Shown piece after piece: positions 1-48,491 of a DNA stretch of 48,491 bases (the first letter of the stretch is position 1; every line of letters starts with the position of its first letter). The DNA is taken from positions 1-48,491 of the forward strand of contig JACDAE010000735.1 in the NCBI GenBank assembly GCA_013695595.1, in the 5' to 3' direction. Source of the DNA: Ktedonobacteraceae bacterium (lineage in GTDB: Bacteria; Chloroflexota; Ktedonobacteria; Ktedonobacterales; Ktedonobacteraceae). The position numbers and the translations under genes are program-made. The notes below the pieces were generated by a model that was not told the origin of the DNA, did not search any database, and was given only the letters and a program-made list of their open reading frames with translations.

Positions 1-1432
1 CCTCACGAGCTAATGGCAGATCGGTTTCCGGCAGCAGGACCATGAACTCTTCCCCACCGTAACGGCCAATCGTATCGCCACCGCGTAAGACACTCTTCGC
101 ACGGCTCCCTAGCTCGCGTAGCACTGCATCACCTGCGCTGTGGCCGTGGGTATCGTTGACGCGTTTGAAGTGATCGCCATCAAAGAAGAGGATGGCGAGG
201 GGATGGCCGTAGCGGCGGGAGCGCTCGACCTCTTTCTCTAGATTCTCGAATAAGGCCCGGTGATTGGGGAGTCCCGTAAGTGGATCGGTGGTTGCCAGGG
301 CTTCCAGGTGAGCGTTGGCCTGTTTTAACGCTCCATTCTTCTCTTCGACGATGCTCTGAAGGCGCTGGAGAACGCGATTGAATTCGTGGATCTCATGTAT
401 CGTCAAGAACTGTTTGATAAAGACCAGCAGGAGCAGCAGCAGGCTGCAACAATACGTCACGATAGCCAGAATACTTGTGCGATCTATCCTCCATAGCGAG
501 AATACGAGCACCAGGACAAGAGGGATCAGTGCGTATGGCAGCAAAGAACGCCAGATAGGCATTGCTTCCAACGTAGTGGCATCCAACATCAAGGCCCGTG
601 TAATCTTCGCATCGGTACTCTGCCAGCGCAGAACTTGCAGCGATAATGCGAGCGCGAAATTTCCCCCTATCCATCCCAGGCTGATCCAGGTGGTATCAAG
701 ATCACCATGCAAAACTTTATAGAGCAGAATACTATCCATCAACACAAACAGGATCATGGCCAACGAGAGTCCACGGACTGCATTGCGCAGGCCGCGACGG
801 GTGATGGAGCGCGAAAGCAAGATGAGACAACTGATGAGCAGCAGATCGAAGAGCGCGTAGGCTGCATTAACTACCGTACCAGCGATGGGCATTGTCCGGT
901 TCTCAAACAGGATTGGCCCCAGGACAAAGTACCAACTAAAGGTAATCAATGTCATAATTAACATCAAGCTATCTATCAGGATGCGCAGAGGTACCTTGCT
1001 TTTTCCAGCGTCCCGTGGCAACAAGAAAATGCCGACCAGCAGGGCTGGATACGTTCCCAGGATCAAGAGCATGCCAGGAGCAGGAAGTTCCTCTGGCATG
1101 TACGCATTATAGTAAGTAAAGATGGCGTTGCCAACTCCTTGACACAGTAATGCAACGCTAAAAGCAAGTGGCACCCAGAGATGGAAACGACGCTGCAACC
1201 ACCCCGAAGAGTGTCTGGTTCCGATCCAGGCGAGTATCAGACTGGCGAATGCTCCTATTGTTACGGCTGAATCTCCGAATGCGCCGTTGCGGCGGACGAT
1301 GTGAAAGACATTCACGCTAAGTAGCCAGGCTAAATAAATTGCTAAAAATGAACCAGCAAATGCCAGGCTATACCAGAAGGAACGAGGAATGCCAGCAAAA
1401 CGTAGAGAAACGCCGTTTTTGTGCCTGTACAT
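1..1432 (-). CDS. Membrane-bound GGDEF diguanylate cyclase (3' end outside window)
   Basis: The frame stays open from an ATG at 1432 to the window edge (477 codons), so the C-terminus is missing. The first roughly 330 residues are strongly hydrophobic with about eight or nine membrane segments and resemble no sensor domain I can name. A short coiled linker leads into a GGDEF domain: TTDPLTGLPNHRALF starts it, GDHFKRVNDTHGHSAGD follows, and the active-site GGEEF lies at about residues 459-463. The family condenses two GTP to cyclic-di-GMP at the membrane. The start has a GAAAGG ribosome binding site 7 bases upstream. Active-site residues look intact, so activity is likely; the signal sensed is unknown. 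An EAL domain after the edge cannot be excluded. Confidence 0.88.
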   Translation of the reverse strand, partial: MYRHKNGVSLRFAGIPRSFWYSLAFAGSFLAIYLAWLLSVNVFHIVRRNGAFGDSAVTIGAFASLILAWIGTRHSSGWLQRRFHLWVPLAFSVALLCQGVGNAIFTYYNAYMPEELPAPGMLLILGTYPALLVGIFLLPRDAGKSKVPLRILIDSLMLIMTLITFSWYFVLGPILFENRTMPIAGTVVNAAYALFDLLLISCLILLSRSITRRGLRNAVRGLSLAMILFVLMDSILLYKVLHGDLDTTWISLGWIGGNFALALSLQVLRWQSTDAKITRALMLDATTLEAMPIWRSLLPYALIPLVLVLVFSLWRIDRTSILAIVTYCCSLLLLLLVFIKQFLTIHEIHEFNRVLQRLQSIVEEKNGALKQANAHLEALATTDPLTGLPNHRALFENLEKEVERSRRYGHPLAILFFDGDHFKRVNDTHGHSAGDAVLRELGSRAKSVLRGGDTIGRYGGEEFMVLLPETDLPLARE

Positions 1433-1591
1433 ACAGATGCCCTTTCGCCGATGACAGATTTCGGGGAAGCGAGATAGCTTATATAAGCCCCACTATTCAA
1501 ATAGAGAATGTCGTATGCATTTTCCACACACATCTCTATCGGCGAAATACACATATTCAATAGAACAAACGGTATCCAATTTGGAGCAATA

Positions 1592-1622
1592 GACGCCTTC
1601 ATTGAGGCAATATGAAGGCGTC
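1592..1622 (-). terminator. 10-bp hairpin downstream of the DHFR-like gene
   Basis: GACGCCTTCA (1592-1601) is perfectly inverted as TGAAGGCGTC (1613-1622) with an 11-base loop. It lies 130 bases after the stop of the leftward DHFR-like gene and upstream of the cyclase. There is no strong U tract, so termination is only a guess. The remaining sequence between 1433 and 1751 shows nothing else I can support. Confidence 0.35.
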
Positions 1623-1751
1623 AGGTGAATTGGGGCATATCGTCATTGTGGGAAAATACCGTTGTAGTAAGGAAGAATGAATGACTTCCCTACCCTGATT
1701 GGTGTTTGGTTCACGATCTGGATAGCTGGATTTATGAGTTAAACTGCATAA

Positions 1752-2333
1752 TCATGCACGAGCGTAGCTCATGAACACAACGCCTGATGGAAGTGGCTTT
1801 GATTCGATCAGGCGCAGGTTCATACGCTGCCCCTCGGGGAAGAGCTTCTTGCCACTGCCGAGCACAATTGGGTAAACATGGAGGCTATATTCGTCAATCA
1901 GATCGTGTTCGGCCAGGGCATGAACCAGCACGCTGCTGCCATCTATGATGATGTTCTTGCCCGGCTGTGCTTTCAATGTGCGTATTTCCTCGATAACATT
2001 GCCGCTGATCAAGGTTGAGTTGCGCCAGGCCGAGGTCGTTGTCAGTGTTGTAGAAACAACGTACTTTGGCACGGTATTCATGAGGTCGCCAAACGGGTCA
2101 CCAACTGGCATTAGTTCAAATGCCCCACCGTGAATCTGCCATGTTTTGCGTCCCAGAAGCAGCGCATCACAGTAGTTCATTTCCTCAAAGAAGTGCGCTC
2201 CAATGTCATCGTGCCAGAATGGCCATGTCCACCCACCGTGGGTGAAGCCGTCATCGGTATCTTCTTCTGCGCCACCAGGCGCTTGTATGACATTATCCAG
2301 TGATACAAACTCTGAGACAACGATCTTTCGCAT
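1752..2333 (-). CDS. DHFR/RibD C-terminal-like reductase
   Basis: A 193-residue protein of the RibD C-terminal/dihydrofolate reductase-like superfamily (YyaP/YwjB type), soluble and presumed NADPH-dependent; the substrate is unknown. Visible marks are VSLDNVIQAPGG near the N-terminus, LLLGRKTW around residue 60, IDGSSVLVHAL around 130 and PIVLGSGKKLFPEG around 155. A longer frame begins at 2459, but ATG 2333 is preceded by a perfect GGAGGAAATT ribosome binding site and starts exactly where the family starts. The MerR gene at 2511-3254 lies upstream on the same strand with a 177-base gap, so the two may be co-transcribed. Confidence 0.87.
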   Translation of the reverse strand: MRKIVVSEFVSLDNVIQAPGGAEEDTDDGFTHGGWTWPFWHDDIGAHFFEEMNYCDALLLGRKTWQIHGGAFELMPVGDPFGDLMNTVPKYVVSTTLTTTSAWRNSTLISGNVIEEIRTLKAQPGKNIIIDGSSVLVHALAEHDLIDEYSLHVYPIVLGSGKKLFPEGQRMNLRLIESKPLPSGVVFMSYARA

Positions 2334-2510
2334 AATTTCCTCCGTATCAAGTAATATCTCTAGATTTTCAATAGTAAAACTCAGCTTCCTGGGAAATAAG
2401 GTCACATGACTCCATGTCTCGAAGGACAGGGGTTTGTCACTCCTCTCACGCTTGCCCATGGATCAGGGAGGGATACTAAGATTATAGGTGGGTACTCTTA
2501 ACTCTTCTTT

Positions 2511-3254
2511 TTATTGTCTCGCAAAGTGGTTACCGTGTTGTGGGCCAAAATCGCTCACATAGTGTTGAAAGGAGGCCAATGCGTTAATGCACGCCCAGCT
2601 TGTTTTCGTCAGTTCCTCACGCTTTTTCTCCACAGCTACGATGGCTTGTTCTGGTCGACCCGCCGCTAGCTCGTCGAGCACCGGCTGGATGACGTTGAAG
2701 GTGTAACCAGCATCTCTGAGCAAGACCACGACACGCAGGCGGTGCATCTGCTGCTCGTCATAGAGGCGGTAGCGGCTGTTCTGGTCGCGCACAGGGTGTA
2801 AAAGGCCCTGCTGTTCCCAAAAATGCAGGGACGAGACACGCACGCCCACTTGTTTGGCAGCCTCTCCTACTCGGAAGTGTTGAGGATGGGAGGAGTTGTG
2901 CACGGGGGTGGATTGCGAGGCCAATGTACGTAGGGCGGCGAGCGTCTGTTCAAGCTGGAAACGTTTATTGGCAAGCTCGGCGTGACGCTCGTCGATCGTT
3001 GCAAGCGCGGCGGGAAGATCACCTCGATGAAGCGCTTGCATGATCGCTGGCGTTCGTTGCCAGCCGTAGCCATGAACCATGCTTCTCACCGTTTGGAGGG
3101 CCGCAAGATGCTGCTGCGTGTAGAGGCGATAGCCGCTCGGACTTCGCTGTGCTTGCGGTATCAAGCCATTGGCCTCGTAATTGCGCACTTGTTGGACACT
3201 GATGTTTCCAGCCAGTGCGAGATCGTGGGTACGCAGATAGGGATGAGCTGTCAT
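2511..3254 (-). CDS. MerR-family regulator with two tandem HTH domains
   Basis: A 247-residue cytoplasmic transcription factor containing two MerR-type winged helix domains. The first (about residues 8-75) reads SVQQVRNYEANGLIP and SPSGYRLYTQQHLAAL. The second (about 127-195) reads RVGEAAKQVGVRVSSLHFWEQQGLL and SRYRLYDEQQMHRLRVV. MerR proteins usually have one such domain and dimerise; here one chain carries both half-site readers, an arrangement also seen in other bacterial tandem-MerR proteins. A predicted helical spacer joins them and no metal-binding cysteines are evident. The gene probably regulates itself and the DHFR-like gene downstream. The sequence from 3255 to 3558 holds only its upstream region. 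Confidence 0.85.
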   Translation of the reverse strand: MTAHPYLRTHDLALAGNISVQQVRNYEANGLIPQAQRSPSGYRLYTQQHLAALQTVRSMVHGYGWQRTPAIMQALHRGDLPAALATIDERHAELANKRFQLEQTLAALRTLASQSTPVHNSSHPQHFRVGEAAKQVGVRVSSLHFWEQQGLLHPVRDQNSRYRLYDEQQMHRLRVVVLLRDAGYTFNVIQPVLDELAAGRPEQAIVAVEKKREELTKTSWACINALASFQHYVSDFGPQHGNHFARQ

Positions 3255-3558
3255 GTAAAACTCCCAGGTTCCTTTAGAGGTTTTCTAATGTATACTCTTC
3301 TTTTTACCACATCGAACAAGAATATTGAACCTGAAAGGAGTCTGGTAGACCTATAGGCAAGCTCTAAATGCTGCTCAACCCTCCAATTGGGCATCGGTGT
3401 TGTACAGTAGATATGTGATCCAGAAAAAAAGCCTGGCCAGCGCGGGATCAAAATGTATGCATGCATCTGAATGGGAATGTTACCCTACATGAGGCAATGG
3501 TATGTTATCTGTTGCCCCATGTAGGGTAGCTATGAAGCGAATGATGGAGGGAACTCAT

Positions 3559-3712
3559 ATGCCTGAAGCACTATTACATGACGGAAGCACCATCGAGATT
3601 GAGATTCACGGTGCAGGACCGACTCTGCTGCTGCCAGTCAATTCACAACCAGTGACCGGAGAGCAGGCCGAGCAAATGCGCAAGTATGGAGCTGATCCAT
3701 CAGCTCTTGAGG
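3559..3712 (+). pseudogene. 5' fragment of an alpha/beta hydrolase gene
   Basis: ATG 3559 has a good GGAGGG ribosome binding site and opens with MPEALLHDGSTIEIEIHG followed by GPTLLLPVN, the beginning of an alpha/beta hydrolase family I recognise from this phylum. After about 50 residues, near ADPSA, family similarity ends and the frame runs antisense through the tail of an ATP-grasp gene. The catalytic Ser, Asp and His regions are all missing. This is a truncated remnant whose control region survives; the rest was lost at a junction near 3710. Confidence 0.55.
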
Positions 3713-4307
3713 GCAGCCCTGCAACCTGCCCATCGCCAGTTTCAACAATATTCCAGGTTCCATCACACTTCAGTGCAACATCCATCGTGAAAAAGCGGCT
3801 CTGAATCTTTTGCGCAACCTGGCGAAAGAGTTCAAGCGGGGGAGAGGTATCGTTCTTATCGCCATAATCGCCTTCTTCCCAATAGGGCGTCGAGAGGATG
3901 ATCTGACCATCAAGAACAAACAGCCGGAACTCCCTCGTCAAAGGCATATGACTCCTGGAGTGTGATGTTAATGGCTCAAAGTCGACGAACTCACGAAAAA
4001 CAAGTCCTTCGTTCAAATCTTCGCCCTGCAGTTGTAAGAAGCGCGTAACTACACGCTCAACAGCTTGTCGATCAGATGCTGAAGGGATATAGCACGCTTC
4101 GTTCCATTCATGCTTCCTCGACTTGACGAAATCCTTGACGATTATGGGCGTATCTCCAAATGGACGGAGTAGAGCCATCACCTCATCTATGGAAACATTA
4201 GATCCAGTCTTGAGCCATGCTGAGCGAGGCGTCATCCCTTCAATGAGTGGATAGGACTCTGGCAGATAATGACAGTGCGTATAGTATTCGTCCACTTGTG
4301 CATACAA
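3606..4307 (-). pseudogene. ATP-grasp domain protein truncated at both ends
   Basis: The frame encodes the central part of an R2K-like ATP-grasp protein: HCHYLPESYP and IEGMTPRSAWL, then GDTPIIVKDFVKSRKHEW, LVFREFVDFEPL, REFRLFVLDGQI, and the metal-binding end WNIVETGDGQVAGLP. The family joins carboxylates to amines using ATP; the substrate cannot be told. The last 30 residues are antisense to the hydrolase fragment at 3559, so the true gene stops near 3715. The only start is a weak TTG at 4307, where a histidine kinase fragment begins on the other strand. About 60 N-terminal residues usual for the family appear to be missing. I read it as an inserted or rearranged remnant. Confidence 0.55.
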
Positions 4308-4756
4308 TGGTCACCAACGAAACGCCATTGGCGTGGTGCTCAAGCATGGTTGAAATCGTGCTAGACCTTCCACCTGTATTACCGCTTGTTCACGCGGATG
4401 CACAACGTCTGGAGCAAGCGCTGCGTAATGTGCTGCGTAATGCCCTGCGTCATACATTGCCCGGTGGCATGGTTATCGTCGCCGCCCAGAGTACAGACGA
4501 ACATGTCATCGTGACCATCGAAGATACCGGCGAAGGCATTGCTCCCGATGAGTTGGAACATATCTGGGAACGTTTCTATCAAGCTCAGAAATCGCAGGCA
4601 CAGGGGGGAACAGGTTTAGGATTAGCCCTTGTCAAGGAGTGGATAGAAGAGATGGGAGGGCAGATCAGCGTCAGCAGCGTGCTACATGAGGGCAGTATCT
4701 TCACCTTCACCCTCTCACGTGTGGAAAAGAAAGAAAACGCAGAGCGAAAGTTTTGA
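4307..4756 (+). pseudogene. Histidine kinase ATPase-domain fragment
   Basis: About 149 residues code a complete HATPase_c domain: N box LRNVLRNALRHT, G1 box DTGEGIAP, F box WERFYQAQ, G2 box GGTGLGLALVKEW, and the ending GSIFTFTLSR. The phospho-accepting HisKA domain, any sensor and any membrane segments are absent, because similarity begins at the junction with the ATP-grasp remnant near 4310-4350. There is no convincing ribosome binding site. It is most likely the 3' remnant of a two-component sensor kinase; no response regulator lies beside it. Confidence 0.6.
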
Positions 4757-4786
4757 TTATTGTAAAAGCGAATTTTTATCTCCCTC

Positions 4787-4818
4787 TTGACTTTCACCCT
4801 ACCTGAAGGTTGTATGCT
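4787..4818 (+). promoter_or_regulatory. MerR-type promoter with 20-bp spacer
   Basis: TTGACT (4787-4792) and TATGCT (4813-4818) are separated by 20 bases, longer than the 17 bases best for sigma-70 and typical of MerR-controlled promoters. The spacer holds an imperfect dyad, ACCCTACCTGAAGGTT, where a MerR dimer would untwist the DNA. It lies 54 bases before the MerR gene at 4872, so autoregulation is likely. Confidence 0.7.
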
Positions 4819-4871
4819 GATGACAAGAGCTGTTCACCTATTTGCAAATGGGCAGGAAGAGATGAGGTGAG

Positions 4872-5699
4872 ATGTTAAAGATTCGCGATTTTGCCAGGCT
4901 CGCCGAGGTGTCGATGACCACCCTGCGTTACTACGACGAGATCGGACTCCTCAAGCCGATCCAGGTTGATCCTGAGACGGGCTATCGGTTCTACACGATG
5001 GATCAGTTGCCGTACCTGCATCGCATTCTGGCGTTCAAAGAACTCGGATTGGGACTCACACAGATCGTCGAGATTCTGGACGAAGGCATTTCTCCTGAGG
5101 TATTGCAAGGGATGCTGCGGCTCAGGCAGGCACAACTCCAGCAGCATCTCCAGGCGGAACAGGAGCAACTCGTGCGCATAAATGCACGACTTCTATCCCT
5201 TGAGCAAGGCAGTTCTCTGCCGGTCTATGAAGTCGTGCTCAAAGCGGTCAAGCCGATCACAGGTGTCTCTCTGAGCGTGACGAAGACTGATCTGGTGGAT
5301 CAGGTACACTGGGTTGATGTAATCGACGCTCTGTTGAAGCGCTGTGGGGTCAAACCCATCGATCATCTGCTTGTGCTTCATCCTGAGAGTGAGGACGAGC
5401 ATACTCCACGTTCAGTGGAGATTGTCGCACCTGTTGACTGGAGAGACACCGATATTCTGGCAACACGGAGTGAGGGACGGCTGACACGGTGCGAGTTGCC
5501 AGCTTTTCCCCACATGGCGAGTATCCTTCATCAAGGACCTCCTGCGCTGGTGATGCCAGCCTATCAAGCACTAGGAACCTGGATGGAGAACAATGCATAT
5601 ACTATCGTTGGACCACGCCGCAAGATTTGCCTGCGCCGGGGAGAACGTCTTGACGACACGCTCATCGAGATCCAGTTTCCGGTCGAGAAAGCGGTGTGA
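4872..5699 (+). CDS. MerR-family regulator with GyrI-like effector domain
   Basis: A 275-residue BmrR-like regulator. Residues 1-70 form the MerR winged helix (MTTLRYYDEIGLLKPIQVD and GYRFYTMDQLPYLHRI); residues about 75-115 form the dimerising coiled coil rich in Gln and Leu; residues about 120-275 form a GyrI-like ligand-binding domain ending in IEIQFPVEKAV. Proteins of this type bind hydrophobic drugs or metabolites and open promoters whose -35/-10 spacing is too long. Such a promoter lies just upstream. GAGGTGAG precedes the ATG. The Ddn-like gene begins 99 bases downstream on the same strand and is the likely target. Confidence 0.9.
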   Translation: MLKIRDFARLAEVSMTTLRYYDEIGLLKPIQVDPETGYRFYTMDQLPYLHRILAFKELGLGLTQIVEILDEGISPEVLQGMLRLRQAQLQQHLQAEQEQLVRINARLLSLEQGSSLPVYEVVLKAVKPITGVSLSVTKTDLVDQVHWVDVIDALLKRCGVKPIDHLLVLHPESEDEHTPRSVEIVAPVDWRDTDILATRSEGRLTRCELPAFPHMASILHQGPPALVMPAYQALGTWMENNAYTIVGPRRKICLRRGERLDDTLIEIQFPVEKAV

Positions 5700-5798
5700 A
5701 CGAGATTGTTTATATGTACAACAGGATTGTGGATATCATCGAAGTAGTAATGTAGACGATCGATGCCGCGAGAATCGGTATCGAGAAGAGGAAAAACA

Positions 5799-6224
5799 AT
5801 GCCGACACGTCCAAATAATGAGTGGAATCAGAAGATGATCGAAGATTTTCGTGCCAACAGAGGCAAGGTTCGTGGGATGGTTGAAGGGACATTTCTACCG
5901 ATGGCCCTGCTGACAACCATTGGTGCCAGGAGTGGTCAGCCGCGTGTAACTCCGGTAGTGTACGTGCAAGAGGGTGATCGTTTGTTCGTCTCTGCATCCA
6001 ATGGAGGTATGCCAACCAATCCCAATTGGTATCACAATATTCTTGCTCATCCAGAGGTGGCGGTCGAAGTTGGTGATCAGAAATTTCAGGCGAAAGCCGT
6101 TGTGATAACTGGGAAGGAGCGCGACGAGCTCTACGCAAAGCAAGCCAGGCTCATGCCCAACTTCGAGGAGTACCAGCAGCAGACGACACGCGTCATTCCC
6201 GTCGTGGAGTTGGTTCGCCAGTAA
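5799..6224 (+). CDS. Deazaflavin/F420-dependent nitroreductase-family (Ddn-like) protein
   Basis: A 141-residue split-barrel protein of the deazaflavin-dependent nitroreductase family. Visible marks are LLTTIGARSGQPRVTPV, VSASNGG, NPNWYHNILAHPEVAVEVG and a C-terminal VIPVVELVR. Relatives reduce quinones or nitro compounds with F420H2, and some bind FMN; the cofactor cannot be settled from sequence. A longer frame starts at 5763, but ATG 5799 has a GAGAAGAGG site and matches the family start. It follows a drug-sensing-type MerR gene, suggesting an inducible detoxification pair. Confidence 0.85.
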   Translation: MPTRPNNEWNQKMIEDFRANRGKVRGMVEGTFLPMALLTTIGARSGQPRVTPVVYVQEGDRLFVSASNGGMPTNPNWYHNILAHPEVAVEVGDQKFQAKAVVITGKERDELYAKQARLMPNFEEYQQQTTRVIPVVELVRQ

Positions 6225-6249
6225 GCGTGGAGATTGCCAAAGGGGACAC

Positions 6250-6290
6250 TGCATCCAGACCTTCGCGTTCAGTTTTCAGGTTTGGATGCA
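6250..6290. terminator. Hairpin between convergent genes
   Basis: TGCATCCAGACC (6250-6261) pairs with GGTTTGGATGCA (6279-6290) with one G-U wobble and a 17-base loop. It lies between the rightward Ddn-like gene and the leftward esterase, where a two-way terminator would be expected, though no long T run follows. Confidence 0.5.
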
Positions 6291-6361
6291 ATGACCCTGC
6301 CCCCGAATAAGCCAGGTATTCCATGAAATTGTTCTATCAAACGGTATCGCAGAGACGCTGT

Positions 6362-7819
6362 TTATCTCCACTGCAGCCAGATCAATCCATGATACAACTG
6401 GGCTTCCCAAACATTCCAGTCATGATATCCATTCTCCAGATCAAAGGTGTAGTCCAGGTGAAGTGCCTTCAGTTCCAGGATAAATCGTTGAGTATCGGTG
6501 TAGTAAGGCTGATCTTTTGTTGCTGCCCCTAGAAAGATGCGCATCTTCCAGGCTTGTGGCCTCGCCGGCAAGACGAAGGCAGGACTATTGGCTTGCATAT
6601 AGGCTGTATTCTGTCCCCAGATGCTCCCGTCTGCTGCATAGTATCCTGCCAGCGAGATGACTGAGCCAAAGATATCGGGATGATGAACAGCAATATTCAT
6701 AGCACCGAATCCCCCCATGGAGAAGCCACCAATTGCTCGATAGCCGGATGTGGGGATAGTGCGATACTTCTGATCGATAAAGTGCACCAGGTCCAAAGCC
6801 ACGAAGTTTTCCATGAGTTGCTTCTGATCAAAGCTGTTTCCCCACTCACTGGTGTCTCCATTTCGCCCATTCCCATCAGGAAAAATCATGATCAATTCGG
6901 GTATCGCGCTATGCCCGATAAGAGTATCAGCAGATTGTACCGCTTTGCCACCTCTGATCCAGTCGTACTCGCTCCCTGGAGAGCCGTGAAGCAGGTAAAG
7001 TGTGGGATACCGCCGTTCAGGTATTGTTGTATCTTGATAGGATGGGGGAAGGTAAACCAGGAACGAACGGCGTTGCCCGTGGAACGCCGGGCTGGCTATG
7101 CTCTCAGCGATTAAGGTGCCACGTGTGGCAACTGCTGGAGGATTGTGTAACCCAACATCGGGCGAAAAAAATAACAGATCACCAATGCCATTGCTCAATA
7201 GAAAGAGTCCTAGCAGTGTCAAAAGACCAACCCAGGCAGAGAAAAGGTTCCATGCGCTACGTTGTCGCACCTTTTCTCCAGCAAGCTTCTTTGCTTGCGT
7301 GGAACTGAAACGTGTGTGCCAGATCAGTTGCGCCAGTTGCCAGATGGGATCAAGCAACACTTCACCCAACACACTGCCTATGGCTGCGCCAAGATAGACA
7401 CAGAGCAGTCCGCTGGCAAGGAGAACAGAAATTGTATGTACCAACACGCTCGTATTGAGCTCTTCAAGGTGCCCAGCGGGATCATAGTGTGGCGATAGTT
7501 CTTGATGAAGGAATGGCAGAATGTAGCTGAGGCTATATATGATTCCAGCTCCGATCGTGGCTCCCAGGCGTTGTCGGATTACCATTACGCTGATCAGGGC
7601 GGCACTGGTACTCAAAAATAGCGCGGAGATTAACCCGGTGGTTAAAGGATCGAGACCAGCAGCAGCTATGGGTGCGGTGAGGGTTTTCATGACAACTGGA
7701 GAAAAAAACAACAGAGCAGAGAGTAGTGCGATGATCAATCCAATCAAGCTGCGCCAGAGTGGGGCATACCGCTTCCAGCGCGCTTGCCGTTCCAACTCTG
7801 GTGCTTTTCGTGTATCCAT
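6362..7819 (-). CDS. Membrane-anchored esterase (PF00756 / esterase D type)
   Basis: A 485-residue protein. The first roughly 230 residues carry about five membrane segments; the remainder is an alpha/beta hydrolase of the putative-esterase family that also includes antigen 85 and enterochelin esterases. Seen are the oxyanion loop LYLLHGSPGSEYDW, the conserved MIFPDGNGRNG, the nucleophile elbow GGFSMGGFGAM (catalytic Ser) and a C-terminal His in ENGYHDWNVW. The topology suggests the hydrolase faces outward, acting on an envelope or extracellular ester; the substrate is unknown. ATG 7819 is chosen over a longer frame at 7897 because of AGAGGA upstream and the hydrophilic start MDTRKAPELERQ. 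It seems monocistronic. Confidence 0.85.
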   Translation of the reverse strand: MDTRKAPELERQARWKRYAPLWRSLIGLIIALLSALLFFSPVVMKTLTAPIAAAGLDPLTTGLISALFLSTSAALISVMVIRQRLGATIGAGIIYSLSYILPFLHQELSPHYDPAGHLEELNTSVLVHTISVLLASGLLCVYLGAAIGSVLGEVLLDPIWQLAQLIWHTRFSSTQAKKLAGEKVRQRSAWNLFSAWVGLLTLLGLFLLSNGIGDLLFFSPDVGLHNPPAVATRGTLIAESIASPAFHGQRRSFLVYLPPSYQDTTIPERRYPTLYLLHGSPGSEYDWIRGGKAVQSADTLIGHSAIPELIMIFPDGNGRNGDTSEWGNSFDQKQLMENFVALDLVHFIDQKYRTIPTSGYRAIGGFSMGGFGAMNIAVHHPDIFGSVISLAGYYAADGSIWGQNTAYMQANSPAFVLPARPQAWKMRIFLGAATKDQPYYTDTQRFILELKALHLDYTFDLENGYHDWNVWEAQLYHGLIWLQWR

Positions 7820-7904
7820 ATAGAAATCCTCTTTTAGCGCCTGCACCCTTTGAGCAGGACAGAAGCGAATTGGTCGCCTCTGTCCGTTTCTTTCCACTCC
7901 TATT

Positions 7905-9107
7905 CTACCAGAGGGTGAGCGATTTTACCTCGTCGAAGTCCGCGTTGACCTTTGCAGTGCCCGCAAGGGCATACTGCCAGGCTTGCGTTTTGCCTCCGCA
8001 AGTCGGGCTTGTTGGTGCAAAGATCGGTTTGTTCGCCTTGGTCGTCGCTGTACGGCTTGGTTCCGTCGAGTAGAGCACTGTATTGGCAATAACGGTACTG
8101 CCGCTCGCACAGAAGGCACTATTGAAGCCACTACTACCCGGAAGTGGATTCTCATAAATGCCAGCTTTATAGCCTGCGGCTGTAATGGTTTTGTACCAGT
8201 CCTGTATGAATGTCGAATCTACAGCTGAACCGACCTCAACATCAGCGAAGAGAGTATTGCCGGTTGGTACACCGAGCGCTTTAGCCTGCTGAATAGCCTG
8301 ATTCGCTTTTGTCGTACCCTCGGAACTGGTATCGCCCCCGTGATCAGATTCGATCAACAGAATCTTGATGCTTTGGCCGTGGATGTACGAAACTTCGGAT
8401 TTCGTCAGTCCTGTTGTGAAGCCCGTTTCCTGGTCCAGATAGCGCCCTACGAAGTCTGGCGTTCCATAGTTGGACTTGATGCTACTCAGAAATGCTGAGG
8501 TGATGGAAGCCGTCGTATCTACCCCCCACAATGTCGAACCGGGTGGGGGGGTGGAAGTCGGAGCGGGCGTAGGAGTCGGTGGTGGGGGCGATTTGCCGCC
8601 AACAAGGCTGCTCCAGGTCTGTGGGCCCGCAATGCCATCGACGCCCAGACCTTGTTTGCTCTGATAGCTCTTGACGGCGGCGACTGTGAGAGGGCCAAAA
8701 TCGCTATCGACAACGAGATTGGCTCCATGCGCATTCAGTTGACGCTGCAAGGCTTTAACGGCGGAGCCTGTGTTGCCCTGTTGGGTCGTAATGATGAGAA
8801 CCGGCCAGGTCTGTGGACCAACAATGCCATCGACGCTCAACCCATGGGCCGACTGAAAAGAACGAACAGTCGAGGCCGTTTGTGGGCCGAAATCTCCATC
8901 AATAGAAAGTGAATACCCATGAGCTTGTAGCATTAACTGAATGCTGTAGACGTTTTCTCCGGTGCTGCCTTGTCCAACGTCAGGCCAGGAATATGTCGCA
9001 GCGTGTGCCAAAGTGGTAGAGGTAAATACCCCTATACCGAGTGCAAGGATCATTGCCAACATTAGCAGGGAACTGAGAGCTAATAAGCGAGGCTTCTTTT
9101 GTTGCAT
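7905..9107 (-). CDS. Secreted protein with two peptidoglycan-binding domains and a DUF1906 glycosidase-like domain
   Basis: A 400-residue exported protein. Residues 1-36 are a signal peptide ending ALAHA. Two PG_binding_1 repeats follow (about 42-105 and 110-170), each with the DGDFGPQT or DSDFGPLT core and the VDGI(V/A)GPQTW ending. A Pro/Thr linker leads to a DUF1906 (Rv2525c-like) TIM-barrel domain: WGVDTTASI, FVGRYL, ILLIESDHGG, LFADVEVG, KAGIYENP and the ending QAWQYALAG with FDEV. The family is related to GH25 lysozymes and probably acts on cell wall. GAAGGAAGG precedes the ATG. It lies 47 bases after the amidase-like gene at 9155, so the two likely share a transcript. Confidence 0.88.
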   Translation of the reverse strand: MQQKKPRLLALSSLLMLAMILALGIGVFTSTTLAHAATYSWPDVGQGSTGENVYSIQLMLQAHGYSLSIDGDFGPQTASTVRSFQSAHGLSVDGIVGPQTWPVLIITTQQGNTGSAVKALQRQLNAHGANLVVDSDFGPLTVAAVKSYQSKQGLGVDGIAGPQTWSSLVGGKSPPPPTPTPAPTSTPPPGSTLWGVDTTASITSAFLSSIKSNYGTPDFVGRYLDQETGFTTGLTKSEVSYIHGQSIKILLIESDHGGDTSSEGTTKANQAIQQAKALGVPTGNTLFADVEVGSAVDSTFIQDWYKTITAAGYKAGIYENPLPGSSGFNSAFCASGSTVIANTVLYSTEPSRTATTKANKPIFAPTSPTCGGKTQAWQYALAGTAKVNADFDEVKSLTLW

Positions 9108-9154
9108 CTTGTATACCTTCCTTCTGGACTCATTTCATTGCCAGATTTACATTT

Positions 9155-10063
9155 TTAACAGTGGCCGAGAGCATGCCAGGTATTTGGGCCAACGACGCCA
9201 TCAACCGCCAGGCCTTTTTTCTGTTGGAAATCCTTAACCGCACTCGCTGTCAGATTGCCGAATTGCCCATCTGTTGCCAGAAGTGGGTGGAAATTATACG
9301 GTGAGTTGGGGAAGACTTTCTTGGAATAGAGCGAGTTTAGTGTGCTCTGCAATGTTACGACCAGCGAGCCGGTACTGCCATTCTGAAGCGTCGCCGGGCA
9401 CACCGGTGAGACGCTTCCACCAATATGCACGATTATAGTGGAATACCCTTCGGTGTAAGGGACGTGATAACGCGCGTTGTTATGGAAGTCGGCTAAAGGG
9501 TTGCTTCCCGTTTGCACGAGGAGACCGGTATGTCCCTGGCCTTCAAAGTGAAAGGTCACGTCGCCAGGCACTGCCCTGGAGGGAGTGTTGCCAATATTGG
9601 TTCCAACTCCGTTCTGGGTCAGATACTGGTACAGACCAGGGATGCCTTCGTCGTTATAGCCACTGGCATCGACCCCGACCCATAACAAATCATAGGTTTT
9701 GCCATTTCTAGCATGATAACTGCCATAAGCTGATTGGGAAGAACTGGAAGTCAAGCCGGGCACTTTTCCCTCCGCAGCAAGGGAGCGCGCAACAAATTCC
9801 GCGCACTGAAAACTGGGCTGGCCAGACCCTGCCGAAACCCTGGAGGTACACGCGGCAGTTGCGCAATTCCAGTGCGAGTCGGCATATGCTACCGCAGCAT
9901 TCGTCGCGTTAGGAGCCGCGCTAGCCGCGTGTGCCCCTTTACTTGTATTGATTGATATCAATGCAGCGCAAACGAGGACGACGACAATGAGAGACCCGCC
10001 CAGCAGGGGCAGAAACCGACGCGTCTTTTGGGATTTGTCCGTGGTTGATTGTGTTCGAAACAT
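9155..10063 (-). CDS. Secreted amidase-like hydrolase with C-terminal peptidoglycan-binding domain
   Basis: A 302-residue protein with an N-terminal signal or anchor (residues about 18-46). The middle is an NlpC/P60-superfamily domain of the amidase-6 type: FQCAEFVARSL holds the probable catalytic Cys, and QGHTGLLV the probable His. The C-terminal 80 residues are a PG_binding_1 domain with the DGQFGNLTASAVKDFQ core and VDGVVGPNTW. It is probably a peptidoglycan peptide hydrolase outside the membrane. AAAGGAG precedes the ATG. It is the first gene of a two-gene unit with the DUF1906 protein; both carry the same wall-binding module, suggesting action on the same substrate. Confidence 0.8.
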   Translation of the reverse strand: MFRTQSTTDKSQKTRRFLPLLGGSLIVVVLVCAALISINTSKGAHAASAAPNATNAAVAYADSHWNCATAACTSRVSAGSGQPSFQCAEFVARSLAAEGKVPGLTSSSSQSAYGSYHARNGKTYDLLWVGVDASGYNDEGIPGLYQYLTQNGVGTNIGNTPSRAVPGDVTFHFEGQGHTGLLVQTGSNPLADFHNNARYHVPYTEGYSTIIVHIGGSVSPVCPATLQNGSTGSLVVTLQSTLNSLYSKKVFPNSPYNFHPLLATDGQFGNLTASAVKDFQQKKGLAVDGVVGPNTWHALGHC

Positions 10064-10599
10064 AGATGTACTCCTTTACCTGGTGAGAATAAAGCGAACT
10101 CAATTGTCGCTTTCACTTAAAGTTCGTTTTACATAATTGCAATCCAGGTGATAGAAATGGAAGAGAAGCTTGCTTGTTTCAGCCTCCCATCAAATGAAAA
10201 AGCATTGCAACTATTTTTGTTCAAGGTTGAGTTCGCTGATCGGATTTACCTTTCGCATCGAAGAATACCGCAGAGAGGTTATAGAGAGAACCACAAATGC
10301 TCGTCTTTGTGTCGGCTTCGACTCGTCTTTTCGCTAGACGAGCTGTAAAATCACGCTCGCCCGGTCTTATATAGGGATAGAAGAGCGTCCCTTGTGAGAG
10401 GTTTCTGGTCAAGAAAGTACCAATAGCTATTTCTTTGCTCTATCTTTTGTTTTGTGGGATACTTCTTGTATAGAAAGAGTTAAAAGCAAAATAGGTCTCT
10501 TTGTAGGAACCATCGCGGCGTACCACGCGAAACCATCGGACAATCTGTCGAAAATCAGAAAGGCAATAACGGAGACATCTTCGCTGGAGGAACCAGACT
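10064..10599. promoter_or_regulatory. Divergent intergenic region with operator-like inverted repeats
   Basis: This stretch holds no gene I can support. In the leader of the amidase gene, AAAGCGA (10091-10097) is inverted as TCGCTTT (10107-10113) around CAATTG, and CGAACT (10095-10100) is inverted as AGTTCG (10121-10126), together resembling an operator. For the rightward XRE-NACHT gene a plausible promoter is TTGTTT (10447-10452), 16 bases, TATAGA (10469-10474). Both are weak inferences. Confidence 0.35.
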
Positions 10600-13389
10600 G
10601 TGCAATATAATATGCTGCTCAAGCAGGCACGCGAGGAACATGGGTGGTCTCAAAAAGATGTTGCGGAGAAGATTGGCACTGACTCGAAGACGGTGAGTCG
10701 CTGGGAACGGAGAATCGCATATCCCTCTCCGTATTTTCGTCAAAAGCTCAGCGAACTTTTCAAGAAGGATCTTCGCGAACTGAATCTGCTCAATTCTGCT
10801 GAAATGGTGCGAGAAGATGGCGATCCTCCCATCTCAAAGCTTCCAGTAGTGGTGTTTGAAGATACTGAGAACCTTCCAGACAAGCACATCGCTGATATCG
10901 ATCAGCATACAGTAGTAAACGTGTCATCTGGTCAACAAGTACGTACCACTGCCTTACAACAGCAGAATCGGAGGCGGATGCTTGGACGGCTGCGTCATTC
11001 CTATAGTGAATTGCTGGAGTATTCGTTACAGAAACTCGTCTGGATCGAGCTGGGCCTTGCTGAGATGCCTAATACCGTACAAAATGCCACAAACCGACTG
11101 GTGCGTTTATCTCAGAAGGATGCCCAGACGCTTCCTCCCGGCACCTCGATCCTGGATGTTTACGAAACCTCTGAGCACGAATTGCTCATCCTGGGAGAAC
11201 CAGGAGCGGGCAAATCTACGCTGTTGCTGCACCTTGCCCAGAAGTTGGTGCAACTGGCAGAACAAGAAGAAGCGCATCCGTTGCCGGTAATATTGCGCCT
11301 CTCATCCTGGGCCGAACAAAAGCCCGCGCTGGAAGATTGGATGAGCGAACAACTGGCCTTGACCTACGATGTATCACAAAAACTGAGTACACGCTGGGTG
11401 CGCAACGAACATATCCTCCCACTGCTTGATGGTCTGGATGAGATGGACGCAGCATCCCGCTCGGCTTGTATTGCAGCCATCAATGCCTATCATCGTGAGC
11501 ATCTGCTTGTTCCGCTCGTCGTCTGTTCCCGCCGGACAGAATATGAAGATGCCGCCAGTCAGCAGAAGCTGGCACTCCAGCATGGCGTGCTCATTCAGCC
11601 TTTGACACTTGAACAGGTCAATGCTGCTTTTGACCAGATCGGTCAACCACTGGATGCCTTACGACAGACCCTCCAGACCAACCAGGCATTACAGGAACTG
11701 ACCACAACGCCTCTGAAGTTGGGTATTTTGATGCTAACCTATTCGAGAACTCTGGTACCAACACTCTCCCACGATATATCGACGCTGCAAAGGCAGATGT
11801 GGACCGATTATGTGGCACTTATGATCGAGCAAAAGGGAGATGCGAAGCACTATTCACTCCAACAGACCAGTTCATGGCTGAACTGGCTGGCACGCAATCT
11901 ACAGAACCACTACCAGACGGTGTTCTACCTGGAGCGTGTGCAACTTGACTGGCTGCCGGATAATCTGCGGAAGCGTGCTTTCTGGTTGACGATGCGCTTG
12001 CCTCTCTTCCTGCTAGGTATCCTGGTCAGTTGCATCATTGGCATGTTTTTACAAACCGTTTTTGATCTTACAACTGGTATTCAAGCTGCGATCCTCGGAA
12101 GCTTTCTTGCGGGCTGTGTTAGCCAATCAGCCAGTGTCAGCCCAGAGGTTGGCACTCTTAACACGACACGAAAGAGGCAGTGCAGATACTATCTGGGAAG
12201 AGGACTGATTGGTGCTGGCATCGGACTTAGTTTGGGGTTGAGTTTCGGATTCGAGTGGGGGCCAGGGTATGGAGCTGGTGATTGGTTGCGGGATGGCTTG
12301 ATCTACGGAAGCATCATCGGACTCGTTTGCTGGTTGCTCCTGGTTTTGTTCCCACTTTTACCTTCTCAGAGTGCTTCTCCTCGTGCTCCGCAGCTATCGG
12401 CGTACCTGCGTTACTTGCTCTCTACGCTTCATCTACGGCGTACGTTCCTTGGTGCGATCGGGCTTGGGTTTGGCTATGGGCTGAGTACTGGACTGAGCTA
12501 CGGGCTGAGCTATGGGGCAAGTGCCGGACTCAATATTCTGCTGAGCTACGGATGCGTTATTTTTCCCATCAGTTTGATCGCTGAGAAGAACAGAGGAGGT
12601 ATTAGTCTGACCGAGCGTTTGCGCTGGAGTTGGAGCAGTTTCTTTCGCAGTTTGCGCTCTTTCGAACATTGTGTTACCAGTGGAGCACTGGCTACAGGTC
12701 TTTTTCTGATTGTCGGGTTGAGCTACGGACTCACCACCGGGCTGGGTCTCCAGGTGAGCACTAATTTTGGCTTCCGGCTGAGCTATGGGTTGAGTGATGG
12801 ACTAAGCACCAGACTAAGCGCCGGGCCAGGTAGCGGCCTGATCAATGGGCTGATGATGGGGTTGATTGTCGGAGGGGGTATCGGGCTGGGCTACTGGCTA
12901 GGATTGGGACTCTTTCAGAGTATTGCACAGGAACAAATTGAAGATCAGGATCGCCAGAGCCTCAATCAAGGTGTGCGTCGATCTGCACTGAATAGTACCA
13001 TCATTGGCCTTCTCAGTGCAGGACTCCTCGGAGTCCTCGGGTTCCTGGGTTACGGGCTGAGCTACTGGCTGAATGAGGGATTGAGTGAAGGGCTGAATAA
13101 GGGACTGAGTGAAGGGCTGATCTATGCGCTGAGTGCTGTGTGGCTCTTTGCCATTGGTGGCGGCTTATGCGGCTGGGCCGTTAGTGGTGGATGGGCAGTA
13201 CTACGGCATTTTGTTTTACGCTGGTTACTACACAGGAGACATGTTTTTCCCTGGCATGCGCAGGCATTCTTTAATGATGCAACCGCGCGTATTCTCTTAC
13301 AGCACGTTGGGGGTGGGTATAGTTTCATCCATCGCCTCTTGTTGGAATATTTCGCAAATCTCGATGATGGGAATGCTTCCCCTCCATGA
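10600..13389 (+). CDS. XRE-HTH / NACHT ATPase / glycine-repeat membrane protein
   Basis: A 929-residue fusion. Residues about 3-62 are an XRE/Cro helix-turn-helix (EEHGWSQKDVAEKIGTD, KTVSRWERR). A NACHT NTPase follows: Walker A LGEPGAGKSTLLL near 198-208, Walker B LPLLDGLDEMD near 277-287, and VVCSRRTEYED. The last roughly 450 residues alternate membrane segments with runs of four-residue repeats (LSYG, LSTG, LSDG, LSEG) at about residues 625-650, 705-760 and 805-850. NACHT proteins are signal-gated STAND ATPases, several of them antiviral; the HTH suggests DNA binding. The start is GTG 10600 with GGAGG 9 bases upstream. It appears to be a single-gene unit. Function is unproven. Confidence 0.82.
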   Translation: MQYNMLLKQAREEHGWSQKDVAEKIGTDSKTVSRWERRIAYPSPYFRQKLSELFKKDLRELNLLNSAEMVREDGDPPISKLPVVVFEDTENLPDKHIADIDQHTVVNVSSGQQVRTTALQQQNRRRMLGRLRHSYSELLEYSLQKLVWIELGLAEMPNTVQNATNRLVRLSQKDAQTLPPGTSILDVYETSEHELLILGEPGAGKSTLLLHLAQKLVQLAEQEEAHPLPVILRLSSWAEQKPALEDWMSEQLALTYDVSQKLSTRWVRNEHILPLLDGLDEMDAASRSACIAAINAYHREHLLVPLVVCSRRTEYEDAASQQKLALQHGVLIQPLTLEQVNAAFDQIGQPLDALRQTLQTNQALQELTTTPLKLGILMLTYSRTLVPTLSHDISTLQRQMWTDYVALMIEQKGDAKHYSLQQTSSWLNWLARNLQNHYQTVFYLERVQLDWLPDNLRKRAFWLTMRLPLFLLGILVSCIIGMFLQTVFDLTTGIQAAILGSFLAGCVSQSASVSPEVGTLNTTRKRQCRYYLGRGLIGAGIGLSLGLSFGFEWGPGYGAGDWLRDGLIYGSIIGLVCWLLLVLFPLLPSQSASPRAPQLSAYLRYLLSTLHLRRTFLGAIGLGFGYGLSTGLSYGLSYGASAGLNILLSYGCVIFPISLIAEKNRGGISLTERLRWSWSSFFRSLRSFEHCVTSGALATGLFLIVGLSYGLTTGLGLQVSTNFGFRLSYGLSDGLSTRLSAGPGSGLINGLMMGLIVGGGIGLGYWLGLGLFQSIAQEQIEDQDRQSLNQGVRRSALNSTIIGLLSAGLLGVLGFLGYGLSYWLNEGLSEGLNKGLSEGLIYALSAVWLFAIGGGLCGWAVSGGWAVLRHFVLRWLLHRRHVFPWHAQAFFNDATARILLQHVGGGYSFIHRLLLEYFANLDDGNASPP

Positions 13390-13578
13390 TTTTGCGGGAT
13401 GGAGAAGTTATAAGGAAATCAGGGAATGCAGCGATATGGCACCGAACGCTCATCACTGTATTCCATTCTATGAAAATGGCTCATCCACAAAGAATGGAAC
13501 CGTGTCTTCTGCTAAAGCACAAAGGGGATGAGCCGTTTCGTGCGCCGCATATATTCCTGGAGGACGTGCTCTTCTTAT

Positions 13579-13950
13579 TTATGAATTTTCCTCAGCCCGT
13601 TTCGCCCAGAAATGCCAAAAAAGCGCTATTGCCAGTATATCATGGGTGTGCTCGAAGGTGTGCTGCAGCGTCTTTGTTACAAGCCAGCGTAGCGTAGCTT
13701 CTCCCCAGGCCCAGGTGTCGAGCGAGCGCTCCAGTGTTTCTTCGTCACAGCGCTCCAGCAGGGCAATCTCTTCGATCCTGACCTTGCGAAATCCTTCCAG
13801 GGTTGCTACGAGATCAACGCCTATGTGCCAATCGTTCTCCTCTTGCAGGTCTTTCTCTGAAAGGTGGACCTCTTCTCCCAACCATTGGCGCATACTGGGC
13901 AATGCTAGCTTACTTTCGTAATACATCATGTGAAACACATGCCGGGCCAT
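13579..13950 (-). CDS. DinB-like four-helix protein, possibly 5'-truncated
   Basis: A 123-residue reading with ARHVFHMMYYE near the start and LQHTFEHTHDILAIALFWHFW near the end, resembling the metal-binding His pattern of DinB/YfiT proteins. The same frame stays open upstream of the ATG for another 18 codons with DinB-like sequence (KPEDWPMARHV) but reaches a stop with no ATG, GTG or TTG start, and no ribosome binding site precedes the listed ATG. Either the gene has lost its 5' end or a frameshift lies near 14000. DinB-family proteins are metal-dependent transferases or of unknown role. Confidence 0.5.
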   Translation of the reverse strand: MARHVFHMMYYESKLALPSMRQWLGEEVHLSEKDLQEENDWHIGVDLVATLEGFRKVRIEEIALLERCDEETLERSLDTWAWGEATLRWLVTKTLQHTFEHTHDILAIALFWHFWAKRAEENS

Positions 13951-14224
13951 TGGCCAGTCTTCTGGCTTATGTGTTGGCGTCTCACTTCCTATGCCATATG
14001 TTCATTTTATCACATCAATTCCTTTCAGACAAACGATTTTGCATTTTAACGACTGGTGCGATTTTCGAAAGCAGAACAAGTTTACATTCTTTTTACAGTT
14101 TCGTGAGTTTTAATTTGTTTCTACATGATACATTTAGCGATGGCAGACCCTATCTTTCTTGCCAGTGCTAAAGGTTTTTGTTAACGAGAACAAGCATGTT
14201 GAATATAAAAAAAGGAGCATGTCT

Positions 14225-16345
14225 ATGGCTGAAAATACAGCGACAGCTATACCAGGTCAGCCTGAGTATAATATTGAACGGGAGACGCCCTTTCTATCTC
14301 CTTTGTGGCAACGTCTATTGTTAGGCGTCGTAATCCTCATTTCTTTATTCATGAATTTCTTTCAGTTGGGGCAGAGTGGCTTCGGAAACCTCTTCTATGC
14401 CAGTGGAGTAAGAAGTATGCTGGATAGCTGGCATAATTTCTTCTTTGTTTCCTATGATCCTGGTGGCTTTGTGACCATCGATAAACCGGCCCTTGGTTTC
14501 TGGTTACAGACCATCAGCGCAAAGCTCTTTGGCTTCACGCCTTTCAGTATTTATCTCCCCCAGGCACTCTCTGGAGTATGTGCAATAATACTGCTCTATT
14601 TCCTGGTCAAACGCCATTTTGGGGTTGTAGCGGGTCTCCTGGCCGCGCTGGCACTGGCCGTCAGTCCCATCAGTGTGGTGACGAACCGCAACAATACGAT
14701 AGATAGCACATTAGCCCTGGCTCTCTTGCTAGGAGCATGGGCTGTATTGAGAGCTGCGGAGACGGGAAAACTGCGCTGGTTGTTGCTAAGCGCTGCTTTT
14801 GTTGGAATTGGCTTCAATATCAAGATGGCCGAGGCGTATCTGGTTATTCCTGCCTTTGGCGTGCTCTATCTACTGGCGGCCCCAAGAACAATATGGACGC
14901 GCATCTGGCACCTGGGACTGGCACTCCTGGTCCTGCTGGCAATCTCGGCGGCGTGGATAGTAACGGTTGACCAGACACCAGCGTCACAGCGACCGTATGT
15001 CGGCTCCACACAGGATAACTCGGAGATCAGTCTCGCGACGGGCTACAATGGACTCAATCGTATTCTTGGACGAAGCTTTGGCGGCGGTGGGCGTGGAGCA
15101 GGCAGAAATACAGGCACGACAACGACCTCTAGCACTCCTGCTGGCACGCAGGCAGGTGGAACAAACGCGGGTGCCAGATTTACAGTTGGTGCAGCTTTCG
15201 GGGGCGGCGGTGGACCTTTTCGACTCTTTCAAGCTTCTCTGGGAAGTCAGATAGGTTGGCTGCTTCCGCTGGCTATCGCCGGAATGCTTGCCCTCGCATG
15301 GCAGCGTCGCTGGCGTTTTCAAGTAGACAGCCAACAAAAATCACTCCTGCTATGGGGCATGTGGCTACTTACGATGGGTATCTACTTTAGTGTGGAAAAC
15401 ATCGCGCACCAGTATTACCTGACAGAAATGGCTCCTGGTGTGGCTGCACTCTTCGGAATCGGCGTCGTCGTTATGTGGCAAGAATATCGACAACCTGGCT
15501 GGCGCGGCTGGTTGCTTCCGCTGGCATTGCTTGCAACAGCTGCAGTACAGCTCTCAATGCTCAGCAGCTATCCAACATGGGCACAATGGATGATACCTCT
15601 CATTGGCATCTTATGCATCCTTGCTGCACTGGTTCTGCTGATCGCACGCTTCCTTCCACGCATACGGTTGGATACGCGCTATCTTGTACCCATTCTCTCT
15701 GTGGGCGTGCTGGCCTTACTAATTGCACCCGCGACATGGTCGGCGATCTCGGTCATACAAAATAACGAGTCGTCATCGCCAACTGCTGGACCCACTGCGA
15801 GTGAAAGAGGCCAGGGTTTCGGAGGGGCACTGGGAGTTGCGGCAGCCGCGTTCGGTGGGAGCGCCACTGAAGATCCAATGTTAATAAAGTACCTGGAGAT
15901 GCATCAAGGCACTAGCAAATTCATCGTCGCCACCGCCAGTTCGATGACCGCTGACGGCATCATTCTGGCAACCAATAAACCTGTGATGGCGATGGGCGGT
16001 TTCAGTGGGAGCGATTCTATTCTCACCACGAGCAAACTGCAACAATTGATCTCTAATGGAACAGTACACTACTTCCTGACGGGCGGTGGTGGAAGAGGTG
16101 GTGGCTTCAACATCAATGATCTACCCGAACAATATAGAGATATCGCCCGCGAATTTGCTGGTAGAGGTGCAGGTGGCTTCGGCGCAGGTCAGAGTACTCT
16201 GACAACCTGGATAACGCAACATTGTACACAGGTCCCTAAAAATCTGTGGTCAACGCTGCAATCTAATTCTGGTTCAACCGGTGGTATTGGTGGCTCCGGT
16301 CAGGTTGCTGCCAGCCAGTTGTATGATTGTTTTGCGACTCATTAA
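14225..16345 (+). CDS. ArnT/PMT-type family 39 glycosyltransferase
   Basis: A 706-residue polytopic membrane enzyme. After a short tail come about 11-13 membrane segments. The first outer loop holds VRSMLDSWHNFFF and YDPGGFVTIDKPALGFWLQ, the hallmark of dolichyl/undecaprenyl-phosphate sugar transferases (GT39/GT83). VVTNRNNTIDSTL lies in a later loop. Two Gly/Ala/Thr-rich insertions interrupt it (about residues 290-345 and the final 170 residues), probably exposed outside. Such enzymes move sugar from a lipid carrier onto protein or envelope lipid. ATG 14225 is chosen because GGAG lies 7 bases upstream; ATG 14219 is too close. Confidence 0.85.
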   Translation: MAENTATAIPGQPEYNIERETPFLSPLWQRLLLGVVILISLFMNFFQLGQSGFGNLFYASGVRSMLDSWHNFFFVSYDPGGFVTIDKPALGFWLQTISAKLFGFTPFSIYLPQALSGVCAIILLYFLVKRHFGVVAGLLAALALAVSPISVVTNRNNTIDSTLALALLLGAWAVLRAAETGKLRWLLLSAAFVGIGFNIKMAEAYLVIPAFGVLYLLAAPRTIWTRIWHLGLALLVLLAISAAWIVTVDQTPASQRPYVGSTQDNSEISLATGYNGLNRILGRSFGGGGRGAGRNTGTTTTSSTPAGTQAGGTNAGARFTVGAAFGGGGGPFRLFQASLGSQIGWLLPLAIAGMLALAWQRRWRFQVDSQQKSLLLWGMWLLTMGIYFSVENIAHQYYLTEMAPGVAALFGIGVVVMWQEYRQPGWRGWLLPLALLATAAVQLSMLSSYPTWAQWMIPLIGILCILAALVLLIARFLPRIRLDTRYLVPILSVGVLALLIAPATWSAISVIQNNESSSPTAGPTASERGQGFGGALGVAAAAFGGSATEDPMLIKYLEMHQGTSKFIVATASSMTADGIILATNKPVMAMGGFSGSDSILTTSKLQQLISNGTVHYFLTGGGGRGGGFNINDLPEQYRDIAREFAGRGAGGFGAGQSTLTTWITQHCTQVPKNLWSTLQSNSGSTGGIGGSGQVAASQLYDCFATH

Positions 16346-16389
16346 GAAAAAAATGCGGAGGTGGGCGTGCGCATAAACGGTCCCTAAGT

Positions 16390-16563
16390 TTACTGATCCA
16401 TATCGAATTGAGTACGCCAGACCTTGATGCCCTTTTCCACCAATTGGAGAGCCAGGGCGTTCATTTCTTGCAGCCTCCTGTTGATCGCCCGTGGGAGCGG
16501 CAGATGTTCACCAATGACCCTGATGGCTATCATCTTGAGATCGCGCAGGGACGATGGGGATAG
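16390..16563 (+). pseudogene. C-terminal fragment of a VOC/glyoxalase-fold gene
   Basis: About 57 residues read as the second half of a VOC domain: IHIELSTPDLDALFHQLESQ, then VDRPWERQMFTNDPDGYHLEI, the classical end of a glyoxalase/bleomycin-resistance protein with a metal-ligand-type Glu. The first beta-alpha module is missing and there is no start with a ribosome binding site. It follows the glycosyltransferase by 45 bases. I treat it as a remnant. Confidence 0.55.
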
Positions 16564-16605
16564 TCAAAAACGAGCAATGGTGAACATGCTCATGAAGCTG
16601 AGCTA

Positions 16606-16647
16606 GCCACGTCTCTGGCAGACATAAATCATCGCAGGAGACGTGGC
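16606..16647. terminator. 10-bp inverted repeat between convergent genes
   Basis: GCCACGTCTC (16606-16615) is perfectly inverted as GAGACGTGGC (16638-16647) with a 22-base loop. It lies between rightward genes and the leftward NACHT gene, so two-way termination is plausible. The rest of 16564-16879 shows nothing further I can support. Confidence 0.45.
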
Positions 16648-16879
16648 GGTTAGAGGTTCCTGATCTATAATATACGCGCAGGCCAATTTGTGAGAGAGGG
16701 GAGCGATGAGAAAATCGCATCGTTTTTGGGATTTGAGTTTTGCTTGGTAGGATCAGGCTATTTGATGAACAAGCGTGAGAACCTAGAAAACCTATAGGAA
16801 TTCTGCTCATTTTATCAGACCTTTACCACTTGATGAGGTCCACCACTTTTATTAAATTTGAAAATGAACTCGCTTGATA

Positions 16880-18418
16880 TTAGGAATCACTTCGTAGTGC
16901 CTGCAGGGTCTCAAACAATACATCATCCAATCGCCAGATTTTAGAGGTATCAGGCGGATCTAAGGGACGCTGCGATAACCCTTCATCACGCAAAATTTTC
17001 ATAATTTTCCGCGCTGCATTCTTACGCTCATGTAACGTAAAGCACTCGTTTTTCCTTAATAACAGAGATGCTGCTGCACACATTATTGCATTTTTATCAT
17101 CTAGAGCATTTATAACAGTGTTTCTTGCATCTTTATCCATTCTCCATCGTTTTGAAAGCTGCATCCATGCCAAATTACCAGCCTTGCAAGGATTCTTGAA
17201 AGATGATATCACGCCCTCTCTTGTTAATTGCGACCATGCCTCTCCCATCATTTCTGTCATATCTGTGCAGGCGTCTAGTAACTCTGTGATATCTTTCTCT
17301 TGTAAGGAGGATGATTGTTGCTGTAAGGTTAAGATCCATTGTGTGCGCTCATTGGTATGTATACAAGGTACGGGTGTCTTTGTACTGGTTGCTACTATAA
17401 CAGATGCAAGCACCTGTTTTATCAGACCGATCAAAAAGCGCTGTTCAGAGGTGAGTAGTAATCGTTGCCTCTTTAGTTGTGTGAATTGTTGCAAACAGCT
17501 CTGAATTTCTTGCCTATACTGTATCATAGTATCATTTTTACTCCTTATAATACTGTATATACAGAGCAAAATTGTAGATGTATGTTCATTTCCCGGTTCC
17601 AGTCCTATGCATAATTCTCTAAAGACTACACTGTAATCTAAAAAAGAATCAAAGCTTCTAATACTTTTGAAGTATTTAAAGCTTCTAAAGTATTTAATAT
17701 CTTGAAATTTGTCGAGATATCTAATATCCCTTGTATCACGAAGATCACGAAGGTCTTCGAGACCTCCGAGGTCTCGAAGATACCGAAGATATCGAAGATC
17801 GAAGATGTCTCTAAGATTGCGAAGATACCGGAGATATCGAAAGTCGAGAAGATCACGGAGATATTGAAAGTCGAGCAGGTTTTGAAAGTCGAGCAGGTAT
17901 CGAAGGTCCCGAAAGTCAAAGAGATATTGGATATCTAGAAGATATCGGATATCTAGAAGATGTATATTGATGATCGAATTAAGTGCCTGAGTTCTTTTGT
18001 GATCTCTTAAGGGGAGAGCATTTTGTAGCTCCGTTGCTATAGCACGGCGGTGTTGTTCATTCCCTGGATAAAGCAAAAGTCTCAGATCCAAACATGGCTG
18101 ATATGTTACGCTTTTGCCTAGTGCCATCTCTTTCTGTAGTTCTCTATTCCAAGTTACCTGCCAAGGTGTATTTTGTGCACTGGAAGAACATTCACTTATA
18201 AGCAATTTCTTGAGGAGCCAGGCATGTGGAAAACGTGCTGTTGTGCCTATTTGTAGCAGTTGTACTTGTATCTGGCGCATATTGTATTGAGCATGTTTCT
18301 TCCATTTCTCATTTACCTCAATTTGCTTATCCCATCTTTTGTCGTGGAGACCCACAGGGAGAGCTACAGGTGTGAGCAGATAATCTAGTTCGAGTGAGTG
18401 CTGCATGAGACGTTCCAA
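16880..18418 (-). CDS. C-terminal segment of a frameshifted NACHT gene, with triplet repeat
   Basis: The reading continues upstream without a stop to about 18460 and matches the end of the NACHT segment (18435-19997) once one base is removed from an A6 run, so this is its C-terminal third. It begins with a helical region, then about 37 units of a three-residue repeat of the form (R/D/K)(Y/D/F)(L/I/F), for example DLRYLRYLRDL, at about residues 155-265. The rest is helical with HEAT-like character. In STAND ATPases such C-terminal repeats act as the sensor. The listed ATG (18418) has no clear ribosome binding site. AT-rich composition differs from the neighbours to the left. Confidence 0.6.
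   Translation of the reverse strand: MERLMQHSLELDYLLTPVALPVGLHDKRWDKQIEVNEKWKKHAQYNMRQIQVQLLQIGTTARFPHAWLLKKLLISECSSSAQNTPWQVTWNRELQKEMALGKSVTYQPCLDLRLLLYPGNEQHRRAIATELQNALPLRDHKRTQALNSIINIHLLDIRYLLDIQYLFDFRDLRYLLDFQNLLDFQYLRDLLDFRYLRYLRNLRDIFDLRYLRYLRDLGGLEDLRDLRDTRDIRYLDKFQDIKYFRSFKYFKSIRSFDSFLDYSVVFRELCIGLEPGNEHTSTILLCIYSIIRSKNDTMIQYRQEIQSCLQQFTQLKRQRLLLTSEQRFLIGLIKQVLASVIVATSTKTPVPCIHTNERTQWILTLQQQSSSLQEKDITELLDACTDMTEMMGEAWSQLTREGVISSFKNPCKAGNLAWMQLSKRWRMDKDARNTVINALDDKNAIMCAAASLLLRKNECFTLHERKNAARKIMKILRDEGLSQRPLDPPDTSKIWRLDDVLFETLQALRSDS
17640..17960. repeat. 9-bp tandem repeat inside the NACHT C-terminal segment
   Basis: About 320 bases consist of degenerate 9-base units such as CGAAGATAC, CGAAGATAT, CGGAGATAT and TGAAAGTCG (plus-strand spelling), in phase with three codons of the leftward gene. 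Because 9 is a multiple of 3, unit gain or loss keeps the frame. The opposite strand is also open here, a by-product of the repeat. Confidence 0.85.
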
Positions 18419-18434
18419 TAGTTCAGGTCTTTCT

Positions 18435-19997
18435 TTATTCCACTGATCCCATTCCTTTTTTAGCTATATGACATTGAATTTCACCATCAAACCATAAACT
18501 ACAATCAACTACACAATTAGCTGCTAAAATAAGGCTGTGATGCAAAAATTCATCATATTCATCACTGGTTTCAAGGAGAATATGGAGCAGGTCACTTGCC
18601 TCTTGTCGCTCCTTAGGGCTGTTCTGCATATTTTTATATGCGATGAGCAACTGTAATGGCTCATGCCATGATGCCTGGTGGCAGCACTTTTGAATGAACA
18701 GTTGAAGCTGATCCAATGGCAAGCGCAAAAGGTATTGAGCCACAAAATACTCCTGGAAGGTACGATGCATGAAACTGAATAAACTCTCTCCTGACTCGAT
18801 AAGGATGCCACTTATGCGTAGTGAATCAATAAAATCCCTTACATTTTTTTCGGTTTTGTTATAATCAGATAAGCCATTCATTTTCCTACTTACTATTTCT
18901 TTGAGTCTTGTCTCTGTCAGAAAAAGATTGCTGCTATGTATCTGATAAGCTAGAAGACCAAGTATTTCCTCTACTAATGACATCTCCTCAGCCAGAAAAA
19001 CGCTACATCCTTTTTCTTGATTCCAGTTGTCGAGTAGTGTGAGTGTAACAATTTGGAAAAGTTCGATGCGACGGTGCGGCAGAGTTTTGCCACTCTGTTG
19101 AATCATGGCAGGGATGGTCAGCATCAACGGATTAACGGCGAGTTGTCTGATGTTAGGGTTATGCTGAAGCGCTTCCCATAGATATTCTTTTTGCTCTAAA
19201 CCCTCTTTATCGGCCTGTATTTTCTGCTGCGTGGTGAGTATTTTTGTTTCTTGGGTGAACATTTTCTGATAGCGCTCAACCGCTGGACACCAGCGCTCAA
19301 GGAATTGTGCTATTTGCTCATCTTTTAGGTATTGTAACGTATAGTGCGAGTATTTTGTAAATTTTTCCCCTTCATAGCCAACAATACGCGAAGTAATGAT
19401 AAAGCGATTAAAGTGCCTTGTGTTCTTCCTTGTCGGTGAATAGTGAGTAACAAAAGTAGTAATATGTTCGGTTACGCATCGCCACGCCTCTTTATCTTCT
19501 ATTTCATCCAGGCCATCCATCAATACCAGACAATGCCCCTGCTCCAATTTATCTAATAGCTGCTCACCCAATTTCGGTTGCTCTGGATTGAGCCTTCTGA
19601 AATAGTCTACAAGAAACTGTTGAAAGGATTGCATTTCATTCTCAGGCTTGCTCAATGTTTTTGCATAATCACTGATACGAATTAGAATAGGAATTTGTGC
19701 TGGCGCTAACCCATCAGGTAGAACATATCCGAGTTTCTGATATCTCTGTATTGTGTGACCGAGGAGCCAGAGCAGTGAGTTGAGCCTATGTCTCCAACCC
19801 GTTAGACGACTGGAACGTGCCATGTGATATGCTAGCCAGCGCAATGTCGTACTTTTGCCAGAACCCGGAGGACCCAGGATGACCGCTCCTGGTTGTTTAG
19901 CAGTGAGCTGTTTCATTACATACTCTACATTGATTTTCTGGGGTTGCCTTGTGTTTGATATATTCTGTCCTCGCTGTGAGTGCCATACCACATGCAT
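18435..19997 (-). CDS. NACHT NTPase core segment of a frameshifted gene
   Basis: A 520-residue NACHT ATPase. Walker A GPPGSGKST lies at residues 42-50, Walker B HCLVLMDGLDEIED near 152-165, and the NACHT sensor region reads FIITSRIVGYEG near 200. The winged-helix region after it carries LAVNPLMLTIPAMIQ and FMHRTFQEYFVAQYLL, as in other STAND proteins. Upstream of ATG 19997 this frame stays open to near 20090 (PTEQLKQIEELRLR then LTPEQREEALQPMHVVW), and that stretch joins the membrane segment at 20057-20458 if one base is added to a T4 run. Downstream it joins 16880-18418. The whole would be about 1190 residues: membrane anchor, NACHT, repeat sensor. Defence or signalling is the family expectation, not shown here. 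Confidence 0.72.
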   Translation of the reverse strand: MHVVWHSQRGQNISNTRQPQKINVEYVMKQLTAKQPGAVILGPPGSGKSTTLRWLAYHMARSSRLTGWRHRLNSLLWLLGHTIQRYQKLGYVLPDGLAPAQIPILIRISDYAKTLSKPENEMQSFQQFLVDYFRRLNPEQPKLGEQLLDKLEQGHCLVLMDGLDEIEDKEAWRCVTEHITTFVTHYSPTRKNTRHFNRFIITSRIVGYEGEKFTKYSHYTLQYLKDEQIAQFLERWCPAVERYQKMFTQETKILTTQQKIQADKEGLEQKEYLWEALQHNPNIRQLAVNPLMLTIPAMIQQSGKTLPHRRIELFQIVTLTLLDNWNQEKGCSVFLAEEMSLVEEILGLLAYQIHSSNLFLTETRLKEIVSRKMNGLSDYNKTEKNVRDFIDSLRISGILIESGESLFSFMHRTFQEYFVAQYLLRLPLDQLQLFIQKCCHQASWHEPLQLLIAYKNMQNSPKERQEASDLLHILLETSDEYDEFLHHSLILAANCVVDCSLWFDGEIQCHIAKKGMGSVE

Positions 19998-20056
19998 AGG
20001 TTGAAGCGCTTCCTCTCGCTGTTCTGGAGTTAAATCAGTACGTAGACGTAACTCTT

Positions 20057-20458
20057 CTATCTGCTTGAGTTGTTCGGTAGGCCAATCAAAACAGGGCGAT
20101 CCATCAACGCGTGCAAGTGAATAAAAGTATCGTCAAGAGGCACCCTTGGTGAAATCAATGTCGATTGTTGTGCAAAGCCCACTAGTGTCTGAGCATAATT
20201 TGTATCTTCTATGTGACACAGATATCTCTTCAGAGTCTGTTCCCTGCTGTGATGTTCTCCTATGGCAGTGATAATACCGGTAAGCACGAGCAGAAAGATG
20301 AAAACTTCTGCAACGAGATGACCATAAGAAGAAATAAACTGTTTCTGAGAGCCACTTGGGGTCCATGCGATAACAAGAGGAATTATAACAAGTGTTAAGA
20401 TTGCAAGTAGCGATTTAAAGCTTATACGTGCAAAAACATATAGCATTGATCCATGCAC
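20057..20458 (-). CDS. N-terminal membrane segment of the frameshifted NACHT gene
   Basis: A 133-residue reading with two strong membrane helices (about 16-33 and 48-66) followed by a soluble stretch ending HLHALMDRPV. After that point the frame is antifamilial and stops; the NACHT frame continues from the same place as DWPTEQLKQ, with a run of four T (minus strand, 20088-20091) where five would restore frame. It is in the same frame as the C-terminal segment 16880-18418, so the two single-base changes cancel overall but leave about 1.6 kb out of frame. It anchors the ATPase to the membrane if the gene is functional. Confidence 0.6.
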   Translation of the reverse strand: MHGSMLYVFARISFKSLLAILTLVIIPLVIAWTPSGSQKQFISSYGHLVAEVFIFLLVLTGIITAIGEHHSREQTLKRYLCHIEDTNYAQTLVGFAQQSTLISPRVPLDDTFIHLHALMDRPVLIGLPNNSSR

Positions 20459-20629
20459 CTCCGTGTAATTTATTGTCTAATATGATAAATGATCATATTC
20501 AGAATTGACTGCTAAGTGATAAAGCAGGCTATGGATATAATAAATAGATTATATCATGTATTGTTGGTATTTACAAAGAAAATTGATTGTGGTTATAATT
20601 GTCTCTATTTTTAGAATACACTTTTTTAG

Positions 20630-21346
20630 ATGTACCTTTCTAAATTTCTATCTAAAAATCTTATGCTAGGCTACCCCAACACACACGAAGCCGTGAAAAA
20701 GAAAGATGAGGTGCTAGAGGGTATTCAAGGTCATCGATTGGAAGCGATGATTATGATGGCGATTATTACAGGTATGCGGAAAGGGGAGATCATCGCGTTA
20801 CGTTGGTCGGATGTTGATCTTGAACGGCGTTTGTTGCGTGTGCTTTATACCGTAGACCGCATTCCTGGGTATGGGTATGTCGAGAATGAGCCGAAGACTC
20901 AGGCGGGAAAGCGTACTATTGATTTGCCAGAATTTTTTATTAATATGCTTAAGTTGCATCGGGTCAAACAGGAGGAACAGCGTCTCAAGGTTGGAGAAGC
21001 CTGGGAGGGTCGTGGTTTAGTGTTTCCTGATCTGAAGGGAGGGTATCTCAATCCTAATCAGGTGCTTACGATGTTTAAGAAGATACTCGAACGAGCCGGG
21101 CTTCCGCATATGCATTTTCATAATCTGTGTCATAGTGCTGCAACGATCCTGATTAGTATGGGGATTAATCCAAAGGTTATTCAAGAGTTGCTGGGGCATA
21201 GTGACATTTCTATCGCGCCTGGCATTTATGGTCACTTGTTTCCATCGATGCAACAGGATGTTGTTGATAAGTGGCAAGGGGTGTTTGGTAGTACTGAAGA
21301 GGATGAGGATGAAGAGGGTGATGAGGACGATGTAGAGCCTCTATAA
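20630..21346 (+). pseudogene. Tyrosine integrase remnant (N-terminus and a catalytic Arg lost)
   Basis: The 238 residues align with the C-terminal catalytic domain of the intact integrase at 38813. The first catalytic Arg (TGMRKGEI, R50) and the Lys of EPKTQAGKRT remain, but the HxxR box reads HNLCH, so its Arg is Cys167. GHSDIS and the Tyr region (GIYGHLFP) remain. The arm- and core-binding N-terminal domains (about 150 residues) are absent. It sits just outside the left attachment repeat, in the same orientation and spacing as the intact integrase relative to the tRNA, so it is most likely the relic of an older element that used the same tRNA-Leu site. Confidence 0.8.
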
Positions 21347-21437
21347 TTTTGCCCTCATTTGCTTTTTGCTCTCAGTTTTGCCCTCACCTCTTCAATCTGA
21401 GGGTTTATGATGAAAATAAGTATACCTATAAAAGAAG

Positions 21438-21480
21438 GTGGGAAGCCAGTTTATAAGACTGCTTCCCACTTTTATTTTTT
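21438..21480 (+). terminator. Rho-independent terminator of the old integrase
   Basis: GTGGGAAGC (21438-21446) pairs with GCTTCCCAC (21461-21469), followed by a T-rich tract to 21480. It ends exactly where the att repeat begins. Confidence 0.85.
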
Positions 21481-21496
21481 ATGCCGAAGGGGGGAC
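21481..21496. repeat. Left attachment site (tRNA-derived repeat)
   Basis: ATGCCGAAGGGGGGAC is identical to 40066-40081, which covers the acceptor and T-stem 3' half of tRNA-Leu. There is no tRNA body here, only the 3' end copy, as expected for the far end of a tRNA-integrated element. Confidence 0.88.
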
Positions 21497-21600
21497 ACGC
21501 AAAGTCTTGTATCTCTCTGTTTTTCATTGTCTTTTATGTCTTCATTCTCCTTCTTTGTTGGTTGCTTCTTTGTTTCTTGAAGTTGTGATGTGTTTCGGTG

Positions 21601-21682
21601 TCGCTACATTTGTTGCTACACTGCTTCCTCTTACATCGCCACCTTTGACGTTGCTACATATTTTAGACTGAGTGTTGCTACA
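21601..21682. repeat. Left arm-type integrase-binding repeats
   Basis: TTGCTACA occurs at 21613-21620, 21651-21658 and 21675-21682, with a TCGCTACA variant at 21601-21608. The same octamer occurs at the right end (39980-39987). Placement 105-190 bases inside the att core fits arm sites recognised by the integrase N-terminal domain. This is inferred from position and repetition. The rest of 21497-21790 is AT-rich and has no supported gene. Confidence 0.6.
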
Positions 21683-21791
21683 TGAGCAATGCTTCTTTTG
21701 TATGTGGCGTTGGAGAACAAAAATCAGTGTGATTTCATGCTTGTACTTTTGTGTTTGTTGTTTGTTTTTCTAGCGTTTTCAAGGCATGATC

Positions 21792-21800
21792 TGTTATACT
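21792..21800 (+). promoter_or_regulatory. Extended -10 promoter of first coiled-coil gene
   Basis: TGTTATACT is an extended -10 (TGn plus TATACT) 44 bases before the TTG start at 21844. The same nonamer precedes the other two coiled-coil genes, at 25327-25335 and 25817-25825, and the upstream stretch TTTTTCTAGC is shared with the 25817 copy. No good -35 is seen, as usual for extended -10 promoters. Confidence 0.6.
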
Positions 21801-21843
21801 TGTGGATAGATGACGGTCTTTGCTTTGGGATTGGAGTTACAAA

Positions 21844-22290
21844 TTGCCTACCCATGATGAGCGGTTAGCCGCATTAGAAAAAGATGCTGCAACCATGAAA
21901 CGCGATATCATCTACAAACTTGATGATACTAACCATGCAGTAACAATAATCAGGGGGCTTGTTGATAACGAAGAACGGGATATTAGAGATATCAAGAGCG
22001 ACATAAGAGAGATTAAAAGTGATGTAGGTTCTGTCACTGCTCGTCTTGATGGAGTCAATACACGGTTGGAAGGATTGAAGGGGGAGATTAGAAGTATCAA
22101 GGATTTACAGAATGGGCAAGGACAAGATATCACAAATATTAAGCGTCGCCTGGATACCTTAGAAGAAAAGTTTGATCAACGTTTTGATAAGATTGAGGGA
22201 GAAATGGGTGCAATGGAAAACCGCATTTTAGATGCATTCCAACAACTGGTTACGATCATTGATACACGGCTCCCTCAACAGGAAAAGTAA
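21844..22290 (+). CDS. Coiled-coil protein, family member 1
   Basis: A 148-residue, highly charged, almost wholly helical protein with heptad repeats, for example DIRDIKSDIREIKSDVG and DGVNTRLEGLKGEIRSIKDL. It ends in a motif shared with the genes at 25362 and 25871: LDAFQQLVTIIDTRLP followed by Gln and Lys. The start is a TTG at 21844 with TTGGAG 7 bases upstream; the alternative TTG at 21820 has no such site, and the chosen start aligns with the ATG of the 25871 paralogue. No enzyme motif is seen. It is expected to oligomerise. It has its own promoter and terminator. Confidence 0.78.
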   Translation: MPTHDERLAALEKDAATMKRDIIYKLDDTNHAVTIIRGLVDNEERDIRDIKSDIREIKSDVGSVTARLDGVNTRLEGLKGEIRSIKDLQNGQGQDITNIKRRLDTLEEKFDQRFDKIEGEMGAMENRILDAFQQLVTIIDTRLPQQEK

Positions 22291-22300
22291 ATAGGCATAC

Positions 22301-22347
22301 AAAACACCTTGACTTTGTTACCCAACAATACAAAGTCAAGGTGTTTT
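22301..22347 (+). terminator. 17-bp perfect terminator hairpin with GTTACCCAACA in the loop
   Basis: AAAACACCTTGACTTTG (22301-22317) pairs perfectly with CAAAGTCAAGGTGTTTT (22331-22347). The loop contains the dispersed element motif. Closely related hairpins follow three other genes (22802, 25714, 26332). Confidence 0.9.
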
Positions 22348-22512
22348 CTTTTGTCCTGTTTTGGTGTTGGGTAACACATATTATACTTGCATAGATGCAA
22401 AAGGTAATTAAAAATTATGAATGTTGGGTAACAAGATAATAGTATTCTATAGTTATATATATTATAATTATTTCATAGAATAATAATTGCATGTGTAGAA
22501 AGGGGTAATGCA

Positions 22513-22755
22513 TTGTCAAGAGTACATCGTGTCGATAATGTTGGTATGCATATAGTAAGTAGTTCTTCTCGACCATACGGGAAGTGTCCACGTTGCAAAG
22601 AAGTAAAGCCGATACATTGGGTATCAAAAACACGTGCACTCTGCTATGCTTGTCTTAAGAAGACAGGAAAAAAACGTTATATTCCAAAATTAGCAAAGGA
22701 ATGTAGCACTTTACCTCCAACTAGACCAAAGAGAAAGAATAGACGTTTGTACTAG
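22513..22755 (+). CDS. Small zinc-ribbon protein
   Basis: An 80-residue basic protein with CPRCKEVK and, 18 residues later, CYACLKK, forming a four-Cys zinc ribbon, followed by a Lys/Arg-rich tail. Such proteins commonly bind nucleic acid. The start is TTG 22513, supported by GAAAGGGG 7 bases upstream; an out-of-frame ATG lies at 22508. A -10-like TTATACTT occurs near 22381. No family name is recognised. Confidence 0.6.
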   Translation: MSRVHRVDNVGMHIVSSSSRPYGKCPRCKEVKPIHWVSKTRALCYACLKKTGKKRYIPKLAKECSTLPPTRPKRKNRRLY

Positions 22756-22801
22756 CAGTTAGCAACATTCATAGAGAAGTGATTTTGATAATTATACAAA
22801 T

Positions 22802-22850
22802 AAAAACACCTTAACTTTGTTACCCAACAATACAAAGTCAGGGTGTTTTT
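22802..22850. terminator. Two-way terminator between the zinc-ribbon and GntR genes
   Basis: AAAAACACC and TTAACTTTG (22802-22819) pair with CAAAGTCAGGGTGTTTTT (22833-22850) with two imperfect positions, giving A and T tracts on both sides. The loop again holds GTTACCCAACA. The genes on either side converge on it. Confidence 0.85.
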
Positions 22851-22856
22851 ATGTGC

Positions 22857-23696
22857 TTACTTATTCCTTACTTTATCTGGTATGTCGCTAGCAAACAACG
22901 GGAAAGAATAGTGCAGTCGGTAGATATCGCCTCTATCAGTAAGAAAGTCTACACTTAGAGGCGCTCCATCTTCATTATAAACTGTCCTTTTTATTTTGAG
23001 TAAAGCAGATGGATCATCTGTTGACATACCAAAAATTTCGCGTTCTAAAACTGTGGAGTGTACAACGTCGACTATCTCGGTGCACCAAAAAGGTTTTTTT
23101 CCTAATTTAAACATGAGTTGATAAAGATCAGTATCCGGTTTATCAAGTTCAGGCATGAGAGGAGAAAAAAAGTAAGGAAGGTAAGTATCAGAAATTGCAA
23201 CTAAGACCCCAGGTTTTTGATATTGATATGAACGAAGGAAAATTATATTATCTCCTTCAGCAATATTTAGTAAAGAAGCAATTTCAGCATCAGCATATAG
23301 AGGCTTGAGTCCTTTTACTTCTAAGTGCGGACTATTATTGTTTTGCGTAACATCAGACATAAACCCGCTCTGCCTGGTTGAAGACATTCTATGTCGAATG
23401 TTTAAATCAGCTACCCTATATTCATTGATTGCTGCATTGTTGGAGCCTGTTCGCTCTGTTATCGGGCTTATTTTGATAAGTCCTTCACCCGCAAGACGAA
23501 GCAGTATAATCTGAGTACTTGTGTTGCTGGTTTTGTACTCATCATCAATGGACTTTGGAGTGATAATTTGATTGGTTTTGTATTCCCCATTAAGGATTTT
23601 TTTTCGGATGTCCAAGTATGCCAGTGATGTTTTAGTGTTTGATCTAAGGTCTGATGGTTGTGTGTCTAAAACTTCTTTTGTTGTTGGTCCCCGCAT
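22857..23696 (-). CDS. GntR-family regulator with UTRA ligand domain
   Basis: A 279-residue HutC-type regulator. Residues about 25-95 form the GntR winged helix (YLDIRKKILNGEYKTNQIIT, with STQIILLRLAGEGLIKI); residues about 120-275 form a UTRA domain (YADAEIASLLNIAEGDNIIFLRSYQ, DTYLPYFFSPLMP, LKIKRTVYNEDGAPLSVDFL). The UTRA domain binds a small effector, often a sugar or amino-acid derivative. AAGGAG precedes the ATG. It follows the creatininase gene by 14 bases in one unit. Paired repeats in the ncRNA promoter at 24556-24621 are candidate operators. Confidence 0.85.
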   Translation of the reverse strand: MRGPTTKEVLDTQPSDLRSNTKTSLAYLDIRKKILNGEYKTNQIITPKSIDDEYKTSNTSTQIILLRLAGEGLIKISPITERTGSNNAAINEYRVADLNIRHRMSSTRQSGFMSDVTQNNNSPHLEVKGLKPLYADAEIASLLNIAEGDNIIFLRSYQYQKPGVLVAISDTYLPYFFSPLMPELDKPDTDLYQLMFKLGKKPFWCTEIVDVVHSTVLEREIFGMSTDDPSALLKIKRTVYNEDGAPLSVDFLTDRGDIYRLHYSFPLFASDIPDKVRNK

Positions 23697-23710
23697 GGTT
23701 TTAAATCTCC

Positions 23711-24451
23711 TTATGCTGAATAAGTTTTTAAAAGTTCTAGCAACTTAACTACTTGTTCAAAAATGTCTTTGACTACAGCATCAATAACAAGATTTCCTTT
23801 TTCTGGATTAGATTGTTGAGGCTTACCCCATATTCCTGTTTTAGAAATGGCACGTATGCCAAGTGTTTGAAAAACGGATTGTGGGAGAACTGGTTTGATA
23901 TCTGGTATAAAATCTATCTCATCGAATCGGGCAACAAGATCAGGCCAGTAAGCTTGTACGATGGATGTTTCTATCATTCCAGCATGAACATCAGGGAATA
24001 ATAAGTCTTCTTCTTTTTGCCATATTCGACTTGCTAGAGATAATGTTTGAATGACTGTTGCAGGGATGTTTTCTCTTGCAGTGATTTCTGTTGTAAGAGA
24101 TGCAAGTGTACCATTCCCTCCATGCCAGTTAACCAAAACTAATAAAAGTGGTGTTCCCCAACTTTTCAAACTAAAAGCAATATCATACAAAAGAGATGAA
24201 ATGGTGCTGGTATTCAACGCGATTGTTCCTAATCCTTTGTGTTCCCACGAACAGCTGAAAGGGATTGCAGGTAACAAAATTGCTTCATCTTGAGGAAAGG
24301 TTTTTAACAATCTCTCGGCTATGAGTTGAGCAATGCGTAAATCGGTATCTGTTGGCAAATGTGGCCCGTGTTGTTCATAACTTCCTATGGGTAATAGAAC
24401 AACCATTCTATTCCTCTGATGTAACTGTGGCATGGGTGGATTGATATACAT
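23711..24451 (-). CDS. Creatininase-family amidohydrolase
   Basis: A 246-residue metal-dependent hydrolase. Creatininase marks are present in order: LLPIGSYEQHGPHLPTDTD (metal ligands Glu, His, Asp), VLVNWHGGNG (His) and DVHAGMIETS (Glu). The C-terminal GIWGKPQQSNPEKG replaces the usual Gly-Asp-Pro region. The family includes creatinine amidohydrolase, MftE peptidase and archaeal FAPy deformylase, so the amide substrate is undetermined. GGGAGAGG precedes the ATG. It is first in an operon with the UTRA-type GntR, whose ligand may be its substrate or product. It diverges from the structured RNA at 24591. Confidence 0.85.
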   Translation of the reverse strand: MYINPPMPQLHQRNRMVVLLPIGSYEQHGPHLPTDTDLRIAQLIAERLLKTFPQDEAILLPAIPFSCSWEHKGLGTIALNTSTISSLLYDIAFSLKSWGTPLLLVLVNWHGGNGTLASLTTEITARENIPATVIQTLSLASRIWQKEEDLLFPDVHAGMIETSIVQAYWPDLVARFDEIDFIPDIKPVLPQSVFQTLGIRAISKTGIWGKPQQSNPEKGNLVIDAVVKDIFEQVVKLLELLKTYSA

Positions 24452-24555
24452 TTTGACCTCTCCCTTGAAAATTCATATTTAATATCCGTTTACGATTTTT
24501 ATTATACCATAGTATAAGACGATTTTCTATTATGAAAATTGATATCCAAAAATCA

Positions 24556-24621
24556 TTGACAAGTACCGAATTTCATGTTATAAATTTGACAGAGCTTCGA
24601 TTTACATTATCGAATACCGAA
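24556..24621 (+). promoter_or_regulatory. Promoter and operator-like repeats of structured RNA copy 1
   Basis: TTGACA (24556-24561), 17 bases, TATAAA (24579-24584) is a near-consensus promoter. TACCGAA occurs in the spacer (24564-24570) and again at 24615-24621, and TTCGAT (24596-24601) is inverted as ATCGAA (24609-24614) around the likely start. The neighbouring GntR is a reasonable candidate to bind these. Confidence 0.75.
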
Positions 24622-24961
24622 GTCAATATTAGAGGTTCTAAAAACTTTAACAAATGAGGCTAGCGGGTATGTTCCGCTCTCCAAAGCATGTGACTCCTGG
24701 AAGGAATGGCGTGTAAAAGGAGTCGAAACGGGAAACCGTGTGCAGTGTCTAGAGTCTCTTAAAGCGGCTCTAGAGCTACCTTTGCAGAAGTCATGCACCA
24801 CTGCAAGGAAGACAGGTTGTTTTGAGTCCCTCTGTGTGAAGGCGAAAGAAAGCGCATAGAGGTGGTCTTACCAGAGGCCAATAGACAGCACAACGTTTCG
24901 ACGGTTGTAACGACTCACAACAGACTGTATCCCCTCAAAGGTCGATTGAGGGGATTTATTT
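24591..24961 (+). ncRNA. Uncharacterised structured RNA, copy 1
   Basis: A transcript of about 370 nt is bounded by the promoter at 24556 and a terminator (ATCCCCTCAA 24929-24938 with TTGAGGGGAT 24946-24955, then T-rich). From about 24645 it aligns with copy 2 (27614-28012). Helices include GACTCC/GGAGTC (24692-24697, 24719-24724), GCAT/GTGC (24686-24689, 24740-24743), a GAAA-loop hairpin ACGG/CCGU, CUAGAG/CUCUAG, CCUU-GCAG/CUGCAAGG and CCTCT/AGAGG (24829-24833, 24858-24862). The first, second and last change in both strands in copy 2 while keeping pairing. No conserved reading frame spans it. It matches no RNA class I can name. Confidence 0.82.
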
Positions 24962-24996
24962 TTTCTTAAACACCTGGAAAGAAAGGGGGCGTGAAG

Positions 24997-25317
24997 ATGC
25001 CAAAGAAAGCAGAATATCAAATCGTGTGGTCAGACACACTTCAGAGCTATGAACTTCTTCATAGCCCTTTTTCTTACCCTCTTACCTCGTATTCCTCATT
25101 AGAATTATGGCTGGACCATTCGACAACCTTTCATGTTTGTTCCTCAACAGGTCAGACGTTTACTCTCCGAAAAGAAGTTAAACAGCGCGGAAACGGCTAC
25201 TGGTACGGCTACAAGCGGGTCAATGGCAGAGTTGAAAAAAAGTACATTGGTGAGCAGAACAAAGTAACGCTTCTTTTGTGCGGTGTTGGGGAACAAAAAA
25301 TAGCGTGTTTTGTTTAG
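24997..25317 (+). CDS. Small protein with RKE-YWYGYKR-type domain
   Basis: A 106-residue soluble protein. The second half, FTLRKEVKQRGNGYWYGYKR then VEKKYIGEQNKVTL, resembles a short domain I recall at the N-terminus of LuxR/MalT-like regulators in this phylum; here it stands alone, so a regulatory or nucleic-acid role is only a guess. ATG 24997 has GGGGG 7 bases upstream; GTG 24991 is less likely. It begins 36 bases after the terminator of structured RNA copy 1. Its last codons include a copy of the dispersed motif (25285-25295). Confidence 0.6.
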   Translation: MPKKAEYQIVWSDTLQSYELLHSPFSYPLTSYSSLELWLDHSTTFHVCSSTGQTFTLRKEVKQRGNGYWYGYKRVNGRVEKKYIGEQNKVTLLLCGVGEQKIACFV

Positions 25318-25361
25318 GTGAAAGTATGTTATACTCCATAGGAGTGAAGGGAGAAATGCAA

Positions 25362-25703
25362 ATGAGTACGAAACTTCCGCCTCTTTCGGCAAGAGTTACA
25401 GCACTAGAACGTTCGCAAACAATATTGAATGCACGTATTGAAGAAATAGCAGAAGACGTAGCCGATAGTTTTGAGCAACAGGTACCCTATCAGGTTCGGA
25501 TAGAGCAGAAAATAGATGCTCTAACAGAAGAAGTTGCAGCGATCAAAGCTACAATGGCAACCAAAGAGGATGTAGCCGCTTCTGTAGTTGCTTCAGAAGA
25601 ACGCATGCAAGGAAGTATAGCCGCTTTAGAAAAACGGGTGCTTAACGCATTTCAACAGCTTCTTACAGTGATTGATCAACGTCTACCACCACAAGGAAAA
25701 TAA
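25362..25703 (+). CDS. Coiled-coil protein, family member 2
   Basis: A 113-residue helical protein, the shortest of the three paralogues. It contains LSARVTALERSQTILNARIE, then a stretch shared with member 3 (IKATMATKEDVA, and RMQGSIAALEKRVLNAF) and the family ending QQLLTVIDQRLPPQGK. ATG 25362 follows GGGAGAAATGCAA; a longer frame from 25278 lacks a site. TGTTATACT (25327-25335) is its promoter. It may form mixed oligomers with members 1 and 3. Role unknown. Confidence 0.75.
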   Translation: MSTKLPPLSARVTALERSQTILNARIEEIAEDVADSFEQQVPYQVRIEQKIDALTEEVAAIKATMATKEDVAASVVASEERMQGSIAALEKRVLNAFQQLLTVIDQRLPPQGK

Positions 25704-25713
25704 GTAGACAAAT

Positions 25714-25761
25714 AAAAACACCCTGCTTTGTTCTGTTGGAGAACAAAATCAGGGTGTTTTT
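25714..25761 (+). terminator. Terminator of coiled-coil gene 2
   Basis: AAAAACACCCTG (25714-25725) pairs with CAGGGTGTTTTT (25750-25761). The inner part holds TTTGTTC and GAACAAA, the latter within the GTTGGAGAACA motif copy at 25735-25745. Confidence 0.85.
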
Positions 25762-25803
25762 CATTTTGTACTTTTGTCTCTGTAGTCAGTTTTTCTAGCA
25801 TTT

Positions 25804-25825
25804 GTTCCCCAACGTCTGTTATACT
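25804..25825 (+). promoter_or_regulatory. Promoter of coiled-coil gene 3 overlapped by the dispersed motif
   Basis: GTTCCCCAAC (25804-25813) ends three bases before the extended -10 TGTTATACT (25817-25825). A protein bound to the motif here would touch RNA polymerase, so this is the best single place to test the motif as an operator. Confidence 0.6.
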
Positions 25826-25870
25826 ATCTGGGAAGATAGATGAGAGTCGCTGTTAGGGATTGGAGGTACC

Positions 25871-26311
25871 ATGTCAACATATGAAGATCGCATAGAAGCT
25901 TTGGAACAAAGGATTGCAGATATCGAACTAGAACGCCTCTACGAGAAGAGAAAGACGGCAACGAGCACCCCTTCTGAGCAGGCGTATGATATTAAACAAG
26001 TCAATCACCGTCTTACTATGCTTCTTGGTGTCACGTCTGGGCAAGAACACACTATCAGAACGATGCAGGGTGATATGGACTTGCGCTTTGATGCAGTAGA
26101 CGTTCGCTTTAATCAGGTGGATGCTCGTCTCAATAATATTGAGGCAACCATGGCAACCAAAGAGGATGTATCCACTTTGAAAGGGGATATTACTGCTTTT
26201 TTAGAAGATCGTATGCAAGGAAGTATGGACGCTTTAGAGAAACGCGTATTGGATGCATTCCAACAACTTGTTACAATCATTGATACACGGCTCCCGGCGC
26301 AAGAAAAATAA
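25871..26311 (+). CDS. Coiled-coil protein, family member 3
   Basis: A 146-residue helical protein starting MSTYEDRIEALEQRIADIEL. A middle coiled coil with near-regular spacing (DMDLRFDAVDVRFNQVDARL then NNIEATMATKEDV) leads to the family ending LDAFQQLVTIIDTRLPAQEK, nearly identical to member 1. A perfect TTGGAGG site precedes the ATG. Similar heptad proteins occur as phage fibre stalks or as Bdr-like plasmid proteins in other bacteria; nothing here favours either. Confidence 0.78.
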   Translation: MSTYEDRIEALEQRIADIELERLYEKRKTATSTPSEQAYDIKQVNHRLTMLLGVTSGQEHTIRTMQGDMDLRFDAVDVRFNQVDARLNNIEATMATKEDVSTLKGDITAFLEDRMQGSMDALEKRVLDAFQQLVTIIDTRLPAQEK

Positions 26312-26331
26312 GTAGACAAATAAAAACACCC

Positions 26332-26370
26332 TGGCTTATTCCATTGGAGAACAAAAGTCAGGGTGTTTTT
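26332..26370. terminator. Terminator of coiled-coil gene 3
   Basis: AAAAACACCCTGG (from 26332) pairs with CAGGGTGTTTTT (26359-26370), with a near copy of the dispersed motif (ATTGGAGAACA, 26343-26353) inside. It also lies at the end of the leftward gene 26383-26661. Confidence 0.85.
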
Positions 26371-26382
26371 ATGTATTTAACC

Positions 26383-26661
26383 TCAATGTTGTTGATGCTC
26401 AGTTCCTATTCTTCTAATTTCAGCTATTTCACGAGAAACATTTCTCCTGTTCATGTTTAACTGACCTAGCTTTTTTCCACAATGAGGACAAGATACTACT
26501 GTTAAATCTCCCTCATGCTGAAATTGTACAAATGCAGTAGGAGCAGGGCCACCTGTAAGCCAACGTATAACATCTGAACCTTCATGCTGGAAATGAGGTT
26601 CTTGGTGGGGATGTCCAGTAAGCTTATATCTTACTTTTTGCTCTGCTGTAAGGTCTATCAT
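26383..26661 (-). CDS. Small protein with a single CxxC zinc motif
   Basis: A 92-residue soluble protein with VSCPHCGKKLGQLNMN, a half zinc ribbon that may bind zinc as a dimer or together with its His residues (HPHQEPHFQHEG and a His-rich end). Its ATG overlaps the stop of the HTH-GNAT gene by four bases, so the two are translationally coupled. No family is recognised. Confidence 0.65.
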   Translation of the reverse strand: MIDLTAEQKVRYKLTGHPHQEPHFQHEGSDVIRWLTGGPAPTAFVQFQHEGDLTVVSCPHCGKKLGQLNMNRRNVSREIAEIRRIGTEHQQH

Positions 26662-27482
26662 TGATTTTTCCTCTCTTTCAATACTTTTTGATAATCTCTT
26701 GCAAATGGTGAAGTTGTTGTTGCAAGGTCTAATTCAAAACGCTTTCTATTGCTTCCTGGTAGTGGAGGAAGTTCTGTAAAACCTGCATCTCTGCATAATT
26801 TTATTGCATGTGGTGCTCCACTTGAAGCATGAAGTTTTTCGACTATAATATCTCGTCTCGCTAAATCACCTAGCGTTTCTATACATCCTTGTATTAAACG
26901 CATACCATATAATTCCTCTTTGGGAGTACCTTTTCTAACCTGTAAATCTAAAGAGAGACTATATACAGGTTTTCCAGGCACAAAAGGGAGTATACTGTCA
27001 GGCATTTCTAATATCTGCTGGTATCTTAAGTAGAAATCGTTTTGTTCTGCGATCATTATTTCCTTTAGTATATCTTCCCTAAAAGGTATGATACCTAAGA
27101 AGCCAACTGTTATATCCTCTTTTTTTACAACATAGTATATATCGTTATTTTGTCTGTAACTGTTTAAACGAGCTTCATATCTTGGTGTGCTATTTCCCCA
27201 TAAGCTGGCGCAAATCTCGTGAATACCTCTTATATCTTCCTCTTTTGCTTTCTCAAAAATTGATGAATCAGTTCCGTATTGGAGTATGAAAATTTCCTTT
27301 GCTCTAACCATTTTATCAATGTCCGCTTTAGGGTAGTATCCTTCTTTTTTTCCAGGCGGAATAACCTTTTTTATCTTTTTTGTCTCCACATAGTGGTAAA
27401 GCGTAGAGTTACCTATTTCTAACTTTTGCATAACCTCTTTCGCCGTATAAAAACCATTTGGCGCTTTTGCTATTTTTGCCAT
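26658..27482 (-). CDS. HTH domain fused to a GNAT acetyltransferase
   Basis: A 274-residue fusion. Residues about 10-60 form an excisionase/MerR-like HTH_17 (YTAKEVMQKLEIGNSTLYHYVETKKI then GYYPKADIDKM). Residues about 80-255 resemble a GNAT fold: SLWGN, IYYVVKKEDITVGFLGIIPF, and GMRLIQGCIETLGDLARRDI leading to LHASSGAPHAIKLCRDAGF, the usual acetyl-CoA-binding and C-terminal part. GNAT enzymes acetylate amines; fused to a DNA-binding domain it may be a self-regulated toxin, a tRNA or antibiotic modifier, or a sensor. GGGGAAAA precedes the ATG. It diverges from structured RNA copy 2 and is coupled to the zinc protein at 26383. Confidence 0.72.
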   Translation of the reverse strand: MAKIAKAPNGFYTAKEVMQKLEIGNSTLYHYVETKKIKKVIPPGKKEGYYPKADIDKMVRAKEIFILQYGTDSSIFEKAKEEDIRGIHEICASLWGNSTPRYEARLNSYRQNNDIYYVVKKEDITVGFLGIIPFREDILKEIMIAEQNDFYLRYQQILEMPDSILPFVPGKPVYSLSLDLQVRKGTPKEELYGMRLIQGCIETLGDLARRDIIVEKLHASSGAPHAIKLCRDAGFTELPPLPGSNRKRFELDLATTTSPFARDYQKVLKERKNQ

Positions 27483-27560
27483 GGTCGTTTTCCCCTTTTT
27501 TTAAGATTGTAAGTGATGATCTGATAAGAGAATTATATCACTTTGTAGTCTATTGGACAA

Positions 27561-27634
27561 ATTGGAGACTTTAAGCCTTGACAATTCTTTCTCTTTCATG
27601 TTACTATTTCATTGTAGTCATTGGAGACTTTAAG
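27561..27634 (+). promoter_or_regulatory. Promoter of structured RNA copy 2 flanked by direct repeats
   Basis: TTGACA (27578-27583), 18 bases, TACTAT (27602-27607) forms the promoter; TTTCATGTTA next to the -10 is shared with copy 1. ATTGGAGACTTTAAG occurs twice, at 27561-27575 and 27620-27634, placing one copy on each side of the promoter 59 bases apart, each preceded by TTGTAGTC (27543-27550, 27613-27620). The HTH-GNAT protein encoded divergently is the obvious candidate to bind them. Confidence 0.75.
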
Positions 27635-28012
27635 ATACTTAGATCACTAAGTAGACAATGGCAAGCGGTAAAACTGCATTTTAACAAAAGAGACAGGCGG
27701 GTACGTTCCGCTCTCCATCGCGTGTGACCACTGGAAGTAAAGGCGTGTAAAGGTGGTCGAAACGGGAAACCGTGCGCAGTGTCTAGAGTCCCTTAAAACG
27801 GCTCTAGAGCTACCTTTGCAGATATCATGACCCACTGCAAGGAAGACAGATTCTAGGAAATCTCTCTGTTTGTAAGCGTGTAGTGAGCGAATGGAGATGT
27901 CCTTACCAGAGGCAATAGATAAATGCTCTTAGAGAAAGAGTCGCACACAAATGCGTGTTAATGGCTTCCTAGAAACTGTCTATCCCCTCAAAGGTCGATT
28001 GAGGGGATTTTT
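27614..28012 (+). ncRNA. Uncharacterised structured RNA, copy 2
   Basis: About 400 nt from the promoter at 27578 to a terminator (ATCCCCTCAA 27982-27991, TTGAGGGGAT 27999-28008, T tract). It shares long invariant blocks with copy 1, including CGAAACGGGAAACCGUG, GCAGUGUCUAGAGUC, CUUACCAGAGGC and the whole terminator. Pairings that differ from copy 1 but stay complementary are GACCAC/GTGGTC (27726-27731, 27753-27758), GCGT/GCGC (27720-27723, 27774-27777) and TCTCT/GGAGA (27863-27867, 27893-27897). A variable region of different hairpins lies at about 27910-27975. Stops occur in all frames. Function unknown. Confidence 0.82.
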
Positions 28013-28041
28013 CATATTCTTAGCAAGAAAGGACGGAGCTT

Positions 28042-28149
28042 GTGGAGAAATTGACTTTCAGGCTGATTTCACTTTGGTGTTTTATCGGGCCTCTTCTTCT
28101 TTGTGTGTTTCTTGTAGCGATTGGTTGGTCAACATTTTCTTGTTTGTAA
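28042..28149 (+). CDS. Possible 35-residue membrane peptide
   Basis: GTG 28042 follows AAAGGACGGAG and opens a 35-codon frame, MEKLTFRLISLWCF then a single hydrophobic helix ending GWSTFSCL. Several other tiny one- or two-helix proteins occur on this element, which supports it, but there is no homologue to compare and it may be noise. The remainder of 28013-28282 holds a hairpin leader (CTGTA/TACAG near 28208-28222, and CCTTG/CAAGG) before the next gene. Confidence 0.4.
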   Translation: MEKLTFRLISLWCFIGPLLLCVFLVAIGWSTFSCL

Positions 28150-28282
28150 CCTGGATATCCCCTCTTTCCATCTCTCCATTTCTTTTTCCACGGTTGATCT
28201 AGCCCGTCTGTATCCCCTACAGGCGGTCTAGAATGAGCCTTGATGGGCAAGGTTTTGTTTCTCAATACAAAGGAAAGTTTTC

Positions 28283-28510
28283 ATGAATACACCACCCTGG
28301 AAACAACAACGCATCATTGAGTTACCCCGCTCACAACGTCATACGGAACCGCTTCATACAATTGTTCATCGCGTGCACTGTGGAACTTCCTATACCACGA
28401 ATGATGTCTTTTGCGGCATGTGTGGAGCACCTCTTTGGAAAGAAGAAGTCTCGAATGAGTACACAACCGTCTCATTTGGGCTGACGGTTCCCAGTTGGCA
28501 ACGTGGCTAG
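28283..28510 (+). CDS. Small zinc-ribbon protein
   Basis: A 75-residue soluble protein with VHCGTSYTTNDVFCGMCGAPLW, giving a probable zinc knuckle (CG, then CGMCG). AAAGGAAAG precedes the ATG. No enzyme motif is visible. Its stop codon lies within the first hairpin of the leader at 28505, so translation through the end of this gene could affect folding of that leader. Confidence 0.65.
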   Translation: MNTPPWKQQRIIELPRSQRHTEPLHTIVHRVHCGTSYTTNDVFCGMCGAPLWKEEVSNEYTTVSFGLTVPSWQRG

Positions 28511-28562
28511 CTGGGAGACGCTAGCCTTGGTGGTCAAGGTCTAGAATTTTTGTTCCCCAACA
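28505..28562 (+). promoter_or_regulatory. Tandem-hairpin leader, copy A
   Basis: GGCTAGC/GCTAGCC (28505-28511, 28520-28526) abuts CCTTG/CAAGG (28525-28529, 28535-28539); then GTCTAGAA, GTTCCCCAACA (28552-28562) and AAAGGAG. The same order occurs at 29222-29274 with compensatory changes. A cis-acting RNA element controlling translation, or a processing site, is inferred. Confidence 0.6.
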
Positions 28563-28580
28563 CACAAAGGAGATGATACC

Positions 28581-28736
28581 ATGATTGCTCTTATTGCGCT
28601 GGTTCTTGCGATTGGTTCGGCTGTTGCGTATCCACAGGCAAAGGGTAGTGCCCGTTTTTTTTGCGGTATTGTCATGCTTGCCTCTACGGTCGGGTTTTTA
28701 TACAACATCGTGCATTTTGCTCATCCTGGATTGTAG
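28581..28736 (+). CDS. Small two-helix membrane protein
   Basis: A 51-residue protein beginning MIALIALVLAIGSAVAYP with a second hydrophobic stretch FFCGIVMLASTVGFLYNIV. AAAGGAGATGATACC gives a good site before the ATG. No family is recognised; holin-like, toxin-like or assembly roles are possible but unsupported. Confidence 0.65.
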   Translation: MIALIALVLAIGSAVAYPQAKGSARFFCGIVMLASTVGFLYNIVHFAHPGL

Positions 28737-28758
28737 CCAATGAGAAAGGGAGAAATGT

Positions 28759-29013
28759 ATGTCACGAGAAAAATACACAGTCGCCGGGGAAGTCGTGAGT
28801 GAGAACGGCGTGCAACTGCCAACGATCGTCTTTCCCCACGATGTTCCCATTCTCGAAATTGCAGTACAGGTGAACCGCCTGGAATGGCAAGGATATGAGG
28901 CTCTCTTTGAGAATGAGCAATGGAATGTTTACCTGCAAACGTCAATGGGCCTCAAAAAGAAAAAGAAGGTTGCTCATCTGTCGGATGCGTGGTTATTCAT
29001 CAATGGGTGGTAG
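28759..29013 (+). CDS. Hypothetical 84-residue soluble protein
   Basis: MSREKYTVAGEVVSENGVQL opens a compact beta-rich protein ending LSDAWLFINGW with a GLKKKKKVAHL basic stretch. GGGAGAAATGT precedes the ATG. It lies 22 bases after one tiny membrane gene and 13 bases before another, in the same rightward unit. I do not recognise it. Confidence 0.65.
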   Translation: MSREKYTVAGEVVSENGVQLPTIVFPHDVPILEIAVQVNRLEWQGYEALFENEQWNVYLQTSMGLKKKKKVAHLSDAWLFINGW

Positions 29014-29026
29014 AAAGGTTTAACTC

Positions 29027-29188
29027 ATGAAAAGACCTTTACAGTTGTTCTTAATAAGTTTAGTCGTGCTCACAGCACTGATTGCGGTTAATCGTTGGGA
29101 CTTGTCTGTCATGGTCTGGCTTGCAACCCTCTTTGGAACGCTTGCTTTTGTTTCAGGAATAACGTGTTTGTTTACCCTAGCGAATTAG
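29027..29188 (+). CDS. Small two-helix membrane protein
   Basis: A 53-residue protein with helices LQLFLISLVVLTALIAV and VMVWLATLFGTLAFVSGITC. GAAAGGTTTAACTC precedes the ATG. It resembles the protein at 28581 in size and layout but not clearly in sequence. Confidence 0.55.
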   Translation: MKRPLQLFLISLVVLTALIAVNRWDLSVMVWLATLFGTLAFVSGITCLFTLAN

Positions 29189-29221
29189 TTCAAGGTTGAC
29201 GGGTGCCAGTCGCTCATAGGT

Positions 29222-29274
29222 GGCTGGCAGACGCTAGCCCTGACAATCAGGTGTCTAGAAGGATGTTCCCCAAC
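29222..29274 (+). promoter_or_regulatory. Tandem-hairpin leader, copy B
   Basis: GGCTGGC/GCTAGCC (29222-29228, 29233-29239) and CCTGA/TCAGG (29239-29243, 29247-29251), then TGTCTAGAA and GTTCCCCAAC (29265-29274), then AAAGGAG. Against copy A, the second helix differs at two pairs (UUG/CAA to UGA/UCA) while pairing is kept, which supports an RNA structure. Confidence 0.6.
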
Positions 29275-29293
29275 GCAAAGGAGTGATACGTTT

Positions 29294-29566
29294 ATGGCAG
29301 AAACAAATACCGTTTTTAATGCAGAGAAGCTTGAGAAGGTACAAGCGCTTCTTCAGAGTCTCAAAGAGGATGCACAGAAAGCAGATGCAGACGGCGATAT
29401 GTTTATGTTGTCCGTTTATAATGATCTGCTACATGTGTGTTCCCCGATTGTCGTGAAGTCTCTGGCACGCCTGGAGCGCGAGGAAAACGCCGTTCTCAAC
29501 AAACGTGAAAAGGAGATGCGGAAACAGGTACGTGAGGAACGGGCAGCACAAAAGTTGAAAGCGTAA
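29294..29566 (+). CDS. Hypothetical helical 90-residue protein
   Basis: A charged helical protein: AEKLEKVQALLQSLKEDAQK, then SVYNDLLHVCSPIVVKSLARL and a long basic-acidic helix to the end (NKREKEMRKQVREERAAQKL). AAAGGAG precedes the ATG, just after leader copy B. It probably dimerises; no known family. Confidence 0.65.
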   Translation: MAETNTVFNAEKLEKVQALLQSLKEDAQKADADGDMFMLSVYNDLLHVCSPIVVKSLARLEREENAVLNKREKEMRKQVREERAAQKLKA

Positions 29567-29577
29567 CGTTCTTATGA

Positions 29578-29688
29578 GGGTAAAATCGTGAGTGGTGCTC
29601 ATAGAATGTTGGTGAACACATGAATAGATGTGGACATTTCATAAGCTTGTTATGAGCAGATCATGAGTTTCACGCTCACATTTTACCC
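29578..29688. repeat. Nested long inverted repeat
   Basis: GGGTAAAAT-C-GTGAG (29578-29592) is inverted as CTCAC-ATTTTACCC (29675-29688) with a single bulge, and inside it TGCTCATA (29596-29603) is inverted as TATGAGCA (29651-29658). A motif variant (GTTGGTGAACA, 29608) lies in the apical part. A T-rich tract follows, so termination is possible; a strand-initiation or transfer origin is another option. The rest of 29689-29793 is the leader of the next gene. Confidence 0.7.
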
Positions 29689-29793
29689 CGTTCTTTTTCT
29701 TTTCTTCAATTTCATCAACCATTTACCCCTATAAAACCTAAAATCGTTGTGCGTACTCAAGAAATGTTTTGACACCATTGAAAGGGAAGAGGA

Positions 29794-30759
29794 ATGGCAG
29801 CAAATACAGGGCCATTGGACCCCGCAAATAATCCTGCACCTGCACCTGCACCTGCACCTGCATCACCAAAAAACCAATCAGACCCAGCGGGTACACCTGC
29901 TTCACGCAATACAGGGCCATTAGACGGTCTATGGGGAGCGTTGGGAAACTTCTTCAAAGGTTCAGGTGAACCAAAGGCAAAAAGATACAAAGCAGGAACG
30001 GACCAAGTACCGGAAAAAGAGCAATCTGCTATTGAGAAGATGCGTGATAAACTGGCAGACTTCGATGAAGATTATAAGGATATCGGCGAACGCCTTCTCG
30101 GTGCGTTTGTGCAGGCGGTCGGCTACTTGGGGCCATTTCTGTTAGTCATCTGGGTAGGAAGTGATTTAGGCAAGTACTTTACGCCTGTTATGGATGCCAC
30201 ACCCGCCTATGGACTGGCGTACACGATGGAAGGCATTATTGCGGCTCTTTCAGTGGCAATGGGTCGTTCTTTTGCGGAAGTTGCCAGCGGTAAACCGAAC
30301 TATGGAAAAACCGCCTTAGTTGTGCTCATTTGGGCGGTCTTGAACGCAAGTAGCGCGTTTGGGCTGTATCTGGTCATCACCCACAATGGCAATGTGGCAC
30401 CAGGTATAGAGCAGGTGAGTATGGTCATTAGAGTATGCGCAATTGCCTTGGGTGATTTGGGATGTGCGGCGGTACTCATGTTCAAAGGTCGCTCTATTCA
30501 AAAGCACATTGAAAGTATCAGAAAACGTGCAACGGCAATCGGTGAACTGGCAGACGCCCAACGGGGAATTGAGGAGGCCGATAAAAATGCCGCTTTGCGT
30601 GAGCAGCAAATGAAAGCTACCCTCAAGATACAGGAAGACTTGAGTAACAAAATTGGAGAAGCTGTTTCTATGGTGATGCAATCCATTTTAGAGAAAATGG
30701 AAAAAGCACTCAAGGATGAAGGCAAGGGGAAAAACGAAGGTCGCTATGGGCGTCAGTAA
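29794..30759 (+). CDS. Four-helix membrane protein with Ala-Pro repeat and C-terminal coiled coil
   Basis: A 321-residue protein. The N-terminal cytoplasmic or exposed tail holds NTGPLD twice around an (AP)n run. Four membrane helices span about residues 105-230 (VGYLGPFLLVIWVG, MEGIIAALSVAMG, ALVVLIWAVLNASSAFG, IRVCAIALGDLGCAAVLMF). The C-terminal 80 residues are a charged coiled coil. GGGAAGAGGA precedes the ATG. No Walker motif is present, so it is not a transfer ATPase. It heads a rightward run that reaches the lytic transglycosylase, hinting at a membrane complex. Confidence 0.7.
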   Translation: MAANTGPLDPANNPAPAPAPAPASPKNQSDPAGTPASRNTGPLDGLWGALGNFFKGSGEPKAKRYKAGTDQVPEKEQSAIEKMRDKLADFDEDYKDIGERLLGAFVQAVGYLGPFLLVIWVGSDLGKYFTPVMDATPAYGLAYTMEGIIAALSVAMGRSFAEVASGKPNYGKTALVVLIWAVLNASSAFGLYLVITHNGNVAPGIEQVSMVIRVCAIALGDLGCAAVLMFKGRSIQKHIESIRKRATAIGELADAQRGIEEADKNAALREQQMKATLKIQEDLSNKIGEAVSMVMQSILEKMEKALKDEGKGKNEGRYGRQ

Positions 30760-30778
30760 CAAGTAAGGGAAAGAGGCG

Positions 30779-31273
30779 ATGCAAGAGATTGATGTGTTAC
30801 GTATGCTCATTGCACGGGCAAACAATTATGGTATCAGTGATGTACACCTTCTTCGTGGGCGTCTCTATGCGGTAACGATGAATGAAGAGGACTACACAGC
30901 GGTTGTACTCACTCATTCATTTGCCTACTATGAAAAACGGTATCACATCAGTCGAACAAGGCCCACCCTCATTGTTTGTTACGTGCATGATACCGTTGTT
31001 CCTATCCCCGTGTTATCGATGCGTGCAGGAAACTTTGCAAAAGCGTATGAGCTTCCTGCGGAAATTGAAGATATTGAGAAGCAACGATGGAGTAAAACAG
31101 GGACTCAAGTGCTTATCGGGATGTACATTAGTGGCGTACGCCTGGCACAAACGATTGTAAAAGAACTTCCTGTCTCAACCCGCAATCGGTACTTACAAAA
31201 AGTCAAAGCGCTGGGGCGGCGTCAGCGTGGACGACCTGTGGGCAATCAAAAAAGTTCAAGAAAGGATGCCTGA
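30779..31273 (+). CDS. Hypothetical 164-residue protein
   Basis: MQEIDVLRMLIARANNYGIS opens a soluble protein with a beta-rich middle (HLLRGRLYAVTMNEEDYTAV, TLIVCYVHDTVVPIPVLS) and a strongly basic tail (RRQRGRPVGNQKSSRKDA) that may bind nucleic acid. AAAGAGGCG precedes the ATG. Its stop overlaps the next ATG as TGATG, so expression is coupled. No family is recognised. Confidence 0.65.
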   Translation: MQEIDVLRMLIARANNYGISDVHLLRGRLYAVTMNEEDYTAVVLTHSFAYYEKRYHISRTRPTLIVCYVHDTVVPIPVLSMRAGNFAKAYELPAEIEDIEKQRWSKTGTQVLIGMYISGVRLAQTIVKELPVSTRNRYLQKVKALGRRQRGRPVGNQKSSRKDA

Positions 31274-31353
31274 TGGATAGCACAATCATTGTCCTGTTTA
31301 CCTTGGCTATTGTCCTTGTCATGCTGTTACGTGCATTCTGGAATTGGGAGTAA
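31273..31353 (+). CDS. 26-residue single-helix membrane peptide
   Basis: MDSTIIVLFTLAIVLVMLLR then AFWNWE, one membrane helix. The ATG shares bases with the upstream stop (TGATG), a coupling signal that supports translation. Confidence 0.5.
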   Translation: MDSTIIVLFTLAIVLVMLLRAFWNWE

Positions 31354-31358
31354 ACCGT

Positions 31359-31457
31359 ATGCTGTTTCTTCTTCTCTTCATTCTTTTGTGGGGAGTGATC
31401 ATTGCTGCCTGTTGTTTCGTGATTGCGTTTTGTCTTCAAAAACTGTTTCAGTCATAA
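31359..31457 (+). CDS. 32-residue single-helix membrane peptide
   Basis: MLFLLLFILLWGVIIAACCF then VIAFCLQKLFQS, a single helix with three Cys. GGGAG within the end of the preceding peptide gene serves as ribosome binding site. It is directly followed by a terminator. Confidence 0.5.
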   Translation: MLFLLLFILLWGVIIAACCFVIAFCLQKLFQS

Positions 31458-31520
31458 AGCGGCGGCTCTTTTCTCATAAGACTTGCAATCCTGAAAAGAA
31501 CCACCTTGTACGAATATGAA

Positions 31521-31548
31521 ACCCGCATGTTTAGTATAGCATGCGGGT
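31521..31548 (+). terminator. Terminator before the lytic transglycosylase gene
   Basis: ACCCGCATG (31521-31529) pairs with CATGCGGGT (31540-31548), followed by TTTCTTTT. A related hairpin with the same downstream sequence lies at 32837-32865. Confidence 0.85.
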
Positions 31549-31574
31549 GTTTCTTTTGAAAGAGAGGTATCCTC

Positions 31575-32309
31575 ATGCAACTTACATCACCACCTGTGCT
31601 GATTGGGCTGGTTGTCGCCGTGTTCTTGTTCTTCTTTGTGGTGTCTCGTGGGCGTTCTTCGTCGTCTGCATCAATGCTTCACCCAGCACGGCAAAAACGT
31701 TCAGGATGTGGAAGTGGAACGATCGTCCTGCTTATCCTGCTTGCACTTATCGGAGCGTTTCTCTTTGGTCGTTCAGGGACCGGACTTCCCTTCTCTTTGT
31801 CTTCTTTGACAAATGCGCTTGCCAGTTCACAGCATGCCCTAACGGTTCTTCAAGCATCGATTTCGCAACAACCCTCTTCTTCTGCATACCAATTGTTACC
31901 CATTCCGAAAACAGCCTATCCACAATATGTAGCATTGGCACAAAAAGATGCAAAAGCCATGGGGTTGGTTCCTGCCGTCTTCATTCGGCAAATAAATCAA
32001 GAGTCTGGTTTTGACCCCAACGCAAGCGGGGCGGCTGGTGAAATTGGCATCGCGCAATTCATGCCAGACACGGCGCGTTCTCTGGGAGTGAATGCACACA
32101 ACCCAGAAGCAGCACTCAACGGGGCCGCTCACTTAATGGCAAGCTACTTGCACACCTTTCACGGCGACTATGAACAAGCTCTTGCTGCCTACAATGCCGG
32201 AGGGAAAAGGGTGCAAGACGCGATAGCCAAGGACGGGGCCAACTGGAAACAGAATATCCCTCTTTCAACGCAGCACTATATTGCGATCATTCTGAACGAG
32301 GGGGCATAA
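31575..32309 (+). CDS. SLT-type lytic transglycosylase, membrane-anchored
   Basis: A 244-residue protein with two N-terminal hydrophobic segments (about 8-24 and 48-66) and a C-terminal SLT domain. Catalytic Glu143 sits in RQINQESGFDP; GEIGIAQFMPDTA and LAAYNAGGKRV complete the family pattern. The family cleaves the glycan of peptidoglycan without water to leave anhydromuramic ends; in mobile elements such enzymes (VirB1-like) open the wall for transfer machinery or phage entry. The ATG is preceded by GAGAGGTATCCTC. Its presence argues that the element makes or uses an envelope-spanning structure, though no secretion ATPase is visible. Confidence 0.88.
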   Translation: MQLTSPPVLIGLVVAVFLFFFVVSRGRSSSSASMLHPARQKRSGCGSGTIVLLILLALIGAFLFGRSGTGLPFSLSSLTNALASSQHALTVLQASISQQPSSSAYQLLPIPKTAYPQYVALAQKDAKAMGLVPAVFIRQINQESGFDPNASGAAGEIGIAQFMPDTARSLGVNAHNPEAALNGAAHLMASYLHTFHGDYEQALAAYNAGGKRVQDAIAKDGANWKQNIPLSTQHYIAIILNEGA

Positions 32310-32317
32310 CTAAAACC

Positions 32318-32536
32318 ATGGATGAGAGAAAATTGTCTGTTTCTGAAGGCTCAATTATTGAATTGCGACCTCGTAAGCGTGGGCGTGACACCGTGAAGTT
32401 ATCCAGTGAACAGCGTCAAGATATCCCACAAGAACGGGCGTTGACCACTCTTGCAAAGAAGCATGAAGATCACAAATACGCTACCCCTATCAATCGTAGG
32501 CGTCCTTGGTGGCAATTCTGGAAAAGAGGGAAATAA
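32318..32536 (+). CDS. Hypothetical basic 72-residue protein
   Basis: A highly charged protein (ELRPRKRGRDTVKLSSEQRQ) with an unusual aromatic-basic end (RRRPWWQFWKRGK) that may insert in membrane or bind nucleic acid. It follows the transglycosylase by 8 bases and touches the next gene, so it is part of that operon. Confidence 0.6.
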   Translation: MDERKLSVSEGSIIELRPRKRGRDTVKLSSEQRQDIPQERALTTLAKKHEDHKYATPINRRRPWWQFWKRGK

Positions 32537-32812
32537 ATGACCTTTCTCTATGCAGCACACCTGGCGAGAGAACATGGCTATAGTTCTTGCATCTTCTTGC
32601 CTGCTGATCATCTTCTGTATACCGTAACAAACAACACCTTTGCCCTATTCGCTTCTTGTGAAGAAATTGGGCCAGTACAATGTATCCCCTACATCGATCT
32701 GAGGACGATGAATGACGAACGTCTTCTTACAGCCTTGCAGCAATCATTGTCTCCAACGAGTACCGATAAATCGAAAACACAGCGGCGTGTCTCCAAAAAA
32801 GTACAATCCTAA
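32537..32812 (+). CDS. Hypothetical 91-residue protein
   Basis: MTFLYAAHLAREHGYSSCIF begins a soluble protein with a Lys/Arg-rich tail (DKSKTQRRVSKKVQS). It starts immediately after the preceding stop, with GAGGG in the upstream gene end as its site. No family is recognised. Confidence 0.55.
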   Translation: MTFLYAAHLAREHGYSSCIFLPADHLLYTVTNNTFALFASCEEIGPVQCIPYIDLRTMNDERLLTALQQSLSPTSTDKSKTQRRVSKKVQS

Positions 32813-32836
32813 ATGCATTCCCCTAAAGTGTTGTAA

Positions 32837-32865
32837 CCCCGCATAGCTGAATTGAGCATGCGGGG
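32837..32865 (+). terminator. Terminator before the sigma factor gene
   Basis: CCCCGCAT (32837-32844) pairs with ATGCGGGG (32858-32865), followed by CTTTTCTTT. The downstream stretch GAAAGAAAGGTTTCCTCATGCA is nearly the same as the one after the 31521 terminator. Confidence 0.85.
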
Positions 32866-32891
32866 CTTTTCTTTGAAAGAAAGGTTTCCTC

Positions 32892-33407
32892 ATGCAGCAA
32901 ATGGTTAGAACGGGTGCACCCTCAACACCAACGATTGAAGACCTGTATACTCAGTATCGTCCCTCTCTTGTGAGCTACTTTTCCTCTCATGGCTTTACCC
33001 ATGAAGATGCGGAAGACTTGACGCAAGACACGTTTTTCAAGGCGTGGCAAGCCTTGTCCAAAGTTCAGTATGATAATCTGCGTCCCTGGCTCTACCGTAT
33101 TGCAAAAAACGTGGCGATTGATGCGGCGCGAAAACAACACATGCGAGAATGCAACGCGCCCCAATGTCCCCTTGAGGAAGAATGGTGTGCAGGAATGTGC
33201 AATCAAGAGGAAACAATTCTTACCCGCCTGTCTCTCGTAGAAGCGTTACAGCGTATTCCAGAGCGGTATCGTCGGGCGGTGGTGTTCTCTGCCTATGGCT
33301 TTTCGCTGGCAGAAATTGCAGCACTGGCAAGCTATTCTCCAAAGGCCATAAACACCATTGTCCATCGTGGAAGAAAAGCACTGAAACAATGCTATCAAGA
33401 GGTGTAA
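32892..33407 (+). CDS. ECF-type RNA polymerase sigma factor
   Basis: A 171-residue sigma-70 family factor. Region 2 reads YRPSLVSYFSSHGF, then EDAEDLTQDTFFKAWQALSK and RPWLYRIAKNVAIDAARK; region 4 reads ALQRIPERYRRAVVFSAYG then FSLAEIAALASYSPKAINT and VHRGRKALK. No anti-sigma gene is visible beside it. It may direct transcription of element genes. AAGG before the TTTCCTC leader serves as its site. The region-4 end is intact, so it should be functional. Confidence 0.88.
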   Translation: MQQMVRTGAPSTPTIEDLYTQYRPSLVSYFSSHGFTHEDAEDLTQDTFFKAWQALSKVQYDNLRPWLYRIAKNVAIDAARKQHMRECNAPQCPLEEEWCAGMCNQEETILTRLSLVEALQRIPERYRRAVVFSAYGFSLAEIAALASYSPKAINTIVHRGRKALKQCYQEV

Positions 33408-33410
33408 GCC

Positions 33411-33779
33411 ATGATGTACGTGCGTAAACATCTCTACCCGCCCAATTGGAAAGAGCTTTCTAGAGCATGTAAAGATGCGGCTGGTTGGAGATGTCAACGG
33501 TGTAAGGTTCGCCATGGAGCGAGACGCAAGAGTAAGCGAACAAGGGAATGGTATCGCGTTTGGCTCCATGCGGCACATGTGCATTTGCATGACACGCTCA
33601 ATCCCCACCCATTATTAATGAGTCTCTGTCCTCGCTGTCATGGTCGGTATGATTATCGGTTACGACAACGAGAGAACGTCGTCACCTCGGAACGCTGGAA
33701 ACATCAATGTCGTTTGTCGCAACGTTCTCAAGGGGGTACGTATGCCTCAACCCAAGAAAAAGCCTTTAACCCAGTGTGA
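33411..33779 (+). CDS. HNH-type nuclease-like protein
   Basis: A 122-residue protein with the zinc-braced HNH pattern: WRCQRCKVRHG (first CxxC), LHAAHVHLHDTLNPHPLLMS (AH...H...N) and LCPRCHGRYD (second CxxC and final His). HNH proteins nick or cut DNA and are common in phages and mobile elements. GAGGTG precedes the ATG, 3 bases after the sigma factor stop. Its 3' end overlaps the next gene by 38 bases in another frame. Confidence 0.75.
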   Translation: MMYVRKHLYPPNWKELSRACKDAAGWRCQRCKVRHGARRKSKRTREWYRVWLHAAHVHLHDTLNPHPLLMSLCPRCHGRYDYRLRQRENVVTSERWKHQCRLSQRSQGGTYASTQEKAFNPV

Positions 33780-33948
33780 AAAATATGGGCATTCCTGGAT
33801 GTCTACTACGGCGGATAATTATCAAAAATGTACACGCTCTGGATGCAATGCGGCTCAACGGCTGAGAGCAGGAGTATGGAACACCGTTTCTGTCCAGGGT
33901 GAAAATACGTCTTCAGAAAAGATAGAACGTGTATCCCTTTGGGGATAA
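33742..33948 (+). CDS. Small Cys/His zinc-binding protein
   Basis: A 68-residue protein starting MPQPKKKPLTQCEKYGHSWM with KCTRSGCNAAQRL after it, a C-x4-H and C-x4-C pattern that could bind zinc. AAGGGGG precedes ATG 33742. It overlaps the end of the HNH gene. Confidence 0.6.
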   Translation: MPQPKKKPLTQCEKYGHSWMSTTADNYQKCTRSGCNAAQRLRAGVWNTVSVQGENTSSEKIERVSLWG

Positions 33949-33954
33949 GGAGCA

Positions 33955-34188
33955 ATGCCAGTGACCACAACACCAAGACCTAACAACCCTTATGCCGTTA
34001 TCGACTACGTAAGCCCTGAAGTCAGTACCGTGTTTGCTGAATACCTTGAGTCAGCGTTTACCCTTGGTGACGTGTTGAGGAACAAACCTGCAACGCTACG
34101 TCAACAGGTGCTGACTGAATTGTCCGTGTACTTTGATGTTCGTCATGTTGGGGAACACATTGATCTGTACTTCAAAAAGGAGCAATAA
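33955..34188 (+). CDS. Hypothetical 77-residue protein
   Basis: MPVTTTPRPNNPYAVIDYVS opens a soluble helical protein ending RHVGEHIDLYFKKEQ; VGEH is encoded by a copy of the dispersed motif (34147-34157). AAGGAG precedes the ATG. It is 3 bases before ssb, so it is probably co-expressed in DNA metabolism. Confidence 0.65.
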   Translation: MPVTTTPRPNNPYAVIDYVSPEVSTVFAEYLESAFTLGDVLRNKPATLRQQVLTELSVYFDVRHVGEHIDLYFKKEQ

Positions 34189-34191
34189 CCA

Positions 34192-34632
34192 ATGACCCAG
34201 ACACCAACAAAAGCAAAAATTGAGTCAACCTGGAATGAAGTTACCTTTACCGGAAATTTGGGGAGAGACCCAGAAATGAGTTACACCCCCAACGGGAATG
34301 CCTGTACAAAGTTTTCAATCGCCGTAGGGCAAGGGAAAGATGGGAAGGGAAACTTCAATCCGACCATGTGGCTCAATGTCGAAACCTGGAAGAAGTTTGC
34401 AGAGGACTGCAATAGCAACCTCAAAAAAGGGGCACGCGTTGAAATAAAGGGGCGGCTGGTACAAGATCATTGGGAGAAGGACGGGCAAAAGCGCTCAAAC
34501 TTCAAGGTCGTTGCTCACACGGCGCGATTGCTCAAAAAGAGTGAAGGGCAAGCGGCAACGGGCTTCATTGATGAAGATGGGACAGGCGGTATTGATGAGA
34601 CTGACCCATTTGCAAATGATCATCCTTTTTAG
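34192..34632 (+). CDS. ssb: Single-stranded DNA-binding protein
   Basis: A 146-residue SSB. The OB fold shows WNEVTFTGNLGRDPEMSYTP then ACTKFSIAVG, MWLNVETWKKFAE and LKKGARVEIKGRL. The tail is acidic and ends DETDPFANDHPF, like the SSB tip that recruits DNA-processing proteins. It coats single strands during replication, transfer or recombination of the element. AAAAAGGAG precedes the ATG. It is smaller than most chromosomal SSBs and is likely element-specific. Confidence 0.93.
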   Translation: MTQTPTKAKIESTWNEVTFTGNLGRDPEMSYTPNGNACTKFSIAVGQGKDGKGNFNPTMWLNVETWKKFAEDCNSNLKKGARVEIKGRLVQDHWEKDGQKRSNFKVVAHTARLLKKSEGQAATGFIDEDGTGGIDETDPFANDHPF

Positions 34633-34696
34633 TCCCTCTCTAGTTTTGTACCCCAACACGTTGTTTTCCCTTGTTGTTTTCTTTTGTTTTGTCCTT

Positions 34697-34829
34697 CTCT
34701 CTGTGGGCGGGTGTACCCAATATCCACATCATGAGGGAACGGGTGTCAAGCGCATTGACGCGTAGCGGCAACTTGGCTTGACACCCGTTCCCTCATGATG
34801 TATTTGACACAGCACCCGCCCACAGAGAG
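34697..34829. repeat. Very long perfect inverted repeat between ssb and the methyltransferase
   Basis: Arms 34726-34751 and 34776-34801 are perfectly complementary over 26 bp with a 24-base loop, and outside them CTCTCTGTGGGCGGGTG (34697-34713) pairs perfectly with 34813-34829 over 17 bp, separated by unequal inner loops of 12 and 11 bases. No T tract follows, so it is not an ordinary terminator. Candidates are a single-strand origin, transfer origin, or folded RNA. The rest of 34633-34918 has no gene I can support. Confidence 0.9.
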
Positions 34830-34869
34830 TGAGAAAACATCTCGTCGTAAATAAATACAAGCTATATTC

Positions 34870-34901
34870 AAGCTCTCACTGCTCAATGTACGTGAGAGCT
34901 T
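34870..34901 (+). terminator. Terminator hairpin, first of two identical-arm copies
   Basis: AAGCTCTCAC (34870-34879) pairs with GTGAGAGCTT (34892-34901), then TTT. The same arms occur at 36277-36308. Confidence 0.8.
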
Positions 34902-34918
34902 TTTGTGAGGAGATAATC

Positions 34919-35026
34919 ATGATTGATCTTCAAACACTCTTGTTGTTTGTCTACTGGGTTCCGTTGTTGGTGGTGATTTGCCTGATCATCCTGGGAATTG
35001 TTCTCGGGAATATGAAATGGAAATAG
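34919..35026 (+). CDS. 35-residue single-helix membrane peptide
   Basis: MIDLQTLLLFVYWVPLLVVI then a hydrophobic run ending LGNMKWK. GAGGAGATAATC is a strong site before ATG 34919. The longer in-frame reading upstream crosses a terminator and is rejected. Confidence 0.6.
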   Translation: MIDLQTLLLFVYWVPLLVVICLIILGIVLGNMKWK

Positions 35027-35037
35027 TGTTCCCCAAC

Positions 35038-35089
35038 ACCTGAATAACAAGCGGCTGGTATGGCTCTATCAGCCGCTTGTTATTCAGGT
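35038..35089 (+). repeat. 20-bp perfect hairpin before the methyltransferase
   Basis: ACCTGAATAACAAGCGGCTG (35038-35057) is perfectly inverted at 35070-35089 with a 12-base loop. A motif copy (GTTCCCCAACA, 35028-35038) overlaps its first base. No U tract follows, so a role in mRNA stability or attenuation of the methyltransferase is inferred. Confidence 0.85.
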
Positions 35090-35123
35090 GAGAGTATGCA
35101 GAGCAGAGAAAGCAAAGGAGAGT

Positions 35124-36236
35124 ATGAGTACAGCAACAATACAATTCTGTGGCGCAGGTGGTACGGCTATAGCAGCACAACAAGCAGGAATGCAGGTTGA
35201 AGCGGCTATCAATCATAGCAAGGTTGCAATCGCCTCACATGTTGCTAATCATCCCGCAACCTTACATTACTGTCAATCAATGGAAGAGTGCAATCCTGAT
35301 GATCTTCCTGATAGTAACTTCTTATTGACTTCTCCATGTTGTACTAATCATAGTATTGCGAAGGGACAAAAACACTATCATCAATTTGACCTCTTTGGTG
35401 ATATCGTGTACAACCCCATAGCGGAAAAAAGTCGCAATACCATGAATGATGTTGTACGCTTTGTTGCTGCAAAGAAATGTACAGGGAAACCATATACGTT
35501 TGTGGTTGTCGAGAATGTTATTGATGTTGTGAAATGGTGTCAGTATAGCACCTGGTTAGCCGCATTAATGGCTCTTGGCTATAATCATCAAACCCTCTAT
35601 TGGAATACCCGCTTTTTTGAGGTACCTCAATCGCGAGATCGTGTGTATCTGCTTTTCTGGTTGCGTGATGTGCCTACGCCTGATCTTGAGTATTGCCCTT
35701 TAGCGTGGTGTGCTGGTTGTGAGCGTGAGGTGACAACACAACAATCATGGAAGCAGCAAAAATGGGGACGGTATCAACAACAATATGTGTATTGCTGTTC
35801 GTGGTGTGCGAAAGAGGTTACGCCCTATTCTTCTTCAGTTCGTTCGGTGCTCAATATCGAGACATCGGGCCGGACCGTTGGAGAACGGAAATTAAGTGAG
35901 AATACACGTGTAAATATTCGTGAGGGTATTCATCGTATGGGTGGAGAGCCGTTTTTGCTTGGCTATTATAAACACCCGCTCTATCGTCGTTTGGATGAAC
36001 CAGTAGGCACAATCACAACTCTCGATCGTTGGGCGTTGGTGACACCTGATACATCAGGTACGTTTGAAGCTTGCCGCTTACGCATGTTGTCAGTGCAAGA
36101 AGTCAAGGCGTGTATGGGCTTCCCTGATGATTATCATCTGTGTGGTACCGCAAAAGAGCAAGTATGGATGCTTGGCAATGCCGTTTGTCCCCCTCTTATG
36201 ACGAACCTTTTAAGCAGGTGTATTGCTGTTCTATAA
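35124..36236 (+). CDS. C5 cytosine DNA methyltransferase with zinc-ribbon insertion
   Basis: A 370-residue Dcm-family enzyme that transfers a methyl group from SAM to cytosine C5. Motif I is FCGAGGTAIAAQQAG, motif IV holds catalytic Cys72 in SPCCTNHS, motif VI VVVENVIDVV, motif VIII PQSRDRVYLLFW, motif X MLGNAVCPPLM. Between VIII and the target region sits a CAGC...CCSWC four-Cys ribbon (about residues 198-235), which may help read DNA. AAAGGAG precedes ATG 35124. No cognate restriction enzyme gene is visible, so it is probably an orphan that protects the element. The recognition site is unknown. Confidence 0.88.
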   Translation: MSTATIQFCGAGGTAIAAQQAGMQVEAAINHSKVAIASHVANHPATLHYCQSMEECNPDDLPDSNFLLTSPCCTNHSIAKGQKHYHQFDLFGDIVYNPIAEKSRNTMNDVVRFVAAKKCTGKPYTFVVVENVIDVVKWCQYSTWLAALMALGYNHQTLYWNTRFFEVPQSRDRVYLLFWLRDVPTPDLEYCPLAWCAGCEREVTTQQSWKQQKWGRYQQQYVYCCSWCAKEVTPYSSSVRSVLNIETSGRTVGERKLSENTRVNIREGIHRMGGEPFLLGYYKHPLYRRLDEPVGTITTLDRWALVTPDTSGTFEACRLRMLSVQEVKACMGFPDDYHLCGTAKEQVWMLGNAVCPPLMTNLLSRCIAVL

Positions 36237-36276
36237 CAGTGTACTCACACCGTTAATCACTTTTCTAGGAACGTTC

Positions 36277-36308
36277 AAGCTCTCACTGCTCAATGCAGGT
36301 GAGAGCTT
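36277..36308 (+). terminator. Terminator of the methyltransferase gene
   Basis: AAGCTCTCAC (36277-36286) pairs with GTGAGAGCTT (36299-36308), then TTTT, followed at once by a GTTACCCAAC motif copy (36312). Arms and most of the loop equal those at 34870-34901. Confidence 0.85.
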
Positions 36309-36342
36309 TTTGTTACCCAACTCAATAGTAAAGGAGAGATTT

Positions 36343-36840
36343 ATGAGCAATCGGACGATTGAGTTAAAACCCAACGAAATTATTGTCAATGGACAGAAAC
36401 GAATGCTTATTCAGGGTTCCAAGGTATGGAGTTACAAAGAACGTCAATGCTCAGCACGTGTTACGGTTGTTGATGTCTACTACAAACAATGTAGCATTGT
36501 CACACTCAAAAAATGCCGTGGTGGATATATCAAACGGTATGGGCAAGAGAAAACATGGTATTCTGATCTCCCATCAGTCGTCAAGGCCTATCGAGATGAC
36601 TACTTTGTACAATGGACGGATGAAGGCAATGAGCGACAGGGCATTTTGCAATGGTGTCAGTTTGGCCCTACCGTCGCTCCTATCACGCTTTCACTGACAG
36701 GTGAGGAAATAGACGTGCTTGAACAGGTCGTGGCCTTTGGTGGTGCTTCTGATGTCGAAACCCTGGCAAAACGGGTGATACAGGAGTTTTTGCAAAAGGT
36801 TGTGCTGGTCGAAACGTCGCCGTTAGAACTGCATGGATAG
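36343..36840 (+). CDS. Hypothetical 165-residue protein
   Basis: MSNRTIELKPNEIIVNGQKR begins a beta-rich N-terminal half with many Cys and aromatic residues; the C-terminal 45 residues (LSLTGEEIDVLEQVVAFGG then SDVETLAKRVIQEFLQKVV) look like a small helical bundle. AAAGGAGAGATTT precedes ATG 36343. The longer frame from 36223 crosses the terminator and is rejected. I do not recognise the family. Confidence 0.65.
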   Translation: MSNRTIELKPNEIIVNGQKRMLIQGSKVWSYKERQCSARVTVVDVYYKQCSIVTLKKCRGGYIKRYGQEKTWYSDLPSVVKAYRDDYFVQWTDEGNERQGILQWCQFGPTVAPITLSLTGEEIDVLEQVVAFGGASDVETLAKRVIQEFLQKVVLVETSPLELHG

Positions 36841-36855
36841 AGTCAGGGGCGCGAA

Positions 36856-37119
36856 CTAGTACTCTTCTACTAAGGTTATTGGATAACAAGTATTGCAATA
36901 TGGGTGTAAACCGCCTCTTGGGTGTCCTGGCTTTTTGTTGCGTAAATTTGGATAGTGCAACGTAAGTAGCTCGTTGACTTGTATCATGTTCTTACATTGA
37001 GCACAACGTAACGGTCTGGTTACTTGATACACGTTTCTTCCTTTTGGTTCAGGATAATGAGGATAGGTAGAACCGACTTGAATAAAGGGAGGTTGATATG
37101 AAGTGTTTTTGTCAGACAT
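36856..37119 (-). CDS. Small zinc-ribbon protein
   Basis: An 87-residue protein, one of the few leftward genes on the right half of the element. RCAQCKNMIQVNELL and HPYCNTCYPITL form a four-Cys ribbon. GGAGG precedes ATG 37119. It diverges from the Rep gene with a 189-base gap holding a 13-bp hairpin. A regulatory role is only a guess. Confidence 0.6.
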   Translation of the reverse strand: MSDKNTSYQPPFIQVGSTYPHYPEPKGRNVYQVTRPLRCAQCKNMIQVNELLTLHYPNLRNKKPGHPRGGLHPYCNTCYPITLVEEY

Positions 37120-37210
37120 GCGATATTCCTCCACAGTGCATCTATAACATAGGTTTCTATTCTATCACAAGCAAGAACGGGAAATCCTGAGAATGGTTTC
37201 CCTAGAAAGA

Positions 37211-37246
37211 GTGTAAGAGTCCGATTAGTAACACGGACTCTTACAC
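37211..37246. repeat. 13-bp perfect hairpin upstream of the Rep gene
   Basis: GTGTAAGAGTCCG (37211-37223) is perfectly inverted as CGGACTCTTACAC (37234-37246) with loop ATTAGTAACA. Rep_trans proteins nick DNA at such hairpins near their own gene, so this is a candidate nick site or transfer origin by position. Nothing else is seen in 37120-37308. Confidence 0.7.
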
Positions 37247-37308
37247 CTACAAAAGAGGGTTTGTAAAGCGGCTTCTCAAGAGGGTTCATACGTGAAAGGT
37301 GTTGGTGT

Positions 37309-38511
37309 ATGACAAAAATGCAAATGTCTGGTTTGCCTGGAAAAACAACGGTCTTGATTGCAGGTGTCGATACCTTGATACTCAACGCAAAACAGAAAGG
37401 AGACGATAATACACCAAAGAAAACACAAACACTTCCCCCTGATGTTGGGGAACACTTAGACATCTGGCAAAAGGAAGCAAAGTTCAAAGAAGACCCATAT
37501 GTTACCCCCTGGAAACATGAGAATGTTTTTTTGAAAATGTGGCCTATGGGTGCTCCTGGGTGGACGTGGTTACTGAAAAATGGGTGTATTGACTTGATGA
37601 TAGGGGCACAACTCAATAAGAGCACTCTTGTCCGTGTGCGCTTCTCTAGTGAGTACCTTTGGAAGCGTGGTGTGCATGTGGCGCTCAAAAACACACATGC
37701 ATTCCTCAATGACCTCTTTGGAGAAACATTGTACTTGCAACCTGCGGAAATCCATCTGTGTGCCGATGTAACGGGGCTGGTGATTCCAAAGGACTACGAG
37801 CAGGTGTTTATATCGCGTGCCAAGCTCCAACGCCCTATTAAAGAATCTTACCTCGACAAGCCCATTTATCGCTACAATAAGCTAGAAACGTTGCAATTTA
37901 GCGGACATGGAAGTCCCATGAGTGCAACGATTTACGACAAGCCCAGAGAGATACAAATCAAGTCTCACAAAAAGGTCTGGTTTCATGATCTGTGGAAAAA
38001 GAAGGGCTGGCAGGGAGGTGAGCAGATATGGCGCGTAGAATGTCGTCTCAAGCGAGAATGCTTGAATGAGATGGACATCGAAGAAGCGTATGATCTGCTT
38101 GAAAAAATCCCTGCATTGTGGGCGTACTGTGTTGGACATGTTGGGGAACATGACGGGTGGTTACGAATGGTGAAACCGGACAAAGAAGACAAGAACCGAT
38201 GGCGTTGGGGAACAACAAAGAGTTGGAAAGCGATACAGCAAGCGTTTATGGATGGTTGGAATGGCTATGAAGATATGACCGATGTCCAACGGGAACGCAA
38301 GCGAGAAATTAGCTTGAGTCAAGCCGAAGCCGCTATCGCCGGATACATTGCAACCTATGCTGCATGGTTAGAGGATGGAATAGAACCGTCTGACGATGTC
38401 TCTGTGGTACTCACACGCATCTATGAAAAGATAACTGATCTCTGGGAACGCAAAGGAGTAGACTTTCACTACCTGCGTCGGCAAAAACAATTTGACTATC
38501 ACATTTCGTAG
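37309..38511 (+). CDS. Rep_trans-like replication initiation/relaxase protein
   Basis: A 400-residue protein resembling replication initiators of the Rep_trans group (plasmid RepC, ICEBs1 NicK). Matching stretches are AEIHLCADVTG, SGHGSPMSATIYDKPREI and WRVECRLKRECLNEM, then LWAYCVGHVGEHDGWLRMV. Such proteins nick one strand through a Tyr and start rolling-circle replication or transfer; the active Tyr cannot be assigned by eye. Three copies of the dispersed motif lie within its coding region (37444, 38140, 38204), two of them coding VGEH. A hairpin that may be its nick site lies upstream. AAAGGTG precedes the ATG. Confidence 0.65.
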   Translation: MTKMQMSGLPGKTTVLIAGVDTLILNAKQKGDDNTPKKTQTLPPDVGEHLDIWQKEAKFKEDPYVTPWKHENVFLKMWPMGAPGWTWLLKNGCIDLMIGAQLNKSTLVRVRFSSEYLWKRGVHVALKNTHAFLNDLFGETLYLQPAEIHLCADVTGLVIPKDYEQVFISRAKLQRPIKESYLDKPIYRYNKLETLQFSGHGSPMSATIYDKPREIQIKSHKKVWFHDLWKKKGWQGGEQIWRVECRLKRECLNEMDIEEAYDLLEKIPALWAYCVGHVGEHDGWLRMVKPDKEDKNRWRWGTTKSWKAIQQAFMDGWNGYEDMTDVQRERKREISLSQAEAAIAGYIATYAAWLEDGIEPSDDVSVVLTRIYEKITDLWERKGVDFHYLRRQKQFDYHIS

Positions 38512-38552
38512 TCGAGAAACATAGTTTTGTTACCCAACATAAGGAGAAAGAT

Positions 38553-38738
38553 ATGCAAGGTCAATTTTCTTCACAACCGTTGTTACTCAACATTCCTCAA
38601 GTGATGCAAATGTTAGGTTTAAGCCGTTCCAAAGTTCACAAACTTATCAAACGAGAGGGATTGCCTGTTATGCGCTTTGGTCGAGCAGTACGAATATCAC
38701 TTTCTGATTTAGAACAATGGCTTCAAGAAAGAAAATAA
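38553..38738 (+). CDS. xis: Excisionase-like HTH_17 DNA-binding protein
   Basis: A 61-residue winged-helix protein: LLNIPQVMQMLGLSRSKVHK, then REGLPVMRFGRAVRISLSDL and EQWLQERK, the usual excisionase/AlpA-type domain. It likely bends the att DNA to favour excision and may repress transcription. AAGGAG precedes the ATG, directly after a GTTACCCAACA motif copy (38529). It lies just before the integrase, separated by a strong terminator. Confidence 0.85.
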   Translation: MQGQFSSQPLLLNIPQVMQMLGLSRSKVHKLIKREGLPVMRFGRAVRISLSDLEQWLQERK

Positions 38739-38754
38739 CGTTTAAACAAATTAT

Positions 38755-38794
38755 AAAACCGCCTCATATCACACAATTGATATGAGGCGGTTTT
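38755..38794 (+). terminator. 17-bp perfect terminator between xis and int
   Basis: AAAACCGCCTCATATCA (38755-38771) pairs perfectly with 38778-38794 across a 6-base loop, ending in TTTT. It lies 18 bases before the integrase ATG, so integrase needs read-through or a promoter inside this hairpin region. Confidence 0.92.
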
Positions 38795-38812
38795 ATTGAA
38801 AGGGATAATTCT

Positions 38813-39967
38813 ATGGCGAGACGTGCTAATAAAGAAGGTTCAATATATCAACGTAAAAGTGACGGCAAATGGGTAGCAAGCATCACCTTAGATAATGGAA
38901 GCAGGAAAGTATTCTATGCTGACAATCAAGGTGATGCTCTAAAGAAGCTTAAAAAAGCGGTACAGGAACAGGAGAAAGGTACGTTGGCTGTTGGGCCACA
39001 ACATACGTTAGCTCAGTATCTTGACTACTGGTTAGGTGTGTATAAACCAAGTATACGGCCTCGTAGTCATGAACGATACGAGCAGATTATACGCTTGCAT
39101 CTTGTCCCAACACTTGGTAAAGTTAAACTTGATAAGCTATCACCTCAACACCTTCAAACGCTTTATACAAAAAAGTTAGAAGAAGGTCTTTCTACAAACA
39201 CGGTACTTGTTATTCATGGCATGCTGCATAAAGCTTTAAAAAGTGCAATGCGTTGGGGTATTCTTGCTCAGAATGTTTGTGATCGTGTAGACGTACCTCG
39301 TAAGACGCCTTTTGAGATACACCCTCTCACCGTGGAGCAGATACAAAAACTTATAGCTGCCGTTCGTGGTCATACAAACGAAGCTCTGTTTATTCTTGCT
39401 ATTGCAACTGGCATGCGACGTGGTGAAATTGCAGGTCTTAAATGGCAGGATGTCAATATGGAGCAAGCTACTTTGCAGGTTCAACGTGCCCTAACACGCG
39501 TTCCTACTGCAATGGGAAGTGGCTATCAGGAAGCGGAACCAAAAACAGAGAAAAGTCGTCGCAGTATTGCGCTTCCTGATTTTGCAATAGTAGCCTTGAT
39601 CAAACACCGTGAACGTCAAGAGGTGATAAAACAGAAAGCAGGTGAGTATTGGCAGGAACATGATTATGTGTTTTGTACATCTGTTGGGGAACATATTCAC
39701 CCTGGACATCATATTCTTGAAGAGTTCAAAAAACTTTTGAAAAAAGCAGGTTTACCAGATATCCGTTTTCATGACCTGCGTCATAGTTCAGCGACTCTGC
39801 TTTTAAGTATGGGCACTCATCCAAAGATCGTGCAAGAGAGGTTAGGTCATCACGATATAGGTACCACAATGAACATTTATTCCCATGTGCTACCATCGAT
39901 GCAGGAAGGTGCTATGAAGCAGATGGATACCCTGTTTGGAGAGAAACCAAAGGACTCTAAATCGTAG
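38813..39967 (+). CDS. int: Tyrosine-family integrase of the element
   Basis: A 384-residue site-specific recombinase. The N-terminal arm-binding domain (RRANKEGSIYQRKSDGKW, about 1-55) precedes a SAM-like core-binding domain (about 65-160) and the catalytic domain. Catalytic residues are all present: R202 (TGMRRGEI), Lys in KTEKSRRS, H320 and R323 (FHDLRHSS), H346 (GHHD) and Y356 (MNIYSHVLP). It recombines the 16-bp core with tRNA-Leu and lies 98 bases from it. AAAGGG precedes the ATG. A copy of the dispersed motif codes SVGEHI at 39683. Confidence 0.95.
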   Translation: MARRANKEGSIYQRKSDGKWVASITLDNGSRKVFYADNQGDALKKLKKAVQEQEKGTLAVGPQHTLAQYLDYWLGVYKPSIRPRSHERYEQIIRLHLVPTLGKVKLDKLSPQHLQTLYTKKLEEGLSTNTVLVIHGMLHKALKSAMRWGILAQNVCDRVDVPRKTPFEIHPLTVEQIQKLIAAVRGHTNEALFILAIATGMRRGEIAGLKWQDVNMEQATLQVQRALTRVPTAMGSGYQEAEPKTEKSRRSIALPDFAIVALIKHRERQEVIKQKAGEYWQEHDYVFCTSVGEHIHPGHHILEEFKKLLKKAGLPDIRFHDLRHSSATLLLSMGTHPKIVQERLGHHDIGTTMNIYSHVLPSMQEGAMKQMDTLFGEKPKDSKS

Positions 39968-39987
39968 CAGCTACATACGTTGCTACA
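39963..39987. repeat. Right arm-type integrase-binding repeats
   Basis: TTGCTACA (39980-39987) repeats the octamer found at the left end; AGCTACA (39969-39975) and the inverted CGTAGC (39963-39968) are partial copies. They overlap the integrase stop codon and lie about 80-100 bases from the att core. Confidence 0.5.
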
Positions 39988-40012
39988 TTAAGAGAAAATA
40001 GAGGGATACAAA

Positions 40013-40049
40013 AACGTCTCAACCCGCTTCTGGCCTGGGCTGAGACGTT
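40013..40049 (+). terminator. Hairpin after the integrase gene
   Basis: AACGTCTCAACCC (40013-40025) pairs with GGGCTGAGACGTT (40037-40049) with one mismatch and an 11-base loop. It lies between int and the att core, mirroring the terminator at 21438 beside the old integrase. Confidence 0.65.
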
Positions 40050-40065
40050 GAGTAACAAACGATTA

Positions 40066-40081
40066 ATGCCGAAGGGGGGAC
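40066..40081. repeat. Right attachment site within tRNA-Leu
   Basis: ATGCCGAAGGGGGGAC equals 21481-21496. It covers the discriminator, acceptor 3' strand and T-stem 3' strand of the tRNA gene, the usual target of tyrosine integrases. Confidence 0.9.
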
Positions 40082-40150
40082 TCGAACCCCCATACCCTTT
40101 CGAGTACAACGCCCTGAACGTTGCGTGTCTACCAATTTCACCACTTCGGC
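40067..40150 (-). tRNA. tRNA-Leu (anticodon CAG)
   Basis: Read on the minus strand: acceptor GCCGAAG/CTTCGGC, D arm GTG...CAC, anticodon arm CAACG-TTCAGGG-CGTTG giving CAG, a 15-base variable arm typical of tRNA-Leu, T arm GGGGG-TTCGAGT-CCCCC and discriminator A. CCA is not encoded. Its 3' end faces the integrated element, which restores the sequence through the att core. Confidence 0.97.
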
Positions 40151-40180
40151 TCATTGCCCGCTCTCTCGCGGACGTTCACT

Positions 40181-40209
40181 ATATTACTGTATCTACTACC
40201 ACCTGTCAA
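40181..40209 (-). promoter_or_regulatory. Promoter of tRNA-Leu
   Basis: On the minus strand TTGACA (40204-40209), 17 bases, TAATAT (40181-40186) lies about 30 bases before the mature tRNA. The rest of 40210-40397 is the leader of the next gene and shows nothing else. Confidence 0.85.
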
Positions 40210-40397
40210 TACCCTGGCTTAGAAAAATTATCATGGCCTTCATAATCCCTTTCTCGTGATATAATAAAAATAATAATTCCCCCCGACAAGGATGATGCCC
40301 CTTGCCACAGTTTGCCCGAACTGTGCTTGCATGGTTGCCACTCTCTCATCCTTTTGTTCGGGTCAGGATTCTCTATCTTTCTCTATCTGGAGCACGT

Positions 40398-41864
40398 ATG
40401 CAAAAACTGGAAACAACTATTCAGGCCGCCATCGATATCGGTAGCAATACTATCCATATAGTGATCGCCAGATGCTCCCCCACTTCCCTGGAAATTTTGT
40501 ACGACGATCAGGAAATGGTGCGTATCGGCGAAAGCGTTACCGCCAATGGCGAAATATCAGCACAGAAATTTGATGAGACCATCTCACTCCTATCACATTA
40601 CAAAACTCTCACTGCACAATATACTTCCTCTCCCCCCCTGATCATCGCAACTGAAGCTATCCGCAAAGCTCGCAATAACCAGCAGTTTCTGGCAGCCATC
40701 CACTCCTCTACCAATCTCGATGTTCATATTATCGATGGTACCGCAGAAGCTCTTTTGACCTTCTATGGTGCAACCTATGAACTCTATCAAGAACCATCTC
40801 CACCTTCTCAGATCGCCGTCCTGGACCTCGGCGGCGGAAGTATGGAACTGGTCATCGCTAGAGATCAACAGGTGTCCTGGCATACTTCCGTTCCCTTAGG
40901 CTCAGGCTGGCTGCACGATCGCTATATGCAGTCAGATCCACCCTCCGCAGAAGATCTGGAGGTCGCGCATACTTTTCTGGATACCTATATTGCTGGCCTG
41001 CACCTGAAGCAGCCCTTCCCACCTCTGATTGCTACTGGCGGGAGCGCCAATTCGTTGCTGCTCCTTGCTCAGCGAGCACTCAATCTGCCTGAGCATCAGG
41101 CACGCCTGAGCTACGAGCAGCTCGTGCGCTGCGAATATCTCTTGAGCACACATTCAGCAGAGGAGATCAGCCAGCGCTACGCGCAACCTCTCAAACGCGC
41201 TCGTATTCTACCTGCCGGTGCCCTGATTATTCATGCTCTCATGGTCAATCTCTTCCTCGGCGAGATCCGCGTTAGCACACATGGTATACGCGAAGGGGCT
41301 CTGCTGGCCTACGCTCGCTATGGAGATCACTGGCTGGATCGTCTGCAGGACGGTACACAAACTTCCTCTCAAGAAATTGATAGCGATAATGCCTCCCAGG
41401 ATGCACAAAAGGAAACATTCACTCAGTCAGGCGCACGCCTGCTCCTTGAACGTGCACATAAGATGCTGGAATGGCGCTCCGATGTGCTGGAACATAAAGA
41501 TATTGAGGCCGTTCATAAAATGCGTGTGGCTTCTCGTCGTTTGCGTGCCTTGTTGGATGCTTATGAGGCGGCCTGCGATCCCAAAAAGTTTAAAAAAGTA
41601 TATCGCCAGGTCAAAGCGATCGCAGATATCCTGGGCAATGCACGCGATACTGATGTGATGGTGGCAAATTTACAACAACAGCTTGCTCAAGCTCCAGAAG
41701 AGTCTCAACCCGCTTTACAATGGCTGATTGATCGCTTGAGCACGTATCGTCAGGCACACCAGCGGAAGCTCGAAACATTTTTGTGGGCAATAGATGAAGA
41801 GGTTTTTGTACAGCAGATGGTGTCCTGCCTGCGAGAAGGAGAGAAGAAATATGGCAAAGGCTGA
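40398..41864 (+). CDS. Ppx/GppA phosphatase domain fused to CHAD domain
   Basis: A 488-residue protein. Residues about 8-310 form an exopolyphosphatase/guanosine pentaphosphatase domain of the actin-like ATPase fold: AAIDIGSNTIHIVIA, IIATEAIRKARN, AVLDLGGGSMELVIA, LIATGGSANSLLLL and STHGIREGALL. Residues about 340-488 form a CHAD domain (HKMRVASRRLRALLDAYE, LGNARDTDVM) whose basic helices bind polyphosphate. It probably binds and hydrolyses polyphosphate or pppGpp. ATG 40398 has TGGAG upstream; the longer frame at 40302 does not. The following CHAD and HD genes complete the unit. Confidence 0.88.
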   Translation: MQKLETTIQAAIDIGSNTIHIVIARCSPTSLEILYDDQEMVRIGESVTANGEISAQKFDETISLLSHYKTLTAQYTSSPPLIIATEAIRKARNNQQFLAAIHSSTNLDVHIIDGTAEALLTFYGATYELYQEPSPPSQIAVLDLGGGSMELVIARDQQVSWHTSVPLGSGWLHDRYMQSDPPSAEDLEVAHTFLDTYIAGLHLKQPFPPLIATGGSANSLLLLAQRALNLPEHQARLSYEQLVRCEYLLSTHSAEEISQRYAQPLKRARILPAGALIIHALMVNLFLGEIRVSTHGIREGALLAYARYGDHWLDRLQDGTQTSSQEIDSDNASQDAQKETFTQSGARLLLERAHKMLEWRSDVLEHKDIEAVHKMRVASRRLRALLDAYEAACDPKKFKKVYRQVKAIADILGNARDTDVMVANLQQQLAQAPEESQPALQWLIDRLSTYRQAHQRKLETFLWAIDEEVFVQQMVSCLREGEKKYGKG

Positions 41865-42459
41865 ACCTATTACAGGATTGGATATTCATGCTCCCACAGG
41901 AGTGAACGCTCGCATTATTGCAAAAACAAGGCTCGCAGAACTTTACTCCTGGGAACAATATGTCGATAATCCCTACCACGTACGCGAATTGCACAATCTG
42001 CGCATTGCCGCGAAACGTCTGCGTTATACCCTGGAAATATTTGCAGATGCCCTGCCTCCCACCATCGCACCTCTTCTCAAGGAAGTTGAACAGTTGCAGG
42101 AAGAACTGGGCGCTTTGCATGATGCCGATGTGATGATTGCTTTACTGCGACTCTGCCTGGGTGCTCTGGATGGTGGCTCCGGCTATGAATACGCTCTGGT
42201 TCACGCTCAGAAGGTTCGCAAAAATGCAGAGTTTGTCATCAATCCAGACATTGTGGCTTCCCTGCTGGACCCCACAACTGTTCCATCTGCAACCGAACGC
42301 CGTGGCCTGGAGTCACTCCTATTAGACTTGCACCAGCAACGTAATGAGCATTACTCCACTTTTCTCCTGCATTGGAATTCTTTACATGCTGAAGATTTTC
42401 GTAGTACCGTCTTTACTACTCTTGATGCTGAAGCAATCCAAAAGGATGGTTTTAGCTAG
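41851..42459 (+). CDS. CHAD-domain polyphosphate-binding protein
   Basis: A 202-residue protein that continues the CHAD theme: VRELHNLRIAAKRLRYTLEI and LQEELGALHDADVMIALL are the second half of a CHAD domain. Since CHAD has two similar four-helix halves and the preceding gene carries the first, the two proteins may assemble one full CHAD unit. ATG 41851 follows AAGGAG and overlaps the upstream gene by 14 bases, showing translational coupling. Confidence 0.8.
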   Translation: MAKAEPITGLDIHAPTGVNARIIAKTRLAELYSWEQYVDNPYHVRELHNLRIAAKRLRYTLEIFADALPPTIAPLLKEVEQLQEELGALHDADVMIALLRLCLGALDGGSGYEYALVHAQKVRKNAEFVINPDIVASLLDPTTVPSATERRGLESLLLDLHQQRNEHYSTFLLHWNSLHAEDFRSTVFTTLDAEAIQKDGFS

Positions 42460-42633
42460 CGTTGTAGCGTACAAGCCCATGCGTACGTGTTTATATTGAG
42501 ATGTCTATTCCTTTTAGTACGTACTAAATAGAGGAGTAAAAGCATATTTTTTTGCGAATGGTGAAGGTTGCAGATGTATTTCATTTATTCACATATATTG
42601 ATCATAAGGCTAGCCTGAAAAAAGGAGTTATCT

Positions 42634-43275
42634 GTGACGATCTCGGATTCGCTCGATGGACTGAGCTGGTGGAAACATGCAGAACCCACAGAGGAAGAGT
42701 TGTATCTTAGTGGTGGATTGCAGGTAGAGGATTGGCCCCACGCTCGCCACATTGGTTACCTCTCTACTCAATTGTTTGAGGTGACTTTCCCTCTTCATGC
42801 CCTGGATGCTCAAGCGCAACGTCAGCTCGAACGGGCCGCGCTTTTGCATAATACGGGTATGCTGATAGAGAGTCGCCGCCACCACAAACATTCGTTTCGC
42901 CTGATCAACGAGACGCGTTTGCCTGACTTCACTGACGAAGAACGCTATGAGATCGCCTGCATTGCACGCTATCATCGTCGTGCTTTGCCAGATACGGCTC
43001 ATGAAGAATTCGCTGCTCTCAACCGGAATGCTCGCAAGCGTGTCTCTGCTCTTGCGGCTCTTCTACGTGTCGCCGATGCTCTCGATTTTAATCATGATGG
43101 CCGCGTTCTGCGTCTTGCCGTCGAACCGGGATTGTCTAATCAACGTGTCTGGACCCTTTTACTCTGGGTTCGTCCCCTCGCTGATCTCGACGAAGAACTG
43201 GAACATGCCTATGCCAAGGCCGATCTCTTTGAGAAAGTATTCCGACATAAACTTCGTTTCGTGATTCAGGAGTGA
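42634..43275 (+). CDS. HD-domain protein of the Ppx/GppA C-terminal type
   Basis: A 213-residue protein matching the separate HD-type domain at the C-terminus of Ppx/GppA enzymes: HARHIGYLSTQLFE, AALLHNTGMLIESRRHHKHS, IACIARYHRRALP and ALAALLRVADALDF. The HD pair is altered to HN in LLHNTG, as is common in this domain, so catalysis by metal is uncertain. The start is GTG 42634 after AAAAGGAG. In many bacteria this domain is fused to Ppx; here it is a separate gene 174 bases downstream of the CHAD gene, so the activity is spread over three proteins. Confidence 0.82.
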   Translation: MTISDSLDGLSWWKHAEPTEEELYLSGGLQVEDWPHARHIGYLSTQLFEVTFPLHALDAQAQRQLERAALLHNTGMLIESRRHHKHSFRLINETRLPDFTDEERYEIACIARYHRRALPDTAHEEFAALNRNARKRVSALAALLRVADALDFNHDGRVLRLAVEPGLSNQRVWTLLLWVRPLADLDEELEHAYAKADLFEKVFRHKLRFVIQE

Positions 43276-43319
43276 CGCTCATAACAATCCAGGGCCGATT
43301 TTGAACAGGAATCTCCTGT

Positions 43320-44288
43320 TTATATCGTTGTGTCTTCAGGTGACAATGGGAAACTGGGCGGTATCTCTGGCGTGAACTCGTGTAATACCAGCGCCACTCC
43401 ACAGGCCTCAACTGGCGAGATCCATACTACTGGCCGCGCTTCCTCATATGTGTACACAACTTCATGCACATCAAGATAATCCCTTGCTTTCTCTAGACTA
43501 TCCACTGCCAGCGTGACTCGACAAAGGCTCTCTCCGAAGCGCTGAAGGTAGCTTGTAAGGGTACCAGGCTCTGGTAGATGGCCTGCATCGTCGGGAGGAT
43601 CAATCATGACCGGTATCGGTGTGGCCAGTTCGAAGCTTTGCAGGCTTTCACGCAACAAAAATGCGACCAGAAAGGCATCCCATCCGTCAACATCACCCGT
43701 AAATTGCTCGGATGCTTGCATGCCGTAGATGCGCTGGAAACGTTCTATTGCTTCTCCCAGATCCTCTACAACAAGGGTGGCGCTAAGTATTTTCGTGGCT
43801 CCCAGTAGATGCTCAGGAGGTGTCTTCCCGCCAGCTAAACGCGTGCGTCGCTCTTCTCCAGTGCTATCATGCTGAATCAAGAATGGGTAATGTTGGGCAA
43901 GCTCCGGTCCCTCCACATCTGTGCGTAGCCATCCTCGTGTGTGCCCATCAGCACTGGTGAGTTTCCCTTCTCTGGGTCCAATAATGTTGATCCCACGCTG
44001 TTTCATGGCGGCAGTATCCGCTTGAATATCGTCGCTGGCAAACACAACGTTGAGTAGACCATCGCCTTTCGCCAGGCGTTTCAGCATGCTCTGCTGAGCC
44101 TCCACTGGATTATGTACTGCGATCAGTTCAATATAGGTATCGCCAATTACAATAATCCTATTTGCCGTTCCCCCCTCTGGATGATTGCCTCCACCGCTGA
44201 CCGTCAGCCCCAGTTTTTCACTGAAGATGCGTGCCGCCTGTTCCAGGTTATTGACCCCAATAATGATGTGATCGAGCGCCGTTAGCAT
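43320..44288 (-). CDS. Two-domain VOC-family (glyoxalase-like) protein
   Basis: A 322-residue soluble protein with two vicinal-oxygen-chelate domains. The first (about 1-140) begins ALDHIIIGVNNLEQAARIFS then EKLGLTVSGGGNH and GDTYIELIAV, matching the glyoxalase-3-type domain; the second (about 165-310) begins LSATLVVEDLGEAIERFQRI. Most family metal positions are not conserved in the second half. The substrate is unknown. AAGGAT precedes the ATG. It lies downstream of secF, beyond a strong hairpin, so it is probably its own unit. Confidence 0.8.
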   Translation of the reverse strand: MLTALDHIIIGVNNLEQAARIFSEKLGLTVSGGGNHPEGGTANRIIVIGDTYIELIAVHNPVEAQQSMLKRLAKGDGLLNVVFASDDIQADTAAMKQRGINIIGPREGKLTSADGHTRGWLRTDVEGPELAQHYPFLIQHDSTGEERRTRLAGGKTPPEHLLGATKILSATLVVEDLGEAIERFQRIYGMQASEQFTGDVDGWDAFLVAFLLRESLQSFELATPIPVMIDPPDDAGHLPEPGTLTSYLQRFGESLCRVTLAVDSLEKARDYLDVHEVVYTYEEARPVVWISPVEACGVALVLHEFTPEIPPSFPLSPEDTTI

Positions 44289-44321
44289 GGTTTTTATCCT
44301 TACACTTCATCTCTGCTTGTT

Positions 44322-44369
44322 CAAATAGGCGTAGGGGCGTGTGCTGGCCACCGCCCCTACGCCTATTTG
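44322..44369 (-). terminator. 18-bp perfect hairpin downstream of secF
   Basis: CAAATAGGCGTAGGGGCG (44322-44339) is perfectly inverted at 44352-44369 with a 12-base loop. It can end the secDF transcript. Its GTAGGGGCG core has the look of a dispersed chromosomal palindrome, which cannot be tested within this window. Confidence 0.7.
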
Positions 44370-44379
44370 CTTTACAGGA

Positions 44380-45657
44380 TTATCCTCGTGCTCGTGCCAA
44401 TTCGCGGTCGCGGATAACTTTTCTGCTTGTATCACGATCGTTCCCACCGCCAAGGAACTGAAAGCCAATCTCACCCTTGTCCCACATGACCAGCAACATA
44501 CTGGCGTTGAAGATCGAGGAGTAGGTTCCGCTGAAGATACCAATCAGCAGGGCCAGCGTGAAATTGTGCACGCTACCGGCACCTGTGAAGAGTGCCAGCG
44601 CAAGCAAGGTGAAGAGCACCGTCAACGATGTGTTCAATGAACGGGCCATCGTCTGGACGAGGCTGGCGTTGACTACCTGCTCAAAGCTCTCCGATGTGCG
44701 GCGCAGCAGATTCTCGCGGATACGGTCGAACACGACGATCGTGTCATGGACCGAGAAACCGACGATAGTGAGCAACGCTGTGATAAACAGTGCATCGATC
44801 TGGATGCCGAAAAACTTGCCCAGAATAGAGAAGATGCCAACTACCACCAGCACGTCGTGCAGCATGGCGAGAATGGCACAGGCTCCATAACGATACGCTC
44901 TAGGTAGCTTACGAAATGAGAACCAGATGTAGAGCAGAATAAACAACGATGCCGCAATAACAGCGCTTATGGCATAAAGTGTTGTCTGTTGTGCAACTGC
45001 CGGGCCTACCGTAGAGTTGGAGACCAGATACAGGTAAGGTCCACCCGCTTGTGAAACACGTGCCTGGATAGTCGCAATATCGCTCGTTTGCAGGGTGGTG
45101 GTTGTCTGGATTGTGAGCAGATCAGGCACTGATCCTGACTTCACTTCCTGCACTTTTACTGGCGTTGTAGCTGTTTTACTGGCCGCCGTTGTCGTATTCG
45201 GCAGCTTATTCAACAGGGTCTGGATATCGCTTACCGCAGGGGCTGTCTGGAAACCAGTGACAACGACCAGTGTATAAAAGGTTTTGCTGCCTGGAGCCGT
45301 TGGAATATCACGTGGGAGCACAGATGTACCTGCATATTTGCCCTGTATGTCCTTGGCAATTGCGGTTGAAACAGTATTGTCCACCTGTGTATCCAGCCGT
45401 ATCCAGATGGTTTTATTAGGGGTAAGCGAGGTGCTGCTGCCCGGCACAACTTGCAGATCACCAAGATTGAGTGGTTTCAACACATTTGTTAATTGTACCG
45501 CAGTCAACGCCTGCTGTGGTCGCAGTTCTATGTTGGCACCACCCAGAAAGTCAATGCCCACGTTCAGGTGGAAAAAGATCAGGGATATAAAGCCAGGCAC
45601 AATAACCACGAGTGAGAGTATCAGAAATGCGTAGCGATATTTGACGAGATTAAACAC
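44380..45657 (-). CDS. secF: Protein translocase subunit SecF
   Basis: A 425-residue membrane protein with six helices. FLGGANIELRP follows the first helix; the external P1 domain (about 40-220) is followed by FSVHDTIVVFDRIRENL and SLNTSLTVLFTLLALALFTG, the SecF signature. With SecD it uses the proton gradient to pull exported proteins across the membrane after SecYEG. The start is GTG 45657 with GAGGAGGAAG upstream. It begins 11 bases after secD, in one operon. The P1 domain is longer than in Escherichia coli. Confidence 0.95.
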   Translation of the reverse strand: MFNLVKYRYAFLILSLVVIVPGFISLIFFHLNVGIDFLGGANIELRPQQALTAVQLTNVLKPLNLGDLQVVPGSSTSLTPNKTIWIRLDTQVDNTVSTAIAKDIQGKYAGTSVLPRDIPTAPGSKTFYTLVVVTGFQTAPAVSDIQTLLNKLPNTTTAASKTATTPVKVQEVKSGSVPDLLTIQTTTTLQTSDIATIQARVSQAGGPYLYLVSNSTVGPAVAQQTTLYAISAVIAASLFILLYIWFSFRKLPRAYRYGACAILAMLHDVLVVVGIFSILGKFFGIQIDALFITALLTIVGFSVHDTIVVFDRIRENLLRRTSESFEQVVNASLVQTMARSLNTSLTVLFTLLALALFTGAGSVHNFTLALLIGIFSGTYSSIFNASMLLVMWDKGEIGFQFLGGGNDRDTSRKVIRDRELARARG

Positions 45658-45668
45658 AACTTCCTCCT

Positions 45669-47048
45669 CTACAGCGTGCCATTCCGACGCCCCAGTGATG
45701 CCGTGGCAATAGAGCCAGCAGGCAACCCGAAGAACGCAGGATGGTTGATAGCACCAGTCGGTACAAGCAGGTTGAGGAGCGTGCGTGTAACGACGACGGC
45801 GGTAAACATGCTGACTGCGACACCAATGGCTAGCGTAGAGGCGAAACCAACGATGATCGTTGCGCCAAAGTTACTGCCAAACGCGTACAGAACGGAGCAA
45901 GTAATGAGCGTCGAGATATTTGAGTCACGGATCGAAGGCCATGCACGTCTCCATCCAACGTCGATGGCTGATGCGAGCAATCTCCCTGCTCTTAATTCTT
46001 CCTTGATGCGTTCAAAGATGAGCACATTGGCGTCTACTGCCATACCAATGGAAAGAATGAACCCCGCGATACCGGCCAGCGTCAGCGTCACGCCGATAAG
46101 CTTGAAGATCGCGAAGGTGAAGAGTGTGTACATGATAAGTGCAAGGTCTGCCAGGAAGCCAGGCAAACGGTAGTATAACAGCATGAACAGAATGACGATG
46201 CCGATACCGATCTCACCGGCTATCAAGCTTCTATCGATCGAATCCTGTCCCAATGTTGCTCCAACCGTGCTCTCGCTTTCAACTTTCATGGGCACCGGCA
46301 ACGCACCAGATTGCAGAATGTTTTTTAGCGCAGTAGCTGATTGTAAGGTGAAGTTGCCCTGGATATCTCCACTGCCCGGTAATGGTTGTTGAATCACTGG
46401 CGACGAAATGACCTGTTTATCCAATGTAATGGTCATGTAGTTGCCGACGTTAGCAGATGTGTAGGTGCTCAATTTGCCAAAGGCCGCGCCTTTCATGGCG
46501 AAGTTGACGACATATTGTCCCGTTTGCTGATCCTGGCTAACGCCTAACTGGCCGGGATCGAGATCTTTTCCGGTGAAGAGTGGTTTTCCATCAGGAATAG
46601 TCGATTTGTATTGAGTGGGGTCGAAGGCTGATCCCTGTGGTACGCTGGTCGAACCCGTATTCCAAATTTCGAGAACACCCTGTTGCTTCAACGAGTTAAT
46701 AATTTGCTCCTGGTTGCCGCTATTGGCACCGGGCAATTCTACGGATACGCCTGTCTGTCCACCAACGCTTTGGAGGCGCACGCTCGGTTCGTTGACTCCT
46801 GCTGCATTACTAACACGCCCAGAGATTTGTGTTAGCACACCCTGCATCTCATCATTTGTAGGTTGTTGCTTGGGATTTGTGGGTAGCAATAGAACCTGGA
46901 TGCCGCCTTTTAGATCAAGACCCTCTGTAATACTCCAGGGATTGGGCAGTTTGCCATTTATCCCCTTTGTAGGCCAGGCAACGACGTATGCCGCGCCCAG
47001 GGCTAATACAATAATAAACAAGAGGAGCGGCAGTGTTCCTCGACGCAT
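45669..47048 (-). CDS. secD: Protein translocase subunit SecD
   Basis: A 459-residue membrane protein. After one helix comes GLDLKGGIQVLL, then the external P1 domain (about 60-270), and five helices with GFILSIGMAVDANVLIFERI and the ending region STLITCSVLYAFG. It pairs with SecF in export. ATG 47048 is chosen because GAGAGGA lies 9 bases upstream; the GTG six codons earlier is less suitable. It heads the secDF operon. Confidence 0.95.
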   Translation of the reverse strand: MRRGTLPLLLFIIVLALGAAYVVAWPTKGINGKLPNPWSITEGLDLKGGIQVLLLPTNPKQQPTNDEMQGVLTQISGRVSNAAGVNEPSVRLQSVGGQTGVSVELPGANSGNQEQIINSLKQQGVLEIWNTGSTSVPQGSAFDPTQYKSTIPDGKPLFTGKDLDPGQLGVSQDQQTGQYVVNFAMKGAAFGKLSTYTSANVGNYMTITLDKQVISSPVIQQPLPGSGDIQGNFTLQSATALKNILQSGALPVPMKVESESTVGATLGQDSIDRSLIAGEIGIGIVILFMLLYYRLPGFLADLALIMYTLFTFAIFKLIGVTLTLAGIAGFILSIGMAVDANVLIFERIKEELRAGRLLASAIDVGWRRAWPSIRDSNISTLITCSVLYAFGSNFGATIIVGFASTLAIGVAVSMFTAVVVTRTLLNLLVPTGAINHPAFFGLPAGSIATASLGRRNGTL

Positions 47049-47560
47049 AATTCGTGTTCCTCTCACTCAATCTTAAGAATATCCTATGACTGTTATCGTT
47101 CGGTGAGCGCGATAAGTAACGTCCTATAAAGCGGACGCAATAAGCGCCATCATGGTTCCTGTGCAGTATAGCATAGTTGGTGTGTGTTGCCTATCCCATC
47201 CGATCTTGTGTTCATGACGGTTCTATTGACTGATCATAAACTGACTATCTTGGGATAACAATGCTTGTGTTTCCTGCATCCTTCGCGCATTCTCCGAATA
47301 TCTTCTTCTACTTATTCGTAGCAATGCTAGAAAAGTTGCTTTTGTCTTACTTTTGTGTCAAAACTTTCTTATTCCCAAAAATAATCCTCCCCATCGTCTA
47401 CTTAGAGCATTTCATCATTGCCTGCTACCTTGCTACCAGAAATGGATTATCTTTCTATTCATTGTCTCTCGATTAAAAATAATGTTACACTATGGAAGAG
47501 TCTAGGCAAGCAAGGTCTGTAACCACCCTTTACACACGCTATAAAGGAGCACCCGCCCAC
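47049..47560. promoter_or_regulatory. Divergent intergenic region between secD and the epimerase gene
   Basis: AT-rich and without a supported gene. For the rightward epimerase, TTGTCT (47462-47467), 18 bases, TACACT (47486-47491) is a plausible promoter about 70 bases before the ATG. No repeat or RNA structure stands out. Confidence 0.4.
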
Positions 47561-48491
47561 ATGAAAATCCTTCTTACCGGCGCTTTCGGTAACCTTGGTA
47601 TGAGTACCCTTCACGAACTTCTACGGCAAGGCCACCACGTCCGTTGCTTCGTGACACGTCGTAACGCACATATCCTCACCTCCAGGCAATTTGCAGGCAA
47701 AATAGAATTGTTTCGCAGCGATCTCCTGCACCCTGCCGATCACGATGCTGCCGTACGAGGTCAGGACGTTATTATCCACACCGCTTATATCATACCGCCC
47801 TTGAGCGAGGATCGCCCAGAATTTGCCCGTGCGATCAATGTCGAGGGGACACGCAATCTTCTCGCCGCCGCCCGCAGCCAACCCAGACCTCCAAAATTCC
47901 TCTTCGTCTCTACTTTTCAGGTCTTTGGCTCTACCCAACACCTGCCCCCGCCGCGCAAAGTCACTGATCCAATGCATGCCATCGATCACTATTCTACACA
48001 TAAGATCGCCTGTGAAGAGATGGTACGAGCATCGGGCCTGGAATGGTCCATCTACCGTTTCTGTGACATTGTCCCACTGGCTCTACGCAAAACTCATCCT
48101 ATTATGTACAAAATTCCTCTCGCCACCCGCTTCGAACTCGTTCATACCTATGATGCCGGGTTAGCCATCGCTAATGGTATGCGCAACGAGAAGATATGGG
48201 GCAAAATATTGCTCATCGGCGGTGGTCCTTCGTGCCAGGTAACTTATCAGGAATATCTCGCACGCATGCTGAATATGATGGGCCTTGGTATGCTTCCAGA
48301 GAGCGCTTTTGCGACTAAACCTTATTTCGCCGATTGGCTCGATACCGAGGAAAGCCAGCGCCTGCTCGACTATCAGCGCTACTCCTTTGATGATATCGTC
48401 CAACATCTGACGCGTATCTTTGGGCATCAAAAGCAACTCATTTCACTGGTGCGTCCGATCGCTCGCTGGTGGGTGCTACGCCTCTCTCCCT
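47561..48491 (+). CDS. NAD-dependent epimerase/dehydratase (3' end outside window)
   Basis: An extended short-chain dehydrogenase open to the window end (310 codons). The Rossmann motif is LLTGAFGNLGMSTLHELL (GxxGxxG with Ala and Phe), followed by FRSDLLHPADHDAAVRGQDV, VNVEGTRNLL-like NVEGTRNLLAAA, STFQVFG (Ser/Thr) and HYSTHK, which gives the catalytic YxxxK. It probably acts on a nucleotide sugar or similar substrate with NAD(P); the substrate is unknown. AAAGGAG lies 12 bases before the ATG, slightly far. Confidence 0.85.
   Translation, partial: MKILLTGAFGNLGMSTLHELLRQGHHVRCFVTRRNAHILTSRQFAGKIELFRSDLLHPADHDAAVRGQDVIIHTAYIIPPLSEDRPEFARAINVEGTRNLLAAARSQPRPPKFLFVSTFQVFGSTQHLPPPRKVTDPMHAIDHYSTHKIACEEMVRASGLEWSIYRFCDIVPLALRKTHPIMYKIPLATRFELVHTYDAGLAIANGMRNEKIWGKILLIGGGPSCQVTYQEYLARMLNMMGLGMLPESAFATKPYFADWLDTEESQRLLDYQRYSFDDIVQHLTRIFGHQKQLISLVRPIARWWVLRLSP

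What the first reader, a model, noticed from the sequence alone, without database searches (positions are those of the whole stretch)
34697..34829. Exceptional perfect inverted repeat (26 bp plus 17 bp) between ssb and the methyltransferase
The two paired arms have no mismatch and enclose unequal internal loops and a 24-base apical loop, yet there is no U tract. A structure this strong would fold as single-stranded DNA, next to an SSB gene, which suits a single-strand or transfer origin, or a folded-strand recombination site. An abundant hairpin RNA is an alternative.
Basis: partly seen in the sequence, partly recalled or inferred. Interest (0 to 1): 0.75.

Follow-up and report, generated by a model that had tools for sequence, protein, structure and literature searches.

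The report
Folded-strand replication start on integrated element
A 133-base stretch folds into a near-perfect double hairpin on an integrated mobile element of a soil bacterium, and its anatomy and relatives suggest that, when the element is single-stranded, it offers RNA polymerase a ready-made starting place for copying the second strand.

Summary
It is one copy on an ~18.6-kb element (21481-40081, att repeats at tRNA-Leu) of a Ktedonobacteria (Chloroflexota) MAG. The element encodes a Rep whose model matches only pT181-type rolling-circle initiators. A separate small hairpin with a conserved loop (37211-37246) just before rep is the better nick-site (dso) candidate. The reported hairpin lies 5' of it on the same strand, where most rolling-circle plasmids keep their single-strand origin. 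Related elements keep the fold with other stem sequences (L039, L054, L059, L073). A covariance model finds about 40 sites in 18 of 47 class genomes, also at the 3' end of IS110-like and IS3-like insertion sequences. Conserved are GTCAAG/CTTGAC at the stem top and, in IS members, a promoter TTGA(C/T)A-N16/17-TANNNT whose -35 and spacer lie in the stem while the unpaired loop starts at about -11, like an RNA-polymerase open complex. Most likely: an RNA-polymerase-dependent single-strand origin/folded ssDNA promoter (0.55). The window's own -10 (TATTTG) is weak and function is untested. Terminator, MITE and nick-site readings are disfavoured.

The parts
34697..34713 (+). outer stem, 5' arm (17 bp)
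   Evidence: 100% complementary to 34813-34829
34714..34725 (+). left internal loop (12 nt)
   Evidence: unpaired in the DNA centroid fold
34726..34751 (+). inner stem, 5' arm (26 bp), ending in TGTCAAGC
   Evidence: GTCAAG shared by relatives
34752..34775 (+). apical loop (24 nt) holding GCGTAGCGGC (34760-34769)
   Evidence: same 10-mer in the loop of L103; GCGAAGCGGC in IS110-type copies
34776..34801 (+). inner stem, 3' arm
34778..34783 (+). TTGACA, -35-like hexamer at the stem top
   Evidence: sequence; conserved in relatives
34801..34806 (+). TATTTG, weak -10-like hexamer 17 nt after TTGACA; its second base (34802) is the first unpaired base of the right internal loop
   Evidence: sequence and fold; TACACT/TATACT at this place in IS members; not called by the promoter scan
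34802..34812 (+). right internal loop (11 nt)
34813..34829 (+). outer stem, 3' arm
34192..34632 (+). ssb
   Evidence: PF00436, E 1.9e-24
35088..36236 (+). C5 cytosine DNA methyltransferase (likely start ATG 35124)
   Evidence: PF00145, E 4.3e-25
37211..37246 (+). dso/nick-site candidate: 13-bp hairpin, loop ATTAGTAACA
   Evidence: loop YAGTAWCA in variable G+C stems before rep in 13 loci by exact match, 15 counting L038 and L059 read from the fold
37309..38511 (+). rolling-circle replication initiator (Rep_trans/pT181 fold)
   Evidence: AF2 model pLDDT 84.6; only Foldseek hits below 1e-3 are 4cij, 4cwc, 4cwe; weak PF02486
38553..38738 (+). small conserved protein between rep and int (excisionase-like by position)
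   Evidence: homologues in the same place in relatives
38813..39967 (+). tyrosine integrase
   Evidence: PF00589, PF14659
40066..40081 (+). attachment repeat at the 3' end of tRNA-Leu (40067-40150, minus strand)
   Evidence: 16 bp identical to 21481-21496; tRNA
21481..21496 (+). other attachment repeat, left end of the element

Best explanation
The hairpin is a single-strand origin (sso) of an integrated rolling-circle element, working as a folded single-stranded promoter. Steps: (1) the excised element is nicked by its Rep at the small hairpin before rep (inferred); (2) leading-strand synthesis displaces the rep-sense strand, and the hairpin region, 5' of the nick, is displaced last (inferred from the layout); (3) the displaced strand folds into the nested hairpin (energetics computed, folding in the cell inferred); (4) the inner stem offers a duplex -35 (TTGACA) and 17-bp spacer, the 11-12-nt internal loop is an already open bubble starting at about -11, and the outer stem is the downstream duplex, so host RNA polymerase can start without melting (geometry shown, binding inferred); (5) the primer copies the 5' arm outward and DNA polymerase extends it into the second strand (inferred).
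For: Carrier is a rolling-circle element: Rep model matches only Rep_trans initiators, also a Rep of a 1.7-kb Mesotoga plasmid. Separate dso-like hairpin before rep in 13-15 loci. Nested hairpin 5' of the dso region on the same strand in window, L039, L054, L059, L073, L050, L061, L063 and L052, at 0.14-2.9 kb from rep, matching the usual sso position (PMC4595007). Structure kept while sequence changes: 51 double-change cells against 19.1+-3.4 in shuffles, 0 of 500. No significant R1 hit in 400 kb of control DNA from the same class. Stem/bubble border 23-25 nt after the start of TTGACA in 16 members, i.e. bubble from about -11; TANNNT at that place in nearly all IS-type members once oriented by transposase.
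Against: Window -10 (TATTTG) matches 3 of 6 and no promoter is called. L054 and L059 have a shorter inner stem and their better -10 is on the other arm. The same hairpin type occurs in IS110/IS3 elements, which are not rolling-circle replicons. Several rep loci (e.g. L037, L043, L053) show no such hairpin. Covariation counts include pairs fixed by how the seed sites were chosen. Nicked strand and replication direction are inferred. No experiment.
Confidence: 0.55

Rival explanations
1. Frpo-like single-stranded promoter of a leading region: during transfer the strand folds and RNA polymerase expresses early protective genes (methyltransferase, ssb) before the second strand exists.
For: Hairpin lies between ssb and a methyltransferase here, and between ssb and an unrelated D12 adenine methyltransferase in L039; SSB and methyltransferase genes are typical leading-region cargo and Frpo folds carry -35/-10 in a hairpin (PMC11541004).
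Against: To express these + sense genes the folded strand must be the minus strand, whose -10 position (TGGATA; AGGGGT in L039) is poorer than that of the plus strand. Relatives keep the hairpin without these genes. No transfer genes recognised in the element.
Confidence: 0.17
2. Ordinary double-stranded promoter for the methyltransferase genes (or, in IS members, for transposase or guide RNA in the excised circle), with the inverted repeat acting as operator or cruciform.
For: TTGACA-N17-TATTTG reads towards the methyltransferase; IS110-type members have near-consensus promoters reading out of the IS end, and IS110/IS1111 circles use junction promoters (PMC11187229).
Against: A double-stranded promoter does not explain long perfect repeats whose sequences change while pairing is kept, nor the bubble position.
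Confidence: 0.15
3. Structured RNA or read-through barrier: transcripts from ssb (or transposase) fold into the hairpin and act at the RNA level.
For: Very stable as RNA; lies 3' of ssb and of transposases; a T-rich or terminator-like stretch often precedes it.
Against: No U tract, no terminator call, no Rfam match; conserved TTGACA and -10 in IS members are not needed for an RNA.
Confidence: 0.09
4. Origin of transfer or nick site, or a MITE or REP-like repeat.
For: Strong hairpin on a mobile element.
Against: Another hairpin with a conserved loop sits at the nick-site position before rep; single copy, no DNA relatives in 60 genomes beyond short loop matches; no target duplication seen at the ends.
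Confidence: 0.04

Closest known systems
RNA-polymerase-dependent single-strand origins of rolling-circle plasmids and ICEBs1 sso1
   Same: Non-coding strong hairpin on an element with a Rep_trans-type initiator; placed 5' of the dso as in most rolling-circle plasmids (PMC4595007).
   Different: ICEBs1 sso1 lies downstream of oriT and has three stem-loops with sequence similarity to plasmid sso's; here two nested stems are perfect and stem sequences are free to change. The loop TAGCGG resembles the CS-6 motif known to me (TAGCGT/A); that comparison is from memory.
Frpo/ssi single-stranded promoters of conjugative plasmids
   Same: Folded strand presenting -35 and -10 to RNA polymerase; neighbours ssb and methyltransferase (PMC11541004).
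   Different: Bubble placed as a separate internal loop between two perfect stems; in the window the better-placed promoter would copy antisense to ssb; no conjugation genes seen.
pT181/Rep_trans and MOBT nick hairpins (CT'AA in a G+C-rich hairpin loop)
   Same: The second hairpin at 37211-37246 has this form (PMC9371924).
   Different: Loop is YAGTAWCA, not CT'AA; the reported hairpin itself is larger and elsewhere.
IS110/IS1111 circle-junction promoters and seekRNA non-coding regions
   Same: IS members of this hairpin family sit in the 3' non-coding region of IS110-like IS and carry an outward promoter.
   Different: The window has no IS110 transposase; the IS promoter here is complete inside the hairpin and not formed at the junction.

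Membership tests
single-strand origin (sso) | carried by an element that replicates as a rolling circle | tested here: met
   Rep fold matches RepSTK1/RepDE only; dso-like hairpin before rep; replication itself not shown
single-strand origin (sso) | non-coding, strongly folded region | tested here: met
   z -13.9 as DNA; no plausible gene over it
single-strand origin (sso) | fixed orientation, usually 5' of the dso | tested here: met
   5' of rep/dso in nine rep loci; loop orientation agrees with rep in window, L039, L054, L059, L063, L108, L163
single-strand origin (sso) | known sso sequence motifs (CS-6, RSB) | tested here: inconclusive
   loop TAGCGG is near CS-6 as remembered; no DNA match among plasmid records
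single-strand origin (sso) | promotes second-strand synthesis, orientation-specific | not testable with these tools
   needs the plasmid assay
Frpo/ssi ssDNA promoter | -35 and -10 inside the folded strand at 16-18 bp | tested here: inconclusive
   clear in IS members, weak in the window
Frpo/ssi ssDNA promoter | folded strand is the template of early genes | tested here: inconclusive
   better -10 is on the arm that would give RNA antisense to ssb; nicked strand unknown
intrinsic terminator | hairpin followed by a U tract | tested here: not met
   and the sequence
MITE / REP-like repeat | several near-identical copies in the genome | tested here: not met
   one copy in an 88.6%-complete genome
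IS110 seekRNA/bridge RNA region | adjacent DEDD transposase | tested here: not met
   no IS110 transposase in the window
Rep_trans/MOBT nick hairpin | CT'AA in the loop of a G+C-rich hairpin | tested here: not met
   neither the reported apical loop nor the loop at 37224-37233 has CTAA

The most novel reading that the evidence does not exclude
A lineage-specific class of DNA element, found so far only in Ktedonobacteraceae and relatives, in which a strand folds into a ready-made RNA-polymerase open complex (duplex -35 and spacer, roughly 9-13-nt bubble from -11, downstream duplex). It is shared by unrelated mobile elements (rolling-circle elements, IS110-like and IS3-like insertion sequences) as a device that starts transcription or priming only, or best, when the DNA is single-stranded.
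Probability: 0.35. Interest if true: 0.8.

Novelty: new variant of a known kind. Interest (0 to 1): 0.62.

Why it matters
If right, it adds a third, structurally clean type of folded-strand promoter to Frpo and plasmid sso's, in a phylum where no single-strand origin is known to me, and on insertion sequences where none is expected. Stem lengths, bubble and hexamers are so regular that a single oligonucleotide can test whether RNA polymerase reads a strand folded into an open-complex shape. It would also explain how these elements replicate and would tie ssb and methyltransferase neighbours to single-stranded entry.

Tried and rejected
DNA-level search of plasmids and of 60 relatives gave no full-length relative, only 27-40-nt loop or stem matches. 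Rfam: only the tRNA. A first alignment of whole nested hairpins was poor (A2) and was replaced by the inner stem (A3). The Rep alignment could not be used for the genome-contig scan. Terminator, MITE, attC-like and oriT readings were considered and set aside. I suspected a second nested type in L039 (4265-4385) and L055; too few members to judge. That the IS110 hairpin is itself the guide RNA was considered because one internal loop (TCTTCTTCT) is complementary to the purine-rich insertion sites; not pursued.

Full report
Observation. The repeat is exactly as reported: a 26-bp and a 17-bp perfect inverted repeat, nested, with 12- and 11-nt internal loops and a 24-nt apical loop. As single-stranded DNA it folds at -61 kcal/mol, 14 standard deviations below shuffles; the minus strand is similar. 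There is no U tract and no terminator call.

Surroundings. The window is a Chloroflexota (Ktedonobacteria) MAG contig; the class was identified from named relatives. The hairpin lies on an element bounded by a 16-bp repeat of the tRNA-Leu 3' end (21481-21496 and 40066-40081) with a tyrosine integrase next to the tRNA gene. Genes include an ECF-type sigma factor, a lytic transglycosylase, ssb, a C5 methyltransferase and a 400-aa protein without a significant Pfam match. An alignment of seventeen members of that protein family gave a model (pLDDT 84.6) whose only Foldseek hits below 1e-3 are the rolling-circle initiators RepSTK1 and RepDE; weak Rep_trans profile hits and a hit to a 1.7-kb Mesotoga plasmid agree. 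So the element very likely replicates as a rolling circle after excision. No transfer or coupling protein was recognised among the proteins I scanned.

Two hairpins. Immediately before rep, 13 loci carry a short hairpin with variable stem and loop YAGTAWCA by exact match (window 37211-37246), 15 counting two read from the fold. That is the form of Rep_trans and MOBT nick sites, though without their CT'AA (PMC9371924). The reported hairpin is a different structure 5' of it, 2.4 kb away here, about 3 kb before rep in L039, about 150 bp before rep in L054 and L059, 0.85 kb in L073. In most rolling-circle plasmids the single-strand origin is upstream of the dso so that it becomes single-stranded last (PMC4595007).

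Conservation. Nested hairpins of the same plan were found in L039 (16 + 25 bp, again just behind ssb, followed by an unrelated D12 methyltransferase), L054, L059, L073 and, with a split inner stem, L050, L052, L061, L063. Stem sequences differ and pairing is kept; only GTCAAG/CTTGAC at the top and parts of the apical loop are shared. In an alignment of 13 inner stems 13 of 19 pairs show changes on both sides (51 cells against 19.1+-3.4 shuffled). Seven of the 19 pairs were partly fixed by how sites were picked, so the outer 12 pairs carry the evidence. Control DNA of 400 kb from the class has seven nested repeats, none with GTCAAG, and no significant model hit.

Wider family. The pattern TGTCAAG-N3-30-CTTGACA is several times commoner in the class than its reversed control, and the covariance model finds about 40 sites in 18 of 47 genomes. 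Contexts: rolling-circle elements with two Rep subfamilies; integrase elements; the 3' end of IS110-like insertion sequences (five near-identical 1.7-kb copies in G024 and five in G021 with a diverged sixth); IS3-like elements; and sites without a recognised transposase that share flanks. An exact pattern for the IS-type loop occurs only in Ktedonobacteria records among 84,980 species and not in IMG/VR.

Promoter geometry. In IS-type members the right arm reads TTGA(C/T)A, 16-17 nt, TANNNT (TACACT, TATACT, TAGACT, TAAACT); the left arm has the same TTGACA by symmetry but no -10 (the printed spacing is one more than the true one, and L103, L158, L165 must be turned round, which the transposase position or shared flanks justify). 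The stem ends and the internal loop begins 23-25 nt after the start of TTGACA in the window, L039, L050, L061, L102, L106, L107, L154, L156, L157, L160, L165, L167, L168, L170 and L171. Thus the -35 and spacer are duplex, the loop opens at about -11 and is mostly 7-13 nt long, and the outer stem is the downstream duplex: the shape of an open complex. I read this as a promoter built to work on a folded strand. In the rolling-circle members the -10 is weaker: the window has TATTTG (A at -11, no T at -7), L039 GATACA, L073 TACACT, L052 TACTGT; counted by eye, A at -11 is present in about 10 of 12 right arms against about 4 of 12 left arms. L054 and L059 are exceptions. IS110 copies are related to each other, so they count as few independent events.

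Mechanism. On the displaced rep-sense strand the right arm is the non-template strand, and the RNA would copy the left arm outward towards the 5' side, which suits a primer for second-strand synthesis. For a Frpo-like role driving the methyltransferase, the minus strand would have to fold, and its -10 position is poorer. I therefore prefer a single-strand origin over a leading-region promoter, with moderate confidence; nothing functional has been shown.

Known kind. It works like an RNA-polymerase-dependent sso or Frpo (PMC4595007, PMC11541004). I do not file it as a proven member: activity cannot be tested here, the window's -10 is weak, and no sequence similarity to known sso's was found. 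The shared presence on insertion sequences and the clean open-complex geometry appear new to me; a limited search of open papers found no account of such folds on insertion sequences.

Noticed in passing
35037-35060 / 35067-35090: Another near-perfect 24-bp hairpin (6-nt loop, no clear T tract) directly before the methyltransferase start.
   Followed up: no
34867-34906 and 36274-36313: A 40-bp hairpin with T5 tail (CAAGCTCTCACTGCTCAATG...) repeated at 95% identity on either side of the methyltransferase gene: repeated terminator or attenuator.
   Followed up: no
25131, 28544, 34640, 35020, 36304, 38521 and in reverse 34137, 37434, 38130, 25282, 38201: Dispersed near-palindrome TGTTCCCCAACA in the element, several copies between genes; possible operator of an element-wide regulator.
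   Followed up: no
38753-38796: 19-bp perfect hairpin (ATAAAACCGCCTCATATCA, 6-nt loop) between the small conserved gene and the integrase; looks like a bidirectional terminator.
   Followed up: no
20630-21346: Second, shortened tyrosine integrase just outside the left att repeat: probable older element in tandem at the same tRNA site.
   Followed up: no
24646-24957 and 27680-28010: Pair of related ~300-bp direct repeats inside the element (83% identical, with a 30-bp identical core).
   Followed up: no
21481-40081: Element with rolling-circle Rep, Ssb, ECF-type sigma factor and lytic transglycosylase but no recognised transfer ATPase or capsid gene; Rep relatives occur in 24 of 47 class genomes.
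   Followed up: partly
L050, L052, L054, L059, between the big hairpin and the dso hairpin: Tandem TAGACCA repeats, possible Rep-binding iterons.
   Followed up: no
L104, L105, L154-L160, L165, L168, L169: IS110-like insertion sequences with a complete outward promoter inside a nested hairpin 3' of the transposase; in L105 an internal loop is complementary to the purine-rich insertion sites.
   Followed up: partly
L167 and G024 C1/C2 ends: Dictyobacter aurantiacus contigs 1 and 2 carry the same hairpin 6.2 kb from each of their four ends, suggesting inverted terminal repeats or linear replicons (or an assembly effect).
   Followed up: no
L197 8820-8880: Second member of the hairpin type in the window's own genome, with TTGTAT instead of TTGACA.
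   Followed up: partly
L039 4265-4385 and L055 12961-13074: Possible second nested-hairpin type (CTTGAC... and TAGACT internal loop) upstream of rep.
   Followed up: no
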